DNA from: a virus
Reading direction: 5' to 3' (one strand)
IMG/VR virus record: IMGVR_UViG_3300030098_003157
Span: 1 to 25,153 of that record
Length of the DNA: 25,153 nucleotides
In this document: piece after piece, positions 1-25,153 of the stretch
Layout: the number at the start of each line of letters is the position of its first letter
How positions within the stretch are numbered: the stretch's first letter is position 1
Notes under the pieces: model-generated
What the model was told of the DNA's origin: nothing
The model's input: only the letters and a program-made list of their open reading frames with translations
Databases searched by the model: none
Position numbers and translations under genes: made by a program

Positions 1-2
1 CG

Positions 3-386
3 ACCACAGGTTCAGCAGGACTAGACCTGCGAGCGCTCGAAAGGGTGGAGCTCGGATCGGGAGACCAACACGCATTTAATCTAGGTTTCGCGATTGCTCT
101 ACCTTTCGGGAGTTTTGCTCTACTCGCTCCCAGATCTAGTTTAGGTATTCGTGGCATTCATCTGGCAAATCTGGTAGGTATTATCGACAGCGATTATCAA
201 GGCGAACTTATTGTTCATTTGAAAAATAACTCTAGGCATCCCGAACCGTATGTCGTTGAAGAAGGTCAGCGGATTGCTCAACTGCTCGTATTGCAATATC
301 ATCCTGTGGTTTGGGAAGTCGTTGATAAATTTAGTTATTCCTCTGAACGCGGTGAAGGTGGGTTCGGAAGTACGGGTACTCGCTAA
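3..386 (+). CDS. dut: dUTP diphosphatase (dUTPase), 5'-truncated by the window edge
   Basis: Trimeric dUTPases hydrolyse dUTP to dUMP and pyrophosphate, keeping uracil out of DNA and supplying dUMP for dTTP synthesis. Reading in frame from base 3, all five family motifs are visible in order: motif 1 AGLDLRA at the very edge, motif 2 PRSSLG, motif 3 GIIDSDYQGE with the catalytic Asp, motif 4 GQRIAQLLV, and the P-loop-like motif 5 RGEGGFGSTG at the C-terminus. An in-frame GTG at 45 lies after motif 1, so it cannot be the true start; the gene begins upstream of the window. About 127 residues are present, so only roughly 15-30 are missing. It ends just before the first repeated promoter and is probably the last gene of an upstream nucleotide-metabolism or replication operon. 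Identification is very secure. Confidence 0.96.
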   Translation, partial: TTGSAGLDLRALERVELGSGDQHAFNLGFAIALPFGSFALLAPRSSLGIRGIHLANLVGIIDSDYQGELIVHLKNNSRHPEPYVVEEGQRIAQLLVLQYHPVVWEVVDKFSYSSERGEGGFGSTGTR

Positions 387-429
387 CTGCTTTATATTCC
401 CTTTGCTGTTACTTATAATATAAGGGTAA
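387..429 (+). promoter_or_regulatory. Promoter P1 of the first small-gene operon
   Basis: Sigma70-like elements are TTTATA at 391-396, a 17-bp spacer, and TATAAT at 414-419. An upstream CTGC box starts at 387 and the initiation box ATAAGGGTAA lies at 420-429. The same layout with the same spacer recurs at 1485 and 2884. It sits directly after the dut stop and 31 bp before the next ATG. Confidence 0.8.
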
Positions 430-459
430 TTAAAACAATAAATTAGAAAGGAGAAAGCC

Positions 460-720
460 ATGTCGAAAGACAACGAAAAACAACCACTAACCCTAATAGA
501 AAACGGATTCTTTACAAGTTTTGATTCCCTAGACGACGTCATGGATTACATGACTCGATATGGCGGTAAAGAAAACGCTTACCTTTGTGCACTAACACAG
601 GCATTTACTGTAAACACGATCGTTAAAGCAATGGACGAACAGTGTGATGGTACTGCAATCGCTCAAAGAGCCAAGCCTATCCTCACAACAGGTGATGTAG
701 AGGAGGTGTCTGATGAGTAA
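460..720 (+). CDS. Small acidic protein, unknown function (86 aa)
   Basis: First gene of the P1 operon. The start follows a strong ribosome-binding site (AGAAAGGAGAAAGCC-ATG) that recurs, with small changes, before other operon-leading genes here. The product is soluble, with no membrane segment or recognisable motif. The N-terminus is polar and the middle (DSLDDVMDYM, then KENAYLCALTQAF) looks helical. The final residues EEVSDE are encoded by a sequence that also holds the Shine-Dalgarno site and start of the next gene, which overlaps it by 8 bp. Operon position suggests an early-expressed accessory protein; no function can be assigned. Confidence 0.75.
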   Translation: MSKDNEKQPLTLIENGFFTSFDSLDDVMDYMTRYGGKENAYLCALTQAFTVNTIVKAMDEQCDGTAIAQRAKPILTTGDVEEVSDE

Positions 721-1015
721 ACTCAAACTCAAAAAGAAAGAAATCGTGCAAATATGCCAAGAAGTGCGAGAAAGAACGGGGGATGATTCTATTGGAGCAG
801 ATCACTTTTATTACACAGCAGTAATCAGAGGCTACACTAGTGATTGTCCTGGTTGGACTGGAGATATTGCTTTTGTAGTTTATGGCGAAGACTGTTTCAA
901 AGATATTTTTTACAAGATAAAAGGAAAGTGGACTTGGGCAGAAAGTGTCATGGAAAACGATTACGAATATAACAAAGAAATCTTTGAGGAGGTGTCTGAT
1001 GAGCACACGAAGTAA
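713..1015 (+). CDS. Small protein, unknown function (100 aa)
   Basis: Second gene of the P1 operon, overlapping the previous stop by 8 bp and using GAGGAGG at 700-706 as ribosome-binding site. The N-terminus is very basic (SKLKLKKKE) and the rest is aromatic and acidic, with segments such as ADHFYYTAVIRGYTSD and WTGDIAFVVYG suggesting a small alpha/beta domain. It ends EEVSDEHTK, so the same 18-bp coupling cassette that starts this gene also starts the next one. No membrane segment and no recognised family; early accessory role inferred from position only. Confidence 0.75.
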   Translation: MSKLKLKKKEIVQICQEVRERTGDDSIGADHFYYTAVIRGYTSDCPGWTGDIAFVVYGEDCFKDIFYKIKGKWTWAESVMENDYEYNKEIFEEVSDEHTK

Positions 1016-1475
1016 TATAGTATACGACACAGGCGACTCGGTCAGGGCTGTTTATTGCCACCACGATGGTTATTTAGACCATAACGGACGAATTTTGTTC
1101 GAGCATTATAACAGCGAGGATAAAGTTGAGGCGCTTATCGAACTAGGCGACTTTACCAGTTTAAAGCCTACCCTCGAAGAAACTCGCAAGAAAGTGATGC
1201 GCTCGATTAGTTTTGAATCAGATAGAGGTTTTCGCACACTCGACCATTATATGCACCAAGTCGACGGCTGTGATATCGAATATATCTACCTTTGGGATAA
1301 ATATATGTGGTGGGTTTCTCGGAGTATTGCACTTAATCTATGGAACGATACTCCAAGGTATGAGAAAGGCTACAAGGAATGGGTCTTTTACCATTCTAAA
1401 TTTGAGCCACTCGCCCAAGAACTCGCCCAGTGGGACTTAGATAACCCTACAAACGAGCAGGGGCAGTATGTCTAG
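999..1475 (+). CDS. Conserved phage/bacterial protein of the MSTRSNI...YCHxDGY type, unknown function (158 aa)
   Basis: The start at 999 was chosen over an upstream in-frame ATG at 945 because it follows GAGGAGGTGTCTG and begins with the MSTRSNI signature; 945 has no such site and lies deep inside the previous gene. Proteins opening MSTRS(N/R)I and containing S-V-R-(A/S)-(I/V)-Y-C-H-x-D-G-Y followed by L-x-E-H-Y recur in phages and some bacteria and, to my knowledge, lack a known function. Here the motif is SVRAVYCHHDGY near residue 13, then ILFEHYNSEDKVEALIELGD. The C-terminal half is rich in Trp and Tyr (WDKYMWWVSRS). It overlaps the previous gene by 17 bp and is the last gene of the P1 operon. 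Confidence 0.85.
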   Translation: MSTRSNIVYDTGDSVRAVYCHHDGYLDHNGRILFEHYNSEDKVEALIELGDFTSLKPTLEETRKKVMRSISFESDRGFRTLDHYMHQVDGCDIEYIYLWDKYMWWVSRSIALNLWNDTPRYEKGYKEWVFYHSKFEPLAQELAQWDLDNPTNEQGQYV

Positions 1476-1484
1476 GCTCGTAGG

Positions 1485-1527
1485 CTGCTTTATAATCGCC
1501 TTTATGGGGTTTATAATATAGGGGTAA
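1485..1527 (+). promoter_or_regulatory. Promoter P2 of the second small-gene operon
   Basis: TTTATA at 1489-1494, 17-bp spacer, TATAAT at 1512-1517, then ATAGGGGTAA at 1518-1527, preceded by CTGC at 1485. The 22 bp at 1478-1499 are identical to 2877-2898 upstream of the third operon. It lies between the stop at 1475 and the ATG at 1559. Confidence 0.82.
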
Positions 1528-1558
1528 TTAAACAAAAATAATAGAAAGGAAGAAAGAT

Positions 1559-1987
1559 ATGAAAGAATTAATTAATTCAATAGATAAGATCAAAGACGAA
1601 TTACAGGAAACACTGGCATTCGACGAAGTTTATTTAGCCAAAGAAATAATTGAAAAATTGGCTACTAACGAACCTAATTCCGTACACATGGACGACAATG
1701 ATTCGTCGGAAGTTTTCCTAATAGGAGATCATACGAGCATTGACGGAATATTCTGTTGTCCAGATTTTTGGGAAGATGTGATCGAAAAGAAGTATAACAA
1801 TATATGGTATACGAAAGAGCCTAAAGAAAACTACCTCCCAACGATTGTATTAAGTCAAGGAGGAAGTATAGATACACAGGAACCGTACTGGTACAAAATA
1901 TTCATATATACCTACGAAGGAAAACTGCGAGTCACTCTTTGGAGTTCAGACAGTCATGGTGCTGAATACTTAACTAAAGTTTTATAA
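1559..1987 (+). CDS. Acidic protein, unknown function (142 aa)
   Basis: First gene of the P2 operon, after the leader ATAGAAAGGAAGAAAGATATG; the same 21-bp leader precedes the gene at 3564. The N-terminal 40 residues are predicted helical and charged (KELINSIDKIKDELQETL, then YLAKEIIEKL). The remainder looks like a beta-rich globular domain with many aromatic residues (FCCPDFWEDVI, PYWYKIFIYTYEGKLRVTLW). It is strongly acidic overall, with no signal peptide or membrane segment. I do not recognise the family. Small acidic products in early operons are common among phage anti-host and DNA-mimic proteins, but nothing here establishes such a role. Confidence 0.75.
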   Translation: MKELINSIDKIKDELQETLAFDEVYLAKEIIEKLATNEPNSVHMDDNDSSEVFLIGDHTSIDGIFCCPDFWEDVIEKKYNNIWYTKEPKENYLPTIVLSQGGSIDTQEPYWYKIFIYTYEGKLRVTLWSSDSHGAEYLTKVL

Positions 1988-2009
1988 AACAATGATATAG
2001 GAGAAAGTT

Positions 2010-2276
2010 ATGTACTTTGAATTAGTAGAAGAACAAGAAACAAAACAAGAACCGACCCTTGCCGAAATGGTCGAAACAATGTCTCAGGACAGAGGGCTGA
2101 AACCTTATGTCACTCGGAGCCGATTTTACAATATGGAGATCGTTGTGAGTGAGGGTAAGCGACTCGCTCGAACGAAAAATCGAGCTAAAAGCTCATACCA
2201 CGCATTCTGGGTCGACGACGAGCTCTACAAAGAATACCTTGCCGAGGGCAGAAAGCCCGTGGAGGTGTCTAAATGA
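2010..2276 (+). CDS. Small charged protein, unknown function (88 aa)
   Basis: Second gene of the P2 operon; its ribosome-binding site is ATAGGAGAAAGTT before ATG. The N-terminus is very acidic (YFELVEEQETKQEPTLAEMVE) and the middle basic (SEGKRLARTKNRAKSS), ending in an aromatic/acidic stretch (YHAFWVDDELYKEYLAEG). The charge segregation could suit nucleic-acid or protein binding, but no domain is recognisable. The end of the gene carries GGAGGTGTCT, the same element used as embedded ribosome-binding site at 703 and 989, and its stop overlaps the next start as ATGA. Confidence 0.72.
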   Translation: MYFELVEEQETKQEPTLAEMVETMSQDRGLKPYVTRSRFYNMEIVVSEGKRLARTKNRAKSSYHAFWVDDELYKEYLAEGRKPVEVSK

Positions 2277-2551
2277 TTGACTGGGGAATACAAGAATGGA
2301 CTAAGGTTGGCGAGATAGAAGTCAACAGACCTGCCTCAGACAGTGCGGTCGAGGTGAAAAACCCGACCTACAGCAAAGATTTGGGTGAGTTTTATCAAGC
2401 ACCGATTGACGAGCGAGGAACAGATCATCTGCTGACGTGTTACGCACGAGCCGAACGAGATGAGGACTACGACTACCTCCATATAGAGTATGGTGGCGGG
2501 ACAGGATTCACTCTACGATTTGCAAGGAGGGTAAGTAATGAAAGAACCTAA
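2273..2551 (+). CDS. Small acidic protein, unknown function (92 aa)
   Basis: Third gene of the P2 operon, translationally coupled by an ATGA overlap (2273-2276) and served by GGAGGTGTCT at 2261-2270. It contains several Asp/Glu clusters, a TDHLLTCYARAERDEDYDYLHIEYGGG stretch split by acidic residues, and a glycine-containing GGGTGFTLRFARR end. It looks like a small beta-rich fold. There is no membrane segment and no family I can name. It overlaps the following gene by 14 bp. Confidence 0.72.
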   Translation: MIDWGIQEWTKVGEIEVNRPASDSAVEVKNPTYSKDLGEFYQAPIDERGTDHLLTCYARAERDEDYDYLHIEYGGGTGFTLRFARRVSNERT

Positions 2552-2882
2552 ATTATACAAGCTCTACTTCGAATACAGGCACGAGGTGCAACCGAAAGAT
2601 GATGTCTTTGTTTGCATTTGCCGAGCCGAGCAAGTAGAAAAGATAATGAAACATTATTATGAACTTTGGGACGAAATTGTGGAGAGACAACTCTGCAGGG
2701 CTTTGAATGAACACTCTATCGAAGAACTAACAAACGATCCAATATTACAGGGTTGGGAATCGTTCGCGGGAACGATACTCGAGGATCTCGAACCAGAACC
2801 AGGAAAGCGCTTTTACTATTGGGAAGAGGGAGTAGATGGATACACGCTCGAGCCTATCCTAAGCGTCGTGGGCGGTTCGTAG
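2538..2882 (+). CDS. Acidic protein, unknown function (114 aa)
   Basis: Last gene of the P2 operon. The ribosome-binding site AAGGAGGG is embedded in the preceding gene, 6 bp before the ATG. The protein opens with a basic/aromatic strand-like segment (KLYKLYFEYRHEV), continues with helices (RAEQVEKIMKHYYELWDEIVE), and ends YYWEEGVDGYTLEPILSVV. Its stop codon lies inside the 22-bp sequence shared with the promoter at 1478, so gene end and promoter P3 abut directly. Soluble; no recognised motif. Confidence 0.72.
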   Translation: MKEPKLYKLYFEYRHEVQPKDDVFVCICRAEQVEKIMKHYYELWDEIVERQLCRALNEHSIEELTNDPILQGWESFAGTILEDLEPEPGKRFYYWEEGVDGYTLEPILSVVGGS

Positions 2883-2883
2883 G

Positions 2884-2926
2884 CTGCTTTATAATCGCTT
2901 TACTCTACCCTATAATATAGGGGTAA
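2884..2926 (+). promoter_or_regulatory. Promoter P3 of the third small-gene operon
   Basis: TTTATA at 2888-2893, 17-bp spacer, TATAAT at 2911-2916, ATAGGGGTAA at 2917-2926. It shares upstream sequence with P2 but has a longer leader of about 50 bp containing CTACGCGTATAGCGAG, which can form a short imperfect hairpin. Confidence 0.82.
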
Positions 2927-2978
2927 GCTACGCGTATAGCGAGTTAAAACAATAAATACATTAGAAAGGGAGAAAGAA

Positions 2979-3197
2979 ATGTTAGAAAACATCGAAACAA
3001 TCAAAAAGGGGACCAAGCTGATTACAAACCAGCTGTTCGGGATCCCGACTAGAGCCATAGCTATGGAAAGTATCAAGCAAGGACGCGGACTGAAACAGTA
3101 TTTACTTTGCGATGTCAAAGGAGCCGAGAAAGGATTCTACGACGAGTGCGGTAGCGTACCAGTCAGTAACATCATTGCAATCGTGGAGGAAGACTGA
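2979..3197 (+). CDS. Small protein, unknown function (72 aa)
   Basis: First gene of the P3 operon, with leader AGAAAGGGAGAAAGAA before ATG. The product is close to neutral, with LENIETIKKGTKLITNQ followed by GIPTRAIAMESIKQGRG and a C-terminal strand/acid tail (NIIAIVEED). No membrane segment or known motif. Its last codons (GTGGAGGAAGAC) provide the ribosome-binding site for the next gene, which starts one base after this stop. Confidence 0.7.
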   Translation: MLENIETIKKGTKLITNQLFGIPTRAIAMESIKQGRGLKQYLLCDVKGAEKGFYDECGSVPVSNIIAIVEED

Positions 3198-3198
3198 T

Positions 3199-3549
3199 AT
3201 GAAAATATACGAAATATATGCAAACGACGAGCTTTGGGACGAGACCAGTTGCCCGTTTGGGACTGAGGTATTGACTAGAGAGGCGGTAGACCCACTACCT
3301 ATGTCTGAGTTAGACGAAACGGAGTTATGTGAACAACTGACTGCGGCTAATTTAGATTATATTAAATCGAGTGACGATCTATATGTAGACATGCAATGGG
3401 AAGAGGAAGATTACACTTCAGGGTTTTATATAAGTGCATTGACGTATGTTTACGACAAATATATTTATTATGTGAAAATGCATAGAGCTGATGGATGTGA
3501 TGGATATGTAATGTCGAGAGAGCCACGATTTAACAAAAAGTATTTATAG
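3199..3549 (+). CDS. Strongly acidic protein, unknown function (116 aa)
   Basis: The ATG at 3199 was chosen because it follows GTGGAGGAAGACTGAT directly; a longer reading from 3112 would overlap most of the preceding gene and lacks a ribosome-binding site. The product is very rich in Asp, Glu and Tyr (SELDETELCEQL, SDDLYVDMQWEEEDYTSG, YVYDKYIYYVKM). The dense negative charge resembles DNA-mimic style phage proteins in a general way, but no fold is recognisable and this is only a possibility. The stop overlaps the leader of the next gene. Confidence 0.72.
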   Translation: MKIYEIYANDELWDETSCPFGTEVLTREAVDPLPMSELDETELCEQLTAANLDYIKSSDDLYVDMQWEEEDYTSGFYISALTYVYDKYIYYVKMHRADGCDGYVMSREPRFNKKYL

Positions 3550-3563
3550 AAAGGAAGAAAGAT

Positions 3564-3788
3564 ATGGATAAAGTAGAATACTTAGAGGAACAGACGTTCT
3601 TCAACAACGGTCAGTTCACCGAAGCTGAGATGGACCTTATGAACGAGGCACTTAACCAATTTCTACAAGACCTGAGCCGTAAACGAACGGCAGTGGTCGG
3701 AGTACCTACAATTACTCAAGCGATTAGAAACTATGAAAAGATCGAAGAAGTAGAAGATTTAATCGAAAAGCTCCAGGAGGGCAGTTGA
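3564..3788 (+). CDS. Small helical protein, unknown function (74 aa)
   Basis: Preceded by the 21-bp leader 3546-3566, identical to 1541-1561, giving AAGGAAG as ribosome-binding site. It appears almost wholly helical and acidic: TEAEMDLMNEALNQFLQDL, a short basic turn RKRTAVV, then TITQAIRNYEKIEEVEDLIEKL with coiled-coil-like spacing. A small oligomeric or regulator-binding protein would fit. Its end, CCAGGAGGGC, holds the ribosome-binding site of the next gene. Confidence 0.7.
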   Translation: MDKVEYLEEQTFFNNGQFTEAEMDLMNEALNQFLQDLSRKRTAVVGVPTITQAIRNYEKIEEVEDLIEKLQEGS

Positions 3789-3789
3789 T

Positions 3790-3987
3790 ATGTTACCACC
3801 AAAAGTAAAACTCGAGGCAAATGAGAGCAAAGATATCACTCAACTAAGTATATTACAACCCGACATGCTCAAAGATGTCACCAATATCAGGGATATACTC
3901 GAGGAGCAGACAGGGATGTTTATCAGCGGTCCAAATGTAATACGAGCGTGTATCAAAGCATGGTACGACCTTAACAATAATGGATAA
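3790..3987 (+). CDS. Small protein, possible ribbon-helix-helix DNA-binding fold (65 aa)
   Basis: Starts one base after the previous stop, with CAGGAGGGCAGTTGAT upstream. After a charged N-terminus there is a strand-like ITQLSILQ, then a helix (DMLKDVTNIRDILEEQTG), a turn FISGPN and a final helix VIRACIKAWYDL. A short beta-strand followed by two helices at this length resembles the ribbon-helix-helix (CopG/Arc) arrangement, but no diagnostic residue confirms it. If correct, it would be a candidate repressor of these operons. Low confidence in function, fair confidence in the gene. Confidence 0.65.
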   Translation: MLPPKVKLEANESKDITQLSILQPDMLKDVTNIRDILEEQTGMFISGPNVIRACIKAWYDLNNNG

Positions 3988-4015
3988 CTTAACTAGCGCG
4001 TGGAGGCGCAGTATT

Positions 4016-4426
4016 ATGGAAGCAAGAGAAAGAACCCCAGACGGTTGGGAAATAATATCCGTCAAAGAGCATGTCATTCCAGAGATTAAAGAAGTAATCG
4101 CGGATGGCAAAGAACAGGACAGAGTAGTTGATATTGTCACCGATCTACTTAGTCCAGCGAAAGATGTGGTTGGATGGTATTTTTCAGAGCAGCGATCTGA
4201 TGAAAGAGTAGCAGCGGAAGTAGACGCACTGGAGTATCACGAAATCTACTCGTCTGTTTGGATGAATGATCTCCCCAGTACGGGTTATAACTGTATTGGT
4301 GTTATGGTCGGTGAGTGGAATGAGGATCGTACCGAACGTCAATTCTATGTGGTGTTAAGTATGAATGGTTCGTGGGGTGCGAGCGCTCTATCCGAATACT
4401 TCAGATTCACTGAGTATAGTCAATAA
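4016..4426 (+). CDS. Acidic protein, unknown function (136 aa)
   Basis: Last gene of the third operon. The ATG at 4016 is preferred because GGAGG lies 9 bp upstream (4002-4006). An in-frame ATG at 3980 would give 148 residues and an 8-bp overlap with the previous gene, but has no Shine-Dalgarno site, so the start is not certain. The sequence begins EARERTPDGWEIISVKEHV, continues with helices rich in Asp/Glu, and ends with a more hydrophobic beta-like part (CIGVMVGEWNEDRTERQFYVVLSMNGSW). No known motif. A strong terminator follows 28 bp downstream. Confidence 0.72.
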   Translation: MEARERTPDGWEIISVKEHVIPEIKEVIADGKEQDRVVDIVTDLLSPAKDVVGWYFSEQRSDERVAAEVDALEYHEIYSSVWMNDLPSTGYNCIGVMVGEWNEDRTERQFYVVLSMNGSWGASALSEYFRFTEYSQ

Positions 4427-4438
4427 ATCTCCCCCAAA

Positions 4439-4485
4439 GATCACTCTGTGATCGCCCCCGATTGTCTGACAGTCGGGGGTTTTTT
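4439..4485 (+). terminator. Strong intrinsic terminator closing the small-gene region, with a preceding hairpin
   Basis: CCCCCGATTGTC (from 4455) pairs with GACAGTCGGGGG (ending 4479), a stem of about 11 bp with one G-T pair, followed by six T at 4480-4485. A separate perfect 6-bp hairpin, GATCAC-TCT-GTGATC, lies immediately upstream at 4439-4453. Confidence 0.93.
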
Positions 4486-4531
4486 CGTTATTAAATCTAT
4501 TGGTATTGTTTTTCTGGAAAATAAAAAAGTT

Positions 4532-4551
4532 TTTGAAAAAAGTTTTTCAAA
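4532..4551. repeat. Perfect inverted repeat TTTGAAAAA / TTTTTCAAA
   Basis: Nine-bp arms at 4532-4540 and 4543-4551 separated by AG. The element is AT-rich, has no T-run in the right position for a terminator, and lies in the gene-free gap upstream of terS. It could be an operator. Confidence 0.6.
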
Positions 4552-4647
4552 TGTACTAATATCTCTAATAGAGTAATAGATTCGCTCTACAACCCTCTTG
4601 TTCACTGGGTTCTTTCAAATGTCAAAAGTAATAGATTTTCTATTAGT
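4545..4647. repeat. Direct and inverted repeats upstream of terS
   Basis: TTTCAAATGT occurs at 4545-4554 and 4613-4622. AGTAATAGATT occurs at 4572-4582 and 4627-4637. The second copy extends into a palindrome, TAATAGA-TTT-TCTATTA (4629-4645). Together they occupy most of the gene-free 4486-4742 region, which otherwise holds the T7-like promoter match and a TATAAT box. Repeated operator or replication sites are possible. Confidence 0.55.
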
Positions 4648-4659
4648 TATTAGAAACTA

Positions 4660-4679
4660 TGGTAAGATTCACTAGAGGG
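4660..4679 (+). promoter_or_regulatory. Possible T7-like (single-subunit RNA polymerase) promoter upstream of terS
   Basis: Aligned on the GGG start, bases 4660-4679 match the T7 consensus from -17 to +3 at 15 of 20 positions by eye. The core TTCACTAGAGGG compares with CTCACTATAGGG, and GA at -11/-10 is kept. No RNA polymerase gene is in the window, so a chance match is not excluded. A TATAAT box at 4709-4714 without a good -35 is an alternative promoter for the same gene. Confidence 0.35.
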
Positions 4680-4742
4680 CATGAGAAAAGTATATAAAAT
4701 GAGTATTTTATAATAAGATTGTAATAGCATTTGGAGAACCTT

Positions 4743-5276
4743 ATGAAACAACTGACTTACACAAATTTGGTCCCTGCAGAGGATGGAAATGGCTTCGTTG
4801 ATGAGAACGGTAAGATTTGGAAGCAGCTCAACTCAAAACAAAAGAAATTTTGCCGTGAGTATCTCAAAGGTCAGACCGCTACGCAAGCCGCGATAAAAGC
4901 GGGCTATACCAAGGATCGCAAGGGTGCCAAGACTCAAGGGAGTGTATTACTAAACCATAACCCAGTTGTACGCAATTATTTGATTGAGTTGGAAATGGCA
5001 CTCGCAGAGCGAGATGCAGTTTCCCTGGAGAGCCATTTGTCCACCCTCCACGATCTACGGGAGGAGGCAAGGGACCAAGGACAGGTGTCCGCGGCTATCA
5101 CAGCGGAGGTCCATCGAGGGAAGGCAGGCGGACTGTACATCGACCGACGCGAAATACTGACCGCAAAGATCGATATGATGTCCAAGGACGACATACTCAC
5201 TCGACTCGAGGAGCTGATCAAGAAGCGAGCGACCGAGTCAAACGTGATCGAGGGAGAGTTTGTACCCAAAAACTGA
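4743..5276 (+). CDS. Terminase small subunit (177 aa)
   Basis: TerS recognises phage DNA and recruits the large subunit for packaging. The N-terminal domain has the Terminase_2-type helix-turn-helix pattern: LNSKQKKFCREYLKG (residues 29-43), TATQAAIKAGYT (45-56), then GSVLLNHNPVVRNYL (66-80). Helical oligomerisation segments follow, and a C-terminal EGEFVPKN tail. The ATG at 4743 was chosen because GGAG lies 6 bp upstream; an in-frame TTG at 4731 would only add MENL. The second half of the gene is much more GC-rich (about 58% over 5041-5220 by count) than its first half or most of the window. TerL lies 4.6 kb downstream, not adjacent. Confidence 0.92.
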   Translation: MKQLTYTNLVPAEDGNGFVDENGKIWKQLNSKQKKFCREYLKGQTATQAAIKAGYTKDRKGAKTQGSVLLNHNPVVRNYLIELEMALAERDAVSLESHLSTLHDLREEARDQGQVSAAITAEVHRGKAGGLYIDRREILTAKIDMMSKDDILTRLEELIKKRATESNVIEGEFVPKN

Positions 5277-5328
5277 TTGGATCCAATTGCTCTACTCTAC
5301 TCTACTCCATTCAATTGCATCCAATTGC
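5276..5328. repeat. Palindrome and CAATTGC / CTACTCTA repeats after terS
   Basis: ATTGGATCCAAT at 5276-5287 is a perfect 12-bp palindrome overlapping the terS stop. CAATTGC follows three times (5284, 5312, 5322), interleaved with two overlapping CTACTCTA copies (5292 and 5297). The rest of the 5277-5416 spacer is pyrimidine-rich and then GC-rich, without a credible gene. Confidence 0.6.
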
Positions 5329-5416
5329 TTGAGCCCAATCCCTTGCCCTGACTCTTTCCCTCGCTCTTTCGGTCCGTGGCTCGCGGTCCAGGATCGGCGG
5401 TTCGTGAATTGATTAC

Positions 5417-5450
5417 ACTGCTTTACTTTGCAGCAGTTCTTTAGTACAAT
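5417..5450 (+). promoter_or_regulatory. Promoter P4 for the 5509 gene
   Basis: ACTGCTTTACTT from 5417, with -35 TTTACT at 5422-5427, a 17-bp spacer and -10 TACAAT at 5445-5450. Same design as P1-P3 but without the GGGTAA initiation box. The leader ends in CGGAGAAAGAAATG. Confidence 0.65.
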
Positions 5451-5508
5451 TCTTATATGGTAGCAAAAGGGTTGTTACCAAACCTAGAAAGTAGAAACGG
5501 AGAAAGAA

Positions 5509-5856
5509 ATGAACCAAACTACGAAAAAAGCGGATACAGCTTCAAAAGTATCAAAAATAGATTCGAACTACAAAGCACCGATTGGTCGCAGTAATTCGAG
5601 CAATGCAACTGTTGAATTACTTAGGACGCCAGTCGAGGGTGTCGATAAAGTTCCACCGCAAATGGGGAAAATTATCGAAGCGTTGGTTGCTGCCAAAGGT
5701 AATACACTAACTGTTAGAGAGTTGAGAGGTGAGAACGAATCAGGTCTTAACAGTGCGTTGGATGCAATTGGATTAGAGACAGAGCAAACAGCTTCTAGGA
5801 TCTGGTCTTTCTACCGCAAGCGATTGATTAAAGAAGGTTTCATCAACATTAGTTGA
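5509..5856 (+). CDS. Small basic protein, possible winged-helix DNA-binding domain (115 aa)
   Basis: A single-gene unit between its own promoter (5417) and terminator (5873), with ribosome-binding site CGGAGAAAGAA. The first 45 residues are polar, basic and probably disordered (NQTTKKADTASKVSKIDSNY). The rest, from about residue 50, runs PPQMGKIIEALVAAKG, TLTVRELRGENESG, then LETEQTASRIWSFYRKRLIKEGF. A helix, helix, helix and basic C-terminal segment of this type resembles winged-helix domains, but no family is identified. It could regulate the neighbouring late genes. A moron-like insertion between terS and the holin/terL block is likely from the layout. Confidence 0.78.
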   Translation: MNQTTKKADTASKVSKIDSNYKAPIGRSNSSNATVELLRTPVEGVDKVPPQMGKIIEALVAAKGNTLTVRELRGENESGLNSALDAIGLETEQTASRIWSFYRKRLIKEGFINIS

Positions 5857-5872
5857 TTGAGCCCAATCGCAA

Positions 5873-5904
5873 GGAGTCGATCGAAAGGTCGGCTCCTTTT
5901 TTTT
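5873..5904 (+). terminator. Intrinsic terminator with GAAA tetraloop after the 5509 gene
   Basis: GGAGTCGATC (5873-5882) pairs with GGTCGGCTCC (5887-5896) as a 10-bp stem including G-T pairs, closed by GAAA and followed by eight T (5897-5904). Confidence 0.93.
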
Positions 5905-6082
5905 GCTCTACTCTACTCTATCACTCTACTCTATCCATCACTCTATCGCTCGCTCTATCCCTCGCCCTTTCACTCTATCCCTGACCCACTCACTCTACTC
6001 TATCGGTCTACTCTATCGATCAATCTTTCGTTCCGTGCGTCCGTCGCTCCTTGGATCCTTCCGTCCGTCCCTCCGTCCGTCG
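5905..6082. repeat. Pyrimidine-rich degenerate array of ACTCTA(T/C) and CCGT units
   Basis: Starts directly after the terminator. ACTCTA begins at 5910, 5915, 5923, 5928, 5940, 5972, 5992, 5997 and 6010, with GCTCTA variants at 5905 and 5952. From about 6031 it becomes GC-rich CCGT repeats (CCGTCCGTCCCTCCGTCCGT at 6061-6080). The same ACTCTA word recurs at 5294 and 5299 after terS and at 6614, 6625 and 6675 after the next terminator. Reading frames through it are low-complexity and I do not treat them as genes. Confidence 0.75.
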
Positions 6083-6100
6083 TAAAATCTTACTTGTTAG

Positions 6101-6165
6101 CTTAGTAGCTTAGTAGGTTAATTAGTTAATATATTACTTGACATAGTCAGTCAGTAGTCCATACT
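6101..6165 (+). promoter_or_regulatory. Promoter P5 with upstream tandem repeat, for the 6197 gene
   Basis: A consensus -35 TTGACA at 6138-6143 is followed after 16 bp by CATACT at 6160-6165 as a weak -10. Upstream, CTTAGTAG is tandemly repeated (6101-6108 and 6109-6116) before an AT-rich stretch that could be an UP element or operator. Confidence 0.5.
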
Positions 6166-6196
6166 GGTTACTCAATTAATAATAAAGGAGGACATC

Positions 6197-6556
6197 ATGT
6201 CCAACAATAATACAAAGTCAGCAAAGACTCAAAAAACAGCTAAGCGTACACTCAAGCCTATTAAAGGTAAGATAAACATGGATAAGAATACATTTAGCGT
6301 TGATTCTAACGCGATGGATATCTTATTCAACGCTATGCCTAGTCAGCTACAACAAGCCTTACACAAGGCTGAGATTGCACCTAATAACTCAATCAATATG
6401 AAAGAGTTAAACGATTGGTGGATAGCTGAATTTGTTGATACGGGTATCTATACTCAAGACTTTTACACAGTCATCAACCATTACAGGGCTAGGTTTACTA
6501 AAACTTATAAAGGTTTTAAGCCTGAGGAATTGGCTACCTTATTTACTATAAGTTAA
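6197..6556 (+). CDS. Small protein with basic N-terminus, unknown function (119 aa)
   Basis: A second single-gene unit, with ribosome-binding site AAAGGAGGACATC before ATG and its own terminator 21 bp after the stop. The first 35 residues are Lys/Thr/Asn-rich and probably disordered (SNNNTKSAKTQKTAKRTLK). The remainder is helical: NAMDILFNAMPSQLQQALHKAEI, then MKELNDWWIAEFVDTGI, and YTVINHYRARFTKTYKGF. It has the same plan as the 5509 product (basic tail plus small helical domain, about 115 residues) but no obvious sequence similarity. No family recognised; nucleic-acid binding is plausible from the charge. Confidence 0.78.
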   Translation: MSNNNTKSAKTQKTAKRTLKPIKGKINMDKNTFSVDSNAMDILFNAMPSQLQQALHKAEIAPNNSINMKELNDWWIAEFVDTGIYTQDFYTVINHYRARFTKTYKGFKPEELATLFTIS

Positions 6557-6577
6557 CCATCAACTATAACTACAACG

Positions 6578-6606
6578 GGGCTAGGCTAATAACCTAGCCC
6601 TTTTTT
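6578..6606 (+). terminator. Intrinsic terminator after the 6197 gene
   Basis: GGGCTAGG (6578-6585), loop CTAATAA, CCTAGCCC (6593-6600), then six T (6601-6606). A perfect 8-bp stem. Confidence 0.94.
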
Positions 6607-6817
6607 CATGTCTACTCTATATCTACTCTATCCCTTAAACCTAGTCATTTAACCTCTAATCAATTCCTAACCCTACTCTATACCTTACCCCTAAGTAAAG
6701 TAGTAATGACCCCTATACCCCCTAAAACTGCGCTAGGCGCGGGTCCCACCCGCCCGACCTGGACCCAGACTCTTGGTTGCATGTATTTTTCAAATGGGAC
6801 TCCTACCGAAAAAATAT
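6607..6817. other. Non-coding spacer with ACTCTA copies and a GC-rich hairpin block
   Basis: ACTCTA occurs at 6614, 6625 and 6675. After an AT/pyrimidine-rich stretch the sequence becomes GC-rich at 6730-6765: GCGC-TAG-GCGC (6730-6740) and a perfect hairpin GCGGGT-CCC-ACCCGC (6739-6753). No T-run follows, so it is not a terminator. A packaging or recombination site is possible. No gene seen; in-frame codons from 6777 lack a ribosome-binding site. Confidence 0.5.
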
Positions 6818-6846
6818 TTTGCAAAAAAATTTTTTGAGATTATACT
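6818..6846 (+). promoter_or_regulatory. Promoter P6 for the packaging/head operon
   Basis: TTTGCA at 6818-6823, 17-bp spacer, TATACT at 6841-6846. It sits 32 bp before the chosen start at 6879 and downstream of the GC-rich block. Confidence 0.6.
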
Positions 6847-6878
6847 TTACAGATGAAACATGTTCTATGGAGCAGGAA

Positions 6879-7763
6879 ATGCCGTTAAAGTCAGGTTCGT
6901 CCAATAAAACCGTTTCCTCGAACATTTCCAAACTAAGAGGAGAAGGCTACCCACAAGACCAAGCGATAGCTATTGCTCTTTCCAATGCTCAGAAAAAGTC
7001 TAATGGCGGCGAGATTGACCGCTTAGATGAAATTTATGTTGACGATGATGTAGATGAGATTATTCTTTCTCGGCAACCGATTCAGTGGGACTATGAGAAG
7101 ATGAAAAAATATATGAATGAAGCGAGATTGTTAGACCAGCCTCCAGAAACTGTTTTCTATCGAGCGTATAAAGACAATGACCTTTCTGAAGATGAATATT
7201 TTCAATTTAAATATAAAGCAGAACAACTTCAAGAGTTAAAGGATCAAAGGGATGAAGAGCGCGAAAAACAAAGAATACGTGACTGGGCTGAAGGTAAAGT
7301 GGATGATCCAATTTTTTTAGAAAAAGGGGGCGAGATTGACCGCTTAGATGAGATCGACTCAGAAACATTTGATATGCCGACTGAGGACCCTGGATTACAG
7401 GAAGTCGATTTTATTTCTTGGCTCTTTCCAGAATTAAAATTACTTAAAGGTATTCCCGCCGCATTAGGCTTGGTCACCAAACCATGGACCAAGTACACTC
7501 GTAAGAAATTCACTAAAGCAGGAAACCCTAGTCAACGAACAACGGACGGTTCTCGACTTTCCGCTCCTAAGAAACAGCCCATGCTAGATTTTTTCAAAGA
7601 AACTGAGGGAGGATCTAATTTGTCGGGATTAACTCCGAAAACTCTCGAAGCGGTTAAAGCAAATTTAAAAGCGTATGAAGCAGCTGCTTCTCGTACATCA
7701 CAATCAGATAAACAAGGGATTAATTATATGTTACAAATTCTTCGCGATATCGGTGAAATTTAA
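6879..7763 (+). CDS. Acidic protein of unknown function, MPLK-type N-terminus (294 aa)
   Basis: The start at 6879 is chosen over 6777 and 6867: GGAG lies 6 bp upstream and the protein then opens MPLKSGSSNKTVSSNI, with REGYPxxQA(I/V)AIALS-like residues near 30, an opening I associate with phage proteins of unknown function. The middle is highly charged and helical (residues about 75-150). A GGEIDRLDEI motif occurs twice, encoded by identical 23-bp repeats at 7008-7030 and 7329-7351. A hydrophobic glycine/proline stretch (FPELKLLKGIPAALGLV) precedes a basic C-terminal third. Its location before the holin-like gene and terL suggests a late role, perhaps virion-internal. Function unknown. The stop overlaps the next ATG by one base. 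Confidence 0.8.
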   Translation: MPLKSGSSNKTVSSNISKLRGEGYPQDQAIAIALSNAQKKSNGGEIDRLDEIYVDDDVDEIILSRQPIQWDYEKMKKYMNEARLLDQPPETVFYRAYKDNDLSEDEYFQFKYKAEQLQELKDQRDEEREKQRIRDWAEGKVDDPIFLEKGGEIDRLDEIDSETFDMPTEDPGLQEVDFISWLFPELKLLKGIPAALGLVTKPWTKYTRKKFTKAGNPSQRTTDGSRLSAPKKQPMLDFFKETEGGSNLSGLTPKTLEAVKANLKAYEAAASRTSQSDKQGINYMLQILRDIGEI

Positions 7764-8197
7764 TGGGCTTTCCTTTTGAAATAATAACTATGCTGGGCTC
7801 AACACTGCTCAGTAGTTTGTTAAGTATTTGGTCGCAAAGCCGTAAAGCAAAAGCTGAAGAACAAAAGCTCTTGATTACTAGAGGCGAGTTTGAGATGAAA
7901 GCGGTTCAACAGGCGCGGGAAGTAAAAGATAAAGGCTTTGCATGGACACGCAGAATTATCGCGCTAACTGCTATATTTGCAATCGTTTTGTTACCGAAAC
8001 TGGTTGCGGTCTTCTATCCGATGGTCGATGTAACGGTAGGTTATACAAACTGGATGCCTGGATTTTGGTTCTTTAAAGAAGGCAGAGAAGTTTTTGAATG
8101 GGTCACGTTCCAAGGACTTGTGATCACGCAACTCGATACGAACTTGGTCTCGGCTATTATCGGGATGTACTTTGGCGGCAGTTTAGTTAAAAAATGA
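7763..8197 (+). CDS. Holin-like membrane protein (144 aa)
   Basis: The protein has an N-terminal hydrophobic segment (residues about 3-23), a long basic amphipathic helix (25-62), a clear membrane segment RIIALTAIFAIVLLPKLVAV (64-83), and a weaker third hydrophobic segment near the C-terminus (about 125-141, LVSAIIGMYFGGSL). It ends with Lys residues. This pattern matches the three-TM holin family found in phages and gene transfer agents, which permeabilises the inner membrane for lysis. The catalytic lysis enzyme is not in the window. Alternatively it is an uncharacterised virion or superinfection-exclusion membrane protein. The start overlaps the preceding stop (TAATG). Confidence 0.7.
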   Translation: MGFPFEIITMLGSTLLSSLLSIWSQSRKAKAEEQKLLITRGEFEMKAVQQAREVKDKGFAWTRRIIALTAIFAIVLLPKLVAVFYPMVDVTVGYTNWMPGFWFFKEGREVFEWVTFQGLVITQLDTNLVSAIIGMYFGGSLVKK

Positions 8198-8229
8198 CCG
8201 CGAAACTTAGAAACCCATCTATGACTTTA

Positions 8230-8263
8230 ACTGCTTTACTTATAAATTGAATTATTTTAAAAA
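8230..8263 (+). promoter_or_regulatory. Weak promoter candidate sharing the ACTGCTTTACTT box
   Basis: ACTGCTTTACTT at 8230-8241 is identical to 5417-5428 in P4. At the same 17-bp spacing the -10 would be TAAAAA, which is poor. TATACT at 8279-8284 is a better -10 with TTTAAA 17 bp upstream, but would start transcription almost at the ATG (8291). Confidence 0.3.
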
Positions 8264-8290
8264 GAACAGCGTTTAACATATACTACAAGG

Positions 8291-9916
8291 ATGAATCCAT
8301 ATTTATTAAATAGATTAGATGAAATGAATCCTTCGGGTAGGTCAGGAACTTGGGAAATACAAAATGACCAAAGTCTAAAAGAAGTAGTGCCTCCTTCTCA
8401 AGAAGAATTAGACAACTATAAAAAATATTATTTAGCTTCAATTGATAAACAACTTCCTTTTGAAACAATACTGCGTTCCGATTTACAGGATAAAAAAATT
8501 GACGAAGAACGGTTTGATAAATTTATAAAAATTTACAATCAACAGCAAAAAGTACAAAAACAATATAACCAAGAACTCAAAGATCAAGCTCTTTATGACC
8601 TTGGAAGTAGACTAAGTGGAGATATCCCAAGGTATACTGAAGAAAACCCCGCACGATTAGCTAACGGCGGTTCACCCGAACAAGAATTTGTAAATCAGCG
8701 GATAGCTGAGTTGATGATGGAAGAACCCACAGGTGCAGGGTTAAATGAAATGCGAGCGGTTTCTCCCGATATGTTTGAACGTCAGAAGTTAGGTATCGAA
8801 AGACTTCTTTCTAATCTTTATGAACCGCGTCGGGCGAGAGATATTGCTGAAACCATTTCTACAGCAGTTGATTTTAGCCCTGCAGGAATTCCCACCGCCG
8901 TAGCTGAAGGAATTCGAATGATGGGAGATGACCAACCGTTGATGGGAGCGGGTATGGTAGTATTAGGGATATCTCCGTTTAAAGGTATGTCTCGAGTTAA
9001 GTTAAAAGGTTTACTTAAAAAAGCCGATGAAAAGTTAGATAACCTTAGAACAAGACAATACCAAGCTGAATCTAAAATGAAAGACGGACTAAGCAAAGCG
9101 GACTTTGATGAGGGCTTTAAAGAAAGCAATAAAATTCAAGCAGACATAAATAAAACTGAAAAAGAAATAACTGAAATTAAAGAAGCATTAAACCCAAATT
9201 CTGGGTCAGGCACTAGAAGGAGCCGACGAGAAGAAATTGTTAAAAGTAATTTAATGGAGGCTAAACAGGCAACTCAAACAGCAAAAGAGGGCTATGAAAA
9301 AGCTAGCACCCAGCTAGATGAAGTGCTCCAACCCTACATAAGGTTGACTCCTGAAGAACGAACAGCTCAAACAGCAAAAGAGGGCTATGAAAAAGCTAGC
9401 GACTACCTAGATAAAGTGCTTGAATCTTACAAATTATCAGGCAGTAAAAGTATTTTGCCTGAAAAAGAAGCCTTAGAAAGAAGTGATCGTTTTTTAAATA
9501 TAAAAAGTGATGGTCGTAGCTATGGGTTTCATAAAAAAGGAGAGTCTACAAGTTGGTTTATTGATCCTGAAACAAATGAAGTTTTTAAATGGTATTCAGG
9601 AGAAGGAGCAACTCCAAAAGGGTATCACGTTAGGCGAGAAGTTCCAGACTTTGTTCGTAAACTTCAAGAATCGTCAAGAAGAAATCAGCCTAAACAAGTC
9701 AAAGGCATTATCAATGCGACTCCCGAAACGCAAAAATTATACCAAGAACTTTTAGACAGTCCTTCTGCAATCAATACTCCTAGACATAATAAAGTTGGAA
9801 AAGATGCAAGCGAACAATTACGGGAAATTAAGAAACAAGTAGAGGAATCAGATTTAGAAGATAGAAACGAAGTCCTTCGTTTATTAGCGCAGCTAAGAGA
9901 TAAAAAGCCTAAATGA
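8291..9916 (+). CDS. Large charged helical protein of unknown function (541 aa)
   Basis: It lies between the holin-like gene and terL, ending in an ATGA overlap with terL. The ribosome-binding site is weak (ACAAGG adjacent to ATG). Residues 1-130 are polar and helical. A glycine-rich hydrophobic stretch at about 195-235 (DFSPAGIPTAVAEGIRMMG, then PLMGAGMVVLGISPF) could touch membrane. A long coiled-coil-like region follows (about 240-385) and contains QTAKEGYEKAS twice, encoded by a perfect 35-bp direct repeat (9273-9307 and 9366-9400). The C-terminus is basic and ends LRDKKPK. The gene is markedly AT-rich. Virion-internal or ejected protein is one possibility; no family recognised. Confidence 0.78.
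   Translation: MNPYLLNRLDEMNPSGRSGTWEIQNDQSLKEVVPPSQEELDNYKKYYLASIDKQLPFETILRSDLQDKKIDEERFDKFIKIYNQQQKVQKQYNQELKDQALYDLGSRLSGDIPRYTEENPARLANGGSPEQEFVNQRIAELMMEEPTGAGLNEMRAVSPDMFERQKLGIERLLSNLYEPRRARDIAETISTAVDFSPAGIPTAVAEGIRMMGDDQPLMGAGMVVLGISPFKGMSRVKLKGLLKKADEKLDNLRTRQYQAESKMKDGLSKADFDEGFKESNKIQADINKTEKEITEIKEALNPNSGSGTRRSRREEIVKSNLMEAKQATQTAKEGYEKASTQLDEVLQPYIRLTPEERTAQTAKEGYEKASDYLDKVLESYKLSGSKSILPEKEALERSDRFLNIKSDGRSYGFHKKGESTSWFIDPETNEVFKWYSGEGATPKGYHVRREVPDFVRKLQESSRRNQPKQVKGIINATPETQKLYQELLDSPSAINTPRHNKVGKDASEQLREIKKQVEESDLEDRNEVLRLLAQLRDKKPK
9273..9400. repeat. Perfect 35-bp direct repeat within the 8291 gene
   Basis: Bases 9273-9307 and 9366-9400 are identical; the period is 93 bp (31 codons), so the duplication is in frame. 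The protein repeat is QTAKEGYEKAS, followed by the diverged pair TQLDEVLQPY / DYLDKVLESY. Confidence 0.9.
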
Positions 9917-11439
9917 CCTCAAACAAAGAAAAGCTCAGAGCTTTAAAAAACATCGATCTTTCTTATCTCAACAAAGCTGAAGCGAAAGAGTTTACAATTC
10001 TTTTAGAAGAACTCGAAAAGCGCGAGTTTCAAGAAAAAGCCACAGGAACTTTTTTAGATTTTGTAAAATCAATTTGGGGCGAGTTTATTTCGGGCGATCA
10101 CCATCAGAAGATGGCAAAGGCTTTTGACGATATAGCCAGTGGTAAACTAAAACGCTTAATTATCAATATGCCGCCACGTCATACGAAGTCTGAATTTGCT
10201 TCGCATTTATTCCCCGCGTACCTTTTGGGAAAGAATCCGAAACTAAAAATCATCGAAGCAACACACACCGCCGACTTAGCAATTAACTTTGGTCGTAAAG
10301 TTAGGGATTTGATCGACGGAGAAGAGTATCACGAACTTTTTCCTGAAACAGAACTAAAAGCGGACAGTCGTTCGGCGGGTAAGTGGCTAACAAACAAAGG
10401 TGGGGAATACTATGCAGCAGGTATTGGGGGTGCACTTGCTGGTAGGGGAGCGGATTTGTTTATTATCGACGACCCGCATTCAGAACAAGATGCGATGTCC
10501 GATAAAGCGATGGAAGAAGCATATGAGTGGTTTATGGCGGGTCCGCGACAAAGGCTACAACCAGGAGGTGCAATCGTAATTGTGATGACACGATGGTCTA
10601 AAAAAGATTTGACAGGCAGATTAATTAAGAAAATGGCACAAGATCAGGGCGCAGATCAGTGGGAAGTGATTGAATTTCCTGCAATATTGCCTAGCGGAAA
10701 GCCTCTTTGGAAAGAATTTTGGAAATTAGAAGAACTTGAAAGCATAAAAGCCTCCGTTAGTCCTTCAAAATGGGCGGCGCAGTACATGCAAAGACCAACA
10801 GGTGAGGGAATATCAATTATTCCAAAAGAGTGGTTTATGGTTTGGGAAGAAGAAAAACCTCCAAAGTGCGACTACATCATTCAATCATACGATACGGCTT
10901 TTCTAAAAAGCGAACGTGCCGACTTTACTGCAATTACAACGTGGGGAGTTTGGTACCCTGAAGGAAAAATTGGAGAGGAACTATATACAGGCAACGAAGC
11001 ACATCTGATTTTAATTGATTGCATAAAAGAACGGTTCGACTTTCCTGAACTAAAGGCAGAAGCCCTAAGATTATACGAATTTTGGCAACCCGATACGGTA
11101 ATTATTGAGGCAAAAGCCAGCGGCATACCGCTGGTTCAAGAATTACGGCGCGTAGGTATTCCCGTAAATACCTTTTCTCCAGGAAAAGGACAAGATAAAA
11201 TAGCCAGACTAAATTCAGTGTCCCCAATATTTCAAGATGGACGTGTTTGGGTACCTGATAATCGTTGGGGCGAAGAACTGATGGAAGAAGTCAGTGATTT
11301 TCCTGGAGGCGAACACGACGATTTAGTAGATGCAACAACTTTAGCACTAGCAAGGTTTAGAGAAGGTGGATTTTTACAACTAACAACTGATTATTATGAG
11401 CCTGAAGAATATTATCCAACGGAAAGAGTTTATTATTAA
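9913..11439 (+). CDS. terL: Terminase large subunit (packaging ATPase/nuclease, 508 aa)
   Basis: The motor translocates DNA through the portal and cuts concatemers. The ATPase domain shows a Walker A-like MPPRHTKS (residues 86-93), Walker B LFIIDD (182-187) followed by PHS, and the coupling motif MTRW (225-228). The C-terminal RNase H-like nuclease shows SYDTAF with Asp327, IIEAKASG with Glu399, and GGEHDDLVDA with Asp469/Asp470. Length is typical. The start is coupled to the previous gene by ATGA. A 25-bp gap with AAAGGT leads to the portal gene. All key residues are present, so it should be active. Confidence 0.97.
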   Translation: MTSNKEKLRALKNIDLSYLNKAEAKEFTILLEELEKREFQEKATGTFLDFVKSIWGEFISGDHHQKMAKAFDDIASGKLKRLIINMPPRHTKSEFASHLFPAYLLGKNPKLKIIEATHTADLAINFGRKVRDLIDGEEYHELFPETELKADSRSAGKWLTNKGGEYYAAGIGGALAGRGADLFIIDDPHSEQDAMSDKAMEEAYEWFMAGPRQRLQPGGAIVIVMTRWSKKDLTGRLIKKMAQDQGADQWEVIEFPAILPSGKPLWKEFWKLEELESIKASVSPSKWAAQYMQRPTGEGISIIPKEWFMVWEEEKPPKCDYIIQSYDTAFLKSERADFTAITTWGVWYPEGKIGEELYTGNEAHLILIDCIKERFDFPELKAEALRLYEFWQPDTVIIEAKASGIPLVQELRRVGIPVNTFSPGKGQDKIARLNSVSPIFQDGRVWVPDNRWGEELMEEVSDFPGGEHDDLVDATTLALARFREGGFLQLTTDYYEPEEYYPTERVYY

Positions 11440-11464
11440 TAAAATAAAGGTATGATTTACAGAC

Positions 11465-13897
11465 ATGGCTATTGAACAACAACCTTTATCCGTACTTTCT
11501 CCAATGGAGGAAGAAATTGAACTCGAGATTATAGATCAGCCTGAAGAAGAAACGGAAGTTTTTATTCAGCCTGATGGAACTGTTGTTATGGGAAGCGATA
11601 TGCCCGATCCAGCAACAACAAAGTTCGGAGAAAACATTGCGGAGTCTTTAGACGAGCGCGAATTATTTACAATCGCGAATGAATTAGTCGCTTCTTTCGA
11701 AGAAGATTTAGATTCTCGTAACGATTGGTTTCAAACATATACAGAAGGGCTTGATTTATTAGGTATAAATGCTGAATCAAGATCACAACCGTTCATTGGC
11801 GCTTCAGGAGTACACCATCCGATACTGGCGGAAGCCGTAACTCAGTTTCAAGCGCAAGCATACAAAGAATTATTGCCAGCAGGCGGTCCTGTTGACACAG
11901 AAGTTTTAGGTGTAACGGATGACGCGAAGTTAGAAAAAGCAAATCGTGTCAAAAACTTCATGAATTACCAAATTACTTATAAAATGGAAGAATACGATCC
12001 AGAAACGGATCAGCTTTTGTTTTATTTACCGCTTTCAGGTTCCGCATTTAAGAAAATTTATTACGATCCTGCGGTTGGACGCGCTGTAGCACGTTTTGTT
12101 AAATCAGAAGATTTAGTTGTTCCGTATTATGCGGTTGATTTACTAACTTCGCCACGAATAACTCACGTTATTCACATGACTGAGAACGAATTGCGTAAAT
12201 TACAGCTTTCTGGGTTCTATCGAGACGTTGATTTGATGTCTCCTTCAGGTTCGATTGAAGATACAGAGGTCGATGCGAAGCTGGATGAGCTTCAAGGACT
12301 AACTCGTACTGCATCGGATGAAGAATATACGCTTTTAGAGATGCACGTTGACTTAGATATCGCGGGTTACGAAGATACAGACGATAACGGCGAAGAAACA
12401 GGTATTGGACTGCCATATATTGTAACAATTTGCAAAGATAACAATGAGATACTCTCAATTCGTCCAAATTACGACGAAAACGACCCGATGCGCAAGAAAA
12501 TTGAGCATTTTACGCATTATAAATTCCTTCCAGGACTTGGATTCTACGGATTTGGCTTAATTCACATGATGGGCGGACTAACTAAGTCTGTTACTGCGAT
12601 TTTACGTCAATTAATTGACGCAGGCACACTTTCTAACCTTCCAGCGGGTTTTAAATCACGAGGATTGAACATTCAACGTCATGATGATCCGTTACAGCCT
12701 GGAGAATGGCGAGATGTAGACGCTCCTGGAGGAAAACTTGCAGATTCGTTTTTACCGCTTCCATATAAGGAGCCAAGCAATACATTAACTGCATTATTAG
12801 GTTCTTTAGTTGATTCGGGTAAAAGATTTGCCGCAACAATAGAAGATCCGACAGGTGATGGTAATTCTCAAGCTCCAGTTGGCACAACGGTAGCACTTTT
12901 AGAAAAAGGACAGCGGGTAATGTCCGCAATTCATAAAAGATTGCATTACGCGCAACGTTGCGAGTTTAAAATTCTAAAAAGAGTGTTTGGTGAATTTTTA
13001 CCGCCTGAATATCCGTATCAAGTACAAGGGGCTTCCGAAAACGTATTTAAAGAAGATTTTGACAACAGCGTAGACGTTATTCCTGTAAGTGATCCTAATA
13101 TTTTCAGTATGACGCAAAGAATTACTTTAGCGCAAACACAACTACAAATGGCGCAATCTGCACCTGAACTACACGATTTACGCGAGGCATATCGTAAGAT
13201 GTACCTTGCTTTAAACATTAAAGACATCGATTCAGTTCTTCCTCCAGAAGAGGAAGTACCGCCGAGAGATCCGATTAGTGAACAAACTGCAGCACTAACA
13301 GGGGATCCGATAAAAGCCTATGATTTCCAAAATCAAGAAGCATATATCGCATCTCACTCTGCATTTTTACAAAATCCGATGGTTCAACAGAATCCAGTTG
13401 CTGGTCAGGCAATTAGTGCAAATATACAAGAACGACAAGCAATGCTATACAGATTACAGGTTGAACAGGCACTTGGTCAACCGTTACCGCCGTTAGACGA
13501 ACCAATGCCGCCAGAAATGATGAACGAAATTGCTATGGCAGCTGTTGCGGCGACACAACAAGTTACGGGTCAAGCCCAAGCTATGATGCAGGCACAAATG
13601 ATGGCGCAACAAGATCCGCAACGACAAATGTTCGAGCAACAGTTGCAATTAGAGCGTGATCAGTTAATGCAAAAAGAACAAGAAGATATGCGTGATAAAG
13701 AAGTCGAAATGGCTAAAGCCGAACTTGACGCACAAGTTAAACGTGAGAAAATCGAAGCAGATGCTAGAAAAGAAGATACAAAAGCGGCGATTGATTTACA
13801 AGAACTTGAGCAGAAAACAAAAAGAGACGCGGAAAAGAATTATACTGAATTAGTTAAAACCGTTCGAGATACTCGAACTACAAATGGAGAAAAGTAA
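11465..13897 (+). CDS. Portal protein (810 aa)
   Basis: The dodecameric portal forms the unique capsid vertex through which DNA is packaged and ejected. It lies directly after terL. The first 50 residues are acidic; the core contains FTIANELVASFEEDLDSRNDW, SQPFIGASGVHHPILAEAV, and GFYGFGLIHMMGGLTKSV, typical of the long portals of podovirus-like and marine phages. The region from about 640 is rich in Gln, Met and Ala (GQAQAMMQAQMMAQQ) and leads to a charged coiled coil to the C-terminus, consistent with a barrel or crown extension. At 810 residues it is long compared with siphovirus portals (about 400-550). The stop shares one base with the next ATG. Confidence 0.9.
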   Translation: MAIEQQPLSVLSPMEEEIELEIIDQPEEETEVFIQPDGTVVMGSDMPDPATTKFGENIAESLDERELFTIANELVASFEEDLDSRNDWFQTYTEGLDLLGINAESRSQPFIGASGVHHPILAEAVTQFQAQAYKELLPAGGPVDTEVLGVTDDAKLEKANRVKNFMNYQITYKMEEYDPETDQLLFYLPLSGSAFKKIYYDPAVGRAVARFVKSEDLVVPYYAVDLLTSPRITHVIHMTENELRKLQLSGFYRDVDLMSPSGSIEDTEVDAKLDELQGLTRTASDEEYTLLEMHVDLDIAGYEDTDDNGEETGIGLPYIVTICKDNNEILSIRPNYDENDPMRKKIEHFTHYKFLPGLGFYGFGLIHMMGGLTKSVTAILRQLIDAGTLSNLPAGFKSRGLNIQRHDDPLQPGEWRDVDAPGGKLADSFLPLPYKEPSNTLTALLGSLVDSGKRFAATIEDPTGDGNSQAPVGTTVALLEKGQRVMSAIHKRLHYAQRCEFKILKRVFGEFLPPEYPYQVQGASENVFKEDFDNSVDVIPVSDPNIFSMTQRITLAQTQLQMAQSAPELHDLREAYRKMYLALNIKDIDSVLPPEEEVPPRDPISEQTAALTGDPIKAYDFQNQEAYIASHSAFLQNPMVQQNPVAGQAISANIQERQAMLYRLQVEQALGQPLPPLDEPMPPEMMNEIAMAAVAATQQVTGQAQAMMQAQMMAQQDPQRQMFEQQLQLERDQLMQKEQEDMRDKEVEMAKAELDAQVKREKIEADARKEDTKAAIDLQELEQKTKRDAEKNYTELVKTVRDTRTTNGEK

Positions 13898-14100
13898 TGC
13901 GTGATTATTACGATAATGACAAGTACCCTTCGCCTTCGCCTAAGAAAACAAAGCCTGCGCCAAGTTTTCCTAGCGTAGAAGATATGACTAAAATAGAGTC
14001 TGTAGAAGCGGGGGAGTGTCTTGATGAGCCTGAAAAAGCTAAAGTAAAAGCAGCTTACGGGCAGACTAAAGGTCTTCTTTGGTATCGTTCTATTAAGTAA
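13897..14100 (+). CDS. Small Pro/Lys-rich protein, unknown function (67 aa)
   Basis: Starts on the last base of the portal stop, after GGAGAAAAGTA. The N-terminal half is low-complexity (DKYPSPSPKKTKPAPSFPS), the C-terminal half helical, ending TKGLLWYRSIK. Position between portal and co-chaperonin suggests a small virion or assembly protein, but nothing specific can be recognised. Confidence 0.7.
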   Translation: MRDYYDNDKYPSPSPKKTKPAPSFPSVEDMTKIESVEAGECLDEPEKAKVKAAYGQTKGLLWYRSIK

Positions 14101-14103
14101 TTA

Positions 14104-14301
14104 ATGGACTATATCGTTGCAACGGAGCATTTGCTTCGTAAAATCCGAGAGAGGAAAGAAGCTCTCTCGCAAACGTTGGCTGGCGGTGGTGTTGAGAATT
14201 TTGAACAATACCAACGTGTAGTTGGCGAAATCGCAGGTTTGACTTTCGTTGAACAGGAAATTCAAACCCTACATTCTAATATGGAGGATGCATATGACTA
14301 A
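14104..14301 (+). CDS. Small coiled-coil protein, unknown function (65 aa)
   Basis: Almost fully helical: MDYIVATEHLLRKIRERKEAL, then QYQRVVGEIAGLTFVEQEI. Heptad-like hydrophobic spacing suggests a coiled-coil oligomer. It begins three bases after the previous stop without a clear Shine-Dalgarno site, so is probably translated by coupling. It ends in NMEDAYD, whose codons hold the GGAGG of the co-chaperonin gene, overlapping it by 8 bp. Confidence 0.7.
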   Translation: MDYIVATEHLLRKIRERKEALSQTLAGGGVENFEQYQRVVGEIAGLTFVEQEIQTLHSNMEDAYD

Positions 14302-14731
14302 AACTGTTCCAGACCGAGTAGCTAATTTTGGCAGCACTGATATCGACGAGATCCCTATTGATCCAGTTGAAGAAATTACAGTTGACAATTTAGACTCTCA
14401 TGCAGACAAGTTACCCAAACCAACGGGATATCGTGTCTTAATATTACCTTTTACTTTACCCGAGAAAACCAAAGGTGGAATTTATCTAGCTAAGCAAACT
14501 TTAGACAAGGAAAGACTTGCTACAGTTGTTGGCTATGTAGTTGCTATGGGCTCTGATGCTTATAGTGATCCTCACAAGTTCCCTGAAGGTCCTTGGTGTC
14601 AAGTAGGTGATTGGGTTATCTTTGGCAGATATGCTGGAGCTCGTTTTCAAATTGAAGGTGGCGATATGCGACTTTTAAATGACGACGAGATCTTAGCAAC
14701 TATCCAAGACCCCGAAGCAATATTATCATAA
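14294..14731 (+). CDS. GroES-like co-chaperonin (Cpn10 family, 145 aa)
   Basis: Cpn10 heptamers cap the GroEL chamber. The fold is recognisable from residue 42: TGYRVLILPF, a mobile loop LPEKTKGGIYLAKQ (residues 55-68) with the hydrophobic GEL-binding tripeptide as I-Y-L, VVGYVVAMG (78-86), GDWVIFGRYAGARFQIEG (105-122), and the terminal strand/helix DMRLLNDDEILATI. It carries a 41-residue acidic N-terminal extension not found in bacterial GroES (about 97 residues). The ATG at 14294 follows ATGGAGGATGCAT; a longer reading from 14249 would lie inside the preceding gene. T4 gp31 is a precedent for phage co-chaperonins that work with host GroEL to fold the coat protein, and this gene sits in the head operon. 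Confidence 0.9.
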   Translation: MTKTVPDRVANFGSTDIDEIPIDPVEEITVDNLDSHADKLPKPTGYRVLILPFTLPEKTKGGIYLAKQTLDKERLATVVGYVVAMGSDAYSDPHKFPEGPWCQVGDWVIFGRYAGARFQIEGGDMRLLNDDEILATIQDPEAILS

Positions 14732-14752
14732 ACTAACCACATGGAGAAGACC

Positions 14753-15610
14753 ATGCAACAAGAAGCAGAAAACCAAGACATTGAATTAGAACTTCCTGGA
14801 GAGGAAGAAAATGTCGCTGTTGAGGAGGCAACTCCCGAACAGGAATCTAAAAAGGACGAGTTAGATCAAATCAGTGATTCAGTTCAAAAACGAATTGATA
14901 AGCTGACTTATAAAATGAGAGAGGCAGAAAGACAGCGAGATGAAGCTGTTAATTATGCTCAAAGCATGACTCAAAACAATACTACTTTGAAAGAAAAATT
15001 AAAGAATTCCGATTCTTCCCTTTTCAAAGAGTACGATAATAGGGTACAATCGGATATTGAAAAATCGAAAATACTTTTAAAAGAGGCACAAGATGCAGGT
15101 GATGCGAACGCGATTGCAGACGCTACTGAAAAACTTTCAAGAGCTAGCGCTGAAGCTGAAAACCTTAGACGTTTGGCAGCTCAGCAGCAAATTAGGGAAC
15201 AAAAACGAGCTCAAGAAGTTCCTGTTGAATCTTATCAGCCCTCTTTACAGCCTGAACAACCTCAAGTTGACCCTAAAGCAGAGGCTTGGGCTAAAAAGAA
15301 CGAATGGTTCGGAGACGATCAAGCGATGACTTTTGCAGCTTTCGGAGTTCATAAAGAATTAGTAGAGCAAGGAGTTGATCCAACATCTGATGAATATTAC
15401 CAAATGGTTGACAATAAGATGAGAGATAATTTCCCCCATAAATTTTCACAAGAGCAGTCTGCCCCCGTGCAACAGGTTGCTGCCTCTAGCAGAGGTGCTA
15501 GTGGGAAGAAAAATGCGCGCAAAGTAAAGTTGACACCGAGTCAAGTAGCAATAGCGAAAAAACTCAACGTGCCACTAGAAGAATATGCTAAGCATATCGA
15601 AGGAGTATAA
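14753..15610 (+). CDS. Capsid scaffolding protein (285 aa)
   Basis: Scaffolds guide procapsid assembly and then leave. The sequence fits: an acidic disordered N-terminus, a long coiled coil (about residues 35-150, e.g. KRIDKLTYKMREAERQRDEAV), a conserved segment AWAKKNEWFGDDQAM through EYYQMVDNKMRDNFP, and a basic C-terminal helix-turn (KKNARKVKLTPSQVAIAKKL) of the type that binds coat. The start at 14753 is chosen because GGAG lies 6 bp upstream; the ATG at 14741 has no ribosome-binding site. It lies between the co-chaperonin and coat genes, as expected. The stop is one base before the next ATG. Confidence 0.85.
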   Translation: MQQEAENQDIELELPGEEENVAVEEATPEQESKKDELDQISDSVQKRIDKLTYKMREAERQRDEAVNYAQSMTQNNTTLKEKLKNSDSSLFKEYDNRVQSDIEKSKILLKEAQDAGDANAIADATEKLSRASAEAENLRRLAAQQQIREQKRAQEVPVESYQPSLQPEQPQVDPKAEAWAKKNEWFGDDQAMTFAAFGVHKELVEQGVDPTSDEYYQMVDNKMRDNFPHKFSQEQSAPVQQVAASSRGASGKKNARKVKLTPSQVAIAKKLNVPLEEYAKHIEGV

Positions 15611-15611
15611 A

Positions 15612-16112
15612 ATGACAGAAGAAATAAAAAATTCAGAAGTCGCAACAGATCGAAACTCACGGTCTGCAGAGACACGAGACTCTCAAACTCGCAGAAAACC
15701 TTGGCAACCCCCGTCTATGTTAGACGCACCCGAAGCTCCTCCTGGATATAAATTTAGGTGGATTCGTGAAGCCACTCGAGGCGAAGATGATAAATCTAAT
15801 ATGTCTAAACGTATTAGAGAGGGATATGAACCTGTGAGAGCAGAAGATTATCCTGATTTTGAAGCGCCGACTATCGAAAATGGTTCTCACAAAGGAGTCA
15901 TTGGGGTTGGAGGATTAATACTCGCTAAAGTTCCAATAGAAACTGCAGCAGAGCGTAATGCTTATTTTCAAAAACAAGCAAAAGACGCAATGCAAGGAGT
16001 GGATCAGAACTATATGCGAGAGAGTGACCCTAGAATGCCTATTAAGGATAGTGATATCCAACGGACTTCTAAGGTTGAATTTGGTAGTAGGAAAACTTCC
16101 GACGAATCGTAA
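15612..16112 (+). CDS. Conserved head-operon protein, unknown function (166 aa)
   Basis: Starts at 15612 after AAGGAGTATAAA; an in-frame ATG at 15585 would overlap the scaffold gene without need. The N-terminus is charged and Arg/Ser-rich (RSAETRDSQTRRKPWQPP), followed by PPGYKFRWIREATRGEDD, a GVIGVGGLILAKVPIETA patch, and helix RNAYFQKQAKDAMQGVDQ. Proteins beginning with a proline-rich patch and GYKFRWIRE in the scaffold-coat interval recur in marine phages as I recall, without an assigned role. It is a likely minor capsid or assembly factor by position. Confidence 0.75.
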   Translation: MTEEIKNSEVATDRNSRSAETRDSQTRRKPWQPPSMLDAPEAPPGYKFRWIREATRGEDDKSNMSKRIREGYEPVRAEDYPDFEAPTIENGSHKGVIGVGGLILAKVPIETAAERNAYFQKQAKDAMQGVDQNYMRESDPRMPIKDSDIQRTSKVEFGSRKTSDES

Positions 16113-16137
16113 CTTGTATTAATAATAGGAGATTATT

Positions 16138-16677
16138 ATGGCTAATACAGATAAACCTGATGGTTTTACACCCGCATACCACATGTATGGTGGTGTCATT
16201 CGTCCTGCAGAGATGAGAATCGCTAGTGGTTACGGAACAGCTATTTATAGCGGTGACGTAGTTACTCTTTCTAGTGGTTATGTTCAACAAGCAGGCGCGA
16301 CAGACACTCCTATAGGGGTATTTTACGGTGTATTTTACACCGCGTCTGATGGCACACCTACGTTTTCTAAAGTATGGACAGCAAGTACAGCCACACAAGG
16401 TAGTGCAGATGCTGAGGCTTTGGTTTATAACGATCCTGGTATCGTTTACGAAGCTCAATTTACAGCTGGAACTCCAGCAGTAAGTTTTATCGGCAATAAG
16501 TATACTCTTTCAACAACCGCAGGTTCTTCAACCAACGGTAGGTCGAAAGAGGGAGTTACTGCAACTACTTCAAGTGGTGTTGCTTTATGTGTCGGTTTCG
16601 CGGACACTCCTAGTAATTCTATAGGAGCATATGCACGTGGACTCTTCACATTCCCAACTAATACATTCGCAGTCTAA
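16138..16677 (+). CDS. Putative capsid decoration/structural protein (179 aa)
   Basis: Good ribosome-binding site (TAGGAGATTATT). The protein is beta-rich, Gly/Ala/Thr/Ser-rich and almost free of long helices: PAEMRIASGYGTAIYSGDVVTL, YVQQAGATDTPIGVFYGV, then strands up to the end. The RIASGYGTAIYSGDVV pattern (entry into a beta-barrel with a GDxV turn) is typical of small phage capsid-associated proteins located just upstream of the coat gene, comparable in position to lambda gpD. The role is inferred from position and composition. Confidence 0.65.
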   Translation: MANTDKPDGFTPAYHMYGGVIRPAEMRIASGYGTAIYSGDVVTLSSGYVQQAGATDTPIGVFYGVFYTASDGTPTFSKVWTASTATQGSADAEALVYNDPGIVYEAQFTAGTPAVSFIGNKYTLSTTAGSSTNGRSKEGVTATTSSGVALCVGFADTPSNSIGAYARGLFTFPTNTFAV

Positions 16678-16690
16678 TTAGGAGAATAAC

Positions 16691-17599
16691 ATGGCTATAA
16701 ACAGAGCACAACTCGTAAAAGAACTTGTCCCTGGACTTCATGCTCTCTTTGGATTAGAGTACGAAAGGTATAATAACGAACACGAAGACATCTTCGACAC
16801 TGAAAGTTCTGAAAGAGCTTTTGAGGAAGAAGTAATGTTGACGGGTTTCGGGGAAGCACCTGTTAAAGGTGAAGGCGCTGCTGTCATCTATGATACTGCA
16901 CAGGAATCGTGGACTGCTCGTTATTCGCATGAAACAATCGCACTAGCGTTCGCGCTAACAGAAGAAGCAATCGAAGATAACCTCTACGATACACTTTCTT
17001 CTCGTTACACAAGAGCACTAGCACGTTCGATGCAACAAACAAAGCAAGTTAAAGCGGCTAACGTTCTTAACAATGCTTTTAGTTCATCTTATGTTGGCGG
17101 TGATGGAAAAGAGCTTTGCGCTACAGACCATCCAACCGTTGCGAACGTGGATCTTGCGAATGAGCTGTCTACAGCTGCAGACCTTAACGAAACTTCTCTT
17201 GAACAGTCTTTGATTGATATCGCAGGCTTTAAAGATGAGAGGAATCTCAAGGTCAACGCACAGGCTAGGAAACTTATTATTCCGCCTGCTTTGCAATTCG
17301 TAGCCGATAGGCTTATGGAAACTCCAGGAAGAGTTGGTACTTCAGATAATGACATCAATGCAATTCGCAACATGGGAATGATTGCGGAAGGCTACGTTGT
17401 TAATCATTATCTAACAGATACTGATGCTTTCTTTATCAAAACTGACGTTCCTAACGGACTTAAACATTTCGTTAGAACTGCCGTATCTACCAGCATGGAA
17501 GGAGACTTCGAAACTGGTAACGTAAGATACAAGGCTAGAGAGCGTTACAGCTTTGGTTGGAGTGACTGGAGAGGCATTTTTGGCTCACCAGGAGCGTAG
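16691..17599 (+). CDS. Major capsid protein (302 aa)
   Basis: Coat protein of the icosahedral head. It resembles the Mu gpT-like HK97-fold branch: N-terminal helix QLVKELVPGLHALFGLEY, an acidic FDTESSERAFEEEVMLTGFG, the long helix RYTRALARSMQQTKQVKAANVLNNAF split over residues about 100-140, then a P/A-domain with LKVNAQARKLIIPPALQ and the C-terminal YKARERYSFGWSDWRGIFG. It is preceded by TTAGGAGAATAAC and followed 19 bp later by a strong terminator, marking it as the last gene of the head operon. No N-terminal delta-domain or prohead-protease fusion is seen. Confidence 0.88.
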   Translation: MAINRAQLVKELVPGLHALFGLEYERYNNEHEDIFDTESSERAFEEEVMLTGFGEAPVKGEGAAVIYDTAQESWTARYSHETIALAFALTEEAIEDNLYDTLSSRYTRALARSMQQTKQVKAANVLNNAFSSSYVGGDGKELCATDHPTVANVDLANELSTAADLNETSLEQSLIDIAGFKDERNLKVNAQARKLIIPPALQFVADRLMETPGRVGTSDNDINAIRNMGMIAEGYVVNHYLTDTDAFFIKTDVPNGLKHFVRTAVSTSMEGDFETGNVRYKARERYSFGWSDWRGIFGSPGA

Positions 17600-17618
17600 T
17601 TCCATTTACGTGAACTTG

Positions 17619-17647
17619 AAAGGGAGCTTCGGCTCCCTTTCTTTTTT
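17619..17647 (+). terminator. UUCG-capped intrinsic terminator after the coat gene
   Basis: AAAGGGAGC (17619-17627), tetraloop TTCG, GCTCCCTTT (17632-17640), then C and six T (17642-17647). Confidence 0.95.
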
Positions 17648-17675
17648 GTCTTTTCTATTATAGAATGATAAAGAT

Positions 17676-17731
17676 CTAGGGGTAAACTTGTCCTACAGAC
17701 TGACCTAGCAGACAAGCCAAGACGGTAGGAC
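17676..17731 (+). promoter_or_regulatory. Initiation box and structured leader before the 17755 gene
   Basis: CTAGGGGTAA at 17676-17685 matches the box after the -10 of P1-P3, though no good -10 precedes it here. Downstream, 17687-17692 (CTTGTC) can pair with 17711-17716 (GACAAG), and the overlapping 17690-17696 (GTCCTAC) can pair with 17725-17731 (GTAGGAC). The second pairing is followed by TTATTTTTTC, then AGGAGGA and the ATG at 17755. The two pairings exclude each other. Confidence 0.45.
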
Positions 17732-17754
17732 TTATTTTTTCTTAGGAGGAAATT

Positions 17755-18261
17755 ATGGCACAATCAACCTTTTCAGGTCCAGTAAAATCATTAGCTGGTT
17801 TTATATCAGCGGGTAATGCTAATGTAGTTAGCCTTACTGCTGACACTTCACTTACGGTAGCTTCTCATGCAGGCAAAGTATTAACGTGTAATGACGCAGA
17901 CGGTAAATTTACTTTACCTTCTATCGTTGCAACAGCCCCTGGACGAGATGACGATCCAAATCAAACTAACAATCTGGGAGCTACTTTTATATTTATCGTA
18001 GAAACTGCTGCAACAGATATGGACATACTAACTGACGGAACAGATAAGTTTGTTGGTGGTGTTTATAGTGGTAAAGATGATGCTTCAGGTAAAGTATTTA
18101 TCTCAGGAGCATCTAACGATGTAATCACTATGAATGGTTCTACAAAAGGCGGATTAGCAGGTAGTATCGTTAAAGTAACTGCTATGGCTTCTGCGAAATA
18201 CGCGGTAGAGGGAATTATACTTGGTTCAGGAACTATAGTAACTCCATTCGCTGACGCTTAA
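17755..18261 (+). CDS. Virion structural protein, head-associated candidate (168 aa)
   Basis: It has a strong ribosome-binding site (TTAGGAGGAAATT). The sequence opens AQSTFSGPVKSLAGFISAG and continues with VVSLTADTSLTVASHAGKVLTC, NLGATFIFIVETAATDMDIL, and GSIVKVTAMASAKYAVEG, an all-beta protein with small residues. Proteins with this opening and the LTADTxLTVxxHAGKxLxCNDA pattern are, from memory, common in marine phage structural regions. Its own leader after the coat terminator suggests high, separate expression, fitting a decoration or head-fibre protein. The role is an inference. Confidence 0.7.
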   Translation: MAQSTFSGPVKSLAGFISAGNANVVSLTADTSLTVASHAGKVLTCNDADGKFTLPSIVATAPGRDDDPNQTNNLGATFIFIVETAATDMDILTDGTDKFVGGVYSGKDDASGKVFISGASNDVITMNGSTKGGLAGSIVKVTAMASAKYAVEGIILGSGTIVTPFADA

Positions 18262-18276
18262 TATTAGGAGAACACT

Positions 18277-18603
18277 ATGAGTTCAGATGTAAAAGCATCA
18301 GTTCCTTTAACAAGTTCAGGACGACTCCAAGGATATATTGGAGCATCAGGAGCAGGAACTGCTACAAATTTAGGTTCATTACGAATACAATCTATACAGG
18401 CTCAGTCTAGTGATGCAGATGCAACTATCATTATTTATGATGGTACAAGTGCTAGTAGCACAAGAATAATAGCTCAGTTTAAATTTGGTTCAGCAGCGAA
18501 CGAGTCTTTCGATCACTACATACCAGGAAACGGCTGTTATTTTGGAAGCGGTGCTTATGTGGCTTTGACTAACTGCGACTTTTTTGTTGCTTATTATCAA
18601 TAA
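18277..18603 (+). CDS. Small beta-rich structural protein (108 aa)
   Basis: Ribosome-binding site TTAGGAGAACACT. Opens SSDVKASVPLTSSGRLQGYIGA and is rich in Ser, Gly and Ala, with alternating strands (LRIQSIQAQS, ATIIIYDGTS, RIIAQFKFG) and an aromatic end CDFFVAYYQ. Composition and position suggest a small virion protein such as a decoration or head-completion component. No specific family recognised. Confidence 0.65.
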   Translation: MSSDVKASVPLTSSGRLQGYIGASGAGTATNLGSLRIQSIQAQSSDADATIIIYDGTSASSTRIIAQFKFGSAANESFDHYIPGNGCYFGSGAYVALTNCDFFVAYYQ

Positions 18604-18617
18604 GGTATAGTTAAGCT

Positions 18618-19289
18618 ATGGCAACTTCTGGCACTCGCGCATTTAATTTAGATGTAGCGACAGCGATAGAAGAAGCATACGAACTTGCGGGTTTAGAAGC
18701 CCGCACTTCGTATGACGCGGTTACAGCTCGTCGTTCTTTAAATATCATGTTTGCTGATTGGTCAAACAGAGGCATTCAAATGTGGGAGGTTTCTAAAGTA
18801 GAACTAACCCTTACTGAGGGCGATAATGATTATTCTATTAATGATTACGACATCGATATTTTAGATGCCTATATTCAAAGAACGGTCAATGATGTTGTTA
18901 CTGATTATTCTTTAGATCGTATAGATAGAAATGAATATGTTGGTATTCCAAATAAAGCAACAAAATCAAGACCAACCGAGTTTTGGTTAGAGCGTTTGAA
19001 AACTCCAGTTATTCATTTATACCCAACACCAGAGAACTCAACGGACAAACTCATTTACTATGTTTGGCAAAGAATTCAAGATTCGACAGCTTCTGTTAAT
19101 GATGTTGATATTCCAAGTCGTTTTATGCCTTGTTTAGCTTCTGGACTGGCTTATTACTTATGTTTGAAGAAAAATGTCCAAAAAATACCGATTATAAAAC
19201 AACAGTATGAGCAAGATTTGGCTAATGCTTTAAAATATGATGAAGATCGTTCGTCGATTAGACTTGTTCCGAAACATGAGTATATATAA
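18618..19289 (+). CDS. Head-to-tail adaptor candidate, P22 gp4-like plan (223 aa)
   Basis: The N-terminal half, FNLDVATAIEEAYELAGLEA followed by ARRSLNIMFADWSNRGIQMW, follows the layout of tail accessory/adaptor proteins such as P22 gp4: helix, A-x-x-x-L-N-x-M-x-x-W-x-x-x-G. It is followed by a beta-rich centre (VELTLTEGDNDYSI, PVIHLYPTP) and helical C-terminus (YYLCLKKNVQKIPIIKQQY, then ANALKYDEDRSS). Such proteins bind below the portal and plug the DNA channel. The assignment rests on pattern and on the position after the head genes. The stop shares a base with the next ATG. Confidence 0.65.
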   Translation: MATSGTRAFNLDVATAIEEAYELAGLEARTSYDAVTARRSLNIMFADWSNRGIQMWEVSKVELTLTEGDNDYSINDYDIDILDAYIQRTVNDVVTDYSLDRIDRNEYVGIPNKATKSRPTEFWLERLKTPVIHLYPTPENSTDKLIYYVWQRIQDSTASVNDVDIPSRFMPCLASGLAYYLCLKKNVQKIPIIKQQYEQDLANALKYDEDRSSIRLVPKHEYI

Positions 19290-19654
19290 TGAGTTATGCC
19301 AGTGGTAAATATGCGCAGTTCATATGTGATACTTGTGGATGGGCTTTTCCTTATAAAACAGCAAAAACAACATGGGAAGGAAATAGAGTTTGTGGAGAGT
19401 GTTATGAACCTAAACATCCGCAACTAGATCCTCCTCCAATAACAGCCGATGCAGAATCTTTGTGGAAACCACGTCCAGAAGTTCCGATGCCGCAAAGTCA
19501 ATTAGGGGCAGTAACGACAGAAGACCCTTCTTCTGCGGTTATTGATTCTAGAGGAACGAATGCAATGTCCTTTACAGATGATCGTATAGGAAGTAAATTT
19601 GATGGAGAAGAAGGAACAGGTGAACTCGGCGATATAACAGTGAGTACAACATAA
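19289..19654 (+). CDS. Zinc-ribbon-like small protein (121 aa)
   Basis: Cys13-x2-Cys16 and Cys35-x2-Cys38 (CDTCGW and CGECY) form a four-cysteine ribbon expected to bind zinc, with a basic aromatic loop between (FPYKTAKTTWEGNRV). The tail is proline-rich (PQLDPPPIT, WKPRPEVPMPQ), then polar and acidic. The start overlaps the previous stop by one base and its own stop overlaps the next ATG, so it is tightly embedded between two adaptor-like genes. It may be a virion assembly factor or minor structural protein; a nucleic-acid-binding role is also possible. Confidence 0.75.
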   Translation: MSYASGKYAQFICDTCGWAFPYKTAKTTWEGNRVCGECYEPKHPQLDPPPITADAESLWKPRPEVPMPQSQLGAVTTEDPSSAVIDSRGTNAMSFTDDRIGSKFDGEEGTGELGDITVSTT

Positions 19655-20319
19655 TGGCAGGATTTACATACGGCACTTTAAAAACAGCAATTCAGGATTA
19701 CCTAGATAATTCTGAAACGACATTTACTAATAACTTAGATAATTTTATCCAAACAGCAGAAGAAAGAATTTTAAAAGCAGTTCAGCTTCCTGTTTTTCGT
19801 AAAAATGTAACGGGAAGTGTTACCGCTTCTGATACTTATTTAGCGGCTCCTGATGATTTTTTAGCCCCATACAGTTTAGCGGTAATTGATGGCAGTAATA
19901 ATTACAGTTATTTATTACTAAAACACGTTTCCTGGATTCGAGATTACACTCCCGCCGTAGCCACAACTGGCGAACCCCTTTACTATGCTATTTTTGATAA
20001 TGATAGTTTTATAGTAGCACCAACACCTAATTCTAATTATAGTGTAGAGCTTCATTATTATTACCGACCTAACTCATTAACAACAGTTAGTTCTAGTAGT
20101 CAAACATGGTTATCAGAAAACGCACCAAATGCAATGTTGTATGGTTCACTAGTAGAGGGTGCGGTATTTATGAAATCTGATCCACAGACGATTGCTTTAT
20201 ATGATAGTAAATTTCAAGAAGCGTTAGGAATGTTAAAACTTTTGGGGGAGTTTAAAGATGTTAGAGATGAAGCTAGAAACGACCAAATAAAAATTTTAGC
20301 ACAAACTCCTGATGTCTAA
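19654..20319 (+). CDS. Adaptor/connector-type structural protein (221 aa)
   Basis: Begins with FTYGTLKTAIQDYLDNSET and FIQTAEERILKAVQLPVFR, the helical opening common to several podovirus adaptor proteins. A beta-rich middle follows (SDTYLAAPDDFLAPYSLAVI, YYAIFDNDSFIVAPTPNSNY) and a C-terminal helix pair (LYDSKFQEALGMLKLLGEF). This plan resembles head-tail connector proteins of short-tailed phages, and it complements the 18618 product. I cannot tell tail-adaptor from tail-tube roles from sequence alone. The next gene overlaps its stop by 8 bp. Confidence 0.65.
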   Translation: MAGFTYGTLKTAIQDYLDNSETTFTNNLDNFIQTAEERILKAVQLPVFRKNVTGSVTASDTYLAAPDDFLAPYSLAVIDGSNNYSYLLLKHVSWIRDYTPAVATTGEPLYYAIFDNDSFIVAPTPNSNYSVELHYYYRPNSLTTVSSSSQTWLSENAPNAMLYGSLVEGAVFMKSDPQTIALYDSKFQEALGMLKLLGEFKDVRDEARNDQIKILAQTPDV

Positions 20320-21025
20320 AGAACTTACGGGTAAAAAGATCGCTATTGTTGCGATGGGTAAAAGTCAAATAGACTATCATTTATCTATAAGCCACAGTCA
20401 ACAATACGATGAAGTTTGGGCGATAGGCTCAATGTGTGCTGTTGTAAAAGCCGATAGAGCGTTTATTATGGATCCAGCAACTCGGTTTTTTGAAACTTTT
20501 GATGCGGGACCACAAACCCAAGTTATGCGCAGAACTTTGCCTAAATTAGATATTCCTATTTATTCTTGCGTGGAAGATACCCGTGTTCCTGGAATAGTTC
20601 TATATCCTTTAGATAAAGTTATAAAAGAAACGGGTTGTTCTTATTTTAATAATTCAATTTCTTACGCTATTGCTTTTGCACTTTATAAAAAAGTTGGTTC
20701 TATAAATATTTTCGGGGCTGATTTTACTTATAAAACAAACGTTCATTTTGGAGAAATGGGACGAGCTTGTTGCGAATTTTGGTTATCTAAATGCATAACT
20801 AAGGGAATTGATGTTGCAGTTGCCCCAAGTTCTTCATTGTTAGATACGAATGTTCCTATACAAGAAAAATTATACGGGTATCATAGACTTGAAGATCCTC
20901 CTGTTGTTTATATAAACAAAGGAAAATTAACTATTGGAAAAACTTCTGAAGTTGTAGAAGATGCACCACTTATAGGAGTTTCAGGAAGAAAAGATATAGG
21001 ACCACCAGAACCAGAGAAATATTAA
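20312..21025 (+). CDS. MptE/DUF115-like Rossmann-type protein, possible transferase (237 aa)
   Basis: The N-terminus GKKIAIVAMGKS forms a beta-strand-loop-helix start, followed by YDEVWAIGSMCAVVKADRAFIMDP with Asp54, then SYFNNSISYAIAFAL and SINIFGADFTY (residues 130-140). This order (IAIVxxGxS, a-i-n, D-x-x-x-x-x-D-P, G-x-D-F-x-Y) resembles the MptE-like/DUF115 family, which includes pterin pyrophosphokinase relatives and domains linked to flagellin or surface glycosylation. A phage copy inside a structural operon could act in modifying surface glycans or virion proteins, but no activity can be claimed. It is the only enzyme-like gene in the tail region. Family match is made by eye. Confidence 0.6.
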   Translation: MSKELTGKKIAIVAMGKSQIDYHLSISHSQQYDEVWAIGSMCAVVKADRAFIMDPATRFFETFDAGPQTQVMRRTLPKLDIPIYSCVEDTRVPGIVLYPLDKVIKETGCSYFNNSISYAIAFALYKKVGSINIFGADFTYKTNVHFGEMGRACCEFWLSKCITKGIDVAVAPSSSLLDTNVPIQEKLYGYHRLEDPPVVYINKGKLTIGKTSEVVEDAPLIGVSGRKDIGPPEPEKY

Positions 21026-21315
21026 TGCAAACAGATAAATTTGAAATTTCGATAGGAAATCTTGGAGTTACGACAACAGATCGTCGAGGACATACGGTAG
21101 AAGAAGTTGCTGAGATGGCAACTAACAAATTAGTTTCAGTTGCAGATACTGCACCTGGACCAATAAAAGCACAGGCACACGCTTTTAAAAATTTGTGTCA
21201 ACATATTATTACTTATTATATGCAAGAGGCGATTAAAAACCATATGTGTACTATAGGTAATCAACTAGAACAGCAAGGTCATAAAGATCTTGCGGAAATT
21301 ATAAGGAGACTATAA
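21025..21315 (+). CDS. Small helical protein, unknown function (96 aa)
   Basis: The start overlaps the previous stop by one base. After a short beta-like N-terminus (FEISIGNLGVTTTDRRG) the protein is helical: VEEVAEMATNKLVSVAD, PIKAQAHAFKNLCQHIITYYM, HKDLAEIIRRL. No membrane segment. Its last codons (AAGGAGAC) give the ribosome-binding site of the next gene. Likely a minor structural or assembly protein from position. Confidence 0.7.
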   Translation: MQTDKFEISIGNLGVTTTDRRGHTVEEVAEMATNKLVSVADTAPGPIKAQAHAFKNLCQHIITYYMQEAIKNHMCTIGNQLEQQGHKDLAEIIRRL

Positions 21316-21746
21316 TGGCTATAACTCAGGCAATGTGTACTTCTTTCAAAAGTGAGCTTCTGCAAGCAGTACATAACTTCAAAGCGACTGGAGGTAATAC
21401 CTTTAAACTTGCTTTGTACACTAGCTCCGCGACCATGAGTGCGGCTACTACAGCCTATAGCACAGGTCAAGAAGCATCAGGAACGAACTATACTGCGGGT
21501 GGAGCAGCTTTAACAAATGTCAACCCTACAACATCAGGAACAACTGCGTACACTGATTTTGCTGATTTGACTTTTGGAACAGCTACTATTACTGCAAGAG
21601 GTTGTATGATTTATAATGATACAGCTACTGGCGATCCAGCAGTTGCAGTTTTTGATTTTGGTGGAGACAAAACAAGTACAGCAGGTAGTTTTACAATATC
21701 TTTCCCAACTGCAGACGCAAGTAACGCTGTTATTAGAATAGCGTAA
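21315..21746 (+). CDS. Small virion structural protein (143 aa)
   Basis: It opens AITQAMCTSFKSELLQAVHNF, then FKLALYTSSATMSAATTAY and a beta-rich body, ending FTISFPTADASNAVIRIA. The opening T-x-x-x-C-x-S-F-K-x-E-L-L followed by F-K-x-A-L-Y is, as I recall, frequent in phage proteins annotated as structural. It lies immediately upstream of the tail repeat protein and fibre, so a tail or baseplate-like role is likely. Confidence 0.7.
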   Translation: MAITQAMCTSFKSELLQAVHNFKATGGNTFKLALYTSSATMSAATTAYSTGQEASGTNYTAGGAALTNVNPTTSGTTAYTDFADLTFGTATITARGCMIYNDTATGDPAVAVFDFGGDKTSTAGSFTISFPTADASNAVIRIA

Positions 21747-21753
21747 ACCAGTT

Positions 21754-22584
21754 ATGTCTGGTTGGGGTCGGTCCACATGGGGCACTGGTCCTTGGGGTGA
21801 ACCTGCAATCGTTAGTGTTACAGTTAATGTAACAGGCGTTGCGGGAACAACTGCACTAGGAACAGAAACCGTTAGTTGTGATGCTAATGTCGCAGAGACA
21901 GGTGTTGCAGCTACAGGTGCTGTCGGTAGTTTAACTGTAACAGGTGTTGCAAATGTTACGGAAACAGGTGTAGCTGGAACAAGTGCACTAGGATCGTTAA
22001 GTATATCCGCTGATGCGAATGTAAGCGAAACAGGAGTTGCTGGCACAGGAGCAGTAAATAGTTTAACTGTTACAGGTATAGCTAATCTTTCTGTAACAGG
22101 AGTTGCTGGTACTAGTGCTTTAGGCACAGAATCAGTTAGCGGTGATGCCAATATCAGTGAAACAGGAGTAGCTGGTACTGGTGCAGTAGGTACAGTTGTT
22201 GCAAATGGTGTAGCGATTGTAGGTGTTAGTGGTGCTGCCTCAACGATATCACAAGGCGATGAAACAGTTACTTGTGACGCGAATGTTTATCCGACAGGAA
22301 TAGCTGCTACAAGTGCGTTAGGCACAATTAGCACTGTCAGTACTAATGTTATTTCAATAACAGGACTTGCTGGAACAGGACAAATTGGCGATCTTACTCC
22401 TCAAGCAAGTGCAGGAGTTTCGATTACAGGAGTTAGCGCAACAGGAGCAGTTAGTCAATTACAGGTTTGGGGAAGAATTGTTCCTTCGCAAACGCCAAAT
22501 TATACAGAAGTAACGGAAACTCAAGATCCAAGTTGGACAGAAGTAACGGAAACTCAAGATCCAGGATGGAAGGAAGTTGCTTAA
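21754..22584 (+). CDS. Tail-associated protein with ten 22-residue repeats (276 aa)
   Basis: The N-terminus SGWGRSTWGTGPWGEPA carries a W-G-x-G-x-W-G signature I associate with phage tail proteins. Residues about 25-245 are ten tandem 22-residue repeats with core TG(V/I/L)AGT-x-A-(L/V)-G. Two types alternate: odd units contain TSALG and end near DAN, even units contain TGAVG and end near TGVAN, giving a 44-residue super-repeat. All are Thr/Val/Ala/Gly-rich and beta-like, suggesting a fibrous stalk. The C-terminus has an 11-residue repeat (YTEVTETQDPS, WTEVTETQDPG, WKEVA). A virion fibre or adhesin role is inferred. No clear Shine-Dalgarno site. Confidence 0.75.
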   Translation: MSGWGRSTWGTGPWGEPAIVSVTVNVTGVAGTTALGTETVSCDANVAETGVAATGAVGSLTVTGVANVTETGVAGTSALGSLSISADANVSETGVAGTGAVNSLTVTGIANLSVTGVAGTSALGTESVSGDANISETGVAGTGAVGTVVANGVAIVGVSGAASTISQGDETVTCDANVYPTGIAATSALGTISTVSTNVISITGLAGTGQIGDLTPQASAGVSITGVSATGAVSQLQVWGRIVPSQTPNYTEVTETQDPSWTEVTETQDPGWKEVA

Positions 22585-22608
22585 TTTTTATAAAAAATGC
22601 GCTATAAT
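22581..22608 (+). promoter_or_regulatory. Promoter candidate for the tail fibre gene
   Basis: TATAAT at 22603-22608 with a weak -35 TTAATT at 22581-22586 (16-bp spacer), in the 44-bp gap before the fibre ATG. The ribosome-binding site is TTGGAGACAGAAT. Confidence 0.4.
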
Positions 22609-22628
22609 CAATAAATTGGAGACAGAAT

Positions 22629-25153
22629 ATGGCAACTTATGTAAATGATTTAAGATTAAAAGAAATCGCTACGGGCGATGAATCGGGAACGTGGGGGACA
22701 AGTACCAACACGAATCTCGAGTTAATTGCGGAAGCATGGGGTTCTGGCTCAGAAGCCATTACAGGAACTTCGCACACAATTACAATGGCGGATGGTGCTG
22801 CCGATGCAGCGAGAGCCTTTGCTCTAACGCTGACAGGATCAATTACCGCAACCAATACAGTTACTCTTGCACCGAACACAGTCAGTAAAACTTGGGTAAT
22901 TCAAAACAACGCTGGTTATCAAGTAACGATATCTCAAGGCACAGGCGCAAATGTCGTGATTCCGAATGGCGGAATCAAGATGCTTGTTACCGATGGTGCT
23001 GGAGCAGGCGCAGCAGTAACTGATGTCCTCGATATGACAGGCGGTACAGGCAATGTCGGACTAGGTTCTGGCTCACTTGGTACAGCAATTACGACAGGAA
23101 CGGATAACGTAGCCATAGGTGAAGCTGCACTTGATGCAGTCACGACTGGATCGGATAACACGGCAGTGGGAGACAATGCTGGTGGAGGAATTACAACAGG
23201 AAGTCAAAATGTTGCTGTTGGCTCTGCTTCAGGACTTGCTTTAACTACAGGCGACCAGAATGTAATTGTAGGAGAACAAGCTGGAGAAGGGTTAACCACA
23301 GCATCAGCAGTTACTTTAGTAGGTTGTGAAGCTGGAGGTGGCGCAACAATAACAGGCGACCACAATGTAGGTGTAGGTAGAAAAGCACTTTTTGATTTGA
23401 CAACAGGCGCATCTAATGTTGCGGTGGGTAGAAGTGCTTTAGAAAATGTTACAACGGCAGATAACAACACAGCAGTCGGAAAAGATGCTTTAAAAACAAA
23501 TACCACAGGACATTCAAACACAGGAGTTGGTGAAAGTGCTTTAGAAGCAAACACTACAGCAAATAACAACACAGGAGTAGGTTATGCTGCTCTAGCCGCA
23601 AACACCACAGGACATTCAAATGTAGCCGTTGGTTCTTTAGCATTGGATGCCAATACAACTGCGAATAACAACACTGCAATTGGTTATGAGTCTTTAACAA
23701 CAAATACTACAGGCACAGCAAATACTGGTGTGGGTCGTACTTCACTAAATGCAAATAGCACAGGCAGTAACAATACCTCAGTGGGAATGGGATCACTAGA
23801 GTCTAATACCACTGCAGATAGCAACACAGCAGTTGGTAAAGATGCTTTACAGTCAAACACCACAGGAACAGAGAACGTGGCGGTTGGAGCAACAGCTGGT
23901 GATGCTTTAACCACAGGTTCAGAAAATGTAGTCATTGGTTCTGATGCTTTATCAACATCTACTACAGGTGGAAATAATGTTGCAATAGGTCGTATGGCTT
24001 TAAAGGTGAACACAGCTGCTGGTAATACTGCCGTTGGACACCAAAGCATGATTTCCAACACGACTGGTGCAAGTAATGTTGCTGTTGGTAAAAATGCTTT
24101 AGACTCTAATACCACAGCATCAAACAATGTAGCTGTTGGATACGATGCTTTACAAGCAAACACCACAGGTGCGCATTTAACAGCAGTTGGTAAAGATGCG
24201 TTAGCAGCAAATACGACAGGGGATAACAACATTGGCATTGGTCGTGATGCTGGACAATCAATTACAGAAGGCTCTAATAACATTGCGATAGGTGTTGAGG
24301 CTTTAGAAAACTTAACTACAGCTAATATGAATCTGGCTATTGGTAAAGGTGCTGGTGCTGCAAATACAAGTGGAACTGAAAATGTATTTATAGGACACGA
24401 AGCTGGTAACGATGTAACCACTGGTGCTGGACACACACTTATTGGTTTTAAAGCTGGAGACAAAATTACAACCGCTTCTCAAAACACGGCAGTGGGAGAT
24501 GAAGCATTAGGTGCAAATACAGGTGGTGGTTTAAATACTGCCATTGGTTATAACGCAATGCTTGGAAACACAACTGGTGGTGATTGTACTGCGGTTGGCG
24601 CAAGAGCATTAGATGCAGCAAATGCAGCCGATGGTAATACTGCGGTGGGTTCAGCAGCACTAGGAGCAAACACAACTGGCGCACAAAACACAGCAGTAGG
24701 TACTTATGCTTTGGATGCAAACACAACAACACATTACAGCACAGCTTTTGGGTACGATTCTTTGACTGCTTGTACTTCGGCAGCAAATACTGGTTTAGGT
24801 GCTTATGCTGGAACAGCAATTACAACTGGCGATGGAAACACTTGTGTTGGATTTGAAGCGGGAGATGCGATCAGTACAGGCACAGACAATACCATGATTG
24901 GTAAAAGAGCTGGTGATGACCAAACTACAGGGAATGGTAATGTAGTAGTGGGGTCAGTTGCAGATACAGGAACAGGTGGTGCTACTGGTCGTGTAGTTCT
25001 TGGTTCAGCAATTGATGGTACAGGAGATGCAAGATGTACGATTGGTTATAATACCAATGTTGTCGAAATCGATTTGAATGGTTCAGATGAATCTTGGGCA
25101 GCATCTTCGGATGAAAGGCTAAAAGAAAACGTACAAGATGCGACAGTAGGACT
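22629..25153 (+). CDS. Tail fibre with YadA-like repeats and a truncated S74 chaperone domain
   Basis: A single open frame from the ATG at 22629 (after GGAGACAGAAT) to the window end, at least 841 codons. The N-terminus (ATYVNDLRLKEIATGDESG, then WGTSTNTNLELIAEAWG) is of a type I have seen in marine phage fibres. A beta-rich domain to about residue 130 is followed by nearly 40 repeats of N-x-x-(V/I)-G-x-x-(A/S)-(L/G), mostly 17 residues apart with NTTG between, like the left-handed beta-roll of YadA head domains. The reading ends in SDERLKENV, the start of an S74 intramolecular chaperone, which trimerises the fibre and then cleaves itself off in characterised fibres. A host-receptor-binding role is likely. 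Confidence 0.92.
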   Translation, partial: MATYVNDLRLKEIATGDESGTWGTSTNTNLELIAEAWGSGSEAITGTSHTITMADGAADAARAFALTLTGSITATNTVTLAPNTVSKTWVIQNNAGYQVTISQGTGANVVIPNGGIKMLVTDGAGAGAAVTDVLDMTGGTGNVGLGSGSLGTAITTGTDNVAIGEAALDAVTTGSDNTAVGDNAGGGITTGSQNVAVGSASGLALTTGDQNVIVGEQAGEGLTTASAVTLVGCEAGGGATITGDHNVGVGRKALFDLTTGASNVAVGRSALENVTTADNNTAVGKDALKTNTTGHSNTGVGESALEANTTANNNTGVGYAALAANTTGHSNVAVGSLALDANTTANNNTAIGYESLTTNTTGTANTGVGRTSLNANSTGSNNTSVGMGSLESNTTADSNTAVGKDALQSNTTGTENVAVGATAGDALTTGSENVVIGSDALSTSTTGGNNVAIGRMALKVNTAAGNTAVGHQSMISNTTGASNVAVGKNALDSNTTASNNVAVGYDALQANTTGAHLTAVGKDALAANTTGDNNIGIGRDAGQSITEGSNNIAIGVEALENLTTANMNLAIGKGAGAANTSGTENVFIGHEAGNDVTTGAGHTLIGFKAGDKITTASQNTAVGDEALGANTGGGLNTAIGYNAMLGNTTGGDCTAVGARALDAANAADGNTAVGSAALGANTTGAQNTAVGTYALDANTTTHYSTAFGYDSLTACTSAANTGLGAYAGTAITTGDGNTCVGFEAGDAISTGTDNTMIGKRAGDDQTTGNGNVVVGSVADTGTGGATGRVVLGSAIDGTGDARCTIGYNTNVVEIDLNGSDESWAASSDERLKENVQDATVG
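23050..24960 (+). repeat. Degenerate 51-bp tandem repeats in the fibre gene
   Basis: Codons for N-x-A-(V/I)-G...A-L...N-T-T recur about every 51 bp (17 codons) across nearly 2 kb, with diverged copies. Fully in frame, no stops. Repeats with alternating spacers (TTGHS, TTANN) appear around 23450-23680. Confidence 0.85.

What the first reader, a model, noticed from the sequence alone, without database searches (positions are those of the whole stretch)
460..4426. Twelve unrecognised small genes in three overlapping operons
Apart from the MSTRSNI-type gene, none has a motif I recognise, and most are acidic. They overlap by 1-17 bp and sit before the packaging genes. Such modules are where host-takeover, anti-restriction, anti-CRISPR and other anti-defence proteins are usually found. 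The strongly acidic 1559 and 3199 products are the best DNA-mimic style candidates.
Basis: inference. Interest (0 to 1): 0.6.

Follow-up and report, generated by a model that had tools for sequence, protein, structure and literature searches.

The report
Phage island of swappable small genes
Twelve small, mostly acidic genes of a marine phage sit in a fast-changing region where related phages swap single genes, and the swaps break mostly at the ribosome-binding sites and copied promoters, a likely toolkit for handling the host whose individual functions remain unknown.

Summary
Twelve ORFs lie at 460-4426, between dUTPase and the small terminase gene; four or five of eleven junctions overlap, by 4-17 bp. 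Each of three operons begins with a copy of one sigma-70-type promoter-leader (TTTATA-17-TATAAT at 391, 1489, 2888), and the array ends in an intrinsic terminator (4454-4480). Most genes are under purifying selection and as a set are more acidic than the rest of the window. Close relatives, about 95% identical in flanking core genes, share only 27-66% of this stretch. Blocks of homology end at translation-initiation regions: 81 of 103 breakpoints lie within 30 nt of a start codon (17.7 expected), and four further groups of relatives repeat the pattern. Genes and promoter cassettes change neighbours. I read this as a hypervariable accessory island exchanged cassette by cassette, joined at ribosome-binding sites and repeated promoters, and probably expressed early or middle. 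The anti-defence and DNA-mimic claim is plausible but untested: the screens named no anti-defence family, and the two predicted structures match nothing confidently. One product, 3790-3987, is a possible ribbon-helix-helix protein. Closest known: T4 PeSL cassettes and mycobacteriophage start-associated sequences.

The parts
3..386 (+). dUTPase gene, 3' part (cut by the window start): conserved left flank
   Evidence: PF00692 E 7e-18, phrog_135 E 1e-37; over window 1-457 (dUTPase plus promoter 1) three close relatives are 96.3-96.5% identical (L084, L155, L157) and L082 lies within a 93.7% block
391..452 (+). promoter-leader copy 1: TTTATA (391) - 17 nt - TATAAT (ends 419), then AT-rich leader with AGAAAGGA
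   Evidence: repeat family D1; 10 of 12 consensus matches, one of five sites tied at the top of 23
460..720 (+). g01, 86 aa, acidic; family of 10 in 61 island regions
   Evidence: dN/dS 0.21
700..717 (+). ribosome-binding-site repeat GAGGAGGTGTCTGATGAG, 3' coding tail of g01 and initiation region of g02; exact copy at 986-1003
713..1015 (+). g02, 100 aa; one relative found
   Evidence: dN/dS 0.37 at 49% identity
986..1003 (+). second exact copy of the ribosome-binding-site repeat (initiation region of g03)
999..1475 (+). g03, 158 aa, 'MSTRSNI' protein; PHROG 1987, function unknown; the only one of four members tested with relatives in sequenced phages
   Evidence: phrog_1987 E 9e-22; 22 phage records; dN/dS 0.17
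1489..1550 (+). promoter-leader copy 2
   Evidence: followed by different genes in the window and four close relatives
1559..1987 (+). g04, 142 aa, acidic (net -14); family of 4
2010..2276 (+). g05, 88 aa, family of 3
2273..2551 (+). g06, 92 aa, family of 8
2538..2882 (+). g07, 114 aa; largest cluster (58 members in 37 island regions, two or more copies in 14), every member acidic; predicted two-strand, long helix, three-strand fold without confident match
2888..2975 (+). promoter-leader copy 3, with near-palindrome GCTACGCGTATAGC in the leader
   Evidence: the same cassette follows g03 instead of g07 in L155
2979..3197 (+). g08, 72 aa, family of 5; protein identical in L084
3199..3549 (+). 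g09, 116 aa, most acidic per residue (net -15); predicted helix plus four-stranded antiparallel sheet of moderate confidence
3564..3788 (+). g10, 74 aa, acidic
3790..3987 (+). g11, 65 aa, possible ribbon-helix-helix DNA-binding protein
   Evidence: RHH_5 best E 0.0023 and RHH_1 best E 0.0066, each in 3 of 7 family members, none for the window's own copy
4016..4426 (+). g12, 136 aa (start 4016 preferred over 3980), acidic; family of 9
4454..4480 (+). intrinsic terminator closing the island; conserved right flank begins about 4418
   Evidence: 12-pair stem and T run; window 4418-5442 is 97.9% identical in L082 and 4425-5307 is 98.1% in L084
4743..5276 (+). terminase small subunit gene, conserved right flank
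   Evidence: PF03592 E 2e-14, phrog_51 E 2e-19

Best explanation
This is a hypervariable accessory-gene island of an uncultivated marine tailed phage, distantly related to the HTVC023P/HTVC027P pelagiphages by its large terminase. It lies between the replication/nucleotide module and the packaging module. Shown by sequence: three tandem transcription units, each opened by a copy of one sigma-70-type promoter-leader, closed by one terminator; real genes, mostly under purifying selection; and gene content that turns over between close relatives in units that begin at one Shine-Dalgarno sequence and end at the next. Inferred: the repeated promoter-leaders and similar initiation regions serve as short homologies for recombination between co-infecting phages, so that each new gene arrives with, or is fitted behind, a working ribosome-binding site and is expressed at once by host RNA polymerase in the early or middle phase. 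Inferred more weakly: the cargo proteins act on host functions (takeover or counter-defence), which is why the set is constantly replaced.
For: Promoter copies: 66-nt repeats at 387, 1485 and 2884, self-BLAST E 6e-10 to 3e-7, three of the five sites tied at the top of 23 promoter-like hits. The same leader opens different genes in relatives: after g03, promoter 2 is followed by five different genes in the window, L082, L084, L155 and L157. Window 2874-2989 (promoter 3, behind g07) matches L155 9634-9748 (behind g03) at 89%. Breakpoints: 81 of 103 unique block ends in five islands lie within 30 nt of a start codon against 17.7 (sd 3.8, maximum 33 in 10,000 draws). Left ends fall at -16..-8 in 24 of 58 (1.5 expected), right ends at 0..+18 in 31 of 45 (2.4 expected); 28 of the 36 left ends at -35..0 that have a preceding gene lie inside that gene's coding sequence. 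The pattern repeats in four other groups: 123 of 277, 242 of 506, 97 of 168 and 128 of 191, against nulls of 48, 97, 32 and 35. A clean joint: L084 lacks g09, and the initiation region of g09 is fused to the body of g10. Island initiation regions share exact runs of 9 nt or more in 8 of 66 pairs, against 3 of 325 elsewhere in the window (Fisher p 5e-5, pairs not independent). Core against island: L005 is about 95% identical over 4418-6244 and 9689-21425, while island coverage is 0.27-0.66 in the close relatives (some of these hold only part of the region). Gene pool: 797 ORFs of 61 regions form 185 clusters, 82 of them single. Timing: in the sister record G001 the promoter motif occurs only at 25-41 kb, on one strand, among replication genes and the island; in the window only at the three island sites.
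Against: Breakpoints at gene starts are also expected if random exchanges are filtered by selection for intact genes, so microhomology use is not proven; in compact genomes starts and stops lie together. The Shine-Dalgarno core is similar for functional reasons. Outside the closest group a third to over half of breakpoints are not near a start (154 of 277 in group B, 264 of 506 in C, 71 of 168 in D, 63 of 191 in E). No recombinase was identified in the 17 G001 proteins scanned. The weaker promoter hits in G001 are of the same order as the reversed-pattern control (3 hits there). Early or middle expression and any effect on the host are inferences without transcript or phenotype data. All relatives are metagenome contigs; the host is unknown.
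Confidence: 0.72

Rival explanations
1. The island is an anti-defence locus in the strict sense: the acidic products, above all 1559 and 3199, are DNA mimics or inhibitors of restriction, CRISPR or other immune systems.
For: Excess acidity, small size, extreme turnover among relatives, family restriction to this phage group for the families tested, and no virion or housekeeping fold for the two families modelled. One low-ranked VIA-align row for 3199 is AcrID1 (Z 4.4, rmsd 4.2, 80 aligned), within the background of unrelated folds.
Against: No anti-defence family hit in Pfam, PHROGs, PADLOC or NCBIfam. Charge per residue is at most -0.13, less extreme than I recall for Ocr-type mimics. 1559 is not among the most acidic per residue. 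Acidity is shared by most of the gene pool (mean -0.052 over 797 ORFs), so it does not single out mimics.
Confidence: 0.4
2. Ordinary phage mosaicism: exchanges occur anywhere, and only those at gene boundaries survive. The similar ribosome-binding sites are functional convergence and the promoter copies are simply what operons need.
For: Illegitimate recombination with selection is the prevalent view (PMC2327257, PMC3203893, passages read). A Shine-Dalgarno core is functionally constrained. In groups B and C about half of the breakpoints lie elsewhere.
Against: 28 of 36 left ends lie inside the previous coding sequence, and left ends pile up at -16..-8 of the next start. Shared initiation-region runs are commoner in the island than in the same window's other genes. 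A promoter-leader of about 115 bp is found in two different gene contexts.
Confidence: 0.3
3. The island is a set of late or virion-associated small proteins (decoration, assembly) transcribed with the packaging genes.
For: Same strand and next to the terminase genes.
Against: An intrinsic terminator at 4454-4480 separates it from the small terminase gene. Its promoter type recurs among replication genes and not in the structural region of the window. No virion match by PHROG, or by fold for the two modelled families. Content is far more variable than the head genes.
Confidence: 0.06

Closest known systems
PeSL mobile regulatory cassettes of T4-like phages (Arbiol 2010, Comeau 2014; papers not held, known here through passages of PMC4503421 and recall)
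   Same: Copied early-type promoters between small accessory genes, with gene shuffling between related phages around them.
   Different: No stem-loop or terminator accompanies promoter copies 2 and 3 here; the commonest joint is the ribosome-binding site of single genes; the phage is not T4-like.
Start Associated Sequences (SAS/ESAS) of Cluster K mycobacteriophages (PMC3203893, passages read)
   Same: A phage-specific repeated sequence immediately upstream of many start codons, in front of genes of different families. Its authors suggested it could be a target for recombination.
   Different: Here the repeat is a purine-rich extended Shine-Dalgarno (AGAAAGGAGAAAG and GAGGAGGTGTCTG types) rather than the 13-bp SAS. 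No ESAS-type inverted repeat was looked for. Breakpoint mapping here supplies the recombination evidence that was left as a suggestion there.
Short conserved flanking sequences of lambdoid phages (Clark 2001, cited in PMC2327257; passages read; the term 'boundary sequences' is recalled)
   Same: Short shared sequences flank exchanged modules.
   Different: Here the shared sequences are the translation-initiation regions themselves and the exchanged unit is often one gene.
S-PM2 'ORFanage' (PMC4503421, passages read)
   Same: A block of small orphan genes in a marine phage, lost and gained as cargo.
   Different: That block was lost as a whole, with few promoter or stem-loop elements; this one turns over gene by gene with a repeated promoter per operon.
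Early genes of pelagiphage HTVC027P (PMC12753301, passages and section 12 read)
   Same: Related by large terminase (54% identity); all its early genes have unknown function; it relies on host RNA polymerase.
   Different: In HTVC027P the small-terminase region has minus-strand genes and a different order; no homologous island was seen there.

Membership tests
T4 PeSL cassettes | promoter copies repeated between accessory genes | tested here: met
   three copies
T4 PeSL cassettes | stem-loop (terminator) coupled to each promoter | tested here: not met
   no terminator-like site near 1476-1530 or 2883-2930 on the + strand (simple scan)
T4 PeSL cassettes | homology breaks between relatives occur at the cassettes | tested here: met
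Start Associated Sequences | repeated sequence immediately upstream of starts of unrelated genes | tested here: met
Start Associated Sequences | the Cluster K 13-bp consensus | tested here: not met
   the island's initiation regions show AGAAAGGAGAAAG or GAGGAGGTGTCTG types, not the consensus quoted (read by eye)
Anti-defence / anti-CRISPR / anti-restriction proteins | sequence match to a known family | tested here: inconclusive
   no relevant hit; PADLOC holds defence rather than counter-defence models
Anti-defence / anti-CRISPR / anti-restriction proteins | inhibits an immune system | not testable with these tools
   needs expression assays
DNA-mimic proteins | strong net negative charge | tested here: inconclusive
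   net -15 of 116 residues for 3199, -14 of 142 for 1559; acidity is general in the pool
DNA-mimic proteins | acidic residues laid out like DNA phosphates on the surface | not tested
   no coordinates at hand; the 3199 model is of moderate confidence and 1559 was not modelled
Ribbon-helix-helix (CopG/Arc-like), product 3790-3987 | profile match above the curated cut-off | tested here: inconclusive
   RHH_5 best E 0.0023 and RHH_1 best E 0.0066 in 3 of 7 relatives; none for the window's copy; no PDB match
PHROG 1987 (MSTRSNI proteins), product 999-1475 | profile match over most of the family length | tested here: met
   E 9e-22, residues 1-107 to profile 1-115 of 128
HTVC023P-type pelagiphages | terminase homology with the same gene order around it | tested here: inconclusive
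   large terminase 53-58% identical to HTVC023P, HTVC027P and 023Pt_psg01, but a different order at the small terminase in HTVC027P and 023Pt_psg01

The most novel reading that the evidence does not exclude
These phages run an integrase-free cassette system: the translation-initiation region (extended Shine-Dalgarno plus start codon) is a standard joint, and a roaming promoter-leader starts new operons. Any small gene can therefore be spliced in, deleted or traded singly by annealing-type recombination and be expressed at once. A clade-wide pool of nearly two hundred gene families, dominated by acidic proteins such as the 2538-2882 superfamily with its tandem paralogues, is dealt out in this way as rapidly renewed anti-host weapons.
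Probability: 0.27. Interest if true: 0.7.

Novelty: new variant of a known kind. Interest (0 to 1): 0.42.

Why it matters
How phages trade single genes without breaking expression is an old question, argued between random illegitimate exchange with selection and short-homology exchange. Here many close relatives allow the joints to be mapped to about ten bases, and they fall mostly on ribosome-binding sites, a suggestion left open for mycobacteriophage start-associated sequences. It also marks a bounded locus (dUTPase to small terminase) from which candidate host-takeover and counter-defence genes of marine phages can be harvested by position, including a 58-member acidic cluster with a confidently predicted fold and no confident structural match.

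Tried and rejected
DNA-level search of window 1-5500 in sequenced phages: no match. Protein searches of 2538, 4016 and 2273 in sequenced phages: none; only 999-1475 had relatives, mostly jumbo enterobacterial phages and T4-like cyanophages. The other eight products were not searched in that collection. Common ancestry of the 1559, 3199 and 4016 families, suggested by eye from similar hairpin motifs, was not supported by profile comparison (probability 0.1-1.5%). Solved-structure sequence searches with the families of 2538, 3199, 3790, 4016 and with 999: nothing relevant. Structure searches: 2538 best Z 4.2 (ERH; rmsd 4.8, 79 aligned), best Foldseek E 1.2; viral library best E 0.14; 3199 best Z 6.0 (DcrB; rmsd 4.6, 83 aligned), best Foldseek E 0.12. 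All are within the stated background; none was used. Rfam: no match. tRNA: none. Host assignment through bacterial genomes failed: no relatives of 2538 or of the large terminase. A first hybrid-protein idea for the start of 3980-4426 was dropped when 4016 proved the better start.

Limits: breakpoint scripts used my own gene caller. Breakpoints within 8 nt on one contig were merged (176 to 103), but independent events were not counted on a tree. Islands were reduced from 84 to 61 by removing those with identical ends; regions without a detected dUTPase were cut 7 kb upstream of the small terminase, so part of their ORFs are replication-side genes. Structure was predicted for 2 of 12 families, the cap. 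For the family screen one representative was given for each of the 103 clusters with two or more members; the 82 single ORFs were not screened there.

Full report
What is there. The window is part of a 26,441-base IMG/VR virus record. It holds dUTPase (3-386), twelve small ORFs (460-4426), terminase small subunit (4743-5276), terminase large subunit (9913-11439), portal (11465-13897) and major head protein (16691-17599). The large terminase is 53-59% identical to phages 023Pt_psg01, DSL-LC04 and pelagiphages HTVC027P and HTVC023P. The host is unknown: no relative of the large terminase or of the 2538 product was found in bacterial genomes by these pattern scans.

The twelve ORFs are genes. Each has a Shine-Dalgarno sequence. 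A script caller run blind on 387-4742 returned the same twelve, except that it started the last at 4016 rather than 3980. dN/dS against a relative is below 1 in 11 of 12 cases. Overlaps are 4-17 bp at four or five of eleven junctions, the rest being gaps. As a set they are acidic (mean net charge per residue -0.077, against -0.013 in the rest of the window, p 0.0009). The sister record's replication region, used as a second control, gave -0.019 (p 0.004).

Regulatory anatomy. The three operons begin with copies of one promoter-leader: TTTATA, 17 nt, TATAAT, then a conserved stretch TATAATATARGGGTAA and a leader ending in AGAAAGGA-type Shine-Dalgarno. They are three of five sites tied at the top of the 23 promoter-like sites in 1-9950 (the total of 23 is no more than the 20.8 expected in shuffles, so it is the repetition and not the count that matters). 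In the window the core motif occurs nowhere else. A strong intrinsic terminator at 4454-4480 closes the array. In the sister record G001 the motif (two mismatches allowed) occurs five times, all on one strand at 25-41 kb, ahead of its small terminase. The reversed-pattern control gives three hits in that record, so the two-mismatch hits are weak singly. Two of these sites sit among its primase, helicase, thymidylate synthase, DNA polymerase and HNH genes. I infer an early or middle expression class read by host polymerase. HTVC027P has no polymerase of its own, and all its early genes are of unknown function (PMC12753301, section 12 and passages).

Turnover. I compared the window with four close relatives whose dUTPase is 98-99% identical. 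In L005 (same record as L082 and L156) the core is about 95% identical over 4418-6244 and 9689-21425, but island coverage is only 0.37 there; coverage is 0.66 in L156, 0.50 in L084, 0.27 in L155 and 0.36 in L157 (L005, L155 and L157 hold only part of the region). Homology comes in blocks of about one gene. After g03, promoter copy 2 is followed by five different genes in the five phages. The cassette around promoter 3 (window 2874-2989, behind g07) is found in L155 behind g03 (89%), so the promoter-leader itself moves. L084 lacks g09, with the initiation region of g09 fused to the body of g10. Over 61 non-duplicate regions upstream of the small terminase, 797 called ORFs form 185 clusters, 82 of them single. 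Of the eleven neighbour pairs of the window, four recur in no other region and seven in one or two.

Where the breaks fall. Of 103 unique block ends in the five islands, 81 lie within 30 nt of a start codon; uniform placement gives 17.7 (sd 3.8) and never more than 33 in 10,000 draws. Left ends pile up at -16..-8 (24 of 58, 1.5 expected) and right ends at 0..+18 (31 of 45, 2.4 expected). Of 36 left ends at -35..0 that have a preceding gene, 28 lie inside that gene's coding sequence, so the junction follows the ribosome-binding site and not the stop codon. Four other groups of relatives show the same excess: 123 of 277 (48 expected), 242 of 506 (97), 97 of 168 (32) and 128 of 191 (35). The remainder in those groups, about half in the two largest, are not near a start, and I count that against a single mechanism. 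The initiation regions of the island share exact runs of 9 nt or more in 8 of 66 pairs, against 3 of 325 for other genes of the window. The repeat GAGGAGGTGTCTGATGAG (700-717, 986-1003) explains the shared EEVSDE tails of g01 and g02: they are the coding read-through of the next gene's ribosome-binding site.

Proteins. Only g03 has a PHROG (1987, unknown function) and relatives in sequenced phages (22 records); g06, g07 and g12 have none there and the other eight were not searched. g07 belongs to a 58-member cluster in 37 of 61 regions, with two or more copies in 14 and 12 adjacent pairs; every member is acidic (net -4 to -18). The cluster is single-linkage and may hold more than one family; 43 of the 58 were given to the structure prediction. 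Its AlphaFold model is good (pLDDT 84.7, pTM 0.79) and has no confident match (best PDB Foldseek E 1.2, VIA-align Z 4.2; viral library E 0.14). g09 gave a middling model (pLDDT 74.9 for the best of five, the others 56-61; pTM 0.70) with only background matches (DcrB, Z 6.0). g11 looks like a ribbon-helix-helix protein: three of seven relatives match RHH_5 (best E 0.0023) and three match RHH_1 (best E 0.0066), weak matches, and the window's copy matches neither.

Function. Screens of the window proteins and of one representative for each of 103 clusters in Pfam and PHROGs, of the representatives in PADLOC, and of eleven window products in NCBIfam named no counter-defence family; some representatives matched 2OG oxygenase, MazG and several DUFs. 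DNA mimicry is not supported beyond charge, and charge is general in the pool.

What is known. Mobile promoter/stem-loop cassettes (PeSLs) shuffle genes in T4-like phages; the primary papers are not held and I rely on a citing paper's passages (PMC4503421). The promoter copies here lack the coupled stem-loop. Cluster K mycobacteriophages carry start-associated repeats before genes of different families, and their authors suggest these could be recombination targets (PMC3203893, passages). Cluster O phages show deletions between short direct repeats (PMC4351075, passages). Lambda Red recombines diverged DNA, and about half of the lambdoid mosaic blocks have flanking similarity (PMC2327257, passages). 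I found no held paper describing this island or mapping gene-swap joints to ribosome-binding sites in such phages, in the searches; that library lacks most subscription journals.

Verdict. Observation confirmed; interpretation partly supported. The island is a new variant of a known kind: a mosaic accessory region whose standard joints are translation-initiation regions and copied promoter-leaders.

Noticed in passing
window 5277-9912: The stretch between the two terminase genes is also variable (5500-9912 is 62% covered in the closest long relative) and holds strong terminator-like hairpins at 5871-5898 and 6577-6601.
   Followed up: no
window 5280-5345: Low-complexity run ctctactctactcc...ccaattgc with paired ATTGGATCCAATTGCT-type repeats (5276-5291, 5314-5329), next to the small terminase gene; a packaging or origin signal is possible.
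   Followed up: no
window 21754-24800: Long ORF region with a repeated GVAGTxALGT-like motif (tail or fibre-like), with long reading frames on the opposite strand too.
   Followed up: no
window 20312-21025: 237-aa protein in the structural region without any PHROG or Pfam match.
   Followed up: no
L198 (G002) 157-171, minus strand; copies also in G001 at 41026 and G004 at 1925: A further promoter-leader variant TATAATAGGGGGGTA followed in G002 by a GC-rich hairpin (cccccgctagggcggg), a possible promoter plus stem-loop cassette closer to a T4 PeSL.
   Followed up: partly
window 2927-2940: Near-palindrome GCTACGCGTATAGC in the leader of promoter 3, largely shared with L155; a possible operator or hairpin.
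   Followed up: no

Follow-up and report, generated by a model that had tools for sequence, protein, structure and literature searches.

Arrays of a short repeat are kept at the same place, on one strand, after the small terminase gene (terS) in nearly all the close phage relatives examined, and their likeliest role is to mark the place where genome packaging starts, with a transcription-stop signal as a serious rival. The window, meaning the whole stretch of 25,153 nucleotides that was analysed, covers nearly all of a 26.4-kb virus record. Judging from its predicted proteins, it is an uncultured phage akin to the HTVC023P-type pelagiphages: TerL shares 58% identity with that of phage 023Pt_psg01 and 54% with that of pelagiphage HTVC027P, both members or neighbours of the HTVC023P-type group, and psg01 also has a head protein 74% identical to that of the window. 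Genomes of this type have been recovered as circles (PMC9599517). As a route to the host, bacterial genomes were searched for contigs with this TerL, and none was found. The predicted TerS scores 55 bits against PF03592 (Pfam cut-off 26.1) and its profile matches solved SF6 TerS structures (3zqp, E 7.7e-9; 4zc3, E 4e-8; 2cmp was also matched), and on these two grounds it is assigned by homology to the SPP1/SF6 type of small terminase.

The features of the locus are listed in Table 1. As the sequence-only reading had claimed, the word ACTCTA is found 14 times on the + strand, and never on the − strand, in three non-coding spacers after terS (starts at 5294, 5299, 5910, 5915, 5923, 5928, 5940, 5972, 5992, 5997, 6010, 6614, 6625 and 6675); dinucleotide-shuffled spacers held 0.66 copies on average and 4 at most, and 14 was reached in 0 of 2000 shuffles. 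The unit is better written as CTCTA/CTCTATCR, that is, as the 13-mer CTCTACTCTATCR. Successive CTCTA words are joined head to tail 354 times, via TCG 63 times, via TCA 51 times and via TCC or TCT three times; the last position of the TCR linker is a purine in 114 cases vs a pyrimidine in 3, and repeat spacing peaks at 5, 8, 13, 18 and 26. Placement just after a terminator applies to arrays 2 and 3, whereas array 1 comes after the stop codon of terS and has no intrinsic terminator ahead of it. The two exact copies of TTGAGCCCAATC reported around the gene at 5509 were recovered. This 12-mer is not a clean insertion duplication, because its second copy is part of the cassette and its first is also present in a cassette-free relative (L008). 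Immediately after the terS stop codon, the window (5277-5288) and some close relatives carry a small palindrome (TTGGATCCAA, TTGGTACCAA, TTGAGCTCAA), the symmetry of which is preserved in some variants.

Table 1. Features at and downstream of terS (positions in the window)
Feature	Position	Strand	Remarks
terS, small terminase subunit	4743..5276	+	PF03592, PHROG 51
Array 1	5290..5307	+	CTCTA x3.6; starts 13 nt past terS stop codon
TTGAGCCCAATC, first copy	5329..5340	+	
Moron-like cassette (promoter, gene, terminator)	5415..5905 (approximate limits)	+	Absent from L008
Promoter-like site of 5509 gene	5422..5450	+	Consensus match only
F2-family gene, 115 aa	5509..5856	+	Fold prediction of low to medium confidence; at best resembles a winged helix
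TTGAGCCCAATC, second copy	5857..5868	+	Abuts stop codon of 5509 gene, within cassette
Intrinsic terminator of 5509 gene	5871..5898	+	
Array 2	5905..6015	+	9 ACTCTA (11 CTCTA); top C-over-G 80-nt stretch on + strand
Promoter-like site of 6197 gene	6138..6165	+	10/12, consensus match only
F0-family gene, 119 aa	6197..6556	+	Distant F2 relative
Intrinsic terminator of 6197 gene	6577..6601	+	
Array 3	6613..6680	+	3 ACTCTA (4 CTCTA)
Conserved non-coding block	6697..6876	+	C-rich GGGTCCCACCCGCCC, TTGCATGTA element, A/T-tract promoter that ends near next ATG; all in one block

A search with TerS yielded 80 loci, and among the 74 that extend at least 300 nt past terS, CTCTACTCTA lies within 1.2 kb after the gene in 72. 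The earlier proposal to look for the repeat in relatives was borne out: TCTACTCTA is present within 800 nt past terS, on the terS strand, in 33 of 33 distinct relatives, and on the opposite strand in none. These clade-A relatives, found via TerS or TerL and not via the array, are counted with near-copies removed, and such non-redundant locus counts depend on the k-mer threshold chosen; all array-bearing relatives are metagenomic contigs, mostly fragments. The array is kept down to 65% TerS identity.

The array also appears to be confined to this locus. Scanning 2.9 million viral contigs for the array pattern returned 63 stretches, nearly all accompanied by this terS; the remainder consist of contig edges or of incomplete contigs bearing other genes of the locus, except for one short contig start (L095) on which nothing was recognised. 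Across 17 larger contigs, ten of them of 51-84 kb, CTCTACTCTA is placed almost exclusively beside terS and always on its strand, and no non-coding array was seen away from the terS locus in these contigs, which are near-complete, none being certified complete. A general genome-wide repeat was rejected, since each of the stray copies examined (seven from the 17 larger contigs, two from a clade-B contig) is an isolated word within an ORF.

The order of the locus is terS, array, an optional F2 gene, array, an F0 or F2 gene, sometimes a third array, the conserved non-coding block and the next operon. In L008, whose TerS is 99% identical to that of the window, the 5509 cassette is missing and arrays 1 and 2 are joined, which shows that cassettes come and go at the array. 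The suggestion that the repeats mediate gene insertion can thus be retained as far as insertion goes, given this cassette-free site and the variable cassette genes, while the repeats themselves are candidate mediators. Of the clade-A arrays, none of the 45 next to terS is preceded by an intrinsic terminator, and nearly all of these begin 0-28 nt past the stop codon; those behind a cassette gene come after its intrinsic terminator in 28 of 29 cases. F2 and F0 are remotely related (hhalign probability 95%). Their structure models, of medium confidence (pLDDT 75 for F2 and 80 for F0), match winged-helix folds weakly, the matches of F2 including PerR (Z 5.9) and linker histone (Z 5.1); no Foldseek match was significant, and VIA gave Z <=6.5. 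The two appear to belong to a single, fast-diverging family of small proteins, basic and disordered at the N-terminus, which is present at the locus in nearly every relative and whose members could be anti-defence or DNA-binding proteins.

The reading that we favour, tentatively and at somewhat less than even chance, is that the array is a pac-type packaging-start region for a TerS of the SPP1/SF6 type. It would be a DNA element within the site where a TerS ring binds and loads onto replicated phage DNA; cleavage would start there, and packaging by TerL would begin at or near it and proceed by the headful. With repeats of 5, 8 and 13 bp, a multi-subunit ring would find many equivalent contacts, copies could be gained or lost without harm and the region would have a direction. 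The promoter-gene-terminator cassettes of F2 and F0, inserted beside or inside the array, would have split it into two or three blocks. The array lies beside terS and at a single locus in each of the near-complete contigs, none of them certified complete. The pac of SPP1 likewise adjoins terS and has direct repeats, the pac repeats differ between SPP1 and SF6, and the SF6 DNA-binding domain shows little sequence preference (PMC4737164); the SPP1 TerS ring is thought to wrap bent DNA (PMC4856287). By analogy, an array of many equivalent short units by terS fits such a ring. One may go further and suppose that a slipping, strand-oriented array of 13-bp units after the terS stop codon is read by the TerS ring through repetition, as a hitherto undescribed kind of packaging start. 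Such an array would need no single base-specific site and would work despite changes in copy number and the insertion of accessory genes, an extension that we regard as doubtful.

Contig ends speak against a fixed cut within the array. Most contigs run through it, and those that end nearby do so at scattered positions, 2-247 nt past terS; moreover, the two ends of the 61.6-kb contig G022 overlap by 100 bp (99% identity), closing it to a circle with the array internal, a closure that bears on clade B only. Since contigs cross the array and G022 closes with the array inside, there is no obligatory fixed end there, and a cos site (a fixed cohesive end) was rejected. GC-skew extremes fall at contig ends and are uninformative on the origin. 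Separately, positions 21824-23620 of the window, which may belong to tail-fibre genes, hold degenerate tandem repeats (132, 51 and 33 nt), and the contig of at least one near-complete relative (G001) ends within similar repeats.

Past the array lies the conserved block, which in 25 aligned relatives reads CCCCTATACCCCC, GGGTCCCACCCGCCC, TTGCATGTA, AAAATTTTGCGAAAAAATTTTT, TATACTTT and, a few bases later, ATG. The TATACTTT-ATG end looks like a promoter for a leaderless transcript, and GGGTCCCACCCGCCC is G-quadruplex-like on the − strand. At GGGTCCCACCCGCCCGCCCC within the C-rich block contigs break from both sides (L064, L069, L073/L194, L105, L172, L175, L178, L179 and L244), and sample 3300020419 contains two contigs, one ending and one starting at this sequence. 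This sharp pile-up of ends directly after GCCCC resembles a physical end, and the breaks may reflect one. They are, however, probably due to sequencing drop-out at a G-quadruplex, because L073/L194 is a scaffold gap with sequence on either side, many contigs cross the block and L201 breaks at a second C-rich copy.

One point against the packaging-start reading comes from a second TerS clade, clade B, about 65% identical to the TerS of the window in the last scan. The array stands at the same place in 16 of 35 distinct clade-B loci and is absent from the remainder, where no array is found anywhere along contigs of 40-52 kb. The array-less loci form one clade (support 86/99; a single change in 85% of bootstrap trees, the bootstrap being not fully settled), which by its position in the tree has lost the array; under the packaging-start reading, the repeat would there have been replaced. 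The TerS of this clade has a longer C-terminus, encoded by DNA with GATCGA repeats, behind which comes a C-rich CCCACCC stretch. In L273-L311, the GATCGA-encoded C-terminal extension looks as if a repeat array had been absorbed into the reading frame. The segment of the TerS recognition helix reads RKGAKTQ in clade A, RNAAKRQ in array-bearing clade B and RNAAKRQ or RAAAKRQ in the array-less loci, so that clade A and array-bearing clade B differ more than array-bearing and array-less clade B do. The array therefore does not track the TerS helix, and a simple readout of the repeat by this helix is not supported. Accordingly, the suggestion of TerS/pac sites made from the sequence alone fares unevenly: arrays at the same place in relatives and a TerS of the SPP1/SF6 family speak for it, and a monophyletic subclade without array, yet with a near-identical helix-turn-helix, speaks against it. 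The missing covariation is less damaging because the SF6 DNA-binding domain lacks sequence specificity. Two further points count against packaging: the predicted curvature of the arrays is ordinary, no intrinsic bend being seen in a wedge model (a weak test), and the arrays, lying at transcript ends, are strongly richer in C than in G.

The latter property makes a Rho-dependent terminator the main and serious rival, since no other stretch of the + strand exceeds G in C as strongly as the arrays do. The arrays would then be Rho utilisation (rut) sites that stop transcription between terS and the downstream units, which we consider possible but on balance unlikely. Sites of this kind have been described as C-over-G bubbles (PMC9160355). 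The arrays are indeed C-rich, G-poor stretches of unstructured RNA at transcript ends, following either the stop codon of terS or a cassette's intrinsic terminator, as the clade-A counts given above attest. They hold the top three C-minus-G 80-nt windows of the + strand (33, 27 and 24; the next is 16), the array tops the + strand in this respect in three near-complete genomes, and a weaker C-over-G stretch persists in the array-less clade (median 20 vs 30). However, non-coding arrays are seen nowhere else in the genome, though other transcription units end elsewhere, and the exact word and the purine of the TCR linker exceed the needs of mere C-richness. In addition, the linkers contain 13% G, and in many relatives terS runs directly into F2 with no array between.

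Alternatively, the array may be a fast-slipping repeat spacer without function of its own, merely permissive for cassette insertion. Copy number is 7, 8 and 9 in L077, L079 and L078, respectively, despite near-identical flanks, the same spacer contains other, lineage-specific simple repeats, cassettes come and go, and one clade has apparently lost the array. This explanation is nevertheless improbable: the word, its strand and its place are the same in all 33 relatives and on both sides of the clade A/B split, whereas the neighbouring simple repeats turn over. Still less credible is an operator or enhancer array for another protein, such as the F2 or F0 cassette proteins, acting on a promoter about 200 nt downstream. 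Most arrays do have an F2, F0 or F1 start about 170-250 nt downstream, and the winged-helix matches of F2 would suit such a role, but F0 genes occur in array-less genomes, arrays without F0 or F2 exist, and the structure matches are below the level of kinship. Finally, the structured non-coding RNA suggested earlier, which would account for the one-strand bias and the non-coding position, is very improbable and finds no support, as folding of the arrays is no better than that of shuffled sequence (z −0.8, −0.1 and +0.9) and no Rfam family reaches gathering score within 4300-7000.

How small terminases select viral DNA is debated, with ring wrapping, a central channel, bent DNA and sequence all under discussion. 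In the literature, we found no description of CTCTA arrays with a phage terminase, nor of where packaging begins in the uncultured marine relatives of HTVC023P-type pelagiphages, a place that the array would mark if it is a pac region. Should it be a Rho site instead, it would be an unusually regular, lineage-wide one. The many natural array variants, the wide range of copy number and the one array-less clade make this phage family a ready comparison set.

Several known systems invite comparison. Phage T7 carries very short imperfect direct repeats (CCTAAAG arrays) beside its terminal repeats, near the packaging ends. The present arrays are likewise very short direct repeats; the difference is that T7 uses another terminase and its ends are fixed, whereas the array here showed no fixed end. 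Morons are autonomous promoter-gene-terminator cassettes in phages, and the F2 and F0 genes resemble them in having their own promoter-like site and terminator, the 5509 cassette being cleanly present or absent; they differ in forming one fast-diverging family sited at a repeat array. With rut sites the arrays share a C-rich, G-poor, unstructured and untranslated sequence at the end of a transcription unit (PMC9160355), and they differ from them by an exact repeated word with a conserved purine at one genome locus only. Among the closer phages, HTVC023P has 33-nt direct repeats of its own (CAAATCTTGAGAATACATACCGAAAATTTTTTG), of which three come immediately behind terS and two occupy a later spacer ahead of terL (L152, 3161-3259 and 5618-5764), and 023Pt_psg01 has five 31-nt repeats around GGGCCCACCC in the terS-terL spacers (L153, 5434-7872), which resemble the C-rich block of the window's group. 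The packaging-start reading finds its nearest counterpart in the pac regions of SPP1 and SF6, which are likewise direct-repeat regions at terS, go with a PF03592-type TerS and have repeats that differ between related phages. In contrast to SPP1, where pac lies at the promoter and start of terS and pacL is intrinsically bent (PMC4856287), the array follows the terS stop codon and has ordinary predicted curvature; its units, 5, 8 and 13 bp long and present in many copies, also set it apart from both phages, and its binding by TerS is putative.
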